This document shows, piece by piece, positions 1 to 64,000 of a stretch of 64,000 nt of DNA (positions are counted from its first letter, which is position 1; each line of letters opens with the position of its first letter). Origin of the DNA: an uncultured Hyphomicrobiaceae bacterium. Lineage in GTDB: Bacteria > Pseudomonadota > Alphaproteobacteria > Rhizobiales > CALHAX01. Both the position numbers and the translations under genes were made by a program. The DNA is taken from contig CALHAX010000008.1 in the NCBI GenBank assembly GCA_937931785.1, positions 1 to 64,000 on the forward strand, given 5' to 3'. The notes under the pieces were generated by a model. It ran no database searches. It was not told the DNA's origin and saw nothing but the letters and a program-made list of their open reading frames with translations.

Positions 1-495
1 CACGCCCAGCGCCCCGGCCAACTGGCTAACGCCGATCAGCAGTGCGGCTGCGGCCGTGAACGCGGTCATGACGGAATGGGATACGAATGAAATCAGACCG
101 CCCAGACGTGCCACACCTGCAATAATCTGAATCACGCCAACCATGACGGTGATCAACAGCGCCATCTCGATGAAACGTACGCTGCCGGCAACAGCGATGC
201 TCGAAAGTGTTGTGAACAAGACAGCTGAGATCGCCGTTGTCGGTCCCGAGATCATCACCATCGACGATCCGAACATCGCAGCAATCACCGCGGTGACCAT
301 CGCCGTGTAAAGCCCATATTCCGGCGGCAATCCGGCAATGGTGGCGAATGCCACGCCTTGTGGAAGTACAATCGCTGCATTCGTGAAACCAGCCATCGCA
401 TCGACACGCAGCGTTGCGGGCGTCACGAGATGGGACCAGGTCTGGGTCGGCAATTGACCGGAGGGCAGGAACCGCGACAACGGGCCGGTTTTCAT
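1..495 (-). CDS. SulP/SLC26-family anion transporter, N-terminal part
   Basis: The frame is open from an ATG at 493-495 to the window edge, giving 165 residues and no stop, so the gene continues to the left. The protein starts with a short polar segment and then hydrophobic helices with the phrases AGFTNAAIVLPQGVAFATIA and GLPPEYGLYTAMV, which are typical of the first SulP membrane segments, followed by FGSSMVMISGPTTAISAVLF. SulP proteins are inner-membrane carriers for sulfate, bicarbonate or other anions. The substrate cannot be told from this fragment, and the C-terminal STAS domain would lie outside the window. Confidence 0.85.
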   Translation of the reverse strand, partial: MKTGPLSRFLPSGQLPTQTWSHLVTPATLRVDAMAGFTNAAIVLPQGVAFATIAGLPPEYGLYTAMVTAVIAAMFGSSMVMISGPTTAISAVLFTTLSSIAVAGSVRFIEMALLITVMVGVIQIIAGVARLGGLISFVSHSVMTAFTAAAALLIGVSQLAGALGV

Positions 496-653
496 GAGGT
501 TTCCAGAATTCTTTGAAAAGTGCGCCTCTGACCAGGAACGCTGGCAAGACCTAAACGACACCCTTGGGTGCAGTGCAATAACCAGTTGGAGTTTTCGTTC
601 GGTCCACCTTGCGGTGTCACACGGGAAATGATCGTGAAAAACTTGTTGTCGGT

Positions 654-1340
654 TTACGCTGCAGCCAGAAGGCTGTCGAACATCTTCTGCCCGTCAATGC
701 CGCCAAGTGCCGGATCGGCCAATCGCTCAGGATGTGGCATCATACCGAGAATGCGACCTGTTTCGTCATAAATGCCGGCAATGTTGCGCTGAGACCCGTT
801 GGGATTGGCGTCTTCGGTCAACGCGCCACTTTCGTCTGAATAGCGGAATGCGACGCGGCCTTCACCTTCAAGACGATCCAGCATGTCGTCATCGGCATAA
901 TAATTTCCGTCATGATGCCCCACGGGAATACGAATGACACCACCGTTGCCATACTGGCTGGTAAACATCGTATCGGTCCGCTCAACCCGCAACAGCACAT
1001 CCTTGCAGACATATTTGAGGCCCGCGTTCCGCATCAGGACGCCCGGGAGTAGCCCAGCTTCCGTGATCACCTGAAATCCGTTGCAGATGCCGATCACCGG
1101 TGTGCCCGCTTTTGCCTTCTTCACCACGTCCTTCATGATGGGAGACTGCGCTGCCATCGCACCAGACCGAAGGTAGTCACCATAAGAAAACCCACCGGGC
1201 ACAACGATCAGATCGCTCTGCGGCACTTCGCTTTCGCCATGCCAGACCATTGTCGTGGGCTTGCCGGTTGTTTTCTCAAGTGACACCGCGATGTCGCGGT
1301 CGCAGTTCGAACCGGGAAAGACGATGACCGAAGCTTTCAT
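654..1340 (-). CDS. purQ: Phosphoribosylformylglycinamidine synthase, glutaminase subunit PurQ
   Basis: The 228-residue protein is a class I glutamine amidotransferase subunit. It supplies ammonia for conversion of FGAR to FGAM in purine synthesis, working with PurL and PurS. It begins [16 protein letters not shown], the usual PurQ start. The nucleophile region reads [20 protein letters not shown] with the catalytic Cys, and the His/Glu pair lies in [11 protein letters not shown] near the end. It follows purS with a 3-base gap, so the two are cotranscribed; purL is not in the window. Length matches the family. Confidence 0.97.
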
Positions 1341-1343
1341 GAT

Positions 1344-1589
1344 TCAGGCAGCCTCCAGCTCGACGGCGTAGTTCTCGATCACTGTGTTGGCGAGAAGCTT
1401 TTCGCACATCGCCTCAACTTGTGCGCGGGCTTTGGCTTCATCTGTTTCTTCGAGATCAAGCTCAATATATTTTCCCTGCCGCACTTCGTCGACGCCGCCG
1501 AAACCAAGCGAGCCCAGCGCATTCTCGATCGCCTTGCCCTGTGGATCCAGTACGCCGTTTTTCAGTGTGACCTTGATACGTGCTTTCAT
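1344..1589 (-). CDS. purS: Phosphoribosylformylglycinamidine synthase subunit PurS
   Basis: This 81-residue protein has the PurS pattern: MKARIKVTLKNGVLDPQGKA at the start, then ENALGSLGFGG and a stretch ending ANTVIENYAVELE. PurS is the small structural subunit that bridges PurQ and the small-type PurL. It sits between purC, whose stop is about 30 bases upstream, and purQ, 3 bases downstream, on the same strand. That is the common alphaproteobacterial order purC-purS-purQ. Confidence 0.96.
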   Translation of the reverse strand: MKARIKVTLKNGVLDPQGKAIENALGSLGFGGVDEVRQGKYIELDLEETDEAKARAQVEAMCEKLLANTVIENYAVELEAA

Positions 1590-1617
1590 GGTTTTGCCCT
1601 TGCCACCGCGTCGCTTC

Positions 1618-2388
1618 CTAAGTCGAACTCACAAGACGTGGACCGTCGGTCGACGCCGGGCGGCTCTCATTGAGAATGCCCAATCGTTTCGCAACTTCCT
1701 GATAGGCTTCGACCAGCCCACCGAGATCCTGCCGGAATCGATCCTTGTCGAGTTTGTTTTCTGTCTCGATATCCCAGAGACGGCAACTGTCTGGTGAAAT
1801 TTCATCCGCCAGCACAACGCGCATCAGGTCGTTTTCGTAAAGGCGACCGAATTCAATCTTGAAGTCCACAAGACGGATACCGATGCCGTAGAACAAACCG
1901 GTCATGAAATCGTTGATCCGTAGCGCAAGTGCCATCATCTCATCAATTTCCTGCGGCGTGGCCCAGGCGAACGCCGTGATGTGTTCTTCCGACACCATCG
2001 GGTCGTTCAACTCATCGGCCTTGTAGTAGAACTCGATGATCGATCGTGGCAACGCCGTACCGTCTTCAAGCCCGAGCCGCTTCGAAATCGACCCGGCCGC
2101 TATGTTCCGGACAACAACCTCGATCGGTATGATGTCGACTTCACGGATCAACTGCTCGCGCATGTTCAACCGCTTGATGAAGTGCGTTGGCACACCAATG
2201 TCGCCAAGGCGCGTGAACAGGTATTCGGAGATGCGGTTGTTCAGCACCCCCTTGCCCTCGATCACTTCGTGTTTTTTCGCGTTGAACGCTGTTGCGTCGT
2301 CCTTGAAATGCTGGACGAGCGTGCCCGGCTCCGGTCCCTCATAAAGGATCTTCGCCTTGCCTTCATAAATGCGGCGCCGTCGGTTCAT
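1618..2388 (-). CDS. purC: SAICAR synthetase (phosphoribosylaminoimidazole-succinocarboxamide synthase)
   Basis: The enzyme joins CAIR and aspartate with ATP to make SAICAR in purine synthesis. The start [20 protein letters not shown] is the family signature. Later motifs are [29 protein letters not shown] and [11 protein letters not shown] chose the ATG at 2388, giving 256 residues, because the open frame extends upstream to 2544 but those 52 residues resemble nothing in the family. It is the first gene of a purC-purS-purQ run. Confidence 0.95.
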
Positions 2389-2670
2389 CGACCGATACTC
2401 CACGAATTGTGTTGATACGGGTGACGCGTCAATGCAGGCAACAGAACGTGCTGCACGGACAGGCTTCCGCAACGGTGCGGAATCACTCTGTTTTCGCCGC
2501 GACCCTAGCTGAAGCGGCTTTGCGATACAATCTCGGCACAACACACCTTTGCTGCCACTTTTATCGATGAAAGATCAACGACTTGCTCGACAGGTTGATT
2601 TGGCAGGGTGCCGCCTCTATGTCACAGGCAACACAACACGCACATCTGATCAGGATTTGGGAGACACAAC

Positions 2671-2994
2671 ATGGCTGACCTCAGCGATCGCCAAAAGGGG
2701 TTCGAGAGCAAATTTGCCCACGATGCCGAACTGAAATTCAAGGCCGAAGCGCGGCGCAACAAGCTCCTCGGGCTTTGGGCTGCTGAACATATGGGCATCT
2801 CCGGCGATGATGCTGAAGCCTATGCAAAGGAAGTCGTGAAAGCCGATTTCGAGGAAGCCGGCGACGAAGATGTGTTCCGCAAGATCCGCAGTGATTTCGA
2901 TGCGAAGAACGTGGACCAATCGGATCATCAGATCCGCCGCACCATGGAAGAGCTGATGGGCGAAGCCGTTCGCCAGATCGAAGAGCAGGGCTGA
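2671..2994 (+). CDS. DUF1476 protein, F1F0-ATPase inhibitor zeta subunit-like
   Basis: The 107-residue, highly charged, largely helical protein begins MADLSDRQKGFESKFAHD and continues with AEARRNKLLGLWAAEHMG, the DUF1476 pattern. In Paracoccus denitrificans the member of this family is the zeta subunit, whose N-terminus blocks ATP hydrolysis by F1. A gggaga Shine-Dalgarno precedes the start. It is divergent from purC and is followed after 10 bases by a VOC protein on the same strand. The ATPase role is inferred from the family. Confidence 0.9.
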   Translation: MADLSDRQKGFESKFAHDAELKFKAEARRNKLLGLWAAEHMGISGDDAEAYAKEVVKADFEEAGDEDVFRKIRSDFDAKNVDQSDHQIRRTMEELMGEAVRQIEEQG

Positions 2995-3004
2995 GGGCCA
3001 GATC

Positions 3005-3427
3005 ATGGATCAGCGCGTCACGCTCATCACATTCGGTGTTGCGGACGTGGCGCGCGCCCGCGCTTTTTACGAGCGGATCGGCTGGAAGGCATCGTCCGAA
3101 AGCAATCCACAGGTTGTGTTCTTTCAGGCTGGATCGACTGTCTTCGGCCTGTTTGCGCAGGACATGCTGTCTGAAGAGAGCGGCGTCGCCGGAACACCGC
3201 GACCTGGCGGCGTGAGCTTGGCGTGCAACATGCGTTCACGTGAAGAGGTGGATGCAACCCTGGCCGAAGTCGAGGCCGCAGGAGCTACGATCACCCGGCC
3301 CGCATCGGAAACGGCCTGGGGCGGATATGTCGGATACTTTACCGACCCGGATGGTCATCCCTGGGAAGTGACATACGCCCCGATGCTGAAACTTGATGCG
3401 GCAGGGTTCCTGAAGATGCCCGCATGA
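3005..3427 (+). CDS. VOC-superfamily (glyoxalase/dioxygenase fold) protein
   Basis: The 140-residue protein carries paired beta-alpha-beta-beta-beta modules. The first starts RVTLITFGVADVARARAFYE, and the end has the typical FTDPDGHPWEVTYAP. VOC proteins include glyoxalases, extradiol dioxygenases and antibiotic-resistance proteins, and the sequence alone does not tell which. The metal site appears incomplete, because the first strand has Thr where glyoxalase I has His. Its stop overlaps the next gene's start (ATGA), so the two are translationally coupled. Confidence 0.85.
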   Translation: MDQRVTLITFGVADVARARAFYERIGWKASSESNPQVVFFQAGSTVFGLFAQDMLSEESGVAGTPRPGGVSLACNMRSREEVDATLAEVEAAGATITRPASETAWGGYVGYFTDPDGHPWEVTYAPMLKLDAAGFLKMPA

Positions 3428-4167
3428 TCCCGCCCCTCACCAAAATCGTGGACCGCAACACCACCAGTTATGCTGGTTGGTGTATGCTCGGCTCCGCGTT
3501 CGGGGTTGAACTGGTGGCATCAGCGGGCTGGGATCTTGTGCTCATCGACCAGCAGCACGGATTTGGTGGGCAGAGCGAGATGCTTGGCGCACTCACGGCA
3601 GCGCGTGCAGGTGGTGTCTCGGCGTGCGTGCGGGTGGCCTGGAACGATCCAGCCCTTATTGGTCGCGCGATGGATGCCGGGGCGCACGGTGTCGTTTGCC
3701 CGATGATCAACACAGCGGACGATGCCCGGGCATTCGTCAAAGCCGCAAAATATCCCCCGCTCGGCGGGCGAAGTTGGGGGCCATACCGCGCCGCCTTGAT
3801 GCTGGACGGCGATCACCTGACCCAGGCGAACGACTGGGCGCTCACGTTCGCCCAGATCGAAACCGGGGAAGCTGTCGCAAACCTCGACGACATTCTGGCT
3901 GTCGAAGGACTGGACGGCGTGCTTCTCGGCCCGAACGATCTCTCCATCTCGATGCGTGGAGATAAAAAGATCACAGCGAAGGAGGTTCTGGCGACGATCG
4001 AGGATGTCCGCACCCGTGCCTCGGCCGCTGGCAAGATCACGTGGGCTTTCGCCAACAATCCAGCCTATGCCAAACCGCTCATCAAGGCCGGCTGGCAAAT
4101 TATCACCATCGGCACCGACATGGGCTGGCTCCGCGATGGTGCAACTGCTGCACGCGCGACGAAGTAG
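3424..4167 (+). CDS. HpcH/HpaI-family aldolase/citrate lyase-like protein
   Basis: The 247-residue class II pyruvate aldolase-type TIM barrel has the landmarks DLVLIDQQHGFGG (base His), VRVAWNDPALIGRAMDAGA, QIETGEAVANLDDI (metal-binding Glu) and GVLLGPNDLSISM (metal-binding Asp). Such enzymes cleave or form 2-keto-3-hydroxy acids such as 4-hydroxy-2-oxoheptanedioate or 2-keto-3-deoxy-rhamnonate. The exact substrate is unknown. It overlaps the VOC gene by four bases. No other catabolic gene is adjacent, so the pathway cannot be named. Confidence 0.88.
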   Translation: MIPPLTKIVDRNTTSYAGWCMLGSAFGVELVASAGWDLVLIDQQHGFGGQSEMLGALTAARAGGVSACVRVAWNDPALIGRAMDAGAHGVVCPMINTADDARAFVKAAKYPPLGGRSWGPYRAALMLDGDHLTQANDWALTFAQIETGEAVANLDDILAVEGLDGVLLGPNDLSISMRGDKKITAKEVLATIEDVRTRASAAGKITWAFANNPAYAKPLIKAGWQIITIGTDMGWLRDGATAARATK

Positions 4168-4528
4168 GGCGGCGCAAGAAGCCTTGAAATCCATATGCAG
4201 AAGTTGGCTGTCCTCTTGAAGGGACGGTCCAGAATTTTGCGTCAAGTTCCATATGTGTGTCGGTCATGTCAGCAATGTTGGCTGTGCAGCAGCAGTCAAC
4301 TTGCCGCTCGTTTGAACCTGAGATATAGAAAACACGTCCAAGAAGAGGATTGACCCATGATCTGCGCACACGCACCAACCCGTTAGTTTGCGGCGCCGCC
4401 ATCGCAGCCCACAACCTGCACGTCATTGACTTTCGTCAATGACCCATTGGTTGCCGGACCTGCCGACCTGCCGCCGCGATCTCACGTCACACGATGATCC
4501 GATTTCCTACTTTGCGGCAGGATAAAAA
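4168..4528. other. Gene-free stretch upstream of the ABC transporter gene
   Basis: No convincing gene is visible in these 361 bases; short frames here lack a ribosome site or family resemblance. The only clear structure is the inverted repeat at 4422-4443, listed separately. The promoter of the downstream transporter gene presumably lies here. Confidence 0.5.
4422..4443. promoter_or_regulatory. Perfect inverted repeat, candidate operator
   Basis: The arms GTCATTGAC (4422-4430) and GTCAATGAC (4435-4443) are exact reverse complements with a TTTC spacer. The repeat ends 85 bases before the ABC transporter start and has no T run on either side, so it looks more like a protein-binding site than a terminator. 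The core TTGAC-N4-GTCAA has the shape of a dimeric repressor site. No regulator gene is adjacent. Confidence 0.4.
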
Positions 4529-6412
4529 ATGCTGACCCCTTTCTATCGCTGGCTCGAACAGCAAACCGAACCTTTCCCAGAACCTCAGCCCGAGCGAGCG
4601 CCGGACACGCTCGTGGCGTTCCTCGTGCACGTGTCAAAACCGTTCTGGAAGCTGCTGCTTGCTGTTGCTGTCATCGGCACGCTCTCGGCCCTGTTGCAGG
4701 TCTGGTTGTTTGCGCTTGTTGGCGATCTCGTCGATTGGCTCGGGACCGCAGACCGCGAAACGTTCTGGCAGACCTATGGTTGGTCATTGGCCGGGGTGAG
4801 CCTGCTTGCGCTCGTCCTCATGCCACTGCTTGCCGCAATGCACGAGGCTGCGGTTCATAACGGCTTGCTCGGTAATTTCGCCATGCGCAATCGCTGGGAT
4901 GCACACCGCTACTTGCTGCGTCAGTCCATGACGTTCTTCCAGGACGATTTTGCCGGTCGCATCGCCACCAAGGTGATGCAGACATCGGTGGCAGCGCGCG
5001 ATGCCGTGATGAAGATCACCGAGGTTCTGTTGTATGTCAGTGTCTATTTCCTGGGCGCCGTGGTGCTGTTCGCCACAAACGACTGGCGACTGACGATCCC
5101 GCTTGTGCTCTGGCTGGCCGGATACTTTGTCGTTCTGTGGTATTTTGTTCCGCGCCTGCAGGAAATCTCGAAGGAGCAGGCTGACGCACGGTCCACCGTG
5201 ACGGGGCGCATTGTCGACAGTTACACAAACATCAACACCGTGAAGATGTTCGCACATACGTCGCGTGAAAGTGCTTACGCGCGGGCAGGCATGACGGAGT
5301 TCCTGGACACGGTGTATCGCCAGATGCGGATGTCAACAGATCTGACAGTCGTGTTGCACACATTGAATGGGCTGCTGATCACCTCGGTCGCAGGCATGGC
5401 GATCTGGCTCTGGAGCATCGACGCGGTAACGACGGGGGCAATCGCTTTTGCCACCGGCCTCGTGCTGCGTATGCAGGGGATGTCGCAATGGATACTCTGG
5501 GAAGTTGCCGCGTTGTTCGAGAACATCGGCGTGGTCGAGGACGGCATCGCGACCATTTCGCGCCATCGCACGGTTGTCGATAGACCGAATGCCAAACCGC
5601 TTGTGGTAACCGAGGGACGTCTCGCATTCGAAGATGTCGCGTTCAACTACGGGAAGGACAACAAGGTGACCGGTGGCGGGATCATCGAAAATCTGTCGCT
5701 GGAGATCAAACCAGGAGAAAAAATTGGCCTGGTCGGGCGCTCCGGTGCGGGCAAGTCCACACTCGTGAACCTGCTGCTGCGGTTTTATGACCTCGAAGGA
5801 GGCAAGATCGCCATTGATGGGCAGGACATCTCGGTTGTGACGCAGGAAAGCTTGCGTACGCAAATCGGTATGGTGACCCAGGACACCTCGCTGCTTCATC
5901 GTTCGATCCGCGACAACATCCGCTATGGACGTCCAACTGCGAGCGACGATGAAGTTCTGGCCGCTGCGCTGCAGTCTGAAGCAGCGGACTTTATTCACGA
6001 CCTCGAGGATGCAAACGGTTTGAGTGGCTTCGATGCTCAGGTTGGCGAACGCGGTGTGAAACTGTCCGGGGGGCAACGCCAGCGGATTGCGATTGCCCGT
6101 GTGCTGCTCAAGGACGCGCCGATCCTCATTCTGGACGAAGCCACATCGGCACTCGACAGCGAAGTGGAAGCCGCGATCCAGAGCCAGTTCAATAATCTGA
6201 TGCAGGGCAAGACGGTGATCGCCATCGCACACCGGCTCTCGACCATCGCTGCCATGGACCGCCTGATCGTCATGGATCGGGGGGCAATCATCGAGCAGGG
6301 TACACACGATGAACTGGTGGCGCAGGGCGGTGTATACGCCAGCCTGTGGGCCCGTCAGTCCGGCGGGTTCCTCTTGAACGACACAGACGAGACGGAAGAC
6401 AAGGTCGCGTAG
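4529..6412 (+). CDS. ABC transporter, fused membrane and ATPase domains (exporter half-transporter)
   Basis: The 627-residue protein has a type IV exporter membrane domain (about residues 30-335, six helices) followed by one ATPase domain. The ATPase has Walker A GLVGRSGAGKSTL (near 400-412), signature LSGGQRQRIAIA, Walker B ILILDEATSALD and the H-loop IAIAHRLSTI. It should act as a homodimer or pair with another half-transporter in the inner membrane. The coupling region reads SYTNINTVKMFAH. Members of this ABCB/MsbA-like group export lipids, drugs or peptides, and the substrate is not evident. It stands alone, preceded by a 361-base gap with an inverted repeat. Confidence 0.92.
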   Translation: MLTPFYRWLEQQTEPFPEPQPERAPDTLVAFLVHVSKPFWKLLLAVAVIGTLSALLQVWLFALVGDLVDWLGTADRETFWQTYGWSLAGVSLLALVLMPLLAAMHEAAVHNGLLGNFAMRNRWDAHRYLLRQSMTFFQDDFAGRIATKVMQTSVAARDAVMKITEVLLYVSVYFLGAVVLFATNDWRLTIPLVLWLAGYFVVLWYFVPRLQEISKEQADARSTVTGRIVDSYTNINTVKMFAHTSRESAYARAGMTEFLDTVYRQMRMSTDLTVVLHTLNGLLITSVAGMAIWLWSIDAVTTGAIAFATGLVLRMQGMSQWILWEVAALFENIGVVEDGIATISRHRTVVDRPNAKPLVVTEGRLAFEDVAFNYGKDNKVTGGGIIENLSLEIKPGEKIGLVGRSGAGKSTLVNLLLRFYDLEGGKIAIDGQDISVVTQESLRTQIGMVTQDTSLLHRSIRDNIRYGRPTASDDEVLAAALQSEAADFIHDLEDANGLSGFDAQVGERGVKLSGGQRQRIAIARVLLKDAPILILDEATSALDSEVEAAIQSQFNNLMQGKTVIAIAHRLSTIAAMDRLIVMDRGAIIEQGTHDELVAQGGVYASLWARQSGGFLLNDTDETEDKVA

Positions 6413-6431
6413 GGGGCATCGGTAGCCTTGT

Positions 6432-7604
6432 TCAGATCAGATTGATGTCGCCGTTCAGTCGGCTGCGGACCTGTCGCCAGCGGCTGTAGAATTCGTCACG
6501 TCCGACATGTGTCAGACGAACATGCCGGTGCCCGTTGAATCCTGTGCGGGCATGCAGAACACGCGCGTTGTCGAATACCAGGGCTTCGCCATCGAGCAGC
6601 AGGTGATGCATGTGATATTTGCTCTCATATGACAGCGAGAACATCTTCGAGAGTGCATCGTAAACGGGCTCGATCAGGTTTTCCGGCAGGTCGAGTGGAC
6701 CCATCGTTCGTTCGTTCAGGCGAAATTCGCAGATGTTCCCCTGATAATCGAGTTTGATCACGGGGGCCTCCGCGCGCAATCCCACGTGCTCGATAAAGCG
6801 ACGATGCGGTATCGGGACCTGCGTCAGGAGATCAAACGCCTCCGGATAGAGCGTCTTGAAGTCTTCCGCCAGTTTGAACCCGTCAGTCATGACAGACGCA
6901 CCACCACCATCTTCGCTTGCGCGGATGGAATGAAACACCATTATTCCGGGAGGCGGTTCGCGGAAGTTTTCGTCCGTGTGTGGGCGGAGCGGGACAGGTG
7001 CATTCGCAATAACGGCCGGATCGGCGGTCGACACAATCTCGAAAATCCGTCCGTAGTGCGTTTCCCTGACGTACCCGATGAAGCTTGCCAGCTCTTCGGT
7101 TGCGTCTATGTGCGCAGGAACGTTACGGACCAGGCAAATGCCGTGACTTTTCACACTGTCGTAAAGTTTGAGTTGCTCTGCTTCATCGCTCTGCGCCTTG
7201 GTGTAATCGATTTGCGGAACCTGCCCGGTCAACGTCGCATCCCATGTGACAGGACGAGGTTGACGCCTGGCCCGTTCGCGATCTGAATAGCAGTGCGCGC
7301 GGAGCCATGCCGGATCAAACGTTGTCACATGTCCGTCGGCTTGCCATGTGATTTCCAGCGCGTTCTTGGTATATGTCACGCCATTGGCAAGCGTTTCCGG
7401 CATGTCTCCAAGCTCGAAAAAGCGATGTCCGCCACTGTGGTCACCACAGTCACTGCAACTGCAATTGTCCCGCAGCCAGACAGTATGAAACTGCGATTGA
7501 TGACCATCGGCCCATGTAATGGAGAGAAGTTTTTCAGTGCTCTCGATAGCCGAGATCATTGCCGCTGGTTCCGTGCAATGTCGCGCGACATGGGCTGCTT
7601 GCAT
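6432..7604 (-). CDS. Gamma-butyrobetaine hydroxylase-like Fe(II)/2-oxoglutarate dioxygenase
   Basis: The 390-residue protein has the two-part BBOX architecture. The N-terminal DUF971-type domain carries a zinc-site-like CSCSDCGDHSGGH (Cys48, Cys50, Cys53, His56). The TauD-like catalytic domain has the iron ligands in RPHTDENFR (His209, Asp211) and in VLHARTGF (His351), with Arg353 nearby. Family members hydroxylate gamma-butyrobetaine to carnitine or trimethyllysine. The start at 7604 is preceded by AGGAG at six bases, better than a later Met. Trimethylammonium chemistry recurs at 40-44 kb, but no carnitine genes adjoin it, so the substrate remains open. Confidence 0.88.
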   Translation of the reverse strand: MQAAHVARHCTEPAAMISAIESTEKLLSITWADGHQSQFHTVWLRDNCSCSDCGDHSGGHRFFELGDMPETLANGVTYTKNALEITWQADGHVTTFDPAWLRAHCYSDRERARRQPRPVTWDATLTGQVPQIDYTKAQSDEAEQLKLYDSVKSHGICLVRNVPAHIDATEELASFIGYVRETHYGRIFEIVSTADPAVIANAPVPLRPHTDENFREPPPGIMVFHSIRASEDGGGASVMTDGFKLAEDFKTLYPEAFDLLTQVPIPHRRFIEHVGLRAEAPVIKLDYQGNICEFRLNERTMGPLDLPENLIEPVYDALSKMFSLSYESKYHMHHLLLDGEALVFDNARVLHARTGFNGHRHVRLTHVGRDEFYSRWRQVRSRLNGDINLI

Positions 7605-7804
7605 CATCCACTCCTGAACTTCTGAATGAAACGATATATGGCGTGAGGCAGTTAATCCTGTCTTGCAAGTTCATGGCAATGGAAAAAACCTCACGTCGAG
7701 GGATCAGGATTGCCCTTGACCGTCAGCCCTCTCTCACGCTTCAAGTCTCGTTTAATGAAGCGATGGCTGACACAGGGCTGTCGGATAAGGGCACGCAAGC
7801 TGAC

Positions 7805-9097
7805 ATGACCGACATTGCCGCACGGGTCTACAATCACAACTGGAAGATCGATCCGATCGTCCGCTCGTTGCTCGACACCGATTTTTACAAGCTTCTCATG
7901 GCGCAGTCCGTTTTCGGTCGCCATCGCGATACCAACGTCACGTTCAGCCTCATCAACCGCTCTACTGACGTCCCGATGGCAGACCTGATTGACGAAGGAG
8001 AGTTGCGCGAACAGCTCGATCACATCCGGTCCTTGTCCCTGTCACGCGGCGAAAGCACCTGGTTGCGCGGCAACACATTCTACGGCAAGCGCTGGGTGTT
8101 CCGGCCGGAGTTCATGACCTGGTTCGAGAATTTGCGCCTCCCTCCCTACCATCTTGAGCGCAAGGGCGATCAATACGAATTGAGTTTTGAAGGCACGTGG
8201 CCGGAAGTCATGTTGTGGGAAGTGCCGGCACTTTCTGTCCTTATGGAACTGCGCAATCGCGCCGTATTGCGTGGGATGGGCAAGTTCGAACTCCAGGTGC
8301 TGTATGCCCGTGCCATGGCCAGGGTCTGGGAAAAAATAGAGGTGCTGCGGGAACTGGATAATCTGGCCATCGCCGACTTCGGAACGAGGCGACGTCACAG
8401 CTTCATGTGGCAGGACTGGTGCGTGCAGGCCATGATGGAAGGGCTCGGGCGCCGCTTTACCGGCACATCGAATTGCCTGATCGCAATGCGTCGCGAGGTC
8501 GAGGCCATTGGCACCAACGCCCATGAACTACCCATGGTATATGCAGCCATGGCGGACACGGACGAGGAACTCGCCGCCTCACCCTACAAGGTTCTTGAAG
8601 ACTGGCAGAAAGACTATGATGGCAACCTGCTGATCATCCTGCCCGACACTTATTCCACGAAAACCTTCCTCGATCGCGCACCGGACTGGCTTGCTGGCTG
8701 GACAGGCATGCGCATCGACAGTGGCGATCCGGTCGCCGGTGCCGACAGGGCGATCGACTGGTGGAAAGCCAACGGCGAAGATCCACGCGAGAAGTTGATC
8801 ATCTTCTCCGACGGGCTCGATGTCGAAGAAATCTCCAGGCTCCATGATGCCTACAAAGACCGGGCAAAAGTTGGCTTCGGTTGGGGCACCTTGTTGACCA
8901 ATGACTTTCGCGGTCTTGAGGCCAGCGATCGCCTCGAACCCTTCTCCATGGTTTGCAAGGCGATCACGGCCGACGGCAAGCCCACCGTCAAGTTGTCAGA
9001 CAATCCGAACAAGGCCATGGGTCCTGCGGAGGAAGTGGCACGCTACAAGCGTGTGTTCGACGTCGGTGACCAGACCGCTTCAGACGTTATTGTTTGA
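7805..9097 (+). CDS. pncB: Nicotinate phosphoribosyltransferase
   Basis: The enzyme makes nicotinate mononucleotide from nicotinate and PRPP for NAD salvage. The sequence has WKIDPIVRSLLDTDFYKLLM near the N-terminus, the FGTRRRHSF motif with the His that is phosphorylated in this family, and TGMRIDSGDP and VGFGWGTLLTND for PRPP binding. I chose the ATG at 7805 (430 residues) because MTDIAARVYNHNW aligns with rhizobial PncB starts. An in-frame ATG at 7763 would add 14 residues. The frame stays open upstream to 7559 but there overlaps the divergent dioxygenase gene. Confidence 0.94.
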   Translation: MTDIAARVYNHNWKIDPIVRSLLDTDFYKLLMAQSVFGRHRDTNVTFSLINRSTDVPMADLIDEGELREQLDHIRSLSLSRGESTWLRGNTFYGKRWVFRPEFMTWFENLRLPPYHLERKGDQYELSFEGTWPEVMLWEVPALSVLMELRNRAVLRGMGKFELQVLYARAMARVWEKIEVLRELDNLAIADFGTRRRHSFMWQDWCVQAMMEGLGRRFTGTSNCLIAMRREVEAIGTNAHELPMVYAAMADTDEELAASPYKVLEDWQKDYDGNLLIILPDTYSTKTFLDRAPDWLAGWTGMRIDSGDPVAGADRAIDWWKANGEDPREKLIIFSDGLDVEEISRLHDAYKDRAKVGFGWGTLLTNDFRGLEASDRLEPFSMVCKAITADGKPTVKLSDNPNKAMGPAEEVARYKRVFDVGDQTASDVIV

Positions 9098-9113
9098 AAA
9101 CCGGGGTTGGCCT

Positions 9114-9839
9114 CTACCGCAGCGCCCAGGTTACGGTCACGCTGGCAGACAGCTCCTGTGTTCCCGCTTGCAATGGAACGCCACCAGCCTTTGCGCTGCG
9201 CATTTCCATCGCCACCGGACGTGGATTGAAATTCGCGTGCCCTTCCCGGATCATAAGAACTTCGCCAAGCCGGGCGTTGGCTTCACGGGCAAACAACTCG
9301 GCGCGGCGACGTGCATTCTCCATCGCCTTGGTCCGTGCTTCATCCCGCAAACGTTCCTCGCGACTGACCTGAAACTGGATGCCACCCACCTGATTTGCCC
9401 CGAGCTCGATAACTTCATCAAGCACCTCACCCAAAAGGGAAATATCCTTCACCTGGATACGGACAGAATTGTTGACCCGGTATCCGGTCACAACCGGCGG
9501 TTTGGAGTTGTCGCGCGTCCGCTGGTATTCTGGCTGAACAGACAGATTGTCCGTTGCGATGTCACGCCCGCGAATACCAACTTCCTTCAGCCGCTTTATG
9601 ACACGGCGCATGGCTTTCGAATTGTCGGCCAGCGCGTCTCGCGCCGTTTCCGCCGTTGTCTGCACGCCAGTCGAGATCAGAACCATATCAGGCACGGCAC
9701 TGACAGAGCCTTCAGCAGTGACTGTGATGTGCCGTTGCGGCGTGGTTGCCTCAGGGTCTTGAGCCAATGCATCGGACATGGGCGAAACTCCAACAAGAAT
9801 GGCAAGTGCGGCAACGGCGGCGAGACGTGCAGGGAACAT
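9114..9839 (-). CDS. SIMPL-domain (DUF541) periplasmic protein
   Basis: The 241-residue protein has a signal peptide (hydrophobic stretch about 4-20, then ALAQDPE as a likely cleavage region). A DUF541 domain follows, with ITVTAEGSVSAVPDMVLIS and TVQTTAETARDAL-like features, RGRDIATDNLSVQPEY and YRVNNSVRIQVKDI. SIMPL proteins are envelope proteins linked to oxidative or cell-surface stress, with no settled biochemistry. An AAGG site sits seven bases before the start. It converges with pncB across a 16-base gap. Confidence 0.9.
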   Translation of the reverse strand: MFPARLAAVAALAILVGVSPMSDALAQDPEATTPQRHITVTAEGSVSAVPDMVLISTGVQTTAETARDALADNSKAMRRVIKRLKEVGIRGRDIATDNLSVQPEYQRTRDNSKPPVVTGYRVNNSVRIQVKDISLLGEVLDEVIELGANQVGGIQFQVSREERLRDEARTKAMENARRRAELFAREANARLGEVLMIREGHANFNPRPVAMEMRSAKAGGVPLQAGTQELSASVTVTWALR

Positions 9840-9995
9840 GGGTGAACCTTCGCTGGATTTTGCGGAATGGGAAGATCATCAGCGCAGTTTATACCGTTCC
9901 GATGTGGCAACGATAGGGTATGTATCAGCAATGTTAAAAGCGCTTTCAGATCAGGGGTGTTGTCTGCTAGAACCCGATCCGCTCTGGAGCACAGT

Positions 9996-10072
9996 GGGCC
10001 TGTAGCTCAATTGGTTAGAGCCGACGGCTCATAACCGTCTGGTTGCAGGTTCGAGTCCTGCCGGGCCCACCA
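9996..10072 (+). tRNA. tRNA with anticodon CAT (elongator Met, or Ile2 modified by TilS)
   Basis: A complete 77-base cloverleaf is visible. The acceptor GGGCCTG pairs with CGGGCCC, the D arm is GCTC/GAGC, and the anticodon stem GACGG/CCGTC encloses loop CTCATAA with anticodon CAT. The T arm is GCAGG-TTCGAGT-CCTGC, and the 3' ACCA is encoded. There is no initiator-type C1-A72 mismatch, so it is not tRNA-fMet. The strong GGGCC acceptor is reminiscent of tRNA-Ile2, but the isotype is not decided here. Confidence 0.95.
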
Positions 10073-10113
10073 GAGGCGTTTCGCGTCGCGAAACGCCACA
10101 ATTCAAGCAATTG
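10071..10113. repeat. 43-bp palindromic element, copy 1
   Basis: The first of two identical 43-base copies begins at the last two bases of the tRNA. It holds a near-perfect palindrome of 11-base arms (GGCGTTTCGCG and CGCGAAACGCC) around one T, then a weaker CAATT/AATTG inverted repeat. It probably folds as the 3' hairpin of the tRNA transcript. Confidence 0.85.
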
Positions 10114-10129
10114 AATGATTCCGCGACAG

Positions 10130-10164
10130 TCGCTTCGCAGAAGCGATGAGAGCGTCCGTTTTTT
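10130..10164 (+). terminator. Possible terminator after the tRNA
   Basis: The hairpin arms TCGCTTC and GAAGCGA (10130-10146) enclose GCA. A run of six T at 10159-10164 follows after a 12-base gap. The gap is longer than ideal, so termination here is plausible rather than clear. It would serve the rightward tRNA transcript, which converges with the SH3-like gene. Confidence 0.35.
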
Positions 10165-10186
10165 GAGGTTTTCCCCCAAAGGCTGG

Positions 10187-10229
10187 CAGAGGCGTTTCGC
10201 GTCGCGAAACGCCACAATTCAAGCAATTG
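10187..10229. repeat. 43-bp palindromic element, copy 2
   Basis: An exact second copy of the 10071-10113 element, 116 bases downstream. Similarity continues weakly for about 20 bases beyond each copy (CAGTCGCT in both), which suggests a larger repeated hairpin unit of about 60 bases. Confidence 0.85.
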
Positions 10230-10305
10230 TACGCTTTCGCAGCAGTCGCTGCAGGGAGCAGGATTTACGTTTGGAATTGGTTGAAACTGCTGGGTGTCCG
10301 AACGC

Positions 10306-10653
10306 TCAGAAAGACTTTGTGGTCCACCTTACGCGCCCGTCCTCAGCAAGATGCCGACGTGGAATCCAGCCGACCACACCATGCCACCGAACACGGCACC
10401 ATCCGTCGCGGCATGGACCGACACATCGAATGGTGCGGGCAGTCATGGGGAGTTCGTACACGTTGGTTCGTGATTGTGACGGACCGCTGCGCACCGTGAC
10501 GGTCGTTTGCAGGCGATCCAGTTCAGTGAGCCGGTAGGATTGTCCCCCTTCATAGACGCAGCTTCCTGCAGCGTGGATTTGCGACGCATTCGGGGTGCTG
10601 ACGACGAGTAGAGCAAACCCGAACGTCGCCAAACGGGACAAGGTATAGGCCAT
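10306..10653 (-). CDS. Secreted SH3-like (bacterial SH3) domain protein
   Basis: The 115-residue protein starts with a signal peptide (LATFGFALLVVSTPNASQIHAAG). A single SH3-like domain follows, with TVRSGPSQSRTNVYELP, CRDGWCRVRWHGVVGWIPRRHL and a short tail. Four Cys could form two disulfides in the periplasm. Bacterial SH3-like domains commonly bind peptidoglycan or assist in envelope assembly. An AAGGAA ribosome site precedes the ATG. No partner gene is adjacent on this strand. Confidence 0.82.
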   Translation of the reverse strand: MAYTLSRLATFGFALLVVSTPNASQIHAAGSCVYEGGQSYRLTELDRLQTTVTVRSGPSQSRTNVYELPMTARTIRCVGPCRDGWCRVRWHGVVGWIPRRHLAEDGRVRWTTKSF

Positions 10654-10837
10654 ATCGGTTCCTTAAAAATACACGCAAAGGTTGAATATGACAAAGATAT
10701 TACTGCTCTATTAACTTTGAGAGCGGCAATCGGATCGACGCACATGCCTTGATCTTATCTCGTCTCCTTGAAGTGATCAGCGCAAACGCACGCATATGCT
10801 AAAGCGTTGATATACGGGAAATGGAAAGGTCCTCGAT

Positions 10838-11491
10838 ATGCAGCAGCCAGCCAGACAACTCATCTATTTTGCAGATCCCATGTGTTCCTGGTGTTGGGGT
10901 TTTTCTCCAGTCATGGCACGTCTGCTGGGGGACTATGGCGATCGTCTCACGTTGCACATGGTGATGGGGGGGCTGCGCGCAGGAAACGAAGCTGTGATGG
11001 ATGACGAGCAGAAAAGTTTCATCCGCAATCACTGGGAACACGTTGCAGAGCGTTCTGGCCAACCCTTCGACTGGGCGTTCTTTGAGCGCGACGGATTTGT
11101 CTACGACACCGAACCAGCCTGCCGTGCCGTCGTTGTTGCACGCAACATGGATGCGCGTCTCGCCTACGCGATGATGCATGGCATTCAAAAGGCGTTTTAC
11201 GCCGAGGGACGCGATGTAACATCAACCAAAGTATTAACAGAAGTCGCAGAAGTCGTTGGTCTGGATCGGCAAGCATTCCGCACGGCAATCGAAAGCGACG
11301 AGGCCCGCACATTCACCGCGCAGGATTTCACGACAACACAGCAAGTTGGTGTTCCCGGATTTCCAACGCTTTTACTCGGTGATGAGGGAGAACAATTGAC
11401 AGTTCTCGCCAACGGATACCAGGCGTACGACGGGATTGCAGCGCGATTGTCAGCAGAGCTGGATATGCAGTCACCACAGCACGCATCTTGA
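10838..11491 (+). CDS. DsbA-family thioredoxin-fold protein (FrnE-like)
   Basis: The 217-residue protein starts QLIYFADPMCSWCWGFSPV, with a CSWC redox motif at the start of a thioredoxin fold. It carries the helical insertion usual in DsbA/HCCA-isomerase-like proteins and a cis-Pro loop GVPGFPTLLL. There is no signal peptide, so it should act in the cytoplasm like FrnE-type disulfide isomerases or related glutathione enzymes. The substrate is unknown. It stands alone. Confidence 0.88.
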   Translation: MQQPARQLIYFADPMCSWCWGFSPVMARLLGDYGDRLTLHMVMGGLRAGNEAVMDDEQKSFIRNHWEHVAERSGQPFDWAFFERDGFVYDTEPACRAVVVARNMDARLAYAMMHGIQKAFYAEGRDVTSTKVLTEVAEVVGLDRQAFRTAIESDEARTFTAQDFTTTQQVGVPGFPTLLLGDEGEQLTVLANGYQAYDGIAARLSAELDMQSPQHAS

Positions 11492-11605
11492 CGCAGGTTC
11501 ACGATAAAAACCCGTCAACTAGGTGTTCCACGCCGTGCGGACTGATGCGCGCCACGTTCCAGACATGTTACGCTATACAGTCCGCGCACAACGTTCGGAG
11601 TTATC

Positions 11606-12817
11606 ATGCTCGACCTCGCCAGACATCAGCAGCTTCCTGAACAGCCACGTTATCAGGTTCTTGGGGGACCGATGACGTTGCGCTCGCGCATGGGCGGCTG
11701 GCTTGAACATGTTGCAATACCGTACTGGTTGGCGCGCGGCATTGACCATCAGGCTGGCGGATTCCACGAATGCCTCAGCTTTTCGGGACAATCGCTGCCT
11801 GTGAACAAGCGCCTGCGTACAGCGGCACGTCAGACGTTCTGTTTCGCAAGCGCGATCAGGTATGGGTGGGACGAGAGTGCTGAGTGTCACGCAGCCGTTG
11901 GGCATGGAATTGCCTTCCTCAATCGGCACGCCCGGCAATCGAACAATACATTTGCCAAGGAATTCACAAGCGACGGAAGAGTGATCAATCCCTCGCGGGA
12001 TGCCTACGATTATGCATTTCTACTCTTCGCTGCCGCTGCCGCCGTGCGAGTTGGGAATCTTGAAGCCCGGCAACTTGGCGAAGACGTAATGCATCAACTG
12101 GAAGCGGATTTTTATCTCGGGTCAGGTTGTGGCTATCGTGAGGTTGCAGACAGCAAATCCGGTGTTGACGCCAATGGCGTGCGTCGCGCCAATCCGCACA
12201 TGCACATTCTCGAGGCGTTCACAGCCTGGCATCGTGCCACTGGTGACATGAATGCCCATACGCGGGCTGCAGATATCGTCGACATGTTCCTTGCGAAGAT
12301 GTTTGATTCACAGACCGGTTCTCTGCGGGAGTTCATGGACGCGGACCTGCAACCTCTGCCGGACGCACGGGCCGACATCCGCGAACCCGGTCATGCTTTC
12401 GAGTGGGCATGGTTGCTGTACGATTTCGACAGATGCGGCGATGCTCGGGTGCAAGAGGTGATCAAGCGCTTGTGCACCTGGGCAGTGACCTTCGGTACCA
12501 ATCCCGCAACCGGCCTGACACACCAACGGGTTACATACAGCGGTCGGGTTCTCGATGACACGTCGCGCAGTTGGCCACAAACAGAGGCAGTCCGCGCTAT
12601 GCTGGCACTGGAACGGATTGGTCATCCGGACATCACCACGAACGCATCGGCGCGGCTGGATACACTCTTCCGGCATCATCTCGCTCCGGCTCCCGCCGGA
12701 CTGTGGTTCGATCGCATCGCCGCCGACGGCACCGTTCTCAGCGAAAGTGTCCCTGCCAGTATCCTCTACCACCTCGTCAGCGTTTTCACGGCTTCACTCG
12801 ACGTCGCGGATTTGTAA
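11606..12817 (+). CDS. AGE-family sugar epimerase/isomerase
   Basis: The 403-residue protein has the (alpha/alpha)6-barrel pattern of N-acylglucosamine 2-epimerase and the related mannose isomerase family. Landmarks are GIDHQAGGFHECLSFSG, RQTFCFASAIRYGW, NPHMHILEAFTAWH, EPGHAFEWAWLLYDF with the catalytic His, and RSWPQTEAVRAML. It probably interconverts mannose, fructose or glucose-type sugars, and the exact substrate is uncertain. A CGGAG site lies seven bases before the ATG. The nearby glycosyltransferase pair converges with it, so a shared glycan role is only a guess. Confidence 0.87.
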   Translation: MLDLARHQQLPEQPRYQVLGGPMTLRSRMGGWLEHVAIPYWLARGIDHQAGGFHECLSFSGQSLPVNKRLRTAARQTFCFASAIRYGWDESAECHAAVGHGIAFLNRHARQSNNTFAKEFTSDGRVINPSRDAYDYAFLLFAAAAAVRVGNLEARQLGEDVMHQLEADFYLGSGCGYREVADSKSGVDANGVRRANPHMHILEAFTAWHRATGDMNAHTRAADIVDMFLAKMFDSQTGSLREFMDADLQPLPDARADIREPGHAFEWAWLLYDFDRCGDARVQEVIKRLCTWAVTFGTNPATGLTHQRVTYSGRVLDDTSRSWPQTEAVRAMLALERIGHPDITTNASARLDTLFRHHLAPAPAGLWFDRIAADGTVLSESVPASILYHLVSVFTASLDVADL

Positions 12818-12867
12818 GGCGAGCCTGATGAACCCCTCAGAGGCAGTGGCACTATCTGCATTCGGGC

Positions 12868-13686
12868 TCAATAGCCTCGATCCCCCTCACGTTGATGCGT
12901 AAAGAGTCCCGGAGCGATTGCAATTTTCCAGGGTTGTTCACGCCACCAACGGCTGTTCAACTCGATCTCGATGTTCTTGAATCCGTTGACGCGACGCGTT
13001 GTGTCCGCGCGCTCAACATGGTCCATCAGCGTATCGAGAAAAAAATCGCGCCGGGTCACAAAGGACTGGTTGGTCCAGGCCTTGTTGAAGGGCGACATGA
13101 GCCAGAATCCGCTCGGGTCATGGCGTTCAATTTCCGGGAACAGATGTTCCGGCTGATCTGATGCATAGGGTGCGGTGCCGATCAGGCGGGCCCGCTTGTC
13201 CGGGCGGAATGCGCGCAGTGCCATGGCAAATAATCGCGCGCTGGCGTTTGCGTCATCTGCTGGAAAGAACTTGCGGTACTTCTCGAGAGTCGCAAAGTCA
13301 TCGCCGGGCTGCTTTGTATGGCGGAGGAAAACAACCTTTGCGGTGTCTGTTTCCACAACGTCGAACGCGGCGTTCAGTTGCCGTTCCGCTTCATGCGAAG
13401 GCTCGATCATCCGCAGGTCGTTTTCCAGCAACAGGATTGTGTCGCTTGACATGCCGCGGCCCAGCGCCTGGAAGCCGCCGAAAATACCGAGGTTGGTCGG
13501 TGAACCATCGCACGTGAACCCGTGCTCGGTCGCGATCTCACGTCCCTCGTCGTCGATTTCAGGAAAGAAAATAAAACGCTCGTTGAAGTGTTCTGTAACG
13601 CCGCTCTCGATCAGGCGGGCCAGCATGGGGCGCAGACTGTCGTAGCCCTTCCACGACAGAATTCCGAGCCCGCGCGACGTTGTCAC
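12868..13686 (-). CDS. Predicted glycosyltransferase-like protein, second of a coupled pair
   Basis: The product (272 residues from the GTG at 13686) begins VTTSRGLGILSWKGYDSLRP and has GSPTNLGIFGGFQALGRGM followed by ILLLENDLRMIEP. The last resembles the acidic metal-binding turn of GT-A glycosyltransferases. I chose the GTG because it overlaps the upstream stop as GTGA and has GGAG eight bases upstream. The frame is open farther upstream, but that start would overlap the neighbour by 79 bases. Family assignment is tentative; a sugar-modifying surface role is inferred from the neighbour. Confidence 0.65.
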   Translation of the reverse strand: MTTSRGLGILSWKGYDSLRPMLARLIESGVTEHFNERFIFFPEIDDEGREIATEHGFTCDGSPTNLGIFGGFQALGRGMSSDTILLLENDLRMIEPSHEAERQLNAAFDVVETDTAKVVFLRHTKQPGDDFATLEKYRKFFPADDANASARLFAMALRAFRPDKRARLIGTAPYASDQPEHLFPEIERHDPSGFWLMSPFNKAWTNQSFVTRRDFFLDTLMDHVERADTTRRVNGFKNIEIELNSRWWREQPWKIAIAPGLFTHQREGDRGY

Positions 13687-14414
13687 CGCCAGTTCTCCAT
13701 GATCCACGGTGTTGGGCGGACATGCTTGTAGAGTTTTTTCCATCCGGCGCTGACGGGCCACGCACCGATGGCTGCTTCATCCGGATCCGGCTTCCCCGTG
13801 AACGCGACGGAGATCACATCTTCCGGCAACTTCGGCGTCACGAAGAAATTCATCGGCCACGAGGGGATCAGGTCGTGCTTGAAACTGACGCACCATTCGC
13901 GCGGCCAGAACCGCTGTGCTGCGATATCGCCGGAAATGTACTGCTGCTCGATGTCATACTGTGCAAGTACCCCCTCCGGATCTTCATTGAACCGGGTAAA
14001 AATGTTCGGGTATTTCCCAACCGGCATACGGAAGATCGACGTGTTGCCAATTTCCTGGCCACGCTGCGTGAAATTCTCGACCACGCAATAGTGTCCGGGC
14101 TCGTAGTCGAAGAATGGGTCGATCGATCCCGTGATCACCATATCGAGGTCGAAGAACAGCACGTCACCGGAAAGATGTTCCAGATCATCGCGCCAGATTG
14201 CAATCTTGCGCCAGCCGGTGATTGCGACGCGCTCCGGAATATTGATATCCGGAATTGGCGCTGTGATCACATCCGCATCAATACCAACCGGATCGTCGGT
14301 GTAGCAGATCAGTTGCGTTGGGCGCGCGGTGTGCCGCTGGATCATTGACCACAAACGGTTCACGAAGTCTGACGGATAGCGTGTGCCCCACTTCATGCAA
14401 ACAATAGTCTGCAT
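13683..14414 (-). CDS. Glycosyltransferase-like protein with a DLD motif, first of a coupled pair
   Basis: The 243-residue protein begins MQTIVCMKWGTRYPSDFVNR. It has WRKIAIWRDDLEHLSGDVLF followed by FDLDMVITGSIDPFFDY, the DxD metal-nucleotide-sugar site of GT-A enzymes. Further on are QYISGDIAAQRFWP and WPMNFFVTPKLPED. It probably transfers a sugar in the cytoplasm; the acceptor is unknown. The ATG at 14414 has GGGAG eight bases upstream, better than a Met seven residues earlier. It is translationally coupled to the next gene through a GTGA overlap. Confidence 0.78.
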   Translation of the reverse strand: MQTIVCMKWGTRYPSDFVNRLWSMIQRHTARPTQLICYTDDPVGIDADVITAPIPDINIPERVAITGWRKIAIWRDDLEHLSGDVLFFDLDMVITGSIDPFFDYEPGHYCVVENFTQRGQEIGNTSIFRMPVGKYPNIFTRFNEDPEGVLAQYDIEQQYISGDIAAQRFWPREWCVSFKHDLIPSWPMNFFVTPKLPEDVISVAFTGKPDPDEAAIGAWPVSAGWKKLYKHVRPTPWIMENWR

Positions 14415-14561
14415 CTGCTGCTCCCTTTCCCGCAAGTGCTGAACGCATGCGCGTGCTGCCGCCGCTTTGTGGTCTGATCAGGGCGATCTTGCAAGCGCGA
14501 TCAATCGTGCACTCAAGGCACCTGTGGGTGAAGCAATGCACTGAGAATGCAGGCAATCCGG

Positions 14562-14831
14562 TTAGTGAAGATGGAACGCACCGTCCACGATCCGCAGTTC
14601 CGCTGGTTCGATCAGCTTGCGATGGGCCACGCGTACCGTGTGCAGGGGTCCATCCAGCTTCTCGACCCAGAAATCGAGAAATTGTCGCAGGTTCGGGAAG
14701 CGCGGGTGAATATCGTAGTCCTGCCACACGAAGGTCTGCAACAGGCCCGGGTGGTCCGGCATGTGATAGAGGATTTCTGCCGTCGTCAGGCTGTATCCTT
14801 TGAGTGTTTTCTTGAAAGTCTGGTCTGTCAT
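14562..14831 (-). CDS. Usg-family protein
   Basis: The 89-residue protein reads LKGYSLTTAEILYHMPDHPG, LLQTFVWQDYDIHPRFP, FLDFWVEKLDGPLHTVRVAH and KLIEPAELRIVDG, which matches the small Usg family conserved in alphaproteobacteria. Its function is unknown. The start is preceded by AAGGTG at six bases. It stands alone, with an AT-rich upstream region that contains a 12-base palindrome. Confidence 0.88.
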   Translation of the reverse strand: MTDQTFKKTLKGYSLTTAEILYHMPDHPGLLQTFVWQDYDIHPRFPNLRQFLDFWVEKLDGPLHTVRVAHRKLIEPAELRIVDGAFHLH

Positions 14832-14854
14832 GCAATCACCTTTTTCAATGAGTG

Positions 14855-14866
14855 ACGCGTACGCGT
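14855..14866. promoter_or_regulatory. 12-bp perfect palindrome upstream of the usg-type gene
   Basis: ACGCGTACGCGT lies 24-35 bases before the usg-type start, next to AT-rich DNA that could hold the promoter (TATTATGAA when read leftward). It could be an operator. It is short and CG-rich, so chance cannot be excluded. Confidence 0.25.
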
Positions 14867-14973
14867 TTCATAATAGATGATTCACGCAATAAATCATGTT
14901 TAAAATCAGTCAGTTAGCACTGATCCAAGGAGGCTGCTGCTATAGAACCACGGTCATGATCCGGGGTACGGTT

Positions 14974-16212
14974 TCAGTTGCCATGTGACATGCCATCAAG
15001 CTTTGCGAGCAAAGCCTCGCGCGTGAGTTTGAAATCGCTTGCGAGCCAGACTGTCTCAAGCGCACGCAGTGTTTTCCCGATCATCGGGCCTGCGGAATAC
15101 CCGCGCAGTAACAGGTCATGCCCCGCAATCGGGAACGACGGAATCTCCCAGTTGCGAGACGTGAGCAGCACCCGTTCAGCGGCATCTGTTGGCTCCTCTT
15201 GCATCGCCCTAAGAAGGGCCACATCCAGAACCGTTTGAGATCCCATTCGATACAGTGCCGCACGGATGGAACGATCATCGGACAAGCAAGTCTGATGAGC
15301 TTCAGTCCATTTTGTAAGCCTGTCGCGATCGGTATTTGCAAGGCGAAGGCGAACCGCGAGCTGCTCGGCATCAAGTCTCGTAAATACGCCAAGAGCGAGC
15401 AGGCGCCGCACGGCGTCTGGCGCCAGTTCCAGCATGCGCTCAAGCTCGATCAGGGCGTGGCAGCGGGCAACATCGCCGTCACGGTCAAGCACACGAGCCA
15501 ACACGCCAGACGTCGCCATGGCCGACAAGATCGCGGGTGCATGCGCGCCAACAAGTGTTTTCAGGATCTCGTTGCAGATGCGTTCCGCAGAAATCTGTTG
15601 CAGACCGGCTTGTTCCGTACGGACGGCGTCATGTCCGACCTCATCCAGTGCACCATCACCAAAAACCGCTGAAAACCGGTAGAATCGCAGGATCCGCAGG
15701 TAATCTTCACGAATACGCGCGACCGGGTCCCCGATGAACCGAACCCGTTGCGCGGTCACATCGCCGTATCCATCAAGGGGATCATAAATCGTTCCATCCG
15801 CATCGCAATACAGAGCGTTGATCGTGAAGTCGCGACGGGAAGCGTCTGTAACCCAATCGGTCGTGAAGGCCACAGATGCGTGGCGACCGTCCGTCGCAAC
15901 ATCCTTGCGCAAGGTCGTGACCTCGAACGCTGTTCCGCTCGAGATAACCGTCACAGTCCCGTGCTGAAGCCCTGTCTCATGGACGGAAAGCCCGGCAGCG
16001 AGAGCCAGTCGCATCACATCTTCAGGGTGTGCATTTGTTGCGAGATCAATGTCGGCAACCGGCCGGCCCATCAGTGTATTGCGGACGGCTCCACCAACCG
16101 CACGTGCTCGAAATCCACCTGCCGTGATTGCAGTGAACACAGCTTGCGTGGTCGGTAATTGCAGCCACTCTGCTTGGCCAATGTGTGTCGGGGACACGTC
16201 ATTCACCTGCAT
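14974..16212 (-). CDS. CCA tRNA nucleotidyltransferase/poly(A) polymerase family protein
   Basis: The 412-residue class II nucleotidyltransferase has GGFRARAVGGAVRNTLMGRP and VADIDLATNAHPEDV (two metal-binding Asp). Next come VTTLRKDVATDGRHASVAF and ASRRDFTINALYCDADG, then FIGDPVARIREDYLRILRFY. It adds or repairs the 3' CCA end of tRNAs; the tRNA in this window already encodes CCA, so repair is the likely use. The gene is followed on the same strand by DUF6111, Nudix and DUF1285 genes in the reverse order of transcription (those lie upstream). Confidence 0.95.
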   Translation of the reverse strand: MQVNDVSPTHIGQAEWLQLPTTQAVFTAITAGGFRARAVGGAVRNTLMGRPVADIDLATNAHPEDVMRLALAAGLSVHETGLQHGTVTVISSGTAFEVTTLRKDVATDGRHASVAFTTDWVTDASRRDFTINALYCDADGTIYDPLDGYGDVTAQRVRFIGDPVARIREDYLRILRFYRFSAVFGDGALDEVGHDAVRTEQAGLQQISAERICNEILKTLVGAHAPAILSAMATSGVLARVLDRDGDVARCHALIELERMLELAPDAVRRLLALGVFTRLDAEQLAVRLRLANTDRDRLTKWTEAHQTCLSDDRSIRAALYRMGSQTVLDVALLRAMQEEPTDAAERVLLTSRNWEIPSFPIAGHDLLLRGYSAGPMIGKTLRALETVWLASDFKLTREALLAKLDGMSHGN

Positions 16213-16256
16213 GACGGTGCGAACCGCAGTGCGTCAAGCCTGCGCGCCAGGGCATG

Positions 16257-16547
16257 TCAGTCCACATAGCCGGGTTGCAGTTTCCCGTCCTTGACGGTCG
16301 GCGGGTGATAGGTCCCCCCGGGGGGGCCAGCAGGGCTTGAGGTTAGCGCGAGATAGACCAGGGTTCCGAGCACCAGAAGGGTGCCGATACCCGTCATCCA
16401 TCCAATAGGTGGGTTGGTCCAGGCGCTTTTCCGTGTGGCACCTCCGGCAACCGGCGGCGAGAGAAAATCCATCACTGTCGCGTAGATTGCGAACAGTACG
16501 AACGGCAAGAGAAACAGCAGGGCAGACGTAACGAAAACTCGGATCAT
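16257..16547 (-). CDS. DUF6111-like small inner-membrane protein
   Basis: The 96-residue protein has one helix at about 5-27 (FVTSALLFLLPFVLFAIYATVM) and a second at about 49-70 (WMTGIGTLLVLGTLVYLALTS), with a short tail GTYHPPTVKDGKLQPGYVD. This is the pattern of DUF6111, a small alphaproteobacterial membrane family of unknown function. Its start overlaps the Nudix gene stop by four bases (ATGA), so it is translated from the DUF1285-Nudix-DUF6111-CCA operon. Confidence 0.8.
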   Translation of the reverse strand: MIRVFVTSALLFLLPFVLFAIYATVMDFLSPPVAGGATRKSAWTNPPIGWMTGIGTLLVLGTLVYLALTSSPAGPPGGTYHPPTVKDGKLQPGYVD

Positions 16548-17233
16548 GATGGAAACAATTTCTCCTGCAAGTTACGTAGAATTCCAGCAGTTGCACCCCA
16601 GATATAGCGGTTACGCCACGGCATGGCGTAATAATGTCGTGTGGCCCCGTTCCATTCTGTCGAGTGGCGTTGATGGTTGCTTGGGTCCATCAGAAACGCA
16701 AGGGGCACTTCGAAGGCTTCATCAACTTCCGACGGATCGATCCGCAGTTCATGCTGTGGCTGAACCATGGCGACAACCGGCAGGATACGAAACCCGCTTC
16801 CTGTTTGATAGCTGTCGAGATAGCCGAGTGGTTCCACAAACGAGCGGGCAAGGCCGACTTCTTCTTCGGCTTCACGCAACGCGGCCTCAAGAGGTCCGTT
16901 GTCACTGTGCTCCACCTTGCCGCCCGGAAAAGCGATTTGACCAGCGTGCGTGGGAAGATGGGCTGCACGCAAGGTGAGCAGAGCCTGCAGGCCCTCGCGA
17001 CGGGGCACGATGGGGACGAGAACGGCTGCTGCGCGAGGTGTTTTGTGGAGGTCGGAAAGATCATTGTCGGCGTTCAGATCGTGATCTCCACGAGCCGGTG
17101 TTTGGTTGGCATCGAATGTCTGGCGATCGGCGACGTTGGCAAGTCGCGCGCGTGCGCGCAGCTCGAATATCTCGGGCACAAGACCATTCCGGTGATCCAC
17201 AGTTGGAACTGTGTCAGGCATGTCAGCAGGCAT
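16544..17233 (-). CDS. Nudix hydrolase, CoA pyrophosphatase-like
   Basis: The 229-residue protein has the UPF0035-type lead-in RAAAVLVPIVPR, then LLTLRAAHLPTHAGQIAFPG and a Nudix box, GGKVEHSDNGPLEAALREAE, continuing EEVGL. Family members hydrolyse CoA to 3',5'-ADP and phosphopantetheine. About 70 residues precede the core, so translation may begin a little later than the ATG given. That ATG, however, overlaps the DUF1285 stop by one base, which supports it. Confidence 0.9.
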   Translation of the reverse strand: MPADMPDTVPTVDHRNGLVPEIFELRARARLANVADRQTFDANQTPARGDHDLNADNDLSDLHKTPRAAAVLVPIVPRREGLQALLTLRAAHLPTHAGQIAFPGGKVEHSDNGPLEAALREAEEEVGLARSFVEPLGYLDSYQTGSGFRILPVVAMVQPQHELRIDPSEVDEAFEVPLAFLMDPSNHQRHSTEWNGATRHYYAMPWRNRYIWGATAGILRNLQEKLFPS

Positions 17234-17865
17234 CAGATTGCAGAGCCTTGTCCGGCGGTGTCGTCAAGTGTAGCCGCCTCCGCCATGGCGAAGAACTGCC
17301 CCCCACTCCAGACACCGAAATGCGCGACGCCCTCAATCGATAACTCGGTGCCAAGATCGACGAGATCATAGTATAACGCGCGCGTCACGCGTGCCTCCAG
17401 ATCATTGCGAATAAGCACATAGGGTTTGAGGCCACCATGCGGGCCTTCCAACGCAAAACGCAGCACATGTTCCGCACCGGTCACAACCACGTCGTCCACG
17501 TTTGTGCGCCAGATCAAATCCTGCATGGTTCCGCTTCCGCGAATTTCCATTTCTACTGCCATGAATGGTGCGTCAACCACGCGAACGGGCACTTTTTCAA
17601 TCGGCGTCACGACGAAGTAGTGTCCGTCGTCTTCGCGGCGCAGGACACTGGCAAAGAGCTTCACCAGCGCGGTCCGCTCGATCGGGCTTCCTTCGTAAGT
17701 CCAGGCGCCATTGCGTTGAATAGCAAGGCCGATATCCGGGCGGGCAGGCGGGTCCCACAGGTGTATCGGTGGACGCGCCGTGTTGCCGTCATTCGCGAGC
17801 ATTTCTTCCAGCCGGGTCAGGGCCATCGCGGTGCATGCTGTCGATTGTTTGGCAGGGGCTGTCAT
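17233..17865 (-). CDS. DUF1285 family protein
   Basis: The 210-residue protein carries the DUF1285 pattern: PPIHLWDPPARPDIGLAIQR, GAWTYEGSPIERTALVKLFA, SVLRREDDGHYFVVTPIEKV and VDAPFMAVEM. The family adopts a small two-lobed fold and has no established activity. It is the first gene of a tight four-gene run (DUF1285, Nudix, DUF6111, CCA enzyme). The leader upstream contains a strong terminator-like hairpin at 17930-17972. Confidence 0.87.
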   Translation of the reverse strand: MTAPAKQSTACTAMALTRLEEMLANDGNTARPPIHLWDPPARPDIGLAIQRNGAWTYEGSPIERTALVKLFASVLRREDDGHYFVVTPIEKVPVRVVDAPFMAVEMEIRGSGTMQDLIWRTNVDDVVVTGAEHVLRFALEGPHGGLKPYVLIRNDLEARVTRALYYDLVDLGTELSIEGVAHFGVWSGGQFFAMAEAATLDDTAGQGSAI

Positions 17866-18321
17866 AGTGCAATTGGCGCACGTTGGCAGATGAGGTCAAT
17901 GGGGGTGTGCCAAAATGCAAGCAGTTAAAAAATGGCGGCCCCTCGGTCTTGGGGGAAAAGGAGCCGCCATTTAGGACCCCGCTGCCCGATGTTACAGGCA
18001 CTTGGAGCAAGCCCATCACAACGGTGATGCATCGCATTTGGTCTGCCGTTCGCTAGCATGACCAAAACCGAACTGCTGACCCGGGGGGAGGAGAGAATTG
18101 CCAGCCCGACACAACACTTGCGATCCGCAAGGGCTCTGTCATCGAATCAATCACAGACCCGTGGGTTCCACATCCCCCAAATGGGTTGCTTTTCAACAAT
18201 CAGCATAAATATTTACATAAAAGCGTCTGGCAGGATGGAAAGGCAATCAGGGACGTGGTTCCAGGAGACGCCTTGGAATTGCGTCTCTTGAACTCACACG
18301 CCCAGTTCGAGGAAGCTTGTC
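17866..18321. other. Gene-free stretch between the DUF1285 operon and the peroxiredoxin gene
   Basis: The 456 bases contain no gene I can support. They hold a strong hairpin with a T tract for leftward transcription (17930-17972) and a smaller hairpin (arms GAGACGC 18265-18271 and GCGTCTC 18281-18287). An AT-rich patch lies near 18190-18225. Either a long 3' end of the peroxiredoxin transcript or an unrecognised small RNA read leftward would fit. Confidence 0.5.
17924..17972 (-). terminator. Rho-independent terminator for leftward transcription
   Basis: The 10-base arms AAATGGCGGC (17930-17939) and GCCGCCATTT (17963-17972) are exact complements. The loop has an inner CCCC/GGGG pairing. Read leftward, the hairpin is followed by a run of T ending at 17927. 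It lies 64 bases upstream of the DUF1285 start, so it is either an attenuator for that operon or the end of a transcript begun farther right. Confidence 0.7.
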
Positions 18322-18981
18322 CTAGCCTTTGGGCTGATCTGTATAGCGCAGGTAGGGTTTCGGTTGATCAAAGCTACCGAAGCGCTCCTTGGCATCCGCG
18401 TCCGACACGGCTGCGGTTATGATCACCTTGTCGCCCGGCTGCCACTGTGCCGGTGTTGCAACCTGATGTTTTGCCGTAAGTTGCATGCTGTCGATGACCC
18501 GAAGAATTTCGTCAAAGTTTCGACCTGTTGTCATCGGATACGTCAGCGAAAGTTTGATTTTCTTGTCCGGACCGATCACGAAGACCGAGCGCACCGTTGC
18601 ATTGTCAGCTGGTGTGCGCCCCTCTGACGAGTCGCCTTCAGAAGCTGGCAGCATGTCGTAAAGTTTCGCCACCTTGAGTTCCGGGTCTGCAATCAGCGGA
18701 TAGTCCACGGCGTGACCGGTGACATCCTTGATGTCCTGTTTCCACGCGTGATGGCTCTCGACCGGATCGACAGATATGCCGATGATCTTGCAATTTCGCT
18801 TGTCGAACTCACCGGCAAGTCCTGCCATATAGCCGAGTTCCGTCGTGCAGACCGGAGTGAAATCCTTCGGGTGCGAGAACATGATGGCCCACCCGTCACC
18901 AATCCAGTCGTGAAACGCGATCTCACCGGCTGTTGTTTCAGCAGTAAAGTCGGGGGCGACATCGTTAATGCGTAGGGCCAT
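18322..18981 (-). CDS. 1-Cys (Prx6-type) peroxiredoxin
   Basis: The 219-residue protein reads MALRINDVAPDFTAETTAGE, WAIMFSHPKDFTPVCTTELG with the peroxidatic Cys45, then SVDPVESHHAWKQDI and the longer C-terminal dimerisation region, PYLRYTDQPKG at the end. It reduces hydrogen peroxide and organic hydroperoxides in the cytoplasm. An AAGGAG site eight bases before the ATG at 18981 fixes the start, although the frame extends upstream to 19119. It stands alone. Confidence 0.95.
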   Translation of the reverse strand: MALRINDVAPDFTAETTAGEIAFHDWIGDGWAIMFSHPKDFTPVCTTELGYMAGLAGEFDKRNCKIIGISVDPVESHHAWKQDIKDVTGHAVDYPLIADPELKVAKLYDMLPASEGDSSEGRTPADNATVRSVFVIGPDKKIKLSLTYPMTTGRNFDEILRVIDSMQLTAKHQVATPAQWQPGDKVIITAAVSDADAKERFGSFDQPKPYLRYTDQPKG

Positions 18982-19221
18982 ATCGTGCTCCTTGTGATGC
19001 TTTAGGGAAAGGCCATGCCAGTACCCGCATACCGGCAATGTGCGCCTGGAGGAGCCGGATTGCAAACCTGATATTCTGAACCAGAGGTAAGAGCCACCGC
19101 GACCATTGCACCCTGTCAAGTTAACTGTGTCGCATCGCTGCCAACACGATTGTGACCCAATTCCGTCTCAACCTGTTGCAGAGTGTTCCCACGGAGCCCC
19201 CAACAGGCGTATACAGACACA

Positions 19222-20220
19222 ATGACACAGCTAAATGAGGCCGATGTAAACATCGTCGGTGAGATCGAAGCAGCAGGCGAGCGCATGACGCGTGTGCGCG
19301 AAGCAGCAGCAACGGTCATTTTCGGACAGGACAAGGTGATTGAGCAGACGCTCATCACGCTTCTTGCGGGCGGCCACGCACTACTGATCGGTGTGCCGGG
19401 GGTTGCGAAAACCTTGCTGGTCGAAACATTGGGATCTGTTCTGGGGCTCGACAATCGTCGCATCCAGTTCACGCCGGATCTTATGCCGTCCGATATACTG
19501 GGCGCTGAGGTGCTGGAAGAGGGCGAAACCGGTCGACGGTCGTTTCGGTTCATCAAGGGCCCGATTTTCACACAGTTGCTCATGGCAGATGAGATCAACC
19601 GCGCCAGCCCGAAAACGCAGTCGGCACTGTTGCAGGCGATGCAGGAAAATCACGTCACGGTTGCGGGCGAACGACACGATGTGCCGCAACCGTTTCACGT
19701 TCTGGCTACGCAGAACCCGCTGGAGCAGGAAGGCACTTATCCACTGCCAGAAGCTCAACTTGACCGTTTCCTTCTGCAAGTGGACGTCAGTTATCCGGAT
19801 GAACTCGCAGAGCGTCGCATGCTGTTCGAGACAACGGGGACGGAAACGAAATCGCTTGGGACAATTTATTCGCAAGCAGATTTAGTAGCTGCACAGCGCC
19901 TTGTGAGACAGATTCCGGTCGGTGACCAGGTGGTTGATGCGATCTTGAAACTGGTGCGTTCGGCCCGTCCTGGCGAAGGTGCGGATGAAAATGTCGGGAA
20001 ATATATCGCATGGGGCCCTGGTCCGCGCGCGAGCCAGGCGCTCATGATGGCGACGCGTGCCAAGGCCATGATGGAAGGGCGTTTGTCTCCCTCCGTTGAT
20101 GATGTGATTGCACTCGCCGGTCCAGCCTTGAAGCATCGCATGGCACTGTCGTTCGCAGCACGCGCCGAAGGCATCACCATTGACGATGTGATTGGTAAGC
20201 TCACGGCGCAGATTGATTGA
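19222..20220 (+). CDS. MoxR-family AAA+ ATPase
   Basis: The 332-residue protein has Walker A IGVPGVAKTLLVETL, Walker B LLMADEINRASPKTQSALLQ, the VTVAGERHDVPQPFHVLATQ loop, NPLEQEGTYPLPEAQLDRFL and the C-terminal lid. MoxR ATPases act as chaperone-like motors that assemble or activate metal-enzyme and envelope complexes, usually with VWA-domain partners. Here the partners are the next three genes. I chose the ATG at 19222; a GTG upstream would add 13 residues outside the family alignment. Confidence 0.95.
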   Translation: MTQLNEADVNIVGEIEAAGERMTRVREAAATVIFGQDKVIEQTLITLLAGGHALLIGVPGVAKTLLVETLGSVLGLDNRRIQFTPDLMPSDILGAEVLEEGETGRRSFRFIKGPIFTQLLMADEINRASPKTQSALLQAMQENHVTVAGERHDVPQPFHVLATQNPLEQEGTYPLPEAQLDRFLLQVDVSYPDELAERRMLFETTGTETKSLGTIYSQADLVAAQRLVRQIPVGDQVVDAILKLVRSARPGEGADENVGKYIAWGPGPRASQALMMATRAKAMMEGRLSPSVDDVIALAGPALKHRMALSFAARAEGITIDDVIGKLTAQID

Positions 20221-20228
20221 CAATTGAG

Positions 20229-20248
20229 CCTCCTCTTTATGGAGGAGG
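20229..20248 (+). promoter_or_regulatory. Hairpin that could mask the DUF58 gene's Shine-Dalgarno
   Basis: Arms CCTCCTC (20229-20235) and GAGGAGG (20242-20248) are exact complements with a six-base loop. The second arm is itself an SD-like sequence (20241-20250) for the DUF58 gene. Folding in the mRNA would hide it. A second GAGG at 20253-20256 remains exposed five bases before the TTG. Confidence 0.45.
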
Positions 20249-20261
20249 AGTTGAGGTAAGC

Positions 20262-21260
20262 TTGTCTGAGCCAGTACAGCATCCGACAACGGCCGAAGCG
20301 GCATTGCCGCTGGAGCTGGCGGCGCACGCCTTGACTGACGCGTTGCCGGAGTTGCTGGTGGAGTCCTCGCGAGTGGCGCAGACCGTCATTCACGGCATCC
20401 ATGGGCGGCGCAAATCCGGTCCCGGTGAAACCTTCTGGCAGTTCCGGCAGTTCACGGATGGCGACACCCGAACGCAGATCGATTGGCGTCGCTCCGGCGC
20501 GTCCGATCACCTTTTTATCCGCGAGCGGGAATGGGAAGCCGCGCACTCGGTCTGGTTCTGGCCGGACGTGTCGCCGTCCATGTTGTTTCGCAGTTCATTG
20601 TCACCCATTCTGAAACGTGATCGAGCATTGGTTTTGATGTTCGCACTTGGCGAGCTTCTGGCGCGTGGCGGTGAGCGGGTCGGGATTTTGGGAGCGATGC
20701 CACCGCGTATCGGACGCAACATGATCGAACGCATGGCGCTCGCGGTCGCAAATTGGGACAAGAATGGGGAGGCTCCGAGCTTGCCTCCGGCTGATGGTCC
20801 GGGCCGTCACAACGAGCTCATTCTGATTGGGGATTTTCTGGAACCGCTCGACCTACTCGGCCCGCGTCTTGAAGCGCTGGGTGCACGTGGCGTGAACGGT
20901 CATATCGTCCAGATCGTCGATCCGGCTGAAGAAACCTTGCCCTATGCCGGGCGTGTCGAGTTTGAACCGCTCGAAGCGGGAGCACGAGTCATCGCCGATC
21001 GGGTCGAGGGGCTTCGAGACGCGTACGCGGAAAAGTTCTCTGCGCATCGTGCCGCGGTGCGTGACCTGGTCCAGCGCTTCGGATGGTCGTTTCTCGTCCA
21101 CCATACGGACCGTCCGGCAGAAGAGGCGCTGATCTCCCTGTTCGCGCGTCTTTCAGGCGCCGACGCAGACTACCGTCAGACAAGTGCGAGTGACGATGCT
21201 GCCATATCCGCACAGGACGCCAACCGTACACAGCCTCCTCGCATGGAGGTGGTGAAATGA
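20262..21260 (+). CDS. DUF58 family protein of the MoxR cluster
   Basis: The 332-residue protein has the DUF58 core QTVIHGIHGRRKSGPGETFW followed by QFRQFTDGDTRTQIDWRRSG, and a VWA-like C-terminal part with LILIGDFLEP. DUF58 proteins regularly follow moxR and are thought to be clients or cofactors of the ATPase. I chose the TTG at 20262 because GAGG lies five bases before it and it begins close to the conserved region. A TTG at 20217 would overlap the moxR stop. It is coupled to the next gene by ATGA. Confidence 0.88.
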   Translation: MSEPVQHPTTAEAALPLELAAHALTDALPELLVESSRVAQTVIHGIHGRRKSGPGETFWQFRQFTDGDTRTQIDWRRSGASDHLFIREREWEAAHSVWFWPDVSPSMLFRSSLSPILKRDRALVLMFALGELLARGGERVGILGAMPPRIGRNMIERMALAVANWDKNGEAPSLPPADGPGRHNELILIGDFLEPLDLLGPRLEALGARGVNGHIVQIVDPAEETLPYAGRVEFEPLEAGARVIADRVEGLRDAYAEKFSAHRAAVRDLVQRFGWSFLVHHTDRPAEEALISLFARLSGADADYRQTSASDDAAISAQDANRTQPPRMEVVK

Positions 21261-24118
21261 TCGGTGGTCTTGCCTTTGCAAGCCCCTGGTTGCTTGCCGG
21301 TTTGGTGGCGCTTCCTGTGATCTGGTGGTTGCTGCGCACGACGCCACCAAGCCCGAACCGTGTGGCATTCCCGCCAACCCGCATTCTCGAAGACCTCATC
21401 AACCGTGAAAAAACGCCGGCGCGCAGTCCGTGGTGGTTGACGCTAATGCGCATCGCTGCTGCTGCAGCGATCATCTTCGCGCTCGCCGAACCGGTCCTCA
21501 ATCCGACACAACTGGCCGCCGTCAACAATGCACGTCTTGTTCTGGTCGTGGACAATGGCTGGGCTGCTGCCTCACGATGGGATGCACGTCAGGCAACGCT
21601 TGAGCGTGCATTGGCAGGAGCCGAAAGTGCCAGCCAACCTGTGTTGGTTGTGGCTACCGCCGACACAATGGCCCGCGATCGTCTACGTTTCGTGGATGCG
21701 GGGGCCGCGCGTGACCGGGTGGCTGGACTTGAACCGCAGCCGTTTGCATCGGATCGTGGCGCAGCACTGGCGCAACTTAAGGCAGCGATGGCGTCGTCAG
21801 GTACTGCAGCAACGCAATTTGTCTGGCTTGCTGATGGCTACGATTATGGTGGCGCAGCAGAGTTTGCAGCTGGATTGAACGTGCTTGCAGGTGCGACAGG
21901 CGCCGTAACGCTTGTGGCACCGAGTGGTGATACGACAGCTCTGGCCCTGCGCCGTAAATCCGGTGACGCCCGCGCGTTGCAGGCCGAAATTCTCTCCGTC
22001 TCCGCTGCGAGTCCTCGCGCCGGACAGGTATCCGCCCTGAGCCAGAAAGGTCAGCAGATTGCAACGGCAGATTTCACGTTGCCCGCGGGGACTGCAAATA
22101 CCGAAGTCACGTTCCGTCTACCACTCGAAATTCGCAACCAGATCGCGCGACTGGAAATCCAGTCAGAGGCGTCCGCAGGAGCTGTCCATCTTCTGGATTC
22201 GCGCGCCCGCTGGAACAGAGTTGGTCTGATCGCGGGGGCAAATCGCGAAAAGGATCAACCGCTCTTGTCTCCGCTTTACTATCTCGTGCGCGCACTGAAA
22301 CCGTTCACGGACGTGGTGGAAAGTCCGGAGCAGAGCACAGCGTTGGCGCTTGACGATCTCCTCAAGCGCCGCGCGTCAACCATCATGTTGGCGAACATTG
22401 GCACCGTAGCCGGGCAATCGGAAACGAAGCTGACAGAGTGGGTGAAGAAGGGCGGTGTTCTTGTTCGCTTTGCCGGTCCCCGACTGGAGCAGGGCGATGA
22501 TGGATTACTGCCATCGCCGCTGCGTTTTGGTGGTCGGACATTGGGCGGCGCGCTCTCCTGGAGCGAGCCACAAAAGCTGGCAGCTATGGACGAAAAAGGC
22601 CTGTTCTCAGGTCTTTCGGCTCGCGATGAAGTTGCGGTACGGCGTCAGGTGTTGGCTGATCCGGCTCAGCTCAGACCGGACACAAAGGTTTGGGCGCGTT
22701 TGGCTGACGGGACACCGCTTGTGACCGCACGCGCGCTGGATCAAGGGTGGCTCGTCTTGTTCCACATCACGGCAAATTCCGACTGGTCAAACCTTCCGTT
22801 ATCGGGTCTCTTCGTGGACATGCTTCGACGCATTCTGACATTGGGAACGGGCACGACATCCGGCAGCACGCCTGCTTCCGCATCGACAGATGGCAAAGTC
22901 CCGGCTGCCAAAGGAGTTGGCAACCAGACGATCCTTGCGCCGCGCCGTCTTCTGGATGGTCGTGGCTTGCTGGGTCCGCCACCGCCGTCCGCGAAACCGC
23001 TCGCACTCGCAGCGCTGGAAACAACAACACCCGGACCAACGCATCCGCCAGGCTATTATGGCGGTGCCGAAAGTGCGCGTGCACTGAACGCCATATCCGC
23101 GAAGACAGTGCTTACGCCGCTTCCCGAACTGTCCGGTGTAACGCGCAGCGCCTATCAGGGCGGAACAGCCACACCATTGAAACCATGGCTGTTCCTCGCC
23201 GGGCTCGCACTGTTATTGCTTGATGGTCTTGCCGTTCTCTGGCTTTCCGGGCTCCGTCCCCGAGGGAGACGAGCAGTCGTGGCGAGCGGAATTATTCTTT
23301 CGCTATGGGCAGGCACAGCCGGTTTTTCAACGTCATCTCACGCCCAGAACGTTGACACGGCATCCGCGCTGGAAGCCACTTTAAAAACGCGTTTCGCCTA
23401 CGTGATTACCGGCAATAGCGCAATCGATGAAACCAGTCGCTCCGGTCTCTCGGGCTTGACGTTGGTTCTGTCCCGCCGCACAGCCGTTGAAGCTGGCGCA
23501 CCGGTTGGTGTCGATATCGCCAAGGATGAACTTGCGTTTTTTCCGATCCTGTACTGGCCTGTCATGCCGGATGCGACCACCTTGTCCGACGCGATGCTCT
23601 CCAAGATCGACGCCTACATGAAGACGGGCGGCATGATCGTGTTTGATACCAAAGACTACGGCAACGGACTGTCCGGTGGATTGGAGGGGATGTTCGCTCA
23701 AGGTGGTGAAACGCCTCTGCAGCGTATGCTCGGTCGCCTCGATCTGCCACGCCTCGAGCCGGTGCCGCAAGGTCATGTCATGACCAAGTCATTTTATCTC
23801 CTCAATGAATTTCCCGGGCGTTGGGCCGGGGGAGAAACATGGGTGGAGGCAGGGTCTGCGATCTCTGGCGACAGCGGCGCGCGCGTTGCCCAGCAAACCG
23901 ATGGTGTGTCATCGTTGATCGTCACGTCGAACGATCTTGCCTCAGCCTGGGCCATGGATGAGAGCGGCAGCCCATCGTTCGCCGTTGTGCCGGGGGGCGA
24001 ATTGCAGCGCGAGATGTCGTACCGCACAGGCGTAAATATCGTCATGTATGCGCTGACAGGGAACTACAAGGCGGACCAGGTGCACGTGCCGGATCTCCTG
24101 AAAAGGCTTGGTCAATGA
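21257..24118 (+). CDS. BatA-like membrane protein with C-terminal DUF4159 domain
   Basis: This 953-residue protein starts with the BatA-type N-terminus (LAFASPWLLAGLVALPVIWW, then TRILEDLINREKTPARSPWW and a second helix IAAAAAIIFALAEPVLNP). A VWA-like region follows in which the expected metal-site Asp-x-Ser-x-Ser reads LVLVVDNGWAAAS. A helix (about 640-660) and a second signal-like segment then lead into a C-terminal DUF4159 domain (FPILYWPVMPDATTLSD, KIDAYMKTGGMIVFDTKDYG). It overlaps both neighbours by ATGA, so the four-gene run is translationally coupled. The metal-binding VWA function seems lost. Confidence 0.88.
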   Translation: MIGGLAFASPWLLAGLVALPVIWWLLRTTPPSPNRVAFPPTRILEDLINREKTPARSPWWLTLMRIAAAAAIIFALAEPVLNPTQLAAVNNARLVLVVDNGWAAASRWDARQATLERALAGAESASQPVLVVATADTMARDRLRFVDAGAARDRVAGLEPQPFASDRGAALAQLKAAMASSGTAATQFVWLADGYDYGGAAEFAAGLNVLAGATGAVTLVAPSGDTTALALRRKSGDARALQAEILSVSAASPRAGQVSALSQKGQQIATADFTLPAGTANTEVTFRLPLEIRNQIARLEIQSEASAGAVHLLDSRARWNRVGLIAGANREKDQPLLSPLYYLVRALKPFTDVVESPEQSTALALDDLLKRRASTIMLANIGTVAGQSETKLTEWVKKGGVLVRFAGPRLEQGDDGLLPSPLRFGGRTLGGALSWSEPQKLAAMDEKGLFSGLSARDEVAVRRQVLADPAQLRPDTKVWARLADGTPLVTARALDQGWLVLFHITANSDWSNLPLSGLFVDMLRRILTLGTGTTSGSTPASASTDGKVPAAKGVGNQTILAPRRLLDGRGLLGPPPPSAKPLALAALETTTPGPTHPPGYYGGAESARALNAISAKTVLTPLPELSGVTRSAYQGGTATPLKPWLFLAGLALLLLDGLAVLWLSGLRPRGRRAVVASGIILSLWAGTAGFSTSSHAQNVDTASALEATLKTRFAYVITGNSAIDETSRSGLSGLTLVLSRRTAVEAGAPVGVDIAKDELAFFPILYWPVMPDATTLSDAMLSKIDAYMKTGGMIVFDTKDYGNGLSGGLEGMFAQGGETPLQRMLGRLDLPRLEPVPQGHVMTKSFYLLNEFPGRWAGGETWVEAGSAISGDSGARVAQQTDGVSSLIVTSNDLASAWAMDESGSPSFAVVPGGELQREMSYRTGVNIVMYALTGNYKADQVHVPDLLKRLGQ

Positions 24119-26235
24119 ACTGGTCCGTTATTTTCAATCCCTATGTGCCGTGGTCGGTTTTGATAGGGCTTGCGATTGTGGCGTTTGTTATCGTTGCGCT
24201 TTTTGTATGGCAAAAGCGCAAGGGCACATTCTTGCGACTCCTTGGGCTTGCAGCTTTGATTGGCGCACTCGTCAATCCGACCCTCAAGCAGGAAGAGCGC
24301 GAGTTTCTCTCGAACATCGCCGTGGTCGTGATGGACAAGAGCGCAAGCCAGACCATTGCCGAGCGCAAGGCGCAAACAGCGGAGGCGCGCAAACGTCTCG
24401 AAGAACGCCTTGGCAAGATCAAGAATCTGGAAGTGCGTTTCGTCGATGCAGGCCGCACGCAAGACGACGGAAAGTTCGGCACAAAACTTTTTGATGATCT
24501 TGAAAAGGCGCTCAGTGATATTCCCTCAGACCGTCTGGCCGGCATTGTCATGGTCACCGACGGACAAGTGCATGACGTACCGTCAAAGGTATCGGCGTTC
24601 GGCAAGGACGTGCCGGTGCATGCCCTCCTGACCGGAAAACCTGGCGAATTTGACCGTCGTATCAACGTGGTCCGTGCACCGCGCTACGGCATTGTCGGAA
24701 GTCAGGCGGAAGTGCGTTTGAAGGTTGAGGTTCAGGGGCGTGGCGGTGCGGCGGCCTCAAGTGGCCAGAAGCCTGCGAAATTGCGTATCAGACGCGAAGG
24801 AAAACCGGATGAACGGATCACGGTCAGGCCGGGCGAAGAGATTGTCGTGGATTTCGACTTTCCGCACGCCGGTACGAACATCATCGAACTTGATCTGGAA
24901 CCGGTGCCGGGTGAACTGACCACGGCCAACAACCGCACGATAATTTCGGCGCAAGGTGTGCGAGAAAACCTCCGCGTTCTTCTGGTTTCAGGAGAACCGC
25001 ATGCGGGGGAACGCACGTGGCGCAATCTTTTAAAATCTGATGCCGCCGTCGATCTTGTTCATTTCACGATTCTGCGTCCACCGGAAAAGCAGGACGGTAC
25101 GCCAATCAATCAGTTGTCGCTGATTGCATTCCCGACCCGCGAACTGTTTTCGGAAAAACTCCATGATTTCGATCTGGTGATTTTCGATCGCTACCAGCGC
25201 CGGGGCGTGCTGCCGTTGCTGTATCTGCGGAACATCACCCGTTACGTGGAAGATCATGGTGGGGCTGTGCTTGTAGCTGCTGGACCGGATTATGCCGAGC
25301 CGCTCAGTCTCTATCTTACACCTCTGGCCGACGTACTGCCTGCCGCACCAACCGGACGGGTGATCGAAAAACCCTTCAAGCCAAAAATCACAGCAACCGG
25401 ACATCGCCATCCGGTCACACGTGGATTGCCAGGTGCCGCGCCTCAGGGCTCGGACAAGTCGGCGTCATGGGGCCGTTGGTTCCGTTTGGTCGAAACGGAA
25501 GAACCGCGCGGACAAGTTGTCATGGAGGGAGCTGAGAAGGATCCACTCCTTATTCTCGACCGTCGCGGCAAAGGTCGCGTCGCGCTTCTTCTTTCGGATC
25601 ATGCCTGGTTGTGGGCACGAGGGCTTGAGGGTGGTGGTCCGCACACCTCCCTTCTGCGCAGGTTAGGTCATTGGCTGATGAAGGAACCAGACCTCGAAGA
25701 AGAATTCCTGTCCGCAGTGCGCAAGGGCAAGGCGTTGACCATTGAACGTCGGTCTATGAAAGATGTCGTTGGCGACGTCACAATAACCGGACCAGATGGC
25801 GTTACCCGCAACGTGAAGCTTGAAAAGGTCGAGGCAGGATTGTGGCGCGGATCGTATGACGCGGAAACACCGGGTCTTTATAAACTTACATCAGACGAGT
25901 TGACGGCAGTCGCGCGCGCAGGAGATCCGAATTCCCGTGAAATGTCGGAAGTCACAGCGACCGATGAAAAACTGAAACCTGTTCTTGAGGCAAGTGGAGG
26001 GGGAACATTCTGGTTGCGTGATACAGGCATCATCTCGACACAGTCCATCGCGGTCCCGCGTGTGAGTATGCTGCGGTCAGCCAAGGTCATGAGCGGTTCT
26101 GGCTGGATGGGCCTGCGCGATCGGCGCGCCTTCCTGACGCGGGGTGTGAAGCTTTACCCGTTGTTCACCGGGTTTCTAGCACTCGCGGCATTGTTGCTGC
26201 TGATATCAGCAATGTGGTGGCGCGAAGGGCGGTAG
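24115..26235 (+). CDS. Large membrane protein with a VWA/glutamine-amidotransferase-like fold, MoxR cluster
   Basis: The 706-residue protein has two N-terminal helices (about 13-32 and 39-55). A VWA-like segment with VVVMDKSASQTIAERKAQTA follows, where DKSAS fits the MIDAS pattern, with later VMVTDGQVHDVP. A large extracytoplasmic part follows with NLRVLLVSGEPHAGERTWRN and DLVIFDRYQRRGVLPLLYL, resembling a glutamine-amidotransferase-like fold. One C-terminal helix (about 681-700) precedes a short basic tail. It completes the moxR/DUF58/DUF4159 cluster. This is the member with an intact MIDAS-like motif. Exact function unknown. Confidence 0.82.
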   Translation: MNWSVIFNPYVPWSVLIGLAIVAFVIVALFVWQKRKGTFLRLLGLAALIGALVNPTLKQEEREFLSNIAVVVMDKSASQTIAERKAQTAEARKRLEERLGKIKNLEVRFVDAGRTQDDGKFGTKLFDDLEKALSDIPSDRLAGIVMVTDGQVHDVPSKVSAFGKDVPVHALLTGKPGEFDRRINVVRAPRYGIVGSQAEVRLKVEVQGRGGAAASSGQKPAKLRIRREGKPDERITVRPGEEIVVDFDFPHAGTNIIELDLEPVPGELTTANNRTIISAQGVRENLRVLLVSGEPHAGERTWRNLLKSDAAVDLVHFTILRPPEKQDGTPINQLSLIAFPTRELFSEKLHDFDLVIFDRYQRRGVLPLLYLRNITRYVEDHGGAVLVAAGPDYAEPLSLYLTPLADVLPAAPTGRVIEKPFKPKITATGHRHPVTRGLPGAAPQGSDKSASWGRWFRLVETEEPRGQVVMEGAEKDPLLILDRRGKGRVALLLSDHAWLWARGLEGGGPHTSLLRRLGHWLMKEPDLEEEFLSAVRKGKALTIERRSMKDVVGDVTITGPDGVTRNVKLEKVEAGLWRGSYDAETPGLYKLTSDELTAVARAGDPNSREMSEVTATDEKLKPVLEASGGGTFWLRDTGIISTQSIAVPRVSMLRSAKVMSGSGWMGLRDRRAFLTRGVKLYPLFTGFLALAALLLLISAMWWREGR

Positions 26236-26261
26236 TTTGCCTTCGCGCCTTGACGTGCAGG

Positions 26262-28730
26262 TCAGTGCCGGCTCGGCAGTGCGACCATCGTGCTCCAGTA
26301 ACCATTCAAAGTTGTGATCACGTCTTTCAAACCTTCGGCCGATGAAGGCTTCGAGATGTACGAGCTGACGCCCAGATCGTATGTCTTTTCGATATCGTCT
26401 TCCGAATTCGATGTCGTCAGAACAATCACAGGAATGCGACGCAGCGAGGGGTTCGACTTGATGTGCAACAATGCCGTACGGCCATCCATTTTCGGCATGT
26501 TCAGGTCAAGAAGAATAAGACCAGGCCGTGGTCGATCCGCGTATTCACCGATACCATTCAGATAGTCCAGCAGTTCTTGGCCATTCTCCACGAAATCAAT
26601 TTCGTGCTTGAAGTCGCTGTCGCCGAAGGCTTCACGCATGAACATGCGATCATCCGCATCGTCCTCAGCGATCAAAATCGGAATATCGTGCGAAGGACCG
26701 GGGCCCACGACAGCAGACTCCTCGTCGCATGGGGCGACACCCCGTTCTGCTTGAGGCGTTGGAGCCGACATGATCTCGGGTAGAGCGACTTCTGTCATCT
26801 GTGGAACGTCGATCTCAAGGGATGGCTCGATCGTCATGTACTCGGTCTCGGAGGCAACGAAGTCGTCCTCATCGGCGCACGGCAGCAGTTCGTCGTAGAG
26901 CTCCGGTGCGATGACAGCAGAAACAATCGGTTCAACAGAGTCTGCTGCAGGTTCACCAACCATCATTTCGCAGAAGTTCGGCACTGCGGTTGAAATTTCA
27001 TCGTCGACGATGATGGACTCTTCAACGATTGTAAAATCCCGAGACGACAAAGGAGCAGATTCAGAAGGTTCTGACGGAGCGTGTGCGAAAGGTTCACTCG
27101 TTGGCGGGAAGTCGAAAATATTGCTTGTTGCAGCGATAGGCGCTTCCACTCCGGAGCAGTCAGGTGTGGTTGCCAAATCAACGAAATCGGGTTCAGCGTC
27201 GAAAGTAATTTCACTTGAGGTGGATTGATTTTCGTCTGTATCGTCTGTTGCAGGAGAGGTCAGATCGTCCGCAGTAATCTGCATAGCGGGAGAGGAGGCG
27301 GCGAACATCTGAACAAAGTCAGCGAGGTCCTGCCGCAACTCAGGGGTCGGCGTTGTATCGGGTTCGACATTGTCGGATGGTGTTGTATCTTTCGTACCGG
27401 CTATATCGATCAGAGGCTCTGCCGTCGCCGCAGCAGTGGTTTTATCTGCTGCAATTTCATTCTCAGAAACAACCAGGTTGCCAACGCCATGTGAAACCTC
27501 GTTGCTTGTCACAACCATGTTTGTATCTGGCGCTGTCGGTTCTGCGTCCAGAATTTGCGTTACTTCAACTGGAGCAGGAATAATCGGCACAACAGGCTTG
27601 ATGAGGTTTTCTGCAGCACGGTTAGACGCTTGAAGGGCTGTAGTAATGCGAGCTGTCATCGGGTCAACGAACGAGGAGGTGGACTCGGTTTCAACCATGC
27701 CACGAGCATCATTTTTTGTCTCTTCGAGTGTCGTCTCTGATGCGGCAACTATAACGGGATCTGCTGTTGTGACGGCCTGGTCATCAACAGGAATGGTCGC
27801 CGAGGTGTCTGATGCGAATGTCAGCGTCACCGTTTGTTGGTAATCGAGAACCTGATCGCGGAAGACTGGAGCCTCGACGTGAGGTGCTTCCTGGCGGAAC
27901 GTTGGGTCAGTTTCCTGCACATGGTCTTCGGTCGGAGGAGCAATGTCAGAGTTTTCGTCCATATTTCTTGTATCCTGCGGCGTGACAATAGACTGGTCCA
28001 TCAGGAAGGCATCCTCTTCATTATATTCATCGAGTTCAGCAAGATCTGAAGCTGTGTGGCTAGCGTCGGATAGATCCTCTGACAGGCCTTGTTCACTGTA
28101 GTCGGCAGGGTTTTTCACTGTCTCGGTTGGATCCAGGACAGGAGTATCGACCTTCTCGTCTACTGTAGACAACACCGCGTCGGCAGTATCATCTGAAACG
28201 GCAACATCGTCGCCTGCAGCCAACTCCAACGTGCCAAGGGAGTTGTTGAGAGCATTGACCTGAGCATCAACTGCTTCGGCCATGTTGTTATGCACGAATG
28301 GTGCGTCGTCGGTTTTGACTTCGATCTCGATTTCAGCGTTTGCGTCGTGCTGTATGTCAGTTAGATCGCGTCGGGCCGAAGGGGCTTTCACGCGGCGCAG
28401 GGTTCCGCGGTTTTTTGGTACTGAGGACGAGACAATCTGTCTGCGTACAGGGTTCTTGATCTTTGGTTCATCAAGGAAGACGACGCCAACTTCGCCGGTG
28501 CGTCGCCAGACGACCTCGACATCAGCTTCAAAACCGTCCAGTTCGATCAGAAGCTCAAAGGTTTCCGGAACAGAAGAATGATCCTTGACCTGCAGTCGTG
28601 CACCGGTGTCCGAAATGTCGCGCACCACGCACGGAAGTGAGGCGCAACGTGCTGCAAAGGCGATTTTCCCGCCTTTGAGGACGCGTTTACGTTCCGATTG
28701 TCGTGCCTCTTCTGGCGTGGACAGCGCCAT
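26262..28730 (-). CDS. PilZ-domain protein with very long acidic linker and C-terminal response-regulator receiver domain
   Basis: The 822-residue protein begins with a PilZ domain (about 9-95) holding R10-x3-R14 and VVRDISDTGARLQV, the two c-di-GMP contact motifs. About 580 residues rich in Asp, Glu, Thr, Ser, Val and Pro follow, almost certainly disordered. The C-terminal receiver domain (681-822) has acidic residues 689-691, phospho-acceptor Asp742 in ILLDLNMPKMDG, Thr772 and Lys794, resembling Rcp1-type single-domain regulators. It is a monocistronic minus-strand gene. Such a fusion would link c-di-GMP binding to phosphorylation, but no kinase is encoded nearby. Confidence 0.85.
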   Translation of the reverse strand: MALSTPEEARQSERKRVLKGGKIAFAARCASLPCVVRDISDTGARLQVKDHSSVPETFELLIELDGFEADVEVVWRRTGEVGVVFLDEPKIKNPVRRQIVSSSVPKNRGTLRRVKAPSARRDLTDIQHDANAEIEIEVKTDDAPFVHNNMAEAVDAQVNALNNSLGTLELAAGDDVAVSDDTADAVLSTVDEKVDTPVLDPTETVKNPADYSEQGLSEDLSDASHTASDLAELDEYNEEDAFLMDQSIVTPQDTRNMDENSDIAPPTEDHVQETDPTFRQEAPHVEAPVFRDQVLDYQQTVTLTFASDTSATIPVDDQAVTTADPVIVAASETTLEETKNDARGMVETESTSSFVDPMTARITTALQASNRAAENLIKPVVPIIPAPVEVTQILDAEPTAPDTNMVVTSNEVSHGVGNLVVSENEIAADKTTAAATAEPLIDIAGTKDTTPSDNVEPDTTPTPELRQDLADFVQMFAASSPAMQITADDLTSPATDDTDENQSTSSEITFDAEPDFVDLATTPDCSGVEAPIAATSNIFDFPPTSEPFAHAPSEPSESAPLSSRDFTIVEESIIVDDEISTAVPNFCEMMVGEPAADSVEPIVSAVIAPELYDELLPCADEDDFVASETEYMTIEPSLEIDVPQMTEVALPEIMSAPTPQAERGVAPCDEESAVVGPGPSHDIPILIAEDDADDRMFMREAFGDSDFKHEIDFVENGQELLDYLNGIGEYADRPRPGLILLDLNMPKMDGRTALLHIKSNPSLRRIPVIVLTTSNSEDDIEKTYDLGVSSYISKPSSAEGLKDVITTLNGYWSTMVALPSRH

Positions 28731-28911
28731 GTCTTACCCCGCTCCGCATTCGTCGCGACGCTGGCGCGAGGAATAAATACGGATTTAAATCCAGAATACA
28801 GAAGTGGTTTACCATGCAGGGATTACCAGTCTGTTTCTATCGAGGTGTGTTCGGGTTATGAATTTGTTTCCAGAACGTTAACATGTGGCTCGAATTGAAT
28901 TGGTATTTCCC

Positions 28912-29826
28912 TCATATGAGAAAAAGAAGCACACCTGCGGCGAGAAGTGCGATTCCGGTAACTTCGGCGATGGAGCTCTTCTCACGGAAATAAAGCCAGG
29001 AAATAAGAAGCGCAAAAATCGCCTCGACCTGCCCAACCGCCTTCACATAGGATGCATTTTGCATCGTCATGGCTGTGAACCAGCCGATGGAGCCCAGTGC
29101 GCTTGTCAAGCCGACAAAAAAGCCAGGTTTGCGGTGGTGCCACATGGCGGCAAACGCCGATGGTTCTCGAAACACGAGCCAGATGCCAACGACAACGACT
29201 TGTATCAGGATGACCGCGACGACTGTCCATGCTGCGGCTGCAACAAATGGCAAACCCAGCGAAAGGCTGGCTTCCCGCAGAAATAGATACGAGAACGTGA
29301 AGGCCAGTCCGGTCGCCAAGCCAATCTGCACCGGCAAGGAGGTGAAGGTGGCAAGTGGATGGCGCAACGTATCGCGCCAGGCTCCGGCGTTTGTTTTTCC
29401 TCCTGCTATGAGGAAGACACCCGCAAGCGTGACAATGATTGCAAACCACCCCGCTAATGATATGGACTCAGAGAAAAACACGGAACCCAGTATCGCCGTC
29501 ATCATGATGTCCGATTTCGGTAACATGGAGCCCACGGCGAAGTTGCGCAGAGTGAACAGGTAAATCAGTAACCAGGTTGCGATGACCTGTGCCAGCGCCG
29601 CTCCAAGGCTGTAGAGCCAGAATACACGAGGCAGTGTGGGCACCGGGTCTGTGCCACTGCTGTGTATGATCATGAGGTAAACCACAAGAAACGGAAGCCC
29701 GAACAGCGAGCGCACATAAGTCGTCGCCATTGTAGAGAGATGTGCGTTCAGGCGCTTCTGGCCGGCGGTTCGCACAGCTTGCATCAGAGCTGCAAAAATG
29801 CTGATCGCGATCCAAAGACTGCCCAT
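28912..29826 (-). CDS. EamA/DMT-superfamily transporter
   Basis: The 304-residue protein has about ten hydrophobic helices arranged as two five-helix EamA halves. It begins SLWIAISIFAALMQAVRTAG and ends GIALLAAGVLLFLI. Recognisable parts are FAVGSMLPKSDIMMTAILGS and VKAVGQVEAIFALLISWLYF, the conserved end of each half. Family members export metabolites or amino acids. The start lies four bases after the AEC gene stop, and its GGGGAG site overlaps that stop, so the two transporters form an operon. Confidence 0.9.
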   Translation of the reverse strand: MGSLWIAISIFAALMQAVRTAGQKRLNAHLSTMATTYVRSLFGLPFLVVYLMIIHSSGTDPVPTLPRVFWLYSLGAALAQVIATWLLIYLFTLRNFAVGSMLPKSDIMMTAILGSVFFSESISLAGWFAIIVTLAGVFLIAGGKTNAGAWRDTLRHPLATFTSLPVQIGLATGLAFTFSYLFLREASLSLGLPFVAAAAWTVVAVILIQVVVVGIWLVFREPSAFAAMWHHRKPGFFVGLTSALGSIGWFTAMTMQNASYVKAVGQVEAIFALLISWLYFREKSSIAEVTGIALLAAGVLLFLI

Positions 29827-29830
29827 CGCT

Positions 29831-30760
29831 TTATCTCCCCACCAGATGCATTGCGATGGCTACGGTAACAATACCGAATGCCGTCGAGAAAAGGATTGCA
29901 GTCGAGACGCGTCGCGCCGCCTGTCCGTAGCTCTCTGCAATCACAAAGACATTACCCGCAATCGGTATGGCGGCAAATGTCACGGCAATGGCCAGCCAGT
30001 CGTTACGCACATCAAGCCAGATGCCAAGAGTCAGCCAGACAATGATTGGATGTACGACAAGCTTGAGAACAGTCATTAGCGCGATGGGGTGACGCGCTCC
30101 GGCGACCTGGCGACCGGCGAGCGATGCACCAAGTGCGAAAAGGGCTGTCGGTCCCGCAGCGCCACTCAGGAATGTGAGAAACCGATCCATTGGGGCCGCA
30201 ATGTCTGTTCCGAGAGCGCTTAGTGTTAGTCCAGCAGCAATTGACAAAAGGAACGGATTGAAAATGACACCAGTCACTGTTTTTCTAAGACCACTCCACC
30301 CGCCGCCGCCTGTATGAATTTCGAGAAGCGCAATAGAGAAAGGGATTATGAACACCAGGTCCACGATCATGGCCATTGCAAAGGGGCCGGCGACAACCGG
30401 ACCGAATGCGGCAAGTGCCAGGGGTAAGCCCAGAAATCCAAGGTTTGGAACGGCCGCCGCCTGACCTGAGATCGCCATTTCACCAAGCGTCGCTCTGAAC
30501 AATGCGCGTGCAGCCAATGCCCCCACTGCAAACATGAAAAGACCGCTCGCGAGGTATCCACCAAGAAACACGGGGTTTAGTATATCTCCGAAGGACTGGC
30601 TGCCGATGGCCTTGATCAACAACGCAGGCGTCGCGAAGTAGAAAACAAACACATTGAGACTGCGCACGGCGTTCTCGCCAAGCATGCCGCGCCAGGCAGC
30701 AAGATATCCAAGGCCAGCCACAGCGAAGAACGGCAAGGTCAGTTCAAGGATCAGTGTCAT
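29831..30760 (-). CDS. AEC (auxin efflux carrier) family permease
   Basis: The 309-residue protein begins MTLILELTLPFFAVAGLGYL and has ten predicted helices in two halves. NVFVFYFATPALLIKAIGSQ in the first half and PTALFALGASLAGRQ in the second are the conserved AEC crossing segments. AEC permeases move organic acids such as malate or malonate, and the substrate here is unknown. The ATG at 30760 is preferred over an upstream extension of 18 polar residues. It is the first gene of a two-transporter operon. Confidence 0.9.
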   Translation of the reverse strand: MTLILELTLPFFAVAGLGYLAAWRGMLGENAVRSLNVFVFYFATPALLIKAIGSQSFGDILNPVFLGGYLASGLFMFAVGALAARALFRATLGEMAISGQAAAVPNLGFLGLPLALAAFGPVVAGPFAMAMIVDLVFIIPFSIALLEIHTGGGGWSGLRKTVTGVIFNPFLLSIAAGLTLSALGTDIAAPMDRFLTFLSGAAGPTALFALGASLAGRQVAGARHPIALMTVLKLVVHPIIVWLTLGIWLDVRNDWLAIAVTFAAIPIAGNVFVIAESYGQAARRVSTAILFSTAFGIVTVAIAMHLVGR

Positions 30761-30971
30761 GAAGGAAAGGCCAGGCGGGCGGTGGTCACTCGACCGCCAT
30801 TGATGAGTACACAAGCGGGGGTATCACGTCCAATGTGTGAAGGTACAGGCAGGAAGCGAATGTATGTGATACCGGTTTGCAGCGCCCCCCTTGCGTTCGC
30901 ACCTGTGCCTTGTCATGGAGAACGCTAACTCAGAACTCATCTGTCAAATTTCGTTTGAAAGTGCGTCGTCC

Positions 30972-31919
30972 ATGACATCTGTTCTTTGTATGCATCACAG
31001 GCCCGATGATTTCCGCGGACTTCTGGAGGAACGTTTTCCGGATGTCACGGTCGGTTATGCGTCGACCAACGACGAAATCATCACACAACTGGCGTCGCTC
31101 CAGCCGGACGCTGTGTTCTCGATCAAGGGTCCTGAATTCCCTGGAAACCTGCACCACAAGGCCGTTGAAGCTGCCTGTGTGAAATGGATTCATGTGGGCG
31201 GGTCCGGCTACGAACACATCCAGCCCTTTGATCCGGACAAAGTCACTGTAACCAACAGTGCAGGAGTTCTGGCCCGACATCTCGCCGAGACGGCAACCGG
31301 GGCAATTCTTGCGCTCAACGGCAATTTTTTTCCCTACCATCGCCAGCAGCAGGCGAGGGTGTGGCAGAGCCGAACGTTCAAACCGCTTGCCGGGCAATCC
31401 CTGCTCGTGGTGGGCCTCGGTCATATTGGCGATTGGGTTGCACGGAACGCGAAGGCACTTGGAATGACGGTGCATGGCGTGCGGCGTCGACAGGAACCAG
31501 TTGCTCATGTCGATCAAATTTTCCCCCCGGAGCAGTTGCATAACGCTTTACGCCAGGCGGATTTTGTGTCGCTCCATGTCCGCGCCTCGGACGAAACGCA
31601 CCACATGATGAACGCGGAGGCGTTCGCCGCGATGAAGCCTGGCGCATTCCTGCTGAACACCGCGCGCGGTGCCGTCGTCGATACGAACGCGTTGATAAAA
31701 GCGCTTGATGCCGGACAAGTGGGAGGTGCCTATCTCGACGTGTTCGAGGAAGAGCCATTGCCGGAAGATCATCCACTCTGGTCGCGGGACGATGTGTTCA
31801 TGACACCGCACGCGTCCGACAATATCAGTGGGTGGGAGCAGGAGTTCGCCCGGTTCTTTGGCGACAATCTGGAGCGCTGGATCAAGGGCGAGCCGCTCGT
31901 CAATCCGGTCACGGCGTAA
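30972..31919 (+). CDS. D-isomer-specific 2-hydroxyacid dehydrogenase
   Basis: The 315-residue protein has the NAD-binding motif VVGLGHIGDWVARNAKALGM in a Rossmann domain. The catalytic Arg lies in FVSLHVRASDETHHMM, the Glu in FEEEPLPEDHPLW, and MTPHASDNISG holds the active-site His. It reduces a 2-keto acid to a D-2-hydroxy acid or the reverse; glyoxylate/hydroxypyruvate-type substrates are common. The start is uncertain: ATG 30972 fits family length, whereas an ATG at 30918 would add 18 residues. It is divergent from the transporter operon. Confidence 0.9.
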   Translation: MTSVLCMHHRPDDFRGLLEERFPDVTVGYASTNDEIITQLASLQPDAVFSIKGPEFPGNLHHKAVEAACVKWIHVGGSGYEHIQPFDPDKVTVTNSAGVLARHLAETATGAILALNGNFFPYHRQQQARVWQSRTFKPLAGQSLLVVGLGHIGDWVARNAKALGMTVHGVRRRQEPVAHVDQIFPPEQLHNALRQADFVSLHVRASDETHHMMNAEAFAAMKPGAFLLNTARGAVVDTNALIKALDAGQVGGAYLDVFEEEPLPEDHPLWSRDDVFMTPHASDNISGWEQEFARFFGDNLERWIKGEPLVNPVTA

Positions 31920-31927
31920 CGCGCGAC

Positions 31928-32953
31928 ATGGCACCGCGCGCAAGCAAGACACCGAAACAAAAGATCATCAACCTCGCATTGCAGGGGGGTGGCGCACACG
32001 GAGCGTTCACCTGGGGTGTGCTCGATGGACTCCTCGAGGATGGACGGATTGGCTTCGAGGCTGCAACATCCGCGTCGGCCGGATCCATGAATGCTGTCGT
32101 TCTTGCACATGGCTTGACGACGGGGGGAAGCGACGGTGCGCGACAAGCGTTGCATGACTTTTGGGAGCGTGTGAGTGGCGCGTCGAGCCTGATGCCAGGC
32201 CGTGGCGACGCATTTCTCGGGATGGACTGGGCGCCGTTCTTCACCGAAGTTGTCATGGACACGGTGTCCCGGATGTCCTCGCCCTACCAGTTCAATCCAT
32301 TGAATTTCAATCCTCTGCGAAAGGTTCTCGAGGACTTGGTTGACTTCGAACGTATCCAGCAGGAGTGCGCGATCAATCTGTATCTCTCTGCAACGAATGT
32401 TCGGACTGGAAAGATAAAAATCTTTCAGGACGAGGAGGTCACGCTGGATGCCGTGATGGCCTCTGGATGTCTGCCGCAGGTGTTTCAGGCCGTCGAGATC
32501 GAAGGAGAAGCATACTGGGACGGCGGGTACATGGGCAATCCACCCATTTACCCTGTCATTTACCACTGTAAGTCGAGCGACATCCTGATTGTGCACATCA
32601 ACCCACTCGAACGGGATGAGATTCCCAAAGATCCTTCGTCCATCATGGATCGCGTCAACGAAATTTCGTTCAACTCATCTTTGATGCGGGAAATGCGTGC
32701 CATCGCGTTCGTCACAGACCTGATCGAACGCAAGCAGATCAAGGAGCGCAGGGTACGCAAGATGCATATTCATGCTGTCGAGGGAGAAAACCTGATGCGC
32801 ACACTCGGAGTCGCCAGCAAGCTCAATCCTGAATGGTCATTTCTCAAGAAATTGCGCGATGAAGGTGCCGCAGCCGCACGCAGCTGGCTCAACAAGCATT
32901 ATGCCGATATCGGGAAACGGTCGTCGGTCGATATCCGCGCCAAGTACCTCTGA
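31928..32953 (+). CDS. Patatin-like phospholipase
   Basis: The 341-residue patatin-fold protein has the oxyanion glycine loop LALQGGGAHGAFTWGVLDGL, a nucleophile elbow FEAATSASAGSMNAVV, and the catalytic Asp in AYWDGGYMGNPPIYPV. The elbow has Ser where the first Gly of G-x-S-x-G is usual. Such enzymes hydrolyse phospholipids or, in some bacteria, act in polyhydroxybutyrate turnover. The start ATG at 31928 is 8 bases after the dehydrogenase stop, so the two are probably cotranscribed. The frame is open farther upstream within that gene. Confidence 0.9.
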   Translation: MAPRASKTPKQKIINLALQGGGAHGAFTWGVLDGLLEDGRIGFEAATSASAGSMNAVVLAHGLTTGGSDGARQALHDFWERVSGASSLMPGRGDAFLGMDWAPFFTEVVMDTVSRMSSPYQFNPLNFNPLRKVLEDLVDFERIQQECAINLYLSATNVRTGKIKIFQDEEVTLDAVMASGCLPQVFQAVEIEGEAYWDGGYMGNPPIYPVIYHCKSSDILIVHINPLERDEIPKDPSSIMDRVNEISFNSSLMREMRAIAFVTDLIERKQIKERRVRKMHIHAVEGENLMRTLGVASKLNPEWSFLKKLRDEGAAAARSWLNKHYADIGKRSSVDIRAKYL

Positions 32954-33018
32954 ACGTCAAAAGCTGCACGAGCATCAAATAAGAGGAATTGATGCGCGTG
33001 CAGCCGGTTGTATCACCG

Positions 33019-33450
33019 CTACTCAACGGTGACGGAAATCCGTTCGGACATCACGGGGGGATTGTGCGGAATGTGGTTCTGGTCTCCGAGCACAAGTTGC
33101 AGGGTGTGCGTGCCGACAGGCAGTTTCACAGTGACTTCCGTCTGACCACCACCGTAGTGAATATGCTGGTCGTCGCTCGGAATGCCTTCGTTCAATTCAT
33201 CACCTTCGATTTTCTCGTTGATGATGAGATGATGATGGCCGGTTTTTTCCTTTTCTGTCCCGGCGGGTGCAACACCCATTCCGGACAGGCCAAAGCGGAT
33301 TGTGACCGGGTTTTGAACCTTTGCCCCGTCTTCAATTCCGATAAAATATACTTTCGCCCCCGCCGGAGACGGCGTGTCACCAGCCTGGGCGATTGTTCCA
33401 ATGGCAAGTGTTGTTGCGAGCGCAGTCGCAGCGATAGTCAGTTTTTTCAT
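33019..33450 (-). CDS. DUF4399 periplasmic protein
   Basis: The 143-residue protein has a signal peptide (KKLTIAATALATTLAIGTIAQAG). The DUF4399 pattern follows: GAKVYFIGIEDGAKVQNPVT, EKTGHHHLIINEKI, SDDQHIHYGGGQTEV and LPVGTHTLQLVLGDQNH. Several His (GHHHL, QHIHYGGG) suggest metal binding, which is an inference. A GAGAGGA site precedes the start. It is divergent from the sigma-factor gene with an inverted repeat between them. Confidence 0.9.
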   Translation of the reverse strand: MKKLTIAATALATTLAIGTIAQAGDTPSPAGAKVYFIGIEDGAKVQNPVTIRFGLSGMGVAPAGTEKEKTGHHHLIINEKIEGDELNEGIPSDDQHIHYGGGQTEVTVKLPVGTHTLQLVLGDQNHIPHNPPVMSERISVTVE

Positions 33451-33520
33451 GAGGGGGGTCCTCTCGGTGGTTTGGTTGCACAGTAAGATAACACCAAGTA
33501 GGACACATAACTTCCCGGAT

Positions 33521-33545
33521 GAGAGTGAAATTTTGTAACACTCTC
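33521..33545. promoter_or_regulatory. Inverted repeat in the DUF4399/sigma divergent promoter region
   Basis: Arms GAGAGTG (33521-33527) and CACTCTC (33539-33545) are exact complements with an 11-base AT-rich spacer. They end 10 bases before the sigma gene's start and lie 71 bases from the DUF4399 start. This could be a regulator site or part of a short leader. I could not identify a clear ECF-type promoter. Confidence 0.3.
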
Positions 33546-33555
33546 GTCAGGTAAG

Positions 33556-34167
33556 ATGAGGCACCCAGATAAGGCAACTGTTGTAACCATGTTGGCACCC
33601 ACATCAGAATTTCGAGAAGGTCTGATCGAGGTACTTCCGGCACTGCGGCGGTTTGCGCTCGTTCTGACCCGCGCCGATGCCGATGCCGATGACCTTTTGC
33701 AAGCCACGTGCGAGCGGGCGCTGACGCGCTGGAGCCAGTTTCAGCCCGGAACGAACCTGACAAGCTGGCTATTCTCGATCATGCACTCCATCTGGAAAAA
33801 TCTGGGCCGCAAGCGGGCCACACGGCAACGTGCCCACACCGAGCTTTCACATCAAACCAGTTTTGAAGACGGCGATCGTATCGTCAGCGGGAAGATTGCG
33901 GTCACAGAGGTGTTATCGTGTCTCAAGGCCATTGATCCAGATCAGGCAGCGGCGCTGACGCTCATAGCCTTGGATGGTTTGTCGTATCGAGAGGCAGCAA
34001 CGGTGCTTGATATACCGCAAGGCACGCTTGAGTCCCGCGTCGCACGTGGACGGATCGCGCTGGGCCGAATGTTGGATGGACCTGAGCCGACCAGGAATAT
34101 GGGGGCCGCAAGACCTGTCGCACAGCAGATATCGGCGACAGGCGTGGCGAAAGGGAACGTGCAATGA
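33556..34167 (+). CDS. ECF-type RNA polymerase sigma factor
   Basis: The 203-residue protein has region 2 (RFALVLTRADADADDLLQAT followed by RALTRWSQFQPGTNLTSWLF and IMHSIWKN) and region 4 (ALDGLSYREAATVLDIPQGT, LESRVARGRIALGRML). There is no region 3, as in ECF sigma factors. A 25-residue tail after region 4 is Gly/Ala-rich. The start has AGG very close, so an ATG 11 codons later is possible. It overlaps its anti-sigma gene by ATGA. The regulon is unknown. Confidence 0.92.
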   Translation: MRHPDKATVVTMLAPTSEFREGLIEVLPALRRFALVLTRADADADDLLQATCERALTRWSQFQPGTNLTSWLFSIMHSIWKNLGRKRATRQRAHTELSHQTSFEDGDRIVSGKIAVTEVLSCLKAIDPDQAAALTLIALDGLSYREAATVLDIPQGTLESRVARGRIALGRMLDGPEPTRNMGAARPVAQQISATGVAKGNVQ

Positions 34168-35018
34168 CGATCACAGATGAGCAATTGCTGCAGCTGATCG
34201 ACGGGCAGCTGGACGATTCCGCTTCGGCCGATCTGCATTTGCGCATTGCCGCTGATGAGGACGCAGCCACACGTCTGCGTCTCATGACAGCAAGTGACGC
34301 GATGCTGCGTGCCGCGCCTATGCCGGATGCAACAGGTTTGGACACCCTGAAAGCGGCCATACGTTCCGGCACGCTGGACCCGCGCGTTGAACAGAGTAAA
34401 GGCGTTTCTTCGCTGGCGGGATCTTCAAGGCAGGCACGCATGCCCGCGGCGCGTCGTTCCTCTTTCATCACACCGCTGCAAATGGCTGCATGTCTCGCAA
34501 TTCTGACCCTCGGCGCACTGGGTGGCTACGTTGGCGGATCAGTGTTGAGCGATAGCGGTGAGGCCGAAATGGCTGGACAGCCCACATGGGTCATGCGCGT
34601 CGTTGACTATCACACACTATATGGACGTGAGACGGTTACGCCGGCAAAAGCGTCCCGTGAAACGATCGCGTCTTTGCAACAGACATTCGAAAATGCTCTC
34701 AACAACCGCATGCATATCCCGACAATGGGCGGGCGGAAGCTGGAATTCCGGCGCGGCCAGGTACTGCGCTTCAAGGAGACGCCGATCATTCAGCTTGCTT
34801 ATTTGCCTGATGAAACAGGTGCCCCCGTGGCGCTGTGCTTGCGACCTTCTTCAAAACCGGATGCCAAGCCGGAATACGTTTCATTGCGCGGAATGGGGGT
34901 GGTGCGCTGGCGCAGGAATGGGTTGGATTACATTCTTGTCGGACATCGCATGAAAGAGGATCTTCTGGCAGATGCAGACCGCGCGATCAGCGAAATTGTA
35001 GCAGCCGAAACGATCTAA
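34164..35018 (+). CDS. Anti-sigma factor, single membrane helix
   Basis: The 284-residue protein starts ITDEQLLQLIDGQLDDSASA, a helical cytoplasmic part typical of anti-sigma proteins but without the zinc His-x3-Cys-x2-Cys motif. One helix (MAACLAILTLGALGGYVGGS, about 109-130) separates it from a periplasmic domain (WVMRVVDYHTLYGRETVTP, IPTMGGRKLEFRRGQVLRF). Genetic coupling to the sigma factor supports the role. The C-terminal domain could be the sensor; its signal is unknown. Confidence 0.85.
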   Translation: MTITDEQLLQLIDGQLDDSASADLHLRIAADEDAATRLRLMTASDAMLRAAPMPDATGLDTLKAAIRSGTLDPRVEQSKGVSSLAGSSRQARMPAARRSSFITPLQMAACLAILTLGALGGYVGGSVLSDSGEAEMAGQPTWVMRVVDYHTLYGRETVTPAKASRETIASLQQTFENALNNRMHIPTMGGRKLEFRRGQVLRFKETPIIQLAYLPDETGAPVALCLRPSSKPDAKPEYVSLRGMGVVRWRRNGLDYILVGHRMKEDLLADADRAISEIVAAETI

Positions 35019-35059
35019 CTTGTGCTCTGTAAAAGTATATCAAGGCACATGCGGAGACT

Positions 35060-35091
35060 GTGTTCACAACAACAAATGTGATCAATTCACA
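35060..35091. promoter_or_regulatory. Two short TGTG/CACA inverted repeats upstream of a small secreted gene
   Basis: TGTG-TT-CACA sits near 35059-35068 and TGTGA-TCAAT-TCACA at 35077-35091. The second resembles a CRP/FNR-type site, but the spacer is five bases rather than six. They lie roughly 105-135 bases upstream of the start at 35196. These are weak candidates, noted because they occur together. Confidence 0.2.
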
Positions 35092-35195
35092 CGTTGCAAT
35101 CAGCGCTGAAAAGTCAGAAGTTTCCCCCGCATGGTCGCGACCCGCCGAATTCGGGGCGTGATCTCGCTTCCTCAAAGCAAGTAACGAGGTTTGTC

Positions 35196-35435
35196 ATGAG
35201 ATATGCTCGAAACGCCTTGACGATGATGTGTGCGACTGCACTTGCGGCGACGGCAGGGACAGCTTTAGCTGACCATAAGAAACACAAACGCTCCGGGACC
35301 CATGTAAGCGCGCCGTACACGAAGGTCGATGTCGACAAGACCGTCCGCGTGAAAGCCCCGTTCACAAAAGTGAAAGTCGGAAAACGCCGCGTAAAGGTAC
35401 GGGCGCCTTACGTAAACCTCGACATCAACTGGTAA
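35196..35435 (+). CDS. Small secreted protein with three short beta-strand repeats
   Basis: The 79-residue protein has a signal peptide (MCATALAATAGTALADHKKH region) and then three related segments, SAPYTKVDVDKTVRV, KAPFTKVKVGKRRVKV and RAPYVNLDINW. These suggest a repeated beta-strand surface of very basic charge. Function is unknown. I chose the ATG at 35196 (TAACGAGG upstream) because the 34 residues upstream do not read as protein. A terminator follows at 35471. It lies after the sigma/anti-sigma pair, so regulation by that sigma is possible but not shown. Confidence 0.65.
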   Translation: MRYARNALTMMCATALAATAGTALADHKKHKRSGTHVSAPYTKVDVDKTVRVKAPFTKVKVGKRRVKVRAPYVNLDINW

Positions 35436-35470
35436 AGCCGGGCGAACGTTCGCGTTTTGGAAAAATTTAT

Positions 35471-35504
35471 AAGGTCGGCGCTGCGCGAAAGCTGCACCGA
35501 CCTT
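35471..35504. terminator. Bidirectional rho-independent terminator between converging genes
   Basis: Arms AAGGTCGG (35471-35478) and CCGACCTT (35497-35504) pair exactly, with a further inner GCGC/GC-rich pairing. A T-rich stretch (TATTTGTT) follows rightward and ATAAATTTTT follows leftward. The position between the stops at 35435 and 35523 fits termination of both genes. Confidence 0.75.
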
Positions 35505-35522
35505 TATTTGTTGTCGCACTGA

Positions 35523-35843
35523 TCAACTGTTCCAGCGACCACCACGATCTTCAAGGCGTAGCCCACCGCAGACACTGCTCAGGCGGATATCGTGTCCGAT
35601 GTGCTCGCACACGCGCTGCTTGTGATTGATGTTGTTGCGCAGGCGTCGGCCAGATGTCTTGATGCCGTAAGTCTTTGCAACACGCGCCATCTGCTCATGC
35701 TCGCAGTATGGTGTGATGATCCTTGAATTCTTGTTGATCTGGGTACTTCCGTCGCATTTGATTGCGTGCGCGGTTTGAGGTGCCGATGTCATGGTAACCA
35801 AGGCAACGGCAAGCGATGCACCGAGTGCAAATACAGGTCTCAT
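35523..35843 (-). CDS. Small secreted four-cysteine protein, unknown function
   Basis: The 106-residue protein has a signal peptide (FALGASLAVALVTMTSAPQT, then AHA). The mature part contains four Cys (30, 47, 78 and 90 approximately) and the segments STQINKNSRIITPYCEHEQM and RVAKTYGIKTSGRRLRNNIN. Two disulfides are likely in the periplasm. I do not recognise the family. It converges with the preceding small secreted gene across a terminator. Confidence 0.6.
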   Translation of the reverse strand: MRPVFALGASLAVALVTMTSAPQTAHAIKCDGSTQINKNSRIITPYCEHEQMARVAKTYGIKTSGRRLRNNINHKQRVCEHIGHDIRLSSVCGGLRLEDRGGRWNS

Positions 35844-35940
35844 GGATGTCTCCTGTTCGTGGGGTGATTACAACATAACACGCTTGGTGCAGGCATCGTC
35901 CATCACGAGCAGTAACGGAGACGCCATCGCGCAATCCAAA

Positions 35941-35969
35941 AACAAAAGGGCCGCTCTAGTGAGCGGCCC
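35941..35969 (-). terminator. Rho-independent terminator after the 27-codon small ORF
   Basis: Arms GGGCCGCTC (35948-35956) and GAGCGGCCC (35961-35969) pair perfectly around TAGT. Read leftward, the hairpin is followed by TTTTGTTTTT. The small ORF ends 43 bases upstream of it, so it ends that transcript or the transcript of the DUF11 gene farther right. Confidence 0.85.
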
Positions 35970-36012
35970 TCGTGAGACTGGCTGGACAATCAGCCCGATC
36001 CGAAGATCCGGA

Positions 36013-36096
36013 TTATCTCGAAAACGGCAGAGGCTGCTCTCCCGCCACCGCGATAAACCCAGGCTGACCGACCAGCTTCAGATTCCCACTAGACAT
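36013..36096 (-). CDS. Candidate 27-residue small protein with near-perfect Shine-Dalgarno
   Basis: The ATG at 36094-36096 is preceded on the minus strand by GAGGAGGTGATCCA, an almost complete match to the 16S anti-SD, at suitable distance. The 27-residue peptide starts MSSGNLKLVGQPGFIAVAGE and ends QPLPFSR before TAA. It has no signal peptide and no recognised family. It sits 100 bases after the DUF11 gene and 43 bases before a strong terminator. The translation signal and terminator argue for a real gene, but conservation has not been tested. Confidence 0.55.
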   Translation of the reverse strand: MSSGNLKLVGQPGFIAVAGEQPLPFSR

Positions 36097-36196
36097 TGGA
36101 TCACCTCCTCTCGTTTGTTGAACATTCACAGAGCGTTGCATGATTTGCAGATTTTGCAAAGAGTCAAAAGTGCATCCTTTTCGCCGCACATTGCAG

Positions 36197-38293
36197 TCAC
36201 TGCAAGGTGTCCACATCGTTCTGTGTGACGATGTAATTTCCCAACATTCTGATCGTGTCACCTGGGCGAAGCACGGACCAGATACCGTTGTCCGGTGTTG
36301 CATCAGTCGAGTCCCCCAGCGGTACGGCGTCTCCGGTCAGGGTTTCATCTGCAGGCGACGGAGGCGCTCCGGAGGCATTGTGTGTGTCAGTGATGTCGAC
36401 ATTGTTGATTGTGACATTGCCGATATTAGTGACGAGATAGGTATAAATGATATCGTCGTTGACCCCGCGTTCCGTATCGTTGTCGGCGACCTTCGTGATT
36501 TGTAGCTCAGGAAGCGGTGCAATCGGTGTCACCACCGGCGCGTCGATCGGATCGCTGACCGATGTGCCGACGGGCGTATCAGCAGTTCCGGTCGCTGTAT
36601 TGGAAACGCCACCGGCATCAACATCCGCCTGCACCAGTGTGTAGGACACCGTGAATTGTACCGTGTTTCCCGGCGCAACAGACGCATGACTTGCGGGTGT
36701 TGGCGGTCCATCCAGTGTCAGCGCACCACCCCCGATGCGGGTCAGGGTGTCTGTCACAGTGACATTGGTCAGGGTCGACGTTCCTGTGTTCTCAACATTG
36801 ATCGTATATGTGATGACATCGCCAGCGTCACCAACCGCATTCAGATTTCCGCCGGTGACATCCAGTGATGCAGATTTCGTGGTCTCGATTGAAGATTGAT
36901 CCACTGTCACCGACTGGCTGACCTGATTGTTCCCGCCTGTCCCGGTTCCACCGTTGTTGTCATTGGTGGCACCGGTGGTTGCGACAACTGTCGAGGTTCC
37001 CGCCGTGGTTGGCGTGCCGGAAACCGCGCAGCTGATTGACGCACCAACTGCAACTGTCGCCGGTGGCGTCGGCGTACACGATGTGACCGAAACACCGGCG
37101 GGCAAGCCGACCACGGAGCAGGTCGCCGCGTTCGCACTGGATGCCCCGATGTTGGTGCACAAGACCGTGCCAGAGTAGGCCACGCCTACTTCTGCATTTA
37201 CGGGCAGACCAGCGAGGTTGGGCGTCATGTCCGACTGAGGTTGGTCGTTCAGGAACGTACACGTCAGCGTGCGTCCGACCGTGTACGAGGCCGCAGGAAT
37301 TGTGAGGGTCGTGCCGGAAACGCTGGTCGTGAGTGTGTTGCCCTGATTGTCGACGCATGTCGCGCTGGTCAGAACGAATGTACCCAAGCCACTCTCCGTC
37401 ACCGTAATGGGCTGGGAATTGTCAGACACCGTGAACGTGGCCGACGTCGCTGGGTTGGCAGTGCCGGTGTCGAGGTTGAATGATCCAACACCGTTTGTCC
37501 CCGTATACGAAAAGCTGCTCGTGCCGTTGGTGGATTGCTTGCGGATGATCACGCGTGTTTCAGGCGTGCTCGCAACAAACTCGAATGCGTCCCCGGTTGT
37601 GGTATTCGATGCGTATTCCCAGACCAGCGCAAAGGTCACGCTCGTTACGCCAAGCCCGTTGAACTGGATTGAACCGCAACCAGCACTACTACCGGCTGTG
37701 CAGGTTGACTGTACTGTACCGCCGTTTGTACTCCGGATGCTCGTTGTCGTGACGATCAGCCCGTTTGATCCATTGTTGTTCGAATCAAGCGCTGTAAGCG
37801 TAACGCCGGCAGGTGACGAGGTCGTCAGGTTCAGTCGGGCCGAGGAAGCTCCGGAGCCTGCGGAAGTACCGCCGAGGCGATCGATGTGGAGGATTGGATT
37901 GTCGACTGGTTTGCTGAACGTCACCGTGAGCGTTCGGTTCGTGCCGAACGGGGCCGCGTGGATCGTAAGCGACGGATCATTGGCCGGATTACCACCGAGG
38001 TGCGGGTTGCTGTAGAATGCCGTATTGTTGACAAGAGTATTTGTCGACGCGTTGTTGGTGCTGCCGGACAGTGTCAAAGTTACTGTGGTTCCAGCCGATG
38101 TCGCCGATCCACTTGTACCAGCCGCGGTCCAGGCTCCGGTCGATGCCGCGTGAGCGGAGTGTTCCAGACAGGTCAACGCAAGAGCGGCAACTGTCAGCCA
38201 ACGTGCCCTGGCAAGACATCGCTGAACGAAACGCGATGGGTTCGCGCTGCACAGTTCAATTGCGCGCAAATGCGCGTGACGGGGCGATGACAT
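36197..38293 (-). CDS. Secreted surface protein with Ig-like and DUF11 repeats
   Basis: The 698-residue protein starts with a signal sequence (TVAALALTCLEHSAHA). Parts follow in this order: a Thr/Ser/Gly-rich N-terminal domain; a prealbumin/SpaA-like repeat (VIIRKQSTNGTSSFSYTG to LTCTFLND); an Ig-like repeat with paired Cys; a complete DUF11 repeat (SASLDVTGGNLNAVGDAGDV to TATGTADTPVG); and a second one starting ELQITKVADNDTERGVNDDI. The last ends abruptly at TQNDVDTLQ, where such domains usually continue. It is probably exported and displayed or secreted. The ATG at 38293 is preferred over a GTG 13 codons earlier. Confidence 0.8.
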   Translation of the reverse strand: MSSPRHAHLRAIELCSANPSRFVQRCLARARWLTVAALALTCLEHSAHAASTGAWTAAGTSGSATSAGTTVTLTLSGSTNNASTNTLVNNTAFYSNPHLGGNPANDPSLTIHAAPFGTNRTLTVTFSKPVDNPILHIDRLGGTSAGSGASSARLNLTTSSPAGVTLTALDSNNNGSNGLIVTTTSIRSTNGGTVQSTCTAGSSAGCGSIQFNGLGVTSVTFALVWEYASNTTTGDAFEFVASTPETRVIIRKQSTNGTSSFSYTGTNGVGSFNLDTGTANPATSATFTVSDNSQPITVTESGLGTFVLTSATCVDNQGNTLTTSVSGTTLTIPAASYTVGRTLTCTFLNDQPQSDMTPNLAGLPVNAEVGVAYSGTVLCTNIGASSANAATCSVVGLPAGVSVTSCTPTPPATVAVGASISCAVSGTPTTAGTSTVVATTGATNDNNGGTGTGGNNQVSQSVTVDQSSIETTKSASLDVTGGNLNAVGDAGDVITYTINVENTGTSTLTNVTVTDTLTRIGGGALTLDGPPTPASHASVAPGNTVQFTVSYTLVQADVDAGGVSNTATGTADTPVGTSVSDPIDAPVVTPIAPLPELQITKVADNDTERGVNDDIIYTYLVTNIGNVTINNVDITDTHNASGAPPSPADETLTGDAVPLGDSTDATPDNGIWSVLRPGDTIRMLGNYIVTQNDVDTLQ

Positions 38294-38613
38294 GAATGCC
38301 CTGAGCTCCTGTGTGTCCCACCCAAACTGCACACCGGATCAACCAGCGCGCAGCGCATACGCACAAAAACTCGTTCAAACTCGTTGGTATCCAGCAAAAC
38401 GGATATCCGAATCAGCCCTATCAAAAACTAATACTTTGCACAATGAATGAGAACAGGCAGATGAATGTCTCGTAGAGAAATCTTCAGAGAGTGATCATGA
38501 AGCATCTGATCGGCGTGGGATTTCCGAAGTTGAGGCGCTTGAACTCAGTCTGAGCGGACAGCGGTGCTCTGAATTGATTTGGCACAGGGATACCACTTGC
38601 ATACGCTGTACGT
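38294..38613. other. Gene-free divergent promoter region
   Basis: The 320 bases separate the DUF11 gene (leftward) from a small secreted gene (rightward). Apart from a short direct repeat AAACTCGTT at 38367-38375 and 38377-38385 (10-base period), I see no structure. The repeat lies 74-92 bases upstream of the DUF11 start and might be a tandem regulator site. Confidence 0.4.
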
Positions 38614-38967
38614 ATGAAACTTGATGCCCTTCATAGTTGTGTGGCTGCAGTCGCTGCTTGCACGTTCATTGTATGCGCGAGTCCGACACATGCCGATGCC
38701 ATTGATGGCACGTGGTGTTCTCCTGCAGGAGAGCAGGTTACGATCAACGGCGAGGATGTCACCACTCCCGGGGGCAATCAGGTCAAAGGTCAGTACACCC
38801 GGCATTCCATGGCCTTTCAGATCCCGCCTGGTGAAGCCGGTGCGGGCAAAAAGCTTTATATGGAGCAGCTTCACGAAGGTGCAGTCAAGGTGACGACGAT
38901 TGCGGAAGTTCAGGTCGAACCGGGCCCGCATGAAGACTGGACACGCTGTAAGGCTGCCGTCAGCTGA
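38614..38967 (+). CDS. Small secreted protein, unknown function
   Basis: The 117-residue protein has a signal peptide (VAAVAACTFIVCASPTHADA). A short beta-rich mature part follows, with IDGTWCSPAGEQVTINGEDV, GNQVKGQYTRHSMAFQIPPG and a C-terminal WTRCKAAVS. One Cys near each end suggests a disulfide. I do not recognise a named family. No strong ribosome site is seen before the ATG. It lies 137 bases before an unknown membrane protein on the same strand. Confidence 0.6.
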   Translation: MKLDALHSCVAAVAACTFIVCASPTHADAIDGTWCSPAGEQVTINGEDVTTPGGNQVKGQYTRHSMAFQIPPGEAGAGKKLYMEQLHEGAVKVTTIAEVQVEPGPHEDWTRCKAAVS

Positions 38968-39104
38968 GTTTTGTCTATCGATGGTTCCAGTCAGTCCGGG
39001 TGGGTTGGCGCCCCTGCATTTCCCCTCTTTCAGCAACGCACTTTCGCGCGGTCCCCCATTTCGGCTAGTCTCCCGGATAATCGGGATTTGCGGGAGGGGA
39101 CACA

Positions 39105-40379
39105 ATGCTATCCACGGGGTCACGCCTGTTCGTCGGGCTTGTTTTCAGCATTCTTGGGATTGCATTCATCGCCACATCTGCGGTGATGATCTACGAGTAC
39201 CGAAACGCAAACTGGTTCACGATCGCCACGTTCTACAGCCACATCTTCGTGTTCTATGCGACCTTCGGTCTTGTCGCGCTTGCTGCATTTTATATCCCGG
39301 CCTGCGTATTTACTGACATGTACTGGAAGCATGTCTACAAGGGACGTCTGCGGTTTATTGCCGGTTTTGTCGTGCTGGCTGGTGCATCCTATGCCATGGC
39401 CCAGGCCTTGTCCGCCGGGAACGAGCATACGTTCTGGGAACTGACGCCCAGCGCTGTGCAGGCTGATACGGGCAGTCAACTGCAATGCGGAACGGAAGAC
39501 AATCCGCGCGTTTGCAACCGGGTTCCGGCATTGCGTGCGCTTAGTGAAGTTCGTGAGATCAGCCAGAGTCGTGTTGGTCTTGCGCCGTTCGGGCGAAAAT
39601 GCAACCCGGATCCACTGGTGGAAGCACCGCCCGAACTGTCTGCCAAACGTTGGTGTTTTGTAACCCGCACGCACGAAACCGCCCCAACCTGCTGTCGCGT
39701 TCAACAGAATTTTGTTTCCTACATGAGTAGCGTCTATCGCAATCCGGAAAACCGCTCCCTGACAGGGTACGTCATCGAACGGGTGCTTCCGTTCAACGTG
39801 TTTTTCCTTTTGGTGCTCCTTGTCGTCGGGGTTCTGCTTGCACTGCGTCGGCGTGGTATCGATGAACACTATGGCGCGATGTCACACAGGATTGAATCCG
39901 GCGTTCTGACAGGAGCGGCGGTAATGTTGTTTTGGCCTGTTATGAACCATGCTTACCTGCAATCGGCGGCGGTTCTCCATGGACCGCAAGGCGACAGCCT
40001 GTTCCGATTGCTGGGCCCCGGCTTCAGCCTGCTCTTTGGTGGATGGGCACTTTTACTTCTGTTCTACTTTCATAGGCGTTACGAAAAATCGCTGGAAGCT
40101 GTCGGCAAGATCGCCGGTTTGTTGGCGAGCGCGGTGGCTGTCCTGCAATACGATAACATCGTCAATTACGCAGTTTACATCACAGGGTCTGGTGCCAATC
40201 ATCTGACGCTGGGCATCATGATGCTGCTGGGTGTTGTCGCGCTTGTGCAATTGATCGTGCGCATGTCGTCACGTGACGGCAGCGCATTTGGTGAAGAAGC
40301 TATTGTCGCCCCGGAAAAGACAACTGGTGCGCCAGCTTCTGTCAAGAACGACGGTGTTACGTCCCTGAGTCGTCCCTGA
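39105..40379 (+). CDS. Multi-pass membrane protein with cysteine-rich periplasmic loop, unknown function
   Basis: The 424-residue protein has a GGGAGGGG site before its ATG. Helices lie at about 7-29, 39-67, 82-101, 229-247, 263-283, 300-323, 333-352 and 364-386. A loop of about 125 residues (102-228) contains six Cys (128, 137, 166, 184, 196, 197). These could form three disulfides, so the loop is probably periplasmic. The tail is polar. I do not recognise the family, and nothing nearby explains its role. Confidence 0.75.
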   Translation: MLSTGSRLFVGLVFSILGIAFIATSAVMIYEYRNANWFTIATFYSHIFVFYATFGLVALAAFYIPACVFTDMYWKHVYKGRLRFIAGFVVLAGASYAMAQALSAGNEHTFWELTPSAVQADTGSQLQCGTEDNPRVCNRVPALRALSEVREISQSRVGLAPFGRKCNPDPLVEAPPELSAKRWCFVTRTHETAPTCCRVQQNFVSYMSSVYRNPENRSLTGYVIERVLPFNVFFLLVLLVVGVLLALRRRGIDEHYGAMSHRIESGVLTGAAVMLFWPVMNHAYLQSAAVLHGPQGDSLFRLLGPGFSLLFGGWALLLLFYFHRRYEKSLEAVGKIAGLLASAVAVLQYDNIVNYAVYITGSGANHLTLGIMMLLGVVALVQLIVRMSSRDGSAFGEEAIVAPEKTTGAPASVKNDGVTSLSRP

Positions 40380-40494
40380 ACTCTCCTTGACGGGTCGTTC
40401 CGGGACAGACGTTACAGCCTGTCCGTCGTAACCGGGCGCGTGTCTGCACGCGGTCTTGGATAGTCTCGCCTCATTGGAGAACGCGGGGCAGCAC

Positions 40495-42057
40495 ATGAAC
40501 GATGTGACACCATTGAAGTCAACGGTACGTCCGACACGTTCAGCACGTGGAGGCGGGCGTGCTGCACGTCAATCCACCGCCCGCACGACAGTTGCCCGGC
40601 CCGCTTACATCCAGCGCAAGATTCCATATTTCGAATTCATGGATGAAGAGGCGCTTGTTCGCATCGAAGACCACGCAGACTGGTTGATTCAGGAGATCGG
40701 CATTGAGTTTCGCGACGACCCGCAAGCACTGCGGATCTGGAAAGAAGCCGGCGCTGATGTTGATGGCGTGCGTGTGCGCTTGCCTGCCGGTGTCGCAAGA
40801 GATTTCTGCAAAACCGCCCCGTCGCAAATTACCCAGCACGCCCGCAATCCGGCAAAGACCGTGAAAATGGGGGATGGTGCGATGGTTTTTGCTCCTGTTT
40901 ACGGCCCCCCGTTCGTACGATGCCTCGACATGGGACGGCGCTATGGCTCGCTGGAAGATTTTGAGAACCTCGTCAAGCTGACGTCGATGCTGCCTGCGCT
41001 GCATCATTCGGGCGGCGTCACATGCGAGCCGTGCGATGTTCCCGTCAACAAGCGCCATCTGGATATGGTCTATGGTCACATGCGCTGGTCCGACAAACCG
41101 TTCCTTGGGATGATCACCGAGAAATCACGCGCAGAAGACTCTGTCGCTATGGCGCGGATCCTGTTTGGCGCAGGCTTTATGGACGAGCATTGCGTGATTA
41201 TGGGCAACGTCAATGCCAACTCGCCCCTAATGTTCGACAAGGTTGCGAGCGAAGCAATCCAGGTCTATTGCGGTGCCAACCAGGGGATCATTGTCGTTCC
41301 ATTCATCCTCGGCGGTGCCATGGGCCCTGTCACAACGGCTGCGTCTCTTGGGCAGGCATTCGCAGAAGCAATGATGGCATGTGCATTCAGCCAACTCGTG
41401 CGCCCCGGCGCCCCCTTCATTCTTGGAAATTTTCTCTCCTCAATGAGCCTCAAGTCCGGTGCTCCGACGTTTGGAATGCCGGAGCCGGTGATGTCGAACT
41501 ATGCCATTGGACAATTGGCGCGACGGCTGGGTGTGCCATTGCGTTCCGGTGGTTCGCTGACGGCGTCCAAGTTGCCGGATGCACAAGCGGCATACGAAAG
41601 CGCTGACAGCATGCATTCGACAGCGATCGGTGGAGCGAACTTTGTGCTTCATGCGGCCGGTTGGCTTGAAGCGGGACTCGCCACCTCTTACGAAAAGCTC
41701 TTGATGGATGCCGATCGTCTTGGTGCCTACGAGGTGATGATGAACGGCATCGCCACAGACACAAATGGTCTTGGTCGCTCGGCGTATGATGATACGGAAC
41801 CCGCCGGTCATTTTCTCGGCAGCGGCCACACACTGGCAAATTATGAAACGGCCTACTACGATGCCACGATGTCCAATTCGGAAAGCTTTGAGCAGTGGTC
41901 CGACGAAGGTTCGAAGGATTCCGCCGTGCGAGCCAATGAGCGCTGGAAGAAAATGTTGCGGGACTACGAAGCCCCACCATTGGACGAGGCGAAAGACGAG
42001 GAACTTCGGTCGTTCGTCGCGCAAAAGAAGGCTTCCATGGACGACGCATGGTATTGA
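40495..42057 (+). CDS. MttB-superfamily (trimethylamine methyltransferase-like) protein, no pyrrolysine codon
   Basis: The 520-residue protein has the MttB TIM-barrel pattern, with YIQRKIPYFEFMDEEALVRI early, FAPVYGPPFVRCLDMGRRYG and MITEKSRAEDSVAMARILFG. An in-frame TAG, as in the archaeal pyrrolysine enzymes, is absent, so it belongs to the non-pyrrolysine group. Members of that group demethylate quaternary amines such as glycine betaine or proline betaine, passing the methyl to a corrinoid protein. No corrinoid protein gene lies in the window. A flavoprotein demethylase gene follows. The ATG at 40495 fits better than one upstream. Confidence 0.88.
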   Translation: MNDVTPLKSTVRPTRSARGGGRAARQSTARTTVARPAYIQRKIPYFEFMDEEALVRIEDHADWLIQEIGIEFRDDPQALRIWKEAGADVDGVRVRLPAGVARDFCKTAPSQITQHARNPAKTVKMGDGAMVFAPVYGPPFVRCLDMGRRYGSLEDFENLVKLTSMLPALHHSGGVTCEPCDVPVNKRHLDMVYGHMRWSDKPFLGMITEKSRAEDSVAMARILFGAGFMDEHCVIMGNVNANSPLMFDKVASEAIQVYCGANQGIIVVPFILGGAMGPVTTAASLGQAFAEAMMACAFSQLVRPGAPFILGNFLSSMSLKSGAPTFGMPEPVMSNYAIGQLARRLGVPLRSGGSLTASKLPDAQAAYESADSMHSTAIGGANFVLHAAGWLEAGLATSYEKLLMDADRLGAYEVMMNGIATDTNGLGRSAYDDTEPAGHFLGSGHTLANYETAYYDATMSNSESFEQWSDEGSKDSAVRANERWKKMLRDYEAPPLDEAKDEELRSFVAQKKASMDDAWY

Positions 42058-42102
42058 GACGTTCCTCTGCTCGTAATGGAGAGAGGGAAAAGATGGAATG
42101 AA

Positions 42103-44151
42103 ATGCAAATGACCTCCAATGATCCTCTGCTCCAGTCTTATCAACTCAAGCATCTGACGTTGAAGAACCGCATCATGTCGACGGCGCATGAACCGTCTTA
42201 CTCCGTGGATGGCATGCCGAAGGAGCGTTATCGGCTTTACCACGCGGAAAAGGCGAAGGGTGGTATTGCCATGACGATGACGGCGGGATCAGCCGTTGTC
42301 TCGCAGGACAGTCCGGAAGCATTCGGGAACCTTCACGCTTACAAGGAGGAAATTGTCCCATGGTTGCGGGACATGACGGATGCCTGCCACGAGTACGACT
42401 GCGCCGTCATGATGCAGATTACGCATCTCGGTCGCCGCACAAACTGGAACAAGGGGGATTGGCTGCCTGTCCTCGCTCCATCGCCACTGCGTGAATCTGC
42501 ACACCGCGCGTTCCCGAAAGAGGCGGAAGAATGGGATATCGCCCGTATCGTCGAGGATTACGCAACGGCAGCAGAGCACATGCAGGCGGGCGGGCTGGAC
42601 GGCATCGAACTCGAAGCCTATGGCCATTTGACGGATCAGTTCTGGTCTCCGCTGACCAACACGCGCGAAGATGAGTATGGCGGTTCGCTCGACAATCGCA
42701 TGCGGTTTTCATGGGAGATCATTGACGCCATTCGCAAGCGTGTCGGTCCGGATTTCATCGTCGGTATTCGCATGGTCACGGACGAGATGTCTGATACGGG
42801 TCTGACCAGCGGAGAGGGGATTGAAATCGCGCGCCGGATGGCGACTTCCGGCAAGATCGACTTTCTGAACATCATCAAGGGACGCGTGGACTCAGACGCA
42901 TTGCTGACAAACGTCATTCCTGTGCATGGCATGCAGTCTGCGCCCCATCTTGATTTTGCAGGCGATGTGCGTGCCGCAACAAAATTCCCTGTGTTTCATG
43001 CTGCCCGAATTCCGGATGTCGCGACCGCACGCCATGCCATTGCAGAGGGTAAACTCGACATGGTGGGCATGACGCGTGCGCACATCGCCGATCCGCACAT
43101 CGTCAACAAGATCATGGAAAAGCGTGAGGACGAAATCCGCCCGTGTGTCGGCGCCACGTACTGCCTCGATCGTATTTACGAAGGGCATGAAGCGCTCTGC
43201 ATACACAACCCGGCCACCAGCCGTGAATCCACGATGCCTCAGGTCGTAACGGCGAAAAAGGGAAAAAAACGCAAAGCCGTTATCGTCGGTGCCGGTCCGG
43301 CAGGACTCGAAGCGGCTCGCGTGCTGTCTGCGCGCGGGCACGCTGTGCAGCTTTTCGAAGCCGCAGATCAGGCCGGAGGACAAGTGCGCCTGTCCACGCA
43401 GCTCCCGCGCCGTCGCGAATTCATAGGTATCATCGATTGGCGTATGGCGATGTGTGAGCGACAAGGTGTCGAGATGACATTCAACACGTTCGCGGATGTC
43501 GATGATGTGCTCGCCAGTGAACCGGACGTGGTGATTATCGCCACCGGCGGTCTCCCTAACACGGACATTCTCGCGAGCGGGAACGAACTCGTCGTCTCGG
43601 GCTGGGATATTCTCTCCGGCGACGTGAAACCGGGCGAACAGGTTCTGTTCTACGATGACAACGCTGCCCACGCCGGTTTTGCCGCCGCTGAATTTTTGGC
43701 GCGCGCCGGAGCGGAACTGGAAATCGTTACACCGGAGCGTTTCTTCGCCGCAGACATCGGCGGTCTGAACCACGTGAAATACGCTGAGTGCTTCGCCGAG
43801 AACGATGTCCGGATCACGATCAACACACGTCTCGTGTCTGTTACGAAGAAGGGCAATCGCCTCGAAGCAAATCTGGGCACGGACTACGGCGAACGCACAT
43901 GGACCCGCGAAGTCGATCAGGTCGTCGTTGAACACGGAACCCTGCCGCTGGACGACCTCTACTTCGAACTCAAGCCTCGCTCGAAAAACGAAGGCATTGT
44001 CGATTACCAAAAGCTGATCAATGGCGAGCCTCAGAATGTGGCAACCAATCGTGAGGGAAAGTTTCAGCTCTTCCGTATCGGTGACGCTGTCGCCAGTCGC
44101 AACATCCACGCCGCCATCTACGATGCGTTGCGCCTGTGTAAGGATCTGTGA
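42103..44151 (+). CDS. Iron-sulfur FMN/FAD oxidoreductase, dimethylglycine/N-methylproline demethylase-like
   Basis: The 682-residue protein has an old-yellow-enzyme TIM barrel (LLQSYQLKHLTLKNRIMSTA to MTRAHIADPHIV). An iron-sulfur segment (Cys348, Cys354, Cys366 in IRPCVGATYCLDRIYEGHEA and LCIHN) and a FAD/NAD half (KAVIVGAGPAGLEAARVLSA) follow. Trimethylamine dehydrogenase has four Cys; the second is Ala351 here. Relatives oxidatively remove N-methyl groups, releasing formaldehyde. With MttB next door, successive demethylation of a betaine is likely. The start at 42103 is preferred over ATG 42076, which lacks an SD. Confidence 0.87.
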   Translation: MQMTSNDPLLQSYQLKHLTLKNRIMSTAHEPSYSVDGMPKERYRLYHAEKAKGGIAMTMTAGSAVVSQDSPEAFGNLHAYKEEIVPWLRDMTDACHEYDCAVMMQITHLGRRTNWNKGDWLPVLAPSPLRESAHRAFPKEAEEWDIARIVEDYATAAEHMQAGGLDGIELEAYGHLTDQFWSPLTNTREDEYGGSLDNRMRFSWEIIDAIRKRVGPDFIVGIRMVTDEMSDTGLTSGEGIEIARRMATSGKIDFLNIIKGRVDSDALLTNVIPVHGMQSAPHLDFAGDVRAATKFPVFHAARIPDVATARHAIAEGKLDMVGMTRAHIADPHIVNKIMEKREDEIRPCVGATYCLDRIYEGHEALCIHNPATSRESTMPQVVTAKKGKKRKAVIVGAGPAGLEAARVLSARGHAVQLFEAADQAGGQVRLSTQLPRRREFIGIIDWRMAMCERQGVEMTFNTFADVDDVLASEPDVVIIATGGLPNTDILASGNELVVSGWDILSGDVKPGEQVLFYDDNAAHAGFAAAEFLARAGAELEIVTPERFFAADIGGLNHVKYAECFAENDVRITINTRLVSVTKKGNRLEANLGTDYGERTWTREVDQVVVEHGTLPLDDLYFELKPRSKNEGIVDYQKLINGEPQNVATNREGKFQLFRIGDAVASRNIHAAIYDALRLCKDL

Positions 44152-44190
44152 GCTGGAAGTGGCCGACACATCAATCACCCCATACGAAAA

Positions 44191-44220
44191 AGGACTGGCC
44201 ATGTCGCCATAGCCAGTCCT
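44191..44220 (-). terminator. Rho-independent terminator, leftward
   Basis: Arms AGGACTGGC (44191-44199) and GCCAGTCCT (44212-44220) pair exactly. Read leftward, the hairpin is followed by TTTTTCG. It does not fit the flavoprotein gene, which runs the other way, so it marks a leftward transcript begun within 44230-44800. Confidence 0.7.
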
Positions 44221-44272
44221 CGTTCGTCTGCTCATGCGGATCGTTTGTCAGATCACATGACGCATATCGGAG

Positions 44273-44428
44273 TCAGATGATACTTGGTGGATGGAGATGA
44301 TGGTGGCGCCAGAGGAAATGGGAAACATGTCGAAGATCTTCGCGTAAAGACCCTTCGTCTTGTTCTGAAAAATAGTCCTCATGTTCGTTCGGGCGTTCAG
44401 TCGTATTCGGCAACATGCGTTTCAGCAT
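44273..44428 (-). CDS. Candidate 51-residue small protein ahead of a terminator
   Basis: A GGAG lies six bases before the ATG at 44428. The product starts MLKRMLPNTTERPNEHEDYF and ends with a His-rich LWRHHHLHPPSII. Downstream, 52 bases on, is a leftward terminator. There is no family recognition and third-position GC is not high. The signals around it are better than the sequence itself. Confidence 0.35.
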   Translation of the reverse strand: MLKRMLPNTTERPNEHEDYFSEQDEGSLREDLRHVSHFLWRHHHLHPPSII

Positions 44429-44759
44429 GATTTGCTCCATCGTTTGGATGTGCTGTGTCCAACGCAACCTTCCATCAAACAGCCCTTACGACACGGCAAA
44501 TCTCCACTGACCAACGTATGTTGAATCACGGATCCCTGGAATGTGTTTGGTTCGAGCAATGGCGCACACAGCGGTATTTTCACATTGCCGCACCCGAGAG
44601 TGCGACGTGAGACCTGGGTTGCCTTCGACACCCGAAAGGTGAGGAAGGCGCCTCAGGCGTGAGTGAGGTGCGTTCATCCGTTTTCACCTCTATGGCCGCG
44701 GCTAACGCCGCCAGCCGACTGTGGGAGTCATCCCACGAGTCGAGTCTTGCGGGCAAACG

Positions 44760-44775
44760 TTAAGAAAATGTTAAC
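44760..44775. promoter_or_regulatory. Candidate CtrA-binding site
   Basis: TTAAGAAAATGTTAAC fits the CtrA consensus TTAA-N7-TTAAC exactly. It lies inside an 8-base inverted repeat (AACGTTAA/TTAACGTT), so both strands match. It is 43 bases beyond the TPR gene stop and upstream of the leftward region that holds the small ORF at 44273. CtrA sites of this form control cell-cycle genes in alphaproteobacteria. Confidence 0.4.
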
Positions 44776-44818
44776 GTTGTTTGTCTTGCAACTCGCCCGC
44801 CCGTCGACTTTGCCCGGT

Positions 44819-45391
44819 TCAACTAGTCCAGGGCTTCTGCGCACGATCCATTTTCTCAATCTGCAAAATTCGGCTTTCTGCGGGCAGCTCCATTTGAGCC
44901 CGCAGATAATTCAGTCGTTGTACGACGGTTGGCGGGCGTTCATGGGTGTTGGACAGCAAGCGCTGGAACCACGTCATTCCGTGAACCGCGGCACGACATC
45001 CACCAACTGCGCGGGCATAGTCGCGCATCGCCGCTTCGTGTTTCCCAAGATGGTCAGCAATAATGCCACGTGTCGCATGATTGCAGGCGTCGTCCGGGTC
45101 TGCCGCCACGACGCGTGTCATGATGGCGTGCGCTTCATCATATCGGGCAAGTTGCGCAAGGCTGTTGGCTTGGCCCCGTCGCGCAGCCAGGTTGTCGACG
45201 TCGCTCGCAGCAATCTTCGAGAACAGGCTGTAAGCACGGTTCCAGTCACCGGAATTGAACGCATCTGACGCGGCTTGATGCGCCGCAACTGCCGGGTCGC
45301 GGTTCGAGATGTGATCCCAGGCAAGCACGCCCCCAACAAGCAACGTGCCGACGACAGCAAGGCGTTGCAGAGTCTTCAACGTGTCAGTCAT
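44819..45391 (-). CDS. Membrane-anchored tetratricopeptide-repeat protein
   Basis: The 190-residue protein has an N-terminal signal-anchor (LQRLAVVGTLLVGGVLAWDH). TPR repeats span about residues 33-130 (AASDAFNSGDWNRAYSLFSK, AARRGQANSLAQLARYDEAH, CNHATRGIIADHLGKHEAAM). Such proteins act as protein-protein scaffolds. AAGGA is placed eight bases before the ATG at 45391. It follows the symporter gene by 30 bases on the same strand, so the two are probably cotranscribed. Confidence 0.82.
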   Translation of the reverse strand: MTDTLKTLQRLAVVGTLLVGGVLAWDHISNRDPAVAAHQAASDAFNSGDWNRAYSLFSKIAASDVDNLAARRGQANSLAQLARYDEAHAIMTRVVAADPDDACNHATRGIIADHLGKHEAAMRDYARAVGGCRAAVHGMTWFQRLLSNTHERPPTVVQRLNYLRAQMELPAESRILQIEKMDRAQKPWTS

Positions 45392-45421
45392 ACGCACAAT
45401 CCTTGACCAGTGCTACGATAC

Positions 45422-47419
45422 TCAATCTGTTCTGCGGAGACTGTCCGGTAAACGGTCCCCAAAATCATCATTCAGCGCCTGAACCTCGCGTGGTGGCAGG
45501 GTCGAAAGACCAATGCCTGATGCGAGGAACCACAGCATGAAGACGCCGAGCCCCCACCACAGGATTTGCCAGGCCCAGATGGACGGAATGCCGAAGAACC
45601 ACGTCACGGGCGAATTCGGATCGCCGAAGACCCAGTTTCCAATCACGGCTCCGGGGCCAATGGCGAAGAAGAACCAGATCAGCGCAAAGATCCAGCCTAA
45701 GGGAATGAGATAACGCTGTTCTTCGGGCACGGCTCCGTGATCCCGCAGGAAGGTGTGGAATTTCATCCGGTGCACGTGACCTTCGCTGGTCTGCGTCACA
45801 GTCGAGACAAATGACGCAACGGTCAGATTCACAAGAATGCCCCAGAACGCGGAATGCATGGTCAACGGCCAACGTCCCCATGGCAACTCAAAGCCGAACA
45901 TGATCGCGGCCTGCCCGCCAATTTTCTCCGTTGCGAGAACACCAATGATTCCGGCAATCAGTCCGAGGATAATGCCGGCACGCGTGAAGAACGGCGCGTA
46001 GCAAATCGCGAGAAGCGCCGGGAACATCTGGAATCCGAGCGCAACGGCAAGACCTCCAGCCAGCACCAGATAGTCTGTTGTGTTGACCGCAAACCAGATT
46101 GCGGCAAGCAGAACCAGTCCGACGAAAACACGCCCCATGAACTTCTGGATACGGTGCGTCGCATGCGGCATCAGGTAGTGCTTCATCACATCGCGGGTGA
46201 GCATCGCACTGAACGTTGAAAGGTAGGCCGCGCCCGTCGATTGAATGGCAGCAATTGCACACAACGCAAGAAGACCGACAAGCCACGGCATTTCATCGGC
46301 AAACAGATTGATTAGAAGTGGTACCAGTACATCCTGCTGGCCGGGCAGGTCCATCAGGTCAGATTCTCCCATACTGATGCCAAGGACATTATTCACAATG
46401 CCACCGGCATCGCGTGCCTGGTTCAACTCCAGGTCGGCGCCGAGCAAATGTCCGCCGATGCCCTGAATGGCGGCAAAGATGAAAAGCACGAAGCCGGCAG
46501 CGAAGGCCGTTGCCCAGACCTGCTGAGGGGCAAAGGCTGCGGGACTGCGACTGGCAAACGCCCACATCGTGAAGGCCGGCGTGCACTGGATGCCCATCAA
46601 AGCGATGGTGTAGGTGAGGATCATGACCGCCGTCCACGCACCGCCTGCCGCAGACGGACCATCCTTCGCGAACTGGATCACACCTGGAATTGCAACATAG
46701 TGGCTGTAACCGTCCGGCGTTCGGTTACGATCCTGCTCAGCCAGAAGGGCAATGCCGTCGACCAGTCGATCAAAACCACCGACCAGGTTAAGCACAACCA
46801 ACCCAAGCACGATCATACCAAACCCAAGCAACACACATTGCAGGATGTCGACATAAGCGACCGCGCGCAATCCGCCCGCCGCAACATAAAGGAAGACCAC
46901 GAACGACAGCGCATAGATTACGAAATTGATCGGCAGCATGCCGTCGCTCAGAGTGTTCAGCAGGAACCCCGATGCGCGCAACTGAACCCCAAGAAAAGGG
47001 ATGGTAAACAGCAACGCAACGACGACGACGAGAATTCTGATCGTGTTGCTGCGAAAATATTCGCCGAACATCTCACCAGGCGTCACAAACCCGTAACGCT
47101 TGCCCAGCATCCACTGGCGCTTCATGAACAGGACGCCGGTCAGCGGGATTGTGATCGCGTAGAACGAAGCATAGGCATACTGGAAGCCGTCACGGTAGAT
47201 CAGCCCGGGATGTCCGAGGAAGGTCCATCCTGAGAACGAAGTCGCCGTTGCAGCAAGAATGAATGCCCAGGTTCCAAGACCACGTCCCGCGATGAAATAG
47301 TCGCTTGCACTGCGGGCCTGGGAAGCGCCTCGCACGGCCCAGAACAGGCAATACAGCCAATAGAGACCAATGAATGCAGCCAGCCAGATCAGTTTGGGTT
47401 CAAAGTCGCCGAGATCCAT
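45422..47419 (-). CDS. Sodium:solute symporter family protein
   Basis: The 665-residue protein has about thirteen helices with the SSS pattern: ASDYFIAGRGLGTWAFILAA, ATSFSGWTFLGHPGLIYRDG, VAYVDILQCVLLGFGMIVLG and AIAAIQSTGAAYLSTFSAML. It couples sodium entry to solute uptake in the inner membrane. The substrate (acetate, proline, pantothenate or other) is not evident. No strong SD is visible before the ATG. It is followed by a TPR membrane protein. Confidence 0.9.
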   Translation of the reverse strand: MDLGDFEPKLIWLAAFIGLYWLYCLFWAVRGASQARSASDYFIAGRGLGTWAFILAATATSFSGWTFLGHPGLIYRDGFQYAYASFYAITIPLTGVLFMKRQWMLGKRYGFVTPGEMFGEYFRSNTIRILVVVVALLFTIPFLGVQLRASGFLLNTLSDGMLPINFVIYALSFVVFLYVAAGGLRAVAYVDILQCVLLGFGMIVLGLVVLNLVGGFDRLVDGIALLAEQDRNRTPDGYSHYVAIPGVIQFAKDGPSAAGGAWTAVMILTYTIALMGIQCTPAFTMWAFASRSPAAFAPQQVWATAFAAGFVLFIFAAIQGIGGHLLGADLELNQARDAGGIVNNVLGISMGESDLMDLPGQQDVLVPLLINLFADEMPWLVGLLALCAIAAIQSTGAAYLSTFSAMLTRDVMKHYLMPHATHRIQKFMGRVFVGLVLLAAIWFAVNTTDYLVLAGGLAVALGFQMFPALLAICYAPFFTRAGIILGLIAGIIGVLATEKIGGQAAIMFGFELPWGRWPLTMHSAFWGILVNLTVASFVSTVTQTSEGHVHRMKFHTFLRDHGAVPEEQRYLIPLGWIFALIWFFFAIGPGAVIGNWVFGDPNSPVTWFFGIPSIWAWQILWWGLGVFMLWFLASGIGLSTLPPREVQALNDDFGDRLPDSLRRTD

Positions 47420-48384
47420 TGCGGTATCTTTCGTTCACGGTGCGTCCGGTCTCGTCAAATCGACCTGCACCTGGTCTGTAGTCCATCAGGACGCACCGGT
47501 GTGTTGCCTGCTACGTGTCCAGACTGAACGCAAAATCCGGGCGTTCCGTGGCATTTCTTCATCGTTTACCTGTCGCTCTGGATCGAAACCAGACCAGCAG
47601 CAAAGACGCGTAACCCTGAATACTCTGATTCAATAGCGGCATCAGCCATATCTTGGCGAGCCTCATGCCCGACACGCACATGTTTCTCGCGACCGTAGTT
47701 AACTTGCAGGTGTGTTTCTGAGCTGCTGAGCCAGCCAGCGTCCCCCTTGAGATGTGTGTATGCACTTGTGAATGCTGCGTTGTGCGAGATTTTCACGTGT
47801 TGCGACCGGCTGCACAGAGGCCGCAAGGCCGGACATGTCGCATCCCCCAATGGACATATCCGGTCTCGCGTCTATACCGCTCCCGCCAGCGGTTTGGTCG
47901 AACGCAGTCACTCGGTGGCCCGAGCCAGTGCGTTCAACCCTACGCCCCCTGATGTGCCTGATGTGAGCGCGCGTTGTGCCGCCAACGCCTTCGCTCAGGC
48001 AGGCGGACAATGCGCCTGCCAGGCGAGCCTGAGAAGGGGCGAAAAAACCTCCTGGAGGCGATTTCGGACAAGGTGAACATGTGGCCGCTGAACGTCGACG
48101 GATCGTTGTTGCTGTCACGGCACAGTCGGGATCGTATTCGGCCGACATACCTTTTGGTGCTTGCCTGGCGATTTGCTATTTGCGTGAGAGGGTTAACGTC
48201 AACACGCCCAGATTGGACCACAAATTGATCACGCAATGTTCTTCTGATTCGAAGTCGTACCGTCGAATGGTGCAGGTTATGTTGAAAAGCAGTCTTGTTG
48301 CAGTGCAGCAACACGTCAATCGCAAGTCCCTGTGAATTTCGCAAAACGCGTACTCGAAGGAATAGGCGCTCAACGTAAAGAGAT
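47420..48384. other. 965-bp gene-poor region with several inverted repeats
   Basis: No recognisable gene occurs here. Structures are an imperfect inverted repeat with 11-base arms (47829-47839 and 47853-47863, one mismatch) and a strong nested hairpin (CTCAGGC 47994-48000 with GCCTGAG 48027-48033). The latter has an inner GCAGGCG/CGCCTGC pairing (47999-48005 and 48013-48019). A tandem CCTGATGTG pair lies near 47949-47966. A rightward frame from a GTG near 48080 with AAGGTG before it gives 84 residues, but it has no resemblance to known proteins. Confidence 0.45.
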
Positions 48385-49881
48385 TTATTCGCCCTGTATC
48401 CCGTCGGGGCCGTCGATCCAGTTGCGGAACGCTGGAATCAGTCGTGCTGCATGTTTTTCCCACCAGATTTCATCAATACGCAACGCACGCCGAAAGTTCT
48501 GTGGGGCAGTAGGCACATAATCGGACAGATCGACATTCAAAGACGCATGCCGCCTGACCTGACGTGCAGCCGACTTACGGGTTGGACCGTAGGGCAATAG
48601 GCTTGCCTGATGAACCATGACATCAGACTGAACGGCAAATGAAAGAAACTTCAGTGCCGTTTGGATGTGTGTGGTTCCTTTCGGGATCACCCAGACATCC
48701 AGATCGTAAACCTGCCCGTCCCACATCAGAACAACCGGTGAGTTGCGTCCGACGGTTTCCAGAAAGAAACGCCCACTGAAACCAACCGCCATCGCGACTG
48801 AATGATCATTCAAGGCAGCAACCGGCTCCCGAACAGACTTCATCCAAACGATATCGTTTCGAATGGTTGCCAGCTTACCAAGCGCGCGTTGTAGACCGCC
48901 ATCGCTCTCAAGCACGCGATAGACCTGTTCTGGCGCAACGCCATCTGCAAGCAGTGCCATCTCGAGTATATAGCGTGGGGTGCGCATCAGGCCGCGTTTG
49001 CCAGGGAATTTTGTCGTGTCGAAGAAGTCTTCCAGCTGCTGGGGTGCGTTGGATTGAAATTGCCTCTTGTCGTAACCGATGACCGCGGACCAGACGCTTC
49101 CACCGAGAGCGCAATCGCCGAAGGCTTCGGGCAGGAAGTCAGCCGGATCGAGACGGGCGCCGGTTTTATCCTTGATGTTCGCCGCGTCGATTTTTGCGAT
49201 TGCACCGCTGCGACATGCCGCGTCTGCAACGTGATATGGAATATATGCCAGGTCCCAGCCAACTGGACTGTTCGCTGCAGTCGCTTTCAGCAGTTTGCTG
49301 CCTCCGATATGCTCGATGGTCTCGATCGAAATGCCGGTATTGTTCGCAAACGGATCGAACACAGTACGGCGCTGTGCTTCACCATGCGCGCCGCCCCAGG
49401 TTGCAATGCGCAAATTGCTGGGAGGTTCCGGGATGCGTTCGGGAACCGGTTGAATCGGGAGCATCTCGGTCGCATTTTTTTTCGGCGACGTTTCGGATGT
49501 TTGCTGCTTCGTAGGGTCTTGTGTGGCAGGAGCGGTGGAGATTTGGGGCGTCTGAGTCTGAGTCTCCGGCTCCGTTTCCGAAGTCTTGGATGCCTGTTTT
49601 GGAGGAAAATCCGCAGGGGGATCAAGTTTGATGACACCAGTTGCAACCGCACCATCGTTTTTGACGGTGACCGTCGTGCTGGATACGGCACCGTCCGCCA
49701 AAGTCGAACGGGATGATGGCGCGGGTGTCGTAGCGTTTTGCCCGACAGCAGTCGGTTGATGCTGCGGCGCGGTTACCTCTTGAGCCTGTGGGCTATGCTC
49801 TGTTGGCATGCCCACAAGAACAATTGGAAGCAAGAGCGTCAGAGCGACTTTCCGAATGGGGGAGGAAGCGGCAGTACTCAT
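48385..49881 (-). CDS. PotD-like ABC transporter substrate-binding protein with long N-terminal linker
   Basis: The 498-residue protein starts with a signal peptide (KVALTLLLPIVLVGMPTEHS). About 120 residues rich in Thr, Pro, Gln and Ser follow (36-155). A type 2 periplasmic binding domain then begins at NLRIATWGGAHGEAQRRTVF and includes VVLMWDGQVYDLDVWVIPKG, resembling spermidine/putrescine-type proteins. GAGGTGA seven bases before the ATG at 49881 favours that start. No permease or ATPase genes are nearby, so the partner transporter is elsewhere or absent. Confidence 0.85.
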   Translation of the reverse strand: MSTAASSPIRKVALTLLLPIVLVGMPTEHSPQAQEVTAPQHQPTAVGQNATTPAPSSRSTLADGAVSSTTVTVKNDGAVATGVIKLDPPADFPPKQASKTSETEPETQTQTPQISTAPATQDPTKQQTSETSPKKNATEMLPIQPVPERIPEPPSNLRIATWGGAHGEAQRRTVFDPFANNTGISIETIEHIGGSKLLKATAANSPVGWDLAYIPYHVADAACRSGAIAKIDAANIKDKTGARLDPADFLPEAFGDCALGGSVWSAVIGYDKRQFQSNAPQQLEDFFDTTKFPGKRGLMRTPRYILEMALLADGVAPEQVYRVLESDGGLQRALGKLATIRNDIVWMKSVREPVAALNDHSVAMAVGFSGRFFLETVGRNSPVVLMWDGQVYDLDVWVIPKGTTHIQTALKFLSFAVQSDVMVHQASLLPYGPTRKSAARQVRRHASLNVDLSDYVPTAPQNFRRALRIDEIWWEKHAARLIPAFRNWIDGPDGIQGE

Positions 49882-50020
49882 TGGATTGTCACCTCTGTCC
49901 GGTTTTCTCATGAGCTCCAGTCCTCATAGAAACGCGTCGCCACATAATTGCGCGTCAGTAAACCTCGCCTGAGTGACGCGCGCAAAACAGCACAAAGGAA
50001 GCTTCAGGTTCGGGTTGATT

Positions 50021-51793
50021 TCATTCAGCGGCTGATTTGGCAAACACCGTATCGCCAGTTTTTATGACGTGCGGCAAGACCGAGTTGGCCTGCTTCTCAA
50101 GCGAGATCGTCGGTTCGTCCCAAGGACCCTGCATCGTGAGTGTCGGACCTGACGTGTATGAGTCGGTTGTTCCATTAGTGTCGCTCGGTTTTTCGACCAC
50201 CGAAAGGCGTACCGAGACGTTTTGCTCTGCCAGATTAACCGTGCCGAAGGCCACAATGCGCGACGTTTGTCGGTCAGCGCGAAGGCCACGTGTTGAAACA
50301 CGAGCATTGTCCAGCAACAAGCGCGCTTCGAGCGTGCCAAATTCCGTTTCCCGTTCCTTCGCTGCGTCCCAGCCCTGCAAAGGCGCATCTCCCGCTTTTT
50401 GCATCAAGCCATCAACGTCAATCCTGAAAGCGCCACCTTCGAGCATCGTCAAACGGGCATCGCCTTTCATGGCGCGCATCAATTCTGACAGTGTATGGCC
50501 TTTGGATGAGACATTGGCCGTCATGCGGGCCCGGCCTCGTATCGTTGGCACATCGGTTATCCAGCGCATAGCCGTGCCAGCTTCGATATTATCAAGGAGG
50601 CCACGAGCGGAAAACTTCACTTCCGCAGCATTCGCGTTGAATTCAAGCTGTCCAACGATCGAGCCGTCAAACATCTGCAACTCAGCAATATCAGCGAGAA
50701 GGTTACCGGATCGCAAAGTCAGAGCCATAGCGCCAGAACCGGTTCTCAACGAGCCGGCACGAATTTCCTTCACGGACACGCGAACGTCTGCATCGAAGTC
50801 ACGCAAGATCGGGACTTCGAGTTGTGTTTCTGTCTTGAGCGACGGCATGAGCGTGCCAAGTACGGTGCTCTGCTCTGCAGTATCCGCATCCGACTCAATG
50901 AAATAGCCACTTAAGTCGAGTTGCTCCAGTGCCAGGGTGCCTTCGACAGACGCACGTTCCTTGCGCAGGTCCAGTGACAGGACACCAGACGCCTCATTCC
51001 CGTCCAGTTTGAACAAGCCCTTCGACATATCAAACAGACCCGCAGTCCAAGTCATCTTGCCCTGCGCGCGAAATGTGTTGAGGCCGGCCCCTTCGGAGAC
51101 CGAAAACCCGGACCAGGCCGCGAGTTTGCGAAGGTCTTTCACGGTGACATCCACCGTTCCGTCCAGAAGCGCCCCATCGTTATGCTTGGCGACACCTTCG
51201 AAAGATGCGCTCAGGCCCGCCCCTGAAATACTCAAGCGAAGGGGGATTTCGCCGCCTGGTGTTGCAGCATCAGGCTTTGCAAATGCGGTTTCAAACGACA
51301 GTGTCTCGCCCCGCAGGTCGAATGTTCCCTCACCCGTCGTCAGGCCAGCAGCGGATCGTATGGCAAACTTTGCGGTCAGATTTGTCAACTGGTGGGTGCG
51401 CGTTTCGCCTTGCCGCACGTTGACGACACCATCGATGATCTCGATCTTGCTGACAGAAATCCCATCGAGCGCTCTGAATGCTGGCCGCAAAATCGCGTAA
51501 ATCAATTCAGGGTCTGCGACACTTGTCCCGGCGCCTGTCACCTTTGGCATGGCGATTTCGAATTGCGGTTTTTTGATCGCGATGCTCTCGGCACCGAATT
51601 CGATCCGAGCGCTTTCCCAGTCCAGTTTAGGTTTTGCGGGTATGCCTTCGCCGCTGCTTTGAGTACTGGATGATGATGCGGCGGGCGATTGATCCAGCGT
51701 CGCAGCAATCGCAACCGTAGAAGCGGCCGTTATCGCAAATGCTGCAATAACATCAAGAACACGATAAAAACGGCTTCTGCGGAGCCCGAACAC
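50021..51793 (-). CDS. AsmA-like membrane-tethered protein
   Basis: The 590-residue protein from a GTG at 51793 has one N-terminal helix (VLDVIAAFAITAASTVAIAA). A long beta-rich body follows, with LDWESARIEFGAESIAIKKP, NLTAKFAIRSAAGLTTGEGT and a C-terminal AsmA-type part (TMLEGGAFRIDVDGLMQKAG, ARVSTRGLRADRQTSRIVAF, GTVNLAEQNVSVRL). AsmA-like proteins extend through the periplasm and are linked to lipid transport and outer-membrane assembly. The GTG has GGAG eight bases upstream. The frame continues to 52108, which would overlap the divergent ligase gene. Confidence 0.8.
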   Translation of the reverse strand: MFGLRRSRFYRVLDVIAAFAITAASTVAIAATLDQSPAASSSSTQSSGEGIPAKPKLDWESARIEFGAESIAIKKPQFEIAMPKVTGAGTSVADPELIYAILRPAFRALDGISVSKIEIIDGVVNVRQGETRTHQLTNLTAKFAIRSAAGLTTGEGTFDLRGETLSFETAFAKPDAATPGGEIPLRLSISGAGLSASFEGVAKHNDGALLDGTVDVTVKDLRKLAAWSGFSVSEGAGLNTFRAQGKMTWTAGLFDMSKGLFKLDGNEASGVLSLDLRKERASVEGTLALEQLDLSGYFIESDADTAEQSTVLGTLMPSLKTETQLEVPILRDFDADVRVSVKEIRAGSLRTGSGAMALTLRSGNLLADIAELQMFDGSIVGQLEFNANAAEVKFSARGLLDNIEAGTAMRWITDVPTIRGRARMTANVSSKGHTLSELMRAMKGDARLTMLEGGAFRIDVDGLMQKAGDAPLQGWDAAKERETEFGTLEARLLLDNARVSTRGLRADRQTSRIVAFGTVNLAEQNVSVRLSVVEKPSDTNGTTDSYTSGPTLTMQGPWDEPTISLEKQANSVLPHVIKTGDTVFAKSAAE

Positions 51794-52043
51794 GCCAACA
51801 GCTCCATTGCTGTCGTCAGCTCGCTCCGCAAGATCAACTGACCTGCCGATACCTCGAAACAATTCGTTTCCCCCGTCCCCGTGTCGTTTATAACCCGTCA
51901 ACCAGATTTGGCTTGCAAAAAAGCGACTCAAAAACGAGTTTCCGCGAACTTTTTCATACGATTGGCAGGACACCAAATGATTGCATGCACCTCTGCACAC
52001 AAAAAGCCGGTGAATACGGTTGATTGCGATGGAGCCAATTGAG

Positions 52044-54050
52044 ATGACACGCGCACTTTGGACACCGACGCCTGACGCAGAACGTACCAGCAATCTTGCT
52101 CGTTTCATGGAGTATCTCGCAGCCGAAGCGCCTGACTTTACTGAACAATACGACGCAAAGAAATTGCCCGCTGAGAACTACGACGCGCTCCACACCTTCT
52201 CTGTTGAACACTCTGCCACGTTTTGGGCAGCCATGTGGCGGTTCGGTGATGTCAGGGGTGATATTGGCGCAGAGCCCTGGCTTGAAAATCCCGTTGCGAT
52301 GCCTGGCGCCAGGTATTTCCCGAACGCGAAACTCAACTTTGCAGAGAATCTTCTGCGTGGCCAAACGGACGATTCCGGTGATGGAACAGCCCTGATCTTC
52401 TGGGGTGAAGACAAGGTCAAATCGCGTGTATCCCACAACGATTTGGCGCGCGCCGCAGCCGGGTTTCAGGGCGTTCTGGACGACGTGGGTATCGTCGCAG
52501 GTGATCGCGTTGCCGCCATCATGCCGAACATGCCCGAGACGATCGCTGCAATGTTGGGCGCATCCGCCAGTGGGGCAGTCTGGTCGTCGTGTTCGCCGGA
52601 TTTCGGGGTCAAGGGCGTACTCGACCGTTTCAGCCAGATCGAACCACGCGTGCTCGTTGCCTGCGACGGTTACTATTACAATGGCAAGATCATCGACATC
52701 CGGGACAAGCTTGTCGAGATTGTCGTCGCGTTACCAAGCGTCGAACGTGTCGTCATCGTGCCCTATGCCGGTGATCTTGAGAGCACCATCTCAGCCGTCG
52801 CTGTCGAGCGCACGGCTCTGGCCTGGAGCGAAGCGGTGGCGAGCACAGACGCCGCCCGACCACACTTCGAACCGCTCCCGTTCGCACACCCACTGTACAT
52901 TCTGTTTTCATCAGGCACGACCGGCGCGCCGAAATGCATTGTGCACTCGGCCGGCGGTACATTACTCCAGCATCTCAAGGAGCATTTGCTCCATTGTGAT
53001 CTGAAGCCCGGCGAAAGGCTGTTCTATTTCACGACCTGCGGCTGGATGATGTGGAATTGGCTCGTAACGGGCCTTGCCGCACAATCGACGCTGCTTCTTT
53101 ATGACGGATCACCTTTCGCGCCGGACGGCAACATCCTCTTCGACTTCGCCGACGCCACACAGATGTCGGTGTTCGGGACGTCAGCAAAATATATAGACGC
53201 CCTCAAAAAGGCGGATCTCCAACCGCGCGAAACTCACGACCTTTCAAGCGTGCGACTGATGACCTCCACGGGCTCGCCACTTGCGCCCGAAAGCTTCGAC
53301 TATGTTTATGAACGCGTGAAACCTGATGTGCACCTTGCTTCCGTTTCCGGCGGTACGGACATCGTGTCCTGCTTTGTGATCGGCAATCCGCTGAAGCCCG
53401 TCTGGCGCGGTGAAATTCAGGGTGCAGGCCTTGGGATGAATGTCGACGTTGCGGACAGCGATGGCAACCATATGCCTTCCGGCAAGGGCGAGCTTGTCTG
53501 CCGCACGCCGTTCCCCTGCATGCCGATCATGTTCTGGAACGATCCGGACGGGAAAAAATATCACGACGCTTATTTCGACCGGTTCGAGAACACGTGGTGC
53601 CACGGAGATTTCGCCGAGTGGACCGAGCATGGCGGGGTAATAATTCACGGTCGATCCGACGCAACGCTCAACCCCGGTGGTGTTCGGATAGGGACGGCTG
53701 AGATATACCGCCAGGTCGAACAGCTCGACGGCGTGATGGAATCCGTTGTGATCGGCCAGGACTGGGATCACGACGTACGCATCGTTCTGTTTGTCGTGCT
53801 GCGGGATGGTGTCGTGCTTGATGACGCACTCTGCGATGCGATCATTCGCCAGATCCGCACCGGTGCATCGCCGCGCCATGTCCCTGCAAAGATCATCGAA
53901 GTTGCCGATATCCCACGCACCAAATCCGGTAAGATCACAGAGCTGGCCATCCGAGATGTTGTTCACGGTCGCCCGATCAAGAACACGGAAGCGCTGGCCA
54001 ATCCGGATGCACTCGAACTCTACAAGGATCTCGACGCGCTCAAATCGTGA
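52044..54050 (+). CDS. Acetoacetyl-CoA synthetase (acetoacetate-CoA ligase)
   Basis: The 668-residue adenylate-forming enzyme has the P-loop-like YILFSSGTTGAPKCIVHSAG, the family motif FYFTTCGWMMWNWLVTGLAA, the adenylation core VSGGTDIVSCFVIGNPLKPV, WCHGDFAEWTEHGGVIIHGR and the C-terminal TKSGKITELAIRDVV. It activates acetoacetate with ATP and CoA, linking ketone bodies or polyhydroxybutyrate turnover to acetyl-CoA. I chose the ATG at 52044 because GGAG lies before it; ATGs eight codons upstream are possible. The next gene overlaps its stop as GTGA. Confidence 0.92.
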   Translation: MTRALWTPTPDAERTSNLARFMEYLAAEAPDFTEQYDAKKLPAENYDALHTFSVEHSATFWAAMWRFGDVRGDIGAEPWLENPVAMPGARYFPNAKLNFAENLLRGQTDDSGDGTALIFWGEDKVKSRVSHNDLARAAAGFQGVLDDVGIVAGDRVAAIMPNMPETIAAMLGASASGAVWSSCSPDFGVKGVLDRFSQIEPRVLVACDGYYYNGKIIDIRDKLVEIVVALPSVERVVIVPYAGDLESTISAVAVERTALAWSEAVASTDAARPHFEPLPFAHPLYILFSSGTTGAPKCIVHSAGGTLLQHLKEHLLHCDLKPGERLFYFTTCGWMMWNWLVTGLAAQSTLLLYDGSPFAPDGNILFDFADATQMSVFGTSAKYIDALKKADLQPRETHDLSSVRLMTSTGSPLAPESFDYVYERVKPDVHLASVSGGTDIVSCFVIGNPLKPVWRGEIQGAGLGMNVDVADSDGNHMPSGKGELVCRTPFPCMPIMFWNDPDGKKYHDAYFDRFENTWCHGDFAEWTEHGGVIIHGRSDATLNPGGVRIGTAEIYRQVEQLDGVMESVVIGQDWDHDVRIVLFVVLRDGVVLDDALCDAIIRQIRTGASPRHVPAKIIEVADIPRTKSGKITELAIRDVVHGRPIKNTEALANPDALELYKDLDALKS

Positions 54051-54529
54051 GCGATCCGTCGGACAGCATTATGGTCAGCACGAAAATCAGACAACCCAAA
54101 TCCTTGCCCCAGATCGGCTGGCGTGAGTGGGTGACATTTCCTGCGTTCAACAATACTCGCGTCAAGGCCAAGATCGACACAGGCGCAAAAACCTCCGCTA
54201 TTCATGCGCGGAAAATTTCAGAAGAACGGGTTGGCGATATATTGTTTGTTATATTTGAACTTCAACCTCGGCAACGGATTAGCAAACCTGTCATAGCCTG
54301 TCGTGCTGAAGTGAGCGACCGCCGTGTCATCCGCAATTCTGGCGGTCACGAAGAGACGCGATATGTCATACGAACGCCGGCCGCTATTGGTCTCTATGAG
54401 ATTGACATCGAGCTGACTTTGACCAGTCGTGACTCCATGGGCTTTCGCATGTTGCTCGGTCGTGATGCAGTCAAGAAGCGGTTTCTCGTCAATCCGGCGC
54501 GTTCCTACCTGCACGGGCACGAAAACTGA
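54047..54529 (+). CDS. RimB-like ATP-dependent zinc protease (retropepsin-like fold)
   Basis: The 160-residue protein has the family motif RVKAKIDTGAKTSAIHARKI. Later parts are ELTLTSRDSMGFRMLLGRDA and KKRFLVNPARSYLHG. These are small aspartic-protease-fold proteins associated with RimK and described as ATP-dependent zinc proteases. The GTG start overlaps the ligase stop as GTGA; an ATG eight codons later is also possible. rimK follows 129 bases downstream. Confidence 0.87.
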   Translation: MSDPSDSIMVSTKIRQPKSLPQIGWREWVTFPAFNNTRVKAKIDTGAKTSAIHARKISEERVGDILFVIFELQPRQRISKPVIACRAEVSDRRVIRNSGGHEETRYVIRTPAAIGLYEIDIELTLTSRDSMGFRMLLGRDAVKKRFLVNPARSYLHGHEN

Positions 54530-54658
54530 TCGCCCGATCGATGCCAGCAATGCTCAAGATAGTGCCTGTCATCCGATCTCGCGATTCCGGCCAGTGCAGC
54601 CTAACGCTAGACCCTGTCTGCGAACACAGGCACACAAGTGCAACGGAGGACGCCATCC

Positions 54659-55564
54659 ATGAACATCGCAATGCTGTGCCGGAACAAAAGCCTTTATTCG
54701 CACCGCAGGCTTGAGGAAGCCGCAGTTGCACGTGGGCATACGTTCGACATGATCAATACGCTGGAAGTGGTAATTAATATCGCATCCCGCAAACCCACAT
54801 TGTATCTTGGTGAATCCCAGCTCACGGGCTATGACGCTGTCATCCCGCGCATTGGGGCGTCGGTCACGTTCTACGGTCTTGCGGTGCTGCGCCAGTTCGA
54901 AATGATGGGCGTATTCCCGCTGAACGAGTCCGTTGCCATCGGGCGTTCGCGTGACAAGTTGCGGTCGATGCAACTCCTGTCACGCAAAGGAATCGGTCTG
55001 CCCGACACGGCATTCGCACACGATCCGAAGCAGGCGGAAAAAGTCCTGCAACTCGTCGGCGGAGCACCGGCAATCATTAAACTCCTTGAGGGAACGCAGG
55101 GCATAGGCGTTGTGCTCGGTGAAACCGAACAGTCGGCCAAGTCCGTCATCGAGGCATTTCGCGGCGTGAAAGTGAATATCCTGGTTCAGCAGTTCATAAA
55201 GGAAGCCGGCGGCTCCGACCTGCGGTGCTTCGTGATTGGCGATAAGGTCATCGCATCCATGCAACGCAAGGGCGCGGAGGGCGAATTTCGCTCCAATCTG
55301 CACCGTGGTGGCACGGCGACCATGGTCAAGACCACGAAAGAGGAGCGCGACACGGCACGCGCTGCAGCAAAGGCGATGGGCTTGAATGTTTGCGGGGTCG
55401 ATCTTCTGCGGTCCGACAACGGGCCAGTCGTTATGGAAGTGAACTCTTCCCCAGGTCTTGAGGGAATCGAAAAAGCGACCGGCAAAGACATCGCCGGCAT
55501 GATCATCGAGTTCATCGAAAAGAACGCGCGCGAGGGTCGTACGCGAACGAGGGGGCAGGGGTAG
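54659..55564 (+). CDS. rimK: RimK-family ATP-grasp ligase (S6 glutamate ligase-like)
   Basis: The 301-residue protein begins [20 protein letters not shown] and has an ATP-grasp fold: [60 protein letters not shown] and the metal-binding [20 protein letters not shown]. RimK adds glutamates to the C-terminus of ribosomal protein S6; relatives modify other targets. GGAGGA precedes the ATG. It lies between a RimB-like protease and an aspartoacylase-like gene, four bases before the latter. Confidence 0.93.
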
Positions 55565-55568
55565 CGTC

Positions 55569-56621
55569 ATGGAGGAAGGCAAGCCACAATCACCACTGGT
55601 GATCGCAGGGCAAACCGTTGAATCAGGCAAGCAGAAACTGATCGACATCCCCGTCGCACACTTGTCGAACCACATTCCGGTCACGCTGCCTGTGCATGTC
55701 GTGCACGGAAAAGAGCCGGGTCCTACGGCGTTTGTCTGCGCCGCCCTGCATGGCGATGAACTGACGGGTGTCGAAGCGATCCGTCGCATTATGCGAATGC
55801 CGGAGTTGAACGATCTGAAGGGCACACTGCTCTGTGTCCCAGTCGTGAATGGTTATGGTTTCATCGTCCATTCCCGTTACCTGCCGGACCGGCGTGACCT
55901 CAATCGACTGTTCCCGGGAACACCGCGTGGTTCGCTCGGTGCGCAACTCGCACATATTTTCATGAATGAAATTGTCGATCGGTCTGATTTCGGCATTGAT
56001 TTGCACACCGCCGCCGTCCACCGGCACAATCTACCACAAATTCGCTCAACCTTCGTCACGGCGCGGTCTCGTGCGCTGGCAAAAGCGTTTGGCGCACCTG
56101 TACTGCTGTCGTCGCCGGAGCGACCAGGGTCACTGCGACAGGCCGCATCCGAGCGTGGCATAGATGTGCTGGTTTACGAAGGTGGCGAAGGTCTGCGTCT
56201 GGACGAACTTTCGATCCGCTCCGCCGTTCGCGGTGTCTTGCGCGTGCTGGCATCCAACGACATGATTGCACTGCCGGATGACGACGGGAGCGATGTTACG
56301 CCTGTCTTCGCCCGCTCAAGCAAATGGATACGAGCACCCGAAGGTGGTGTGGTGCGCACGTTCAAGACATCGGGAGACAGCGTCGTGGCTGGTGAGGTCA
56401 TGGCGATGATCGATAGTCCCTACGGTGACAGTGAAATGGAAATTCCTGCCGAGTTTGACGGTATCATTATCGGTCGAACCAACATGCCCGTTGTCAACCT
56501 CGGTGATGCCCTCTTTCACGTCGCCCGAGTACGCACGCTTGAGGATGCCGAGATCGCAGTGGAAGACCACGCGCGCGAACTCGAAAGCGACCCGGTCTTC
56601 GATGAAGACGAAATCATATGA
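55569..56621 (+). CDS. Succinylglutamate desuccinylase/aspartoacylase-family zinc hydrolase
   Basis: The 350-residue protein has the zinc-binding ALHGDELTGVEAIRRIMRM (His61, Glu64) and FGIDLHTAAVHRH (His146). RDLNRLFPGT carries the substrate-binding Arg. The C-terminal part (about 240-335) is a beta domain. The fold cleaves N-acyl or peptide bonds of amino acids. Its position four bases after rimK indicates a common transcript and suggests removal or processing of glutamate tails. The natural substrate is unknown. Confidence 0.9.
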   Translation: MEEGKPQSPLVIAGQTVESGKQKLIDIPVAHLSNHIPVTLPVHVVHGKEPGPTAFVCAALHGDELTGVEAIRRIMRMPELNDLKGTLLCVPVVNGYGFIVHSRYLPDRRDLNRLFPGTPRGSLGAQLAHIFMNEIVDRSDFGIDLHTAAVHRHNLPQIRSTFVTARSRALAKAFGAPVLLSSPERPGSLRQAASERGIDVLVYEGGEGLRLDELSIRSAVRGVLRVLASNDMIALPDDDGSDVTPVFARSSKWIRAPEGGVVRTFKTSGDSVVAGEVMAMIDSPYGDSEMEIPAEFDGIIIGRTNMPVVNLGDALFHVARVRTLEDAEIAVEDHARELESDPVFDEDEII

Positions 56622-56683
56622 CCGGATCGCCGCGGAGGGCGGCTTGTTCGCTCCTACTTTGTGCGCGTATCGTTCGAGAGCGG

Positions 56684-59600
56684 TCACTGTACGCGCCAGC
56701 CACGTGCATCTCCTCCCGGTGCGGCGAATGTGATGCCGTCATCACCCCGCGTCACGATAGAACAGATACGCCGACCATCGGCCAGGTAGGAGAGGCGGAA
56801 GCAGATCTGATCGTCGGTCACGCTCCATCGCCCGTTATCGATCCCCGTGGAGCCAAACGTTTCATCCAGCATGACCTCGGCTTGCAACGCTCCATTGGCG
56901 TTGAGGCGAAGCGTGAATCGCTGGCCGCCAAAATCCCGCCCGCCGCGAATGGTCTTGCCGGATAACGCGGTGCGGAGATCTTCGATCGGCACTTCTGGGA
57001 CACTCGCTGCATCAGATTTTGTCCCTGCATCAGGTTCCAAAGATGGCGTAGTCGTCTCGGCGGGAACAACGGTTTCTGACGCTCCAGTGCTCTCCGTTCC
57101 TGCTCCAATCTTGACCTTCGGAGGGACAGGTTCCGTTATTTTCTTCGCTGTCGTGGCGCTGTCAGGTGTTGGCGATGTCAAACTTTCGGATGTCGGTTGC
57201 GTTGCACTTTCTGTTTCCGCACCTGCAATTCTTTTAACCGTCTTCGGGGCATCCGGCTCAACCGTTCCGGTTGCGTCCGTTTTGGCGGCCGTGTCTGATG
57301 TCACAGATGCACCGGCTTCATCCTTGTCAGCCTGACCAAATCGCGATGTTGCATCGATGCTTTTGCGTTTCGGCTGCATCGCATCGTCAAGCGCATGCAT
57401 CATGCTGTCGATTTTCATCTTGTCAGGCTCGGCCCCAACCAACCAGGCAGCCGAGAGCGCAAGGGCGACCCCGATCAGGATGCCCGCCGCCCACGCCAAG
57501 GGACTCGCCGAACCTGCTTGTCCAATGGTCTCCGAAGTCGCGACAGCAGGTATTTCAGCTTCGCTTGCATGCGCGTCGTCCGCATCGGGCTCCGCTGACA
57601 AGGCATCCCAGTTTCCGCGCCTCAACTCAGGCAACAGCGTCGCAATGTTCTTCTCTTCCAGGATGGCGTCTGCAATCCCTTTCGCCGTTCCGGGCGGCCC
57701 AGCGACGAAGGCGCCCACAATCCGTCCGTTCTCGATCACAAGCTTGCGGCGCAACGTGTCAGGTTCGTTCGGATCGACGATTTCCTCCTGCCCGAGCTTT
57801 TTCAGATGCGGTTCGCCGTAAGCCACCACATCGATGTTATCCATCTTGAGCTTCATGACGGTGTGCGGCACGGAACTGCCTTCACGACGCTTGAGAATAT
57901 CGTCCGTTGCGAGTTGGGCGTGCTGCGCCCCGAGCGTCCAGAGGCCGGATGGTCCGCTGCCGAATTCCGCAGCATCACCGATGGCATAGATATGCGGATC
58001 GCTGGTCTTCATCGCATTGTCGACAACAATCCCACGTCGTGTTTCGAGTCCGGAGGCGACGGCAAGTTCCGTCTCGCCGCTGACACCGATGCAGAACAGG
58101 CATATTTGCGCATCGATCACGCGCCCATCTTTCAGGACAGCACGTTCCATGCGTTCGCCCCCCTCAATGCCTGCAATTTCCGAGTTCAGAACGATATTCA
58201 TCCCAAGATCGCGAAGATGGTTGGCGAGAACGAAGCTCGATTTTTCATCCAGATTGAGGTCCATCAGCCGATCGGCACGTTGTACCAGGCTGACGTCCAG
58301 CCCCAGTTGTCGCAGCGCGTCCGCAGCTTCAATGCCCAGCACACCGCCACCTACGACAACCGCGTGACGACAGCGATTGCGTTGCGCAAACGCGCGGATC
58401 TCCAGCGCATCATGGGCCTCACGCAGAACGAATGAACCGGGCATGTTCGCCCCCGGAATCGGCAATACGATGGGTTTGCCACCGGTCGCAAGCAGCAACT
58501 TGTCGTAACTCAGTGTCTCGCCGGTTCCGAGTGCGATATATTTGTTTTCCCGGTCGATGTCGGTGACGAACGTGTTGAGCCAGACGTTGATCTTGTTCTT
58601 TTTTGCCCAGTCGTTCGGCAGCAGATCGAGTCCATCCAGCGCCGTGCGCCCGTAGATCGCCCGGCCGATTGCCATGCGGTTATAGAAATGATGGTTCTCA
58701 CGACTGACGACATCGATTTCGAGTGACGGGCTGGCCTGCCGCAATCGATCAGCCGCCGTCACACCTGCCACTCCGTTGCCGACAATGACAACGCGATTCA
58801 CACCCGCCATTTCAGCGAGATCTTCCGCAGGTGTTGCTGGTGTTACGGTGGCTGCAGCCGCGAGATCGGCTTCCAGATTGATCGTCACCGGTCCTTTTCG
58901 CGCTTTGCACACACAGGCCATGCGCGCCTTGCCTTCAAGGCCGAGGCGGCGCAGCGTTTCCAGTTCGGTCTTGGACGGTGGTGACAGGTTTTCCGCTCCG
59001 TCCTCAATGAACACTGGGTCAGCGCCGCACATTCCGTTGCGGCAACCGAAGTCGATCTGCACACCGGCGTCTTCCATCAGCTCGAGAACGGTCTTGCCGG
59101 GGACAAGCGAAATAGTCTTGCCTTTCGAGCGCTCAATGAGCACGGCCCGACCGCTGTTCGCAGCCTGTTCTGCGCCGACATCGGCCATGCCACCGTCACG
59201 CATCGCAGCAACCTGAGCCTCATAGGCTTGCTCCAGTCGAAGTCCGGCGTAGAGGTTGCGTGCGGCCACTACCACAACCACAGCTTGCAGCAGATAGGCG
59301 AGAATGTCTGGCAGGCGCATGTCGAACACATCCCGCAGGCCCCCAACAATCACGGGGGCGGCAAACCAGTAGTAGAGAAAGAGCGCTGTAACGCCGTAGA
59401 TCGCGGCGACTTTGTAGATGCTTTTTTTCAGGATCGACGTCAGGATGAAAAAACTCCCAGCCGATGCGATCAACCAGAGCGCGGTCTCCTGGAAATACGC
59501 CATGTAGCCGATCACAGACGGCGAACGACCAAGCCAGAATGACAGGATCAGCCCTGGGAGCACGCCGATAAACATCTGCCGATGGCCAGCGTACCACGTG

Positions 59601-60229
59601 TCCTTGTCGGACAGGTCCGCAAAGAACGCAGATCGTGGAGAAAAATCATAGCAGTTCTTCTGGCAGCCGACACATCCGGTTTCGCAATAACCGTTCTTCA
59701 CCAACATCGCCGGGGCGTGTCCGTAGACTTTTTGTAATGGTCCGAGTGGGCAGAACGTTCCGCACCACCCGCTGCGTCCCTTGAAAATCAATCCACCGAC
59801 AAACGCGGCACCAAGTGCTGCGGCCGCCAGGAACAAGAGTGAGAGCGGCGACTCGTACAAGGTCACATGCTTCAGCGCGACGAAGATCACGAACGCAACC
59901 ATGGCAAAAAGATATGAGGATTCTTTAAGCCACATAGGTAACGTGCGTTCGGCCGAAAATCCCATACGTACCGGCAACTGGTTGAAGAACGCCATCGGAC
60001 AAACCTGTCGCCAGATGCCGGGCACCAGCGCGAAAATCAGTGGCAATGAGGGAATGAAGATTCGCCAGAACAGCGTAATGCCAAGCTCTGGATCAAAGAT
60101 GAGCGTGGCGAGAACGGCAAACGTAACGGCCAGAGTCACAATGCGTGCGATCACCCAGACCCACGATGGGACCCTTGTTGGCATATCGGTATAGGGGCGG
60201 AACACACCGGTTGCTACAGGTTCGCTCAT
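56684..60229 (-). CDS. Fusion of NapH-like 4Fe-4S membrane domain, ferredoxin domain and FAD/NAD oxidoreductase
   Basis: The product is 1181 residues. Residues 25-330 are membrane helices with GWCGTFCPLGPL (Cys156, Cys160) and CETGCVGCQKNC (Cys182, 186, 189, 193), as in NapH/NosR-type electron carriers. Residues 370-455 form a 2Fe-2S-like domain with Cys396, Cys401, Cys439 and Cys441, but Asp404 at the usual third Cys. Residues 478-870 form a two-dinucleotide-fold oxidoreductase (VIVGNGVAGVTAADRLRQ; VVVGGGVLGIEAADALRQLG) like the N-terminal part of NirB. A helix (912-932), a Thr/Pro-rich linker and a short beta domain (1083-1181) follow. It probably moves electrons between NAD(P)H and a membrane partner. 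Confidence 0.88.
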   Translation of the reverse strand: MSEPVATGVFRPYTDMPTRVPSWVWVIARIVTLAVTFAVLATLIFDPELGITLFWRIFIPSLPLIFALVPGIWRQVCPMAFFNQLPVRMGFSAERTLPMWLKESSYLFAMVAFVIFVALKHVTLYESPLSLLFLAAAALGAAFVGGLIFKGRSGWCGTFCPLGPLQKVYGHAPAMLVKNGYCETGCVGCQKNCYDFSPRSAFFADLSDKDTWYAGHRQMFIGVLPGLILSFWLGRSPSVIGYMAYFQETALWLIASAGSFFILTSILKKSIYKVAAIYGVTALFLYYWFAAPVIVGGLRDVFDMRLPDILAYLLQAVVVVVAARNLYAGLRLEQAYEAQVAAMRDGGMADVGAEQAANSGRAVLIERSKGKTISLVPGKTVLELMEDAGVQIDFGCRNGMCGADPVFIEDGAENLSPPSKTELETLRRLGLEGKARMACVCKARKGPVTINLEADLAAAATVTPATPAEDLAEMAGVNRVVIVGNGVAGVTAADRLRQASPSLEIDVVSRENHHFYNRMAIGRAIYGRTALDGLDLLPNDWAKKNKINVWLNTFVTDIDRENKYIALGTGETLSYDKLLLATGGKPIVLPIPGANMPGSFVLREAHDALEIRAFAQRNRCRHAVVVGGGVLGIEAADALRQLGLDVSLVQRADRLMDLNLDEKSSFVLANHLRDLGMNIVLNSEIAGIEGGERMERAVLKDGRVIDAQICLFCIGVSGETELAVASGLETRRGIVVDNAMKTSDPHIYAIGDAAEFGSGPSGLWTLGAQHAQLATDDILKRREGSSVPHTVMKLKMDNIDVVAYGEPHLKKLGQEEIVDPNEPDTLRRKLVIENGRIVGAFVAGPPGTAKGIADAILEEKNIATLLPELRRGNWDALSAEPDADDAHASEAEIPAVATSETIGQAGSASPLAWAAGILIGVALALSAAWLVGAEPDKMKIDSMMHALDDAMQPKRKSIDATSRFGQADKDEAGASVTSDTAAKTDATGTVEPDAPKTVKRIAGAETESATQPTSESLTSPTPDSATTAKKITEPVPPKVKIGAGTESTGASETVVPAETTTPSLEPDAGTKSDAASVPEVPIEDLRTALSGKTIRGGRDFGGQRFTLRLNANGALQAEVMLDETFGSTGIDNGRWSVTDDQICFRLSYLADGRRICSIVTRGDDGITFAAPGGDARGWRVQ

Positions 60230-60391
60230 GGGGCGGTCTCTGGCTCGTATATATTTTGCAGGAACTGTTAGCACGTTTTGAAACAGACAGTGCAGCACGC
60301 AGAGACAAGTCCACATCCTGGCACCATGATCAGGGACAACCCGTTTCGGTTCGTGACAAGAGTCGCGGCCCCCTCACGAAAACGCAGCTCT

Positions 60392-61549
60392 CTATTGTCG
60401 CAACGCCCTGCGACGGCGGTCACGAGCGATGCTACGCACCGTTCGGCCAGGTCTTGTGACCGCACTGGAGGACGCAGACCCCTTGCGGACGTAGCTTTCG
60501 CCACCCTGGCGAATGCCAGCCGTGCGCACGCCGCGCCGTGCCAGTTTTTTGCGTTGATTCGCGACCCAGCGTTTGCAGCTCGGGAGCCGCAGGTTACATT
60601 TGACAATAATTTTGGGTGCCACTGGTTTCCGCTTCGCGATCGATTTGCGGGATTGGGAAGATGCCGTCCTGCTTTTCGCCTTCGTTTTGATTTTGGAACT
60701 GGTCGGAACCTGCCACGTCGGCACGCACTTTTCTGGTGGATTGGCCGTGTCACCTGGCGTGACATAACGCGTGCCGCAGACACGAACGCCCGGGAGTGTC
60801 TGCGTTTCCATGAATGATGCATAAATCGGTTTCAACATCGACCAGAAATCGAAGGATTTGTGCGTTCTCTTTGCCGTAAGTTTTTCGTCTGTCAGGTGGA
60901 ACGGAAAGATGTGCGTTGAGACGCGCTTCTGCCCTCCTTCGAAAGACGCATCGAGAATACGATAAATTTCCTCGATACCACGGTCGGTCATGGCGTAACA
61001 GCCGACTGATCCGCAGCCGCCATGAATTTGTAGATATGAACCCGTTCGACCATTCTGCGTATCGTAAGCATTCGGGAAATCAAGATTGACGGCGCGATGG
61101 TTTTTCGTGCGCGAGAGCAACTGCTTGCGAGTGACGGAATAAACCCCTTCCGGTGATTGTTCGTCACCTTCCTGCAGTTTTGGTCCAAGCTTTCCCGACC
61201 ATTTGCAAATCTTGAAATCCTTGAACTTCTCGTATTTAGCTCCCTTCTTGAGCCACATCTCGACAACGTTCTCTTCCTTGTAGATACGCATATGTGCAGC
61301 GCTGCCCCAGGAAAACCCGCCATTCGCCATGTCCTTGCGAAGAATGCCCTCGATCCAACCAACCTTTGATGCGGGGGGCTTGGTCTGTATCGTCTGCAGT
61401 ATGCTGGGTGTTGGTGTGGTTGTCGCAGCCGACTGGGCCAGCAACACAGTCGGCGTCGTCAATAACACGATGGCCGCAGCGGAGCCCGTGCGGAGCCAGT
61501 TGGAGGCGTTAGTGCGTCGCAGATCAAAAAGCATCGCTGTCAAATTCAT
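60392..61549 (-). CDS. YafK-type L,D-transpeptidase with basic C-terminal tail
   Basis: The 385-residue protein starts with a signal segment (AAAIVLLTTPTVLLAQSA). The YkuD-type catalytic domain (about 60-250) has SYLQIHGGCGSVGCYAMTDR with His176 and nucleophile Cys184, and SPEGVYSVTRKQLLS before it. A very basic tail (about 285-385, Arg/Lys-rich) follows with two Cys. Such enzymes act on peptidoglycan in the periplasm, and some cleave or attach lipoproteins. It lies between the redox fusion gene and aroB on the same strand with moderate gaps. Confidence 0.87.
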   Translation of the reverse strand: MNLTAMLFDLRRTNASNWLRTGSAAAIVLLTTPTVLLAQSAATTTPTPSILQTIQTKPPASKVGWIEGILRKDMANGGFSWGSAAHMRIYKEENVVEMWLKKGAKYEKFKDFKICKWSGKLGPKLQEGDEQSPEGVYSVTRKQLLSRTKNHRAVNLDFPNAYDTQNGRTGSYLQIHGGCGSVGCYAMTDRGIEEIYRILDASFEGGQKRVSTHIFPFHLTDEKLTAKRTHKSFDFWSMLKPIYASFMETQTLPGVRVCGTRYVTPGDTANPPEKCVPTWQVPTSSKIKTKAKSRTASSQSRKSIAKRKPVAPKIIVKCNLRLPSCKRWVANQRKKLARRGVRTAGIRQGGESYVRKGSASSSAVTRPGRTVRSIARDRRRRALRQ

Positions 61550-61667
61550 GAAACTGAAACAAAAGACTGTGTCTGTCAGGAGGAAAATAGCGTTGAATGC
61601 GCACGAAATGCAACAGAGCTGGCGTTAACGCTGCTGTGAAAGCAGGAGGCGCGCCCTTGGGCAGTCT

Positions 61668-62813
61668 TCAGCGCGCAAGCTCACTCTCGATAAAGTTACG
61701 CAAATCATCACTCTCGACGTCGCTCGACACGAAGGCTGAGCCAATATCCCGAACAAGAATGAACTTCAGTTGCCCACGCTCGACCTTCTTGTCCTGCGCC
61801 ATCAATGTCATGAGGTCGTCAATTGCAGGAGAATCCCCGCCTTTCGTGTTGCTTGGAATGTCTACCACACGCGTGGGCAGCGCCGCCCGCTTGAAATGTG
61901 CTTCAACAACATCGGCCAATCCGGGCTCGCAAAGCCCTGTACGTTCCGAGTAGCGGAACGCCATCACCATACCGATGGAAATCGCTTCTCCGTGCAGCAG
62001 GCGATCGGAATAACCAGCCCACGCCTCAAGAGCATGACCGAAGGTATGCCCGAGATTGAGCAATGCGCGTTGCCCGTGCTCGCGCTCGTCCGCGGCAACC
62101 ACCGATGCTTTAGCCAGGCAACTCGTCTCGACAGCGTGCAACACGGAGGGCTCATTTCGCGCCAGGACCGTGTCAATATTCGCATCAAGCCAGTTGAAGA
62201 ACGGTCGGTCTCCCAGCAACCCGTATTTCACCACTTCCGCATATCCGGCACGAAGCTGGCGATCCGGAAGCGTTTGGAGGGCATCCGTGTCGGCCAGAAC
62301 AAGCACAGGTTGGTGAAACGCGCCGATCAGGTTCTTGCCGCGAACCGTGTTGATTCCCGTTTTGCCTCCCACCGACGAGTCAACCTGAGCCAGAAGAGAG
62401 GTCGGAATCTGAACCATCCGCACGCCGCGCCGTAGGATGCTGGCAGCAAAACCCGCAAGATCACCCACGACACCGCCACCGAGCGCAATAACAACATCGC
62501 CGCGTTCGACACCGATCGCAAGAAGCCTGTCGCAGACGTGCTCAAGCTGATCGAAACATTTCGTCGCTTCCCCGGCGGGCAAAACGATCGTGCCAGCAAG
62601 CTGTGCCGTACCGGCAAACGCAGCCTCCAGTCTTGGAAGTTGAGCCGCAGCGACGTTCTCGTCGGTAATAACCGCGCAACGCGCATCCCCGCACACGTCT
62701 GAAATCAGTCGCGCAGCACGATCGATCAACCCTGGACCGATATGGATATCGTAAGCCCGGTCATCGAGACCGACACGGACGATACACGTCGACTGAGTCT
62801 CTGTCTTGCTCAT
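61668..62813 (-). CDS. aroB: 3-dehydroquinate synthase
   Basis: The 381-residue enzyme converts DAHP to 3-dehydroquinate in the shikimate pathway. Motifs are GDVVIALGGGVVGDLAGFAA, LRRGVRMVQIPTSLLAQVDS, SVGGKTGINTVRGKNLIGAF and LLNLGHTFGHALEAW with metal-binding His residues. Zinc and NAD are its cofactors. Its start lies 30 bases after the aroK stop, forming the usual aroK-aroB pair on the minus strand. Confidence 0.96.
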   Translation of the reverse strand: MSKTETQSTCIVRVGLDDRAYDIHIGPGLIDRAARLISDVCGDARCAVITDENVAAAQLPRLEAAFAGTAQLAGTIVLPAGEATKCFDQLEHVCDRLLAIGVERGDVVIALGGGVVGDLAGFAASILRRGVRMVQIPTSLLAQVDSSVGGKTGINTVRGKNLIGAFHQPVLVLADTDALQTLPDRQLRAGYAEVVKYGLLGDRPFFNWLDANIDTVLARNEPSVLHAVETSCLAKASVVAADEREHGQRALLNLGHTFGHALEAWAGYSDRLLHGEAISIGMVMAFRYSERTGLCEPGLADVVEAHFKRAALPTRVVDIPSNTKGGDSPAIDDLMTLMAQDKKVERGQLKFILVRDIGSAFVSSDVESDDLRNFIESELAR

Positions 62814-62843
62814 TGGTTCGTGTTCATGAGGCGATCATTCCGC

Positions 62844-63431
62844 TCAGAACCGGTTGTCGAGTTCAACAAGGATTTCGGAAACTGTGATCTCGTGCCGGAC
62901 GTCGCGGCTATGAACGGAAATATCCGCCAGTGCGTAGATCGGATTACGCTCTTCAAGCAGGGCCGTGAGAACTTCTCTTGGGTCCTTGTCTTTTAGCAAT
63001 GGCCGGTTGTTCCGGCGCTGCACGCGCCGAACGAGAAGCTCGATATCGGCATTCAACCAGATGGAGACACCCTTCTCAGCAATCAGCTTGCGGGTGCCTT
63101 CGTGTATGAACGCGCCCCCACCCGTTGCCAGCACTTGTGGTCCGTCCTTCAGGAGGCGCTCGATCACACGGGCTTCGCCACTACGAAAAGCGGGCTCGCC
63201 ATGTTCCTCGAAAATTTCCGTAATCGTCAGTCCTGCTGCATGCTCGATTTCCGTATCGGCATCGCAGAATGGCAGCGACAGTTGTTGCGCCAGTCGTCGG
63301 CCAATAGAGGATTTTCCGGCACCCATCGGACCAACGAGAACGATAGACCGGCTGCCGATACCGGACTTGATCGCCTTGATATCAGGGGCGGTGTGTTGTG
63401 GAGGCGCGCTGAAATTGGCCTGCGAAGCCAT
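62844..63431 (-). CDS. aroK: Shikimate kinase
   Basis: The 195-residue kinase phosphorylates shikimate. It has SRSIVLVGPMGAGKSSIGRR (P-loop), FCDADTEIEHAAGLTITEIF, FRSGEARVIERLL and QVLATGGGAFI. About 25 residues precede the core and are not conserved in the family. The ATG at 63431 is preferred over the longer open frame to 63644, because that region overlaps AT-rich sequence without family match. It is divergent from two small genes to the right. Confidence 0.95.
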   Translation of the reverse strand: MASQANFSAPPQHTAPDIKAIKSGIGSRSIVLVGPMGAGKSSIGRRLAQQLSLPFCDADTEIEHAAGLTITEIFEEHGEPAFRSGEARVIERLLKDGPQVLATGGGAFIHEGTRKLIAEKGVSIWLNADIELLVRRVQRRNNRPLLKDKDPREVLTALLEERNPIYALADISVHSRDVRHEITVSEILVELDNRF

Positions 63432-63665
63432 GATGACCCTTTTCTCAAGTTTTTTGTGTCCGAAGCGGCGCAAGCTTTCATAAAGTCCAGGCGCTGACAA
63501 CGATTTTTGCCAAACTGTCGTTGAAGTGTAGGACAAACTTGAAGGCGCGTTTCGCAAACGTGATGCCTGACGCCGCCTTTCAACGCTGAAAATCAGGTAT
63601 TTGCAGGGGAATCGGGTCATAAAGACGCCAACATCAACCGCCAACGATCAGGTTGGAATGCCAAA

Positions 63666-63812
63666 ATGCCAAGCTTGATACGTTTTTTGGTCGTGATCGG
63701 CATCCTGGCGGGGATTGTCTGCGGAGGACTCTATGTCCTGGCGGTGTATTTCGAGCCGGCGCAGACGGAAACAGTGGAAACCGTAGGCGGTGGTGTCCGG
63801 ATCCAGAATTGA
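63666..63812 (+). CDS. 48-residue small membrane protein
   Basis: The protein has one membrane helix, IRFLVVIGILAGIVCGGLYV, and a short acidic tail YFEPAQTETVETVGG. Small proteins of this form occur in related alphaproteobacteria next to aroK, but the function is not known. It starts at the ATG at 63666, 234 bases from the aroK start on the opposite strand, and is followed after 1 base by the next gene. No clear SD precedes it. Confidence 0.6.
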   Translation: MPSLIRFLVVIGILAGIVCGGLYVLAVYFEPAQTETVETVGGGVRIQN

Positions 63813-63813
63813 T

Positions 63814-64000
63814 ATGAGGCGGCTCGCACAGCGCTTTGTGGCGTTAACGCTCGGTCTGGTGGGTGTTCTGATATCTGCGAGTGCGCAGGCGGCTGAGCCG
63901 TCGCTAAAACTCAACCCCAATCGTCCGGTCATTGATGTGACACGCGAGATCTCTCGCAAGGCAGCACCCCGACGGACTGTTGTCCCAGCAGTACGTCGAA
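63814..64000 (+). CDS. Secreted protein, N-terminal part, cut by the window edge
   Basis: The frame from ATG 63814 stays open to the end. It encodes a signal peptide (FVALTLGLVGVLISASAQAA) and then EPSLKLNPNRPVIDVTREIS and a basic run. The start lies 1 base after the preceding small gene's stop, so both share a transcript. The family cannot be named from 62 residues. Confidence 0.6.
   Translation, partial: MRRLAQRFVALTLGLVGVLISASAQAAEPSLKLNPNRPVIDVTREISRKAAPRRTVVPAVRR

Follow-up and report, generated by a model that had tools for sequence, protein, structure and literature searches.

A PilZ-receiver protein with a long acidic linker in an uncultured Hyphomicrobiaceae bacterium, a plausible tethered two-input response regulator

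A gene combining a PilZ domain and a receiver domain was found in a 64,000-nucleotide stretch of DNA (the window), which lies on contig C8 of a 3.66-Mb draft genome in 134 contigs. The closest relatives compared share only the order with this genome, and the named relatives of the gene were Hyphomicrobiales/Rhizobiales metagenome genomes. By ORF analysis of the window, positions 26262-28730 of the minus strand were read as a single uninterrupted frame of 822 codons. The gene is complete, and its 822-aa product is arranged as PilZ, long linker, and receiver; no domain was detected by Pfam between PilZ and Response_reg. There was no kinase gene beside it among the neighbours examined. A scan for sigma-70-type promoters and terminators gave two promoter-like sites against 1.7 expected, none of them upstream of the gene. 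Elsewhere in the window, an ECF-type sigma factor gene with a PhyR_sigma2-like region overlaps by 4 bases with the next gene, possibly an anti-sigma factor (33556-35018, plus strand). Positions 36197-38332 (minus strand) encode a protein of 711 aa with DUF7507/SpaA-like repeats, which is probably exposed at the cell surface.

The PilZ domain was assigned to residues 10-89 (28464-28703, minus strand) by Pfam (28.1 bits, cut-off 22.5), genome search (32.7 bits), and fold model. The N-terminal model was a six-stranded beta-barrel with a mean pLDDT of 64.5. The solved folds nearest to the isolated model were the PilZ domains of BcsA, PA0012, and MapZ, with moderate support (best Foldseek E 0.002), and no PilZ structure came up when the sequences of the PDB were searched with the PilZ profile. 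The two c-di-GMP motifs, RxxxR at residues 10-14 (RQSER, 28689-28703, minus strand) and DxSxxG at residues 38-43 (DISDTG, 28602-28619, minus strand), were intact. Loss of the c-di-GMP contacts was looked for in the alignment; the motifs were kept, and R10, R14, D38, S40, and G43 were invariant in the four fusions aligned first. According to PMC10333796, c-di-GMP-type PilZ domains are recognized by RxxxR together with (D/N)xSxxG, present here as R10QSER14 and D38ISDTG43. From motifs and fold, the N-terminal PilZ is predicted to bind c-di-GMP. Five GGDEF matches were found in the genome, so c-di-GMP can probably be made in the host. The PilZ unit continues into a basic tail, residues 90-117 (28380-28463, minus strand), which ends in TLRRVKAP at the point where stand-alone relatives end; residues 90-113 carry a net charge of +8. 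Only two other PilZ proteins were found in the host genome, i.e., a PAS-GGDEF-PilZ protein (L036:5421-7103, plus strand) and a tandem PilZ protein (L037:5097-5843, plus strand).

The receiver domain, residues 685-805 (26316-26678, minus strand), was recognized as Response_reg with 70.9 bits (cut-off 30.2). The acidic pocket E689/D690/D691, T772, and K794 were present, together with Asp742 (26505-26507, minus strand), the predicted phospho-acceptor. The pocket residues, the Asp, the Thr, and the Lys are functionally important in receivers. The sequence-only reading, which had noticed PilZ motifs at the N-terminus and a full set of receiver residues at the C-terminus, was thus right at both ends of the protein. 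The domain is of the Rcp1/phytochrome-regulator type. Its closest solved relatives were RcpA (131 bits by sequence) and Rcp1, Foldseek placed it with this type (E 1.6e-12), and Foldseek with the whole model gave receivers only among the best 50 matches listed. Rcp1, RcpA, AtBRR, and DrRR (1k68, 1i3c, 5brj, 6xvu) share the receiver fold and sequence with the window protein, but they are single-domain regulators. In one search, the host draft genome gave no match to a PHY domain; a phytochrome partner, and with it a phytochrome light input, is therefore unlikely.

Between the two domains lies an acidic, probably disordered linker of 566 residues, 118-683 (26682-28379, minus strand). It contains 121 D/E and 18 K/R, i.e., a net charge of -103. 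It had been taken for nearly 600 acidic residues and for about 580 residues of low complexity. The long domain-free span was borne out, but D/E make up only 121 of its 566 residues. Its residue entropy (3.86 bits) is near the values of PilZ (3.89) and the receiver (4.02), so, strictly speaking, the linker is not of low complexity. A search for tandem repeats was negative, and internal protein repeats did not exceed chance, since 31 of 60 shuffles scored as high; a repeat-built linker was ruled out on these results. A known domain was also rejected, as the linker had no Pfam match and, among the NCBIfam matches listed (25 of 72 families), only sub-cut-off receivers appeared. In the AlphaFold model, the beta-barrel and the receiver were confidently predicted, and the whole middle stayed in pLDDT blocks of about 26-45. 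No sequence similar to the linker was found in 60 other genomes. Its length and charge thus appear peculiar to the lineage of the window.

The linker span is coding. Its frame has no stop in 566 codons, against 10-37 stops in the other five frames, and the highest coding score of the six. The synonymous-codon score of the linker was -0.009, compared with 0.058 to 0.178 in nine other window genes, and uniform-codon controls scored lower (mean -0.12, maximum -0.05).

Relatives of the architecture were searched in overlapping sets of 61, 397, 385, 103, and 1 genomes. In the set of 61, both domains shared a frame in one further genome, G023, and the scan of named genomes gave five loci, three of which were fusions. 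At least six PilZ-receiver frames are present in five genomes, i.e., the window gene (G000), G023 (L070), G256 (L071), G805 (L069), and two in G803 (L116 and L144); six is a lower bound because the receiver scan covered a part of the PilZ matches. In all these Hyphomicrobiales-type genomes, the domain order is that of the window protein. Both domains were supported by Pfam at or near the cut-off in four of the five other fusions, the exceptions being the receiver of G023 (26.9 bits against a cut-off of 30.2) and the PilZ of the second fusion in G803 (19.9 bits against 22.5). In 15 further PilZ regions (12 long or extended frames plus L052, L053, and L146) no receiver was detected in the PilZ frame, and L172 showed a weak 11-bit receiver-like match in a frame separate from PilZ. 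Related genomes do encode the domains as separate genes, as the sequence-only reading had considered. Its companion concern, that the fused frame is an error, is answered by the five other fusion frames in four genomes. The artefact could be imagined as genes misjoined in the assembly or as read-through of non-coding DNA, for which the 134-contig draft and a linker that has no relatives would leave room. However, five independent frames with matching domain order, together with the stop-free and best-scoring linker frame, make it scarcely credible, and it was rejected.

Three of these relatives have features of their own. L144 (L144:5158-5910, minus strand, on G803:C200) is a second, diverged fusion of 250 aa with a 26-aa linker; its DxSxxG motif, read by eye, is lost by an Asp to Ala change, and its PilZ is below the Pfam cut-off. 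In L070 (L070:5986-7065, plus strand), from the Rhodobiaceae record G023, the fused receiver is strongly diverged, with a tree branch of 5.9. A pocket Asp is replaced by Gln, and the Asp acceptor, Thr/Ser, and Lys are retained; it is a pseudo-receiver candidate. L106 (L106:994-1893, minus strand, on G790:C11) is related to the PilZ unit and carries 169 further residues at its C-terminus, which do not form a receiver.

The linkers differ widely among the fusions. Measured after the PilZ envelope, those of G023, G256, G805, and the two of G803 are 101, 55, 69, 54, and 26 residues long, with net charges of -12, +1, +2, +1, and +2, respectively. These near-neutral or mildly acidic chains are unlike the window linker, which by the same measure has 570 residues and a net charge of -102 and is approximately 6 to 20 times longer than in any fusion relative found. 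The basic extension after PilZ is kept in all other fusions except L144. A rough polymer calculation, in which charge is neglected, puts the rms end-to-end distance at about 23 nm for 566 residues and at 4-8 nm for the linkers of the relatives; the effective mutual concentration of the domains would be about 0.04 mM against 1-10 mM. Because the chain would span such a distance, a loose tether is likelier than close domain-domain allostery.

The same variation could mean that the long linker drifts neutrally, as a spacer that is tolerated rather than used, and that the protein works like its short-linker relatives. Linker length, composition, and charge are indeed unconserved (26-101 aa and -12 to +2 against 566-570 aa and about -103), the 60 other genomes searched gave nothing like this sequence, and the synonymous-codon bias is weaker than in the nine other genes. 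On the other hand, a long open frame with such one-sided charge (121 D/E against 18 K/R) is unlike unconstrained codons, and selection, if only for solubility and disorder, seems to have shaped the composition. The spacer is, for us, a rather unlikely explanation.

Trees of the two halves were compared to consider the origin of the fusion. For these trees, duplicates were removed, and rows were kept only from 72 bits and 75 residues upwards for PilZ and from 95 bits and 115 residues upwards for the receiver. The fused receivers fell on one side of a branch with support of 99/99 (6 fused rows of 30), and the grouping remained at 99/99 without the diverged G023 row (5 fused of 29). Because the fused receivers form one group, the fusion is considered real and inherited. 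The PilZ halves grouped weakly, at 45/52 (6 fused of 47), and at 22/37 in the reduced set (5 of 26). A single origin is thus well supported by the receiver half of the sequences and no more than compatible with the PilZ half. Among the 22 stand-alone PilZ rows listed, two of which are one locus, the protein stops no more than 8 residues from the basic LRR-like tail in 20, the exceptions being L106 and L111. As these relatives end at the tail where the linker starts, it appears that a whole PilZ protein entered the fusion. G543, which belongs to a different group of the class, has a PilZ gene immediately preceded on the same strand by a receiver gene of this family, with 46 bases between them. 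This pair may be a second hint that PilZ and receiver work jointly. A module of a membrane MFS-like sensor and a substrate-binding protein, common to L115:3750-8695 and L035:8354-16030, occurs with the receiver-PilZ gene pair in G543 and with kinase-receiver-receiver genes in the genome of the window.

Candidate kinases were indicated by the stand-alone receiver paralogs. In the host genome, a paralog of 154 aa on C125, with 62% identity, adjoins a PAS-HisKA-HATPase kinase of 702 aa, which itself has only distant relatives within the genome (best 29% identity). The nearest stand-alone paralogs in G804, G801, G256, and G803 adjoin HisKA-HATPase-REC-REC kinases of 763-784 aa. From its residues and these kinase-adjoining paralogs, the fused receiver is predicted to be phosphorylated by a histidine kinase. 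Helix 1 of receivers is a kinase-specificity surface and contributes to kinase recognition. It carries Arg in four of the six fused receivers, the window receiver included, and Glu in the six closest kinase-partnered paralogs; with this change, the fused receivers may no longer be served by the kinase of the paralogs.

These paralogs also raise the idea that the fused receiver draws phosphate from the kinase of the C125 system, as a sink or competitor, and that this drain is controlled by c-di-GMP through PilZ. The high identity to the kinase-adjoining paralog is in line with this, as is the presence of a kinase-type stand-alone paralog in four of the five fusion genomes (G000, G256, G803, and G805). 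PilZ action on phosphotransfer also has a precedent in HapZ, for which inhibition of SagS-to-HptB transfer is described in PMC10333796. Yet helix 1 is diverged in five of the six fusions, Glu being replaced by Arg in four, and in G023 the receiver is strongly diverged and a close paralog is lacking. The sink is regarded as a decidedly unlikely role.

The known protein most like the window protein is PixA (MXAN_1087) of Myxococcus xanthus, as described in PMC8316039. PixA has an N-terminal PilZ with all c-di-GMP residues and a C-terminal receiver with the phosphorylation residues, and is likewise an orphan gene with no neighbouring kinase. It binds c-di-GMP in vitro, and its c-di-GMP site was reported there as not important for the motility function tested. 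D180E loses function and D180N does not, so the unphosphorylated form seems to be the active one (PMC8316039). Since its acceptor is Asp180, compared with Asp742 here, the PixA linker must be short. The organism differs and the output probably differs; the likeness is one of architecture. The pairing of PilZ with a receiver, which the sequence-only reading had called unusual, is thus already in print, and the unusual part is the long, strongly acidic linker in one lineage. No PilZ-receiver protein with such a linker was found described in the open-access literature searched, where the only match concerned BcsE. PilZ proteins that act on two-component or chemosensory partners are also reported from Pseudomonas aeruginosa, i.e., HapZ (PA2799; PMC10333796) and MapZ (PMC12564702). 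Unlike the window protein, these are stand-alone PilZ proteins with no receiver covalently attached.

On balance, by analogy with PixA, we favour, with reasonable though not strong confidence, an orphan PilZ-receiver response regulator with two joint inputs, one origin, and the linker as a loose tether. The tethered two-input switch proposed from the sequence is plausible and remains the preferred reading, both inputs being predicted. In this regulator, c-di-GMP would act on the N-terminal PilZ, a histidine kinase would phosphorylate the C-terminal Rcp1-type receiver, and the two inputs would jointly determine which partner is engaged. A stand-alone PilZ and a duplicated kinase-partnered receiver may have fused once in the ancestor of the sampled fusions, as is best seen for the receiver half. 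In the lineage of the window, the connecting chain, at first tens of residues long, would then have grown into an acidic, disordered one of 566. With one domain docked at a site, the other might search a radius of about 20 nm. Two modes of dimerisation are described for receivers of the Rcp1 type, one through the alpha4-beta5-alpha5 face and one arm-in-arm (PMC8292422). Because of this, phosphorylation could lead to receiver dimerisation and bring two PilZ domains together. A flagellar-motor output is unlikely, as one search of the host draft genome gave no flagellin match.

A more specific role of the charge can be imagined, in which the linker is a tethered polyanion that occupies, in competition with c-di-GMP, the arginine-rich face of the PilZ domain in its own chain as well as that domain's basic tail (net +8), and is released by c-di-GMP binding or by phosphorylation-driven receiver dimerisation. 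We regard this as improbable and offer it as speculation. If true, it would be an electrostatic gate made from an intrinsically disordered region; no such gate in PilZ-receiver proteins was found described in the open-access literature searched.

The fusions have a meaning beyond the single gene. The PixA-like design occurs outside myxobacteria. With 26 to 566 residues between the same two domains, the linkers form a natural series for asking whether contact is needed or a tether is enough. If the two-input reading is true, c-di-GMP and two-component signalling would converge compactly in this family, within a bacterial order whose members are well studied.

Follow-up and report, generated by a model that had tools for sequence, protein, structure and literature searches.

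Several described proteins each resemble a part of the protein reported here. NapH, the membrane ferredoxin subunit of the periplasmic nitrate reductase, has membrane helices with Cys-Pro motifs and carries two C-terminal 4Fe-4S ferredoxin motifs. CcoG is a cupric reductase that likewise ends in a periplasmic domain. The putidaredoxin, toluene-dioxygenase and rubredoxin reductases (3lb8, 3ef6, 2v3a) pass electrons to rubredoxin or to a small iron-sulfur protein, and Asp ligation of a 2Fe-2S cluster is known from E. coli SdhB. A literature search, whose coverage left out most subscription journals, found no description of the present domain combination and no described system with this architecture.

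Architecture and conservation of the fused gene

The gene lies at 56684-60229 of the window (the whole 64,000-nucleotide stretch of DNA that was analysed) on the minus strand, as do all features located below. It has 1181 codons from an ATG at 60229 to a stop at 56684, and the plus-strand reading of the same positions has many stops. Upstream of 60229 the frame stays open to another ATG at 60316; the start at 60229 fits the start seen in the family. Pfam matches were found for Fer4_5 (residues 137-170), Fer2 (368-443) and Pyr_redox_2 (479-765), with a weak match to Rubredoxin_C (793-858), and the AlphaFold2 model has eight N-terminal membrane helices, a helix at 911-930, low confidence over 950-1080 and, beyond 1081, a beta domain. 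The order is thus an eight-helix NapH-like domain with iron-sulfur cysteines, a plant-type 2Fe-2S domain, a NirB/rubredoxin-reductase-type FAD/NAD(P) domain, a further helix, a Thr/Pro-rich linker and a beta barrel. A preliminary description had proposed a single 1181-residue chain, with its strand unstated, that joined NapH-like, ferredoxin-like and NirB-type modules to an extra helix, a disordered Thr/Pro stretch and a C-terminal beta domain, and the open frame, the domain search and the model agree with it.

Comparison with homologues confirmed that this frame is real and reflects neither chance nor a frame error. One relative (G038), which belongs to a different family within the same order, shares the complete architecture at 55% identity, and in 34 more full-length homologues from the database the first ~880 residues likewise lie in a single frame. 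This fused core was found at 39 database loci in alpha-, beta- and gammaproteobacteria; cultivated carriers include Rubrivivax albus and a Rhodoblastus isolate. Cys156/160, Cys182/186/189/193, Cys396/401, Asp404 and Cys439 are invariant in the alignment of 36 homologues, and so are the FAD and NAD Gly motifs. Judged by these alignments, the fusion is not specific to this genome and belongs to a conserved, uncharacterised bacterial family. The family is patchy: among 399 genomes sampled from the phylum, the sole additional match was to a NapH-like protein that stands alone, at 28% identity. Plasmid records gave partial matches only, to the reductase part, and these were NirB where annotated.

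Membrane module, cofactor sites and C-terminal barrel

The NapH-like membrane module (residues 1-340, 59210-60229) has eight predicted helices and a cytoplasmic N-terminus according to the AlphaFold2 model, the K+R bias and the NapH profile. In 36 homologues the mean K+R count per chain is 16.6 on the N-terminal side versus 0.8 on the opposite side, the positive-inside pattern expected of a membrane protein with cytoplasmic cofactor domains. With eight helices and so strong a bias, all cofactor sites are predicted to be cytoplasmic. The core periplasmic loops have 1, 3, 8 and 6 residues, about 18 in total. The membrane Cys-Pro pattern of NapH and MauN (CxxxCP) is represented by Cys77-Pro, whose Cys (59999-60001) is kept in 35 of 36 homologues, and by Cys156-x3-Cys160-Pro (59750-59764), which is invariant and falls in the Fer4_5 match. 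A 4Fe-4S-type motif follows in the alignment, Cys182-x3-Cys186-x2-Cys189-x3-Cys193 (59651-59686); each of the 35 other family members has CxxCxxCxxxC, one residue shorter. A second ferredoxin motif is absent, as no invariant Cys occurs between this motif and the Fer2 domain. The NapH profile matched with an E-value of 1e-4 here and 2e-9 in one homologue (L030), and the scores of 18-22 bits here and 37 bits in that homologue are below the curated cut-offs of TIGR02163/NF007013 (213 and 234 bits). Membership of the NapH family was rejected on these scores, and no nap genes were seen near the gene.

The plant-type 2Fe-2S domain (residues 365-450, 58880-59137) scored 35.1 bits against Fer2 (PF00111), above the gathering cut-off of 21, and matched ferredoxin-4 (9i2a) at E 1.5e-11. 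Its candidate ligands are Cys396, Cys401, Asp404 (Cys396-Asp404 at 59018-59044) and Cys439. The four-Cys set of Fer2 is not found, as the third position is Asp404 in 36/36 homologues. In the alignment this residue stands opposite a Cys of ferredoxin-4, and it is a putative cluster ligand; Cys441 is a possible alternative.

The two-nucleotide FAD and NAD(P) oxidoreductase (residues 478-870, 57620-58798) is of the NirB/rubredoxin-reductase type, with matches to Pyr_redox_2 (E 3.5e-60) and TodA (E 2.8e-38). Its best NCBIfam match is the NirB model TIGR02374 (E 6.8e-80, 269.5 bits, residues 480-863), which covers the FAD/NAD N-terminal domain of NirB at profile positions 1-389 of 794 and falls short of the full-length cut-off of 578 bits. 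Assignment to the NirB family was rejected given this score and the missing sirohaem/4Fe-4S half. In the coenzyme-discriminating loop, V-S-L-V-Gln650-Arg651 (58262-58294; family consensus and TodA comparison), 32 of 36 family members have Q or H followed by R, whereas TodA has Glu there. This loop, with Gln/His-Arg and no acidic residue, suggests a preference for NADPH.

Beyond the core, a ninth membrane helix (residues 911-930, 57440-57499; hydropathy 2.07, helical in AlphaFold2) leads to the periplasm and is followed by a Thr/Ala/Pro/Ser-rich linker (936-1083, 56981-57424) with pLDDT <50 for most of 950-1080. The chain ends in a small beta barrel (1084-1181, 56687-56980) with invariant Cys1143 and Cys1156. 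The barrel is modelled confidently (mean pLDDT 91.4). Its fold matches, to lipocalin-like proteins, NlpE and ToxS, are weak (best Foldseek E-value 9e-3, TM ~0.5), and neither Pfam nor NCBIfam has a family for it. It is probably periplasmic given its likeness to small exported lipocalin-like proteins. Within the family only the protein described here and that of G038 have this tail, which none of the 34 full-length database homologues shares, and the same barrel is the C-terminal domain of a class III cyclase of this genome. The C-terminal domain, previously left unexplained, can now in part be described as a probable envelope module, lipocalin-like and shared with that cyclase.

Genes upstream of the enzyme

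Comparison of neighbouring genes among homologues found a gene for a small cyclic-nucleotide-binding (cNMP) protein directly upstream of the enzyme in 35/41 loci, with a median gap of 27.5 bases (34 loci measured). In 20 loci the cNMP pocket is intact (Glu and Arg kept) and no TagH-type FHA gene was found, and in the other 15 the pocket is degenerate (Glu lost in all) and a TagH-type FHA gene is present. Intact pocket and FHA gene are mutually exclusive at every one of these 35 loci. The family shows no further recurrent partner, and genes for a reductase, a cytochrome or a quinone enzyme are not conserved in the neighbourhood. Because family members almost always adjoin a cNMP-binding protein, a second messenger may control electron flow, though the evidence from this pairing of enzyme and partner is of a genetic kind and not a physical one.

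No cNMP or FHA homologue was found within the window. Proteins with cNMP domains exist elsewhere in this genome, but none is a clear partner orthologue, the best being ~31% identical to the family partner compared to 44-45% for the one of G038. Where most homologues have the cNMP gene, a co-directional YkuD-like gene is found (60392-61549, Pfam YkuD E 5.9e-5), which is probably outside the system. A promoter and terminator scan yielded no useful result.

Proposed function and alternatives

The reading we favour, at a probability of about 0.55, is a one-chain inner-membrane NAD(P)H:quinone-type oxidoreductase that is normally gated by a partner encoded upstream. Electrons from NAD(P)H, probably NADPH, would enter at the FAD of the NirB-type domain, pass singly to a 2Fe-2S cluster with three Cys ligands and an Asp, go on to the 4Fe-4S cluster or clusters of the NapH-like domain at the cytoplasmic face of the membrane, and from there to membrane quinone. 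In most members the partner encoded just upstream would set activity, in one branch as a free-standing cyclic-nucleotide-binding domain and in the other as a degenerate cNMP form together with a TagH-type FHA protein that would read phosphothreonine. In this genome the partner gene appears to have been lost and the helix, linker and probably periplasmic lipocalin-like barrel gained. The one-residue insertion in the 4Fe-4S motif and the lost partner gene suggest that the window's copy may be diverging from the family. The preliminary description had envisaged a self-contained route from NAD(P)H to a periplasmic or quinone partner. The cofactor chain is consistent with self-containment, but the genetics is not, as the gene is elsewhere paired with a cNMP protein with or without an FHA protein. 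Of the two acceptors, the quinone pool is the better reading; because the cofactor domains are predicted to be cytoplasmic and the periplasmic loops are so short, an acceptor in the membrane, quinone or other, is more likely than a periplasmic protein.

An unlikely alternative is that the NapH-like module reduces a metal ion or another periplasmic substrate instead of quinone, as proposed for FixG/CcoG, with the barrel binding the substrate. The periplasmic end of the cupric reductase CcoG and the tail here, a lipocalin-like barrel with two invariant Cys, would agree with this. NapH-like domains also work with many different partners (PMC8238504). However, the barrel is confined to two members, the core periplasmic loops have only 1-8 residues, and no metal-related gene recurs among the neighbours. 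Less likely again is a reverse or balancing route under second-messenger control, in which quinol electrons would reduce NAD(P)+ or the NADPH pool would be poised against the quinone pool. Every step is reversible in principle, the coenzyme loop suggests NADPH, and a conserved signalling partner suggests switching and not steady respiration. Transfer from quinol to NADP+ would nevertheless be uphill without an ion-motive element, and the Pfam search recognised no ion-translocation module.

The signalling domains, as the only recurrent neighbours, and the barrel tail in common with the cyclase could also mean that the protein is mainly a receptor that signals the state of NAD(P)H or of quinone to the cNMP/FHA partner with little catalytic flux. 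We place this lowest among the functional readings, since a full invariant set of cofactor and dinucleotide motifs suggests catalysis, and sensing would not need all of it. That an error of sequencing or assembly fused separate genes has almost no probability left. Independent assemblies contain the same fusion, in full length, at 35 other loci, and no split homologue was found besides L029 and L038, two database homologues whose frames are interrupted, apparently by errors in metagenome draft assemblies. A frame error or chimera, of which consistently split homologues would have been the sign, was rejected.

If the electron path of the NAD(P)H:quinone reading is true, the protein would be a one-protein entry point for NAD(P)H electrons to the membrane that can be expressed and assayed as a single chain. 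If the gating is true, a second messenger or protein phosphorylation would set membrane electron flow on the enzyme and not only through gene expression, and the exchange of partners across 35 loci makes this directly testable. We put forward only tentatively the wider proposal of a respiratory-type NADPH:quinone oxidoreductase family that a dedicated signalling subunit gates directly. This subunit would have switched in evolution from binding a cyclic nucleotide to working with a phosphothreonine-reading FHA protein, and here its input would have been replaced by a periplasmic barrel shared with a cyclase.

The nearest known systems resemble the protein in part. The FHA neighbour of one branch is like the TagH/Fha proteins of type VI secretion and passes the TIGR03354 cut-off of 120 bits (281 in L027, 130 in L014). 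However, a search of 35 host genomes found TssC in only 11, and the Accumulibacter genomes that carry the FHA gene gave no match; neither TssC/VipB nor TagH was found in G000 or G038. A type VI secretion component was therefore rejected as a general explanation, with the reservation that draft genomes may miss genes. The N-terminal module is like NapH in having helices with Cys-Pro motifs followed by a 4Fe-4S motif, but it differs in its eight helices, its single ferredoxin motif and its fusion to Fer2 and a flavin reductase. The reductase part is like the N-terminal part of NirB, with an FAD/NAD domain and a subdomain after the NAD domain, but the sirohaem/sulfite-reductase half is missing. 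It also has the FAD/NAD fold of the 3lb8, 3ef6 and 2v3a reductases, which are soluble and use separate electron carriers, unlike the fused membrane chain here, and the acidic coenzyme-loop residue of TodA is replaced by Gln/His-Arg. As in the 2Fe-2S domain of E. coli SdhB, Asp replaces one Cys ligand of a plant-type cluster, though the overall protein and its partner differ. NqrF of the Na+-pumping NADH:quinone reductase likewise combines a membrane anchor, a plant-type 2Fe-2S cluster, FAD and NADH in one quinone-feeding chain, but its reductase fold is another one and it belongs to a pump of six subunits.

Domain chain and family of the fused oxidoreductase

The gene lies on the minus strand (60229 to 56684), where one frame from an ATG encodes 1181 residues; the plus strand has stops throughout this stretch. 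The preliminary description of a single chain of NapH-like, ferredoxin-like and FAD/NAD modules is borne out by this frame, by Pfam and by an AlphaFold2 model, and the strand, which it had left unstated, can now be added. Pfam placed Fer4_5 at residues 137-170, Fer2 at 368-443, Pyr_redox_2 at 479-765 and, below threshold, Rubredoxin_C at 793-858. In the AlphaFold2 model (alignment of 36 sequences, mean pLDDT 74.5) there are eight membrane helices at the N-terminus, a 2Fe-2S domain of moderate to low confidence, FAD/NAD domains of high confidence, a ninth helix (911-930), about 130 low-confidence residues and a terminal beta domain.

When the GTDB genome collection was scanned with a pattern, 39 loci came up; wherever the gene is complete, its single frame covers about 880 residues that are 33-47% identical to residues 1-880 of the window protein. 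The gene was broken internally in two metagenome assemblies (L029 and L038), and none of the 39 loci carried the modules as separate genes split at the junctions. The module order first proposed for this one chain is thus kept among homologues, and fusion is a trait of the whole family. When the NapH and Fer2 part was searched in a sample of 399 genomes, only one other genome matched, by a stand-alone NapH-like protein, so the family distribution is patchy. A relative in a genome from another family of the same order (G038) is 55% identical, and only it and the window protein have the extra 300-residue tail. A search of the available literature found no description of the combination of NapH-like, Fer2 and FAD-NAD(P) modules, which does not prove that none exists.

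Three consecutive genes at 54047-56621 (a putative Zn/aspartic-protease-like protein, a RimK-like ATP-grasp and an AstE/AspA-like hydrolase, by Pfam) are convergent with the oxidoreductase gene. By reading only, two Rhodoblastus genomes have a patatin-like gene immediately downstream of the oxidoreductase gene (L015 10679-11824 and L018 10512-11657), and the window has an unlinked patatin-like frame at 31832-32953. Also by reading only, an MttB-like methyltransferase, an OYE/FAD-NAD demethylase-like protein and a sodium:solute symporter at 40456-47419 probably form a cluster for methylated-amine or betaine use.

Topology and the proposed electron route

Each chain carries a mean of 16.6 Lys and Arg on the N-terminal side versus 0.8 on the opposite side (36 sequences). 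With the positive side taken as cytoplasmic, the 2Fe-2S and FAD/NAD domains are predicted to lie there together with all the Cys motifs. The four periplasmic loops of the core have only 1, 3, 8 and 6 residues, so the core exposes almost nothing to a periplasmic partner. A lipid-soluble acceptor, quinone, is therefore the simplest reading; of the periplasmic or quinone partner suggested in the preliminary description, the tiny loops speak against the former. NapH-like proteins are modular membrane electron carriers (PMC8238504).

The reading we favour, with a confidence of 0.55, is that one chain works as an NAD(P)H:quinone-type oxidoreductase and that in most lineages the partner encoded upstream regulates it. 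Electrons would pass from NADPH to FAD, then to the 2Fe-2S and 4Fe-4S clusters and on to quinone. The sequences show the chain of domains, the conservation of the ligands, the bias in topology and the pattern of partners; we infer the direction of the electrons, the acceptor, the coenzyme and the gating. The same chain might instead act as a metal or periplasmic-substrate reductase, and for a periplasmic substrate the short loops are again unfavourable. Two further rivals are a reverse or balancing route and a sensor with little flux.

Upstream partner, FHA genes and the added tail

In 35 of 41 loci the gene immediately upstream, in the same orientation, encodes a cNMP_binding protein of about 155 residues, at a median gap of 27.5 bases (34 loci measured). 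The window is one of the six exceptions, and L030 is another. Among the rest, L013 has an apparently chimeric N-terminus, L014 has an FHA gene in place of the cNMP gene, and the contigs of L036 and L041 begin at the gene. FHA genes occur in 16 loci, once on the opposite strand, and examples adjoining the oxidoreductase are L027 5711-7384, L014 6693-7880 and L037 5686-7449. The TagH profile scored 281 bits for the L027 protein and 130 bits for that of L014 (cut-off 120).

The binding pocket was judged against E. coli CRP and its pocket residues Glu72 and Arg82. Both equivalents are kept in 20/20 partners from loci lacking FHA (for L017 and L026 the upstream sequence covered beyond the partner is under 700 bases, so a farther FHA gene could escape), whereas Glu72 is gone in 15/15 partners from FHA loci and Arg82 too in 13 of them. 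Intact pocket and FHA gene are thus mutually exclusive across partner-bearing loci (plain exact test 3e-10, treating related loci as independent). On the core tree the FHA/degenerate status requires 3 changes and the intact status 4, and since the loci are related the pattern represents a few evolutionary events, not 35. TssC turned up in only 11/35 host genomes and in no Accumulibacter genome that was tested, so the FHA neighbour does not simply belong to a secretion system. Neither G038 nor the window's own genome (G000) has TssC or TagH. The Accumulibacter FHA carriers, which showed no TssC, raise the separate point that TagH-like proteins may act outside type VI secretion.

A YkuD-like gene (Pfam) occupies the partner's place in the window; no relative of the partner was found in the window and no clear one elsewhere in its genome. 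In G038 an intact-pocket partner lies upstream of the 1252-codon oxidoreductase frame, and the tail of the two proteins may have come either in exchange for the partner or independently.

The terminal domain is a confidently folded small barrel (pLDDT 91.4) with two Cys invariant across 18 relatives, mostly of 125-160 residues with signal-peptide-like N-termini and a few with an SH3 fusion. Fold matches were weak (best E 9e-3, TM about 0.5), to lipocalin-like envelope proteins, NlpE and the ToxS periplasmic domain. A widespread unnamed family of small exported proteins occurs in the same order (L069-L096); its members have about 130 residues, a pair of invariant Cys and a predicted barrel, and none of the Pfam and NCBIfam models tried matched them. 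In the window's genome the same linker and barrel (34-37% over residues 990-1180; contig C2, match 96787-97383) end a class III adenylate/guanylate cyclase (L003 1492-2784), which has a membrane helix, then a Pro/Thr-rich linker and, by reading, active-type metal-binding Asp residues. Given this second occurrence, the tail is a mobile helix-linker-barrel cassette on cytoplasmic enzymes. The window protein and the cyclase are otherwise unrelated enzymes with this envelope cassette in common, and the tie to a cyclase here and to cNMP-binding partners elsewhere is suggestive only.

Cofactor sites and coenzyme compared with known systems

Across 36 aligned sequences Cys156-x3-Cys160-Pro, Cys182, Cys186, Cys189 and Cys193, the 2Fe-2S-domain residues Cys396, Cys401, Asp404 and Cys439, and the FAD and NAD Gly-rich motifs are invariant, and Cys77-Pro is found in 35. 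At 59651-59686 the window copy alone has an in-frame one-residue insertion in the 4Fe-4S motif, CETGC versus CxxC in 35 relatives (36 homologues compared).

The 2Fe-2S domain is of plant type in its pattern except that Asp404 stands at the third ligand position, which is unusual but has precedent because E. coli SdhB has Asp in such a site. Asp404 aligned onto a Cys of ferredoxin-4 (9i2a, E 1.5e-11). Cys441, adjoining the fourth ligand, is present in 32/36 sequences and is probably dispensable as a ligand, since ferredoxin-4 has the same extra Cys alongside its ordinary ligands.

NirB profile positions 1-389 match residues 480-863 (E 6.8e-80), and the reductase part has solved relatives in the toluene-dioxygenase, putidaredoxin and rubredoxin reductases. 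TodA carries Glu where the second strand of the NAD domain ends, a position at which 32/36 family members have Gln or His followed by Arg. BphA4-type mutations in this coenzyme loop reportedly favour NADPH, which is the predicted coenzyme of the window protein. Structures 4h4p to 4h50 in the PDB are BphA4 coenzyme-loop mutants (E175/T176/Q177), and E175Q/T176R/Q177G (4h4z) is closer to the window protein than wild-type BphA4 is.
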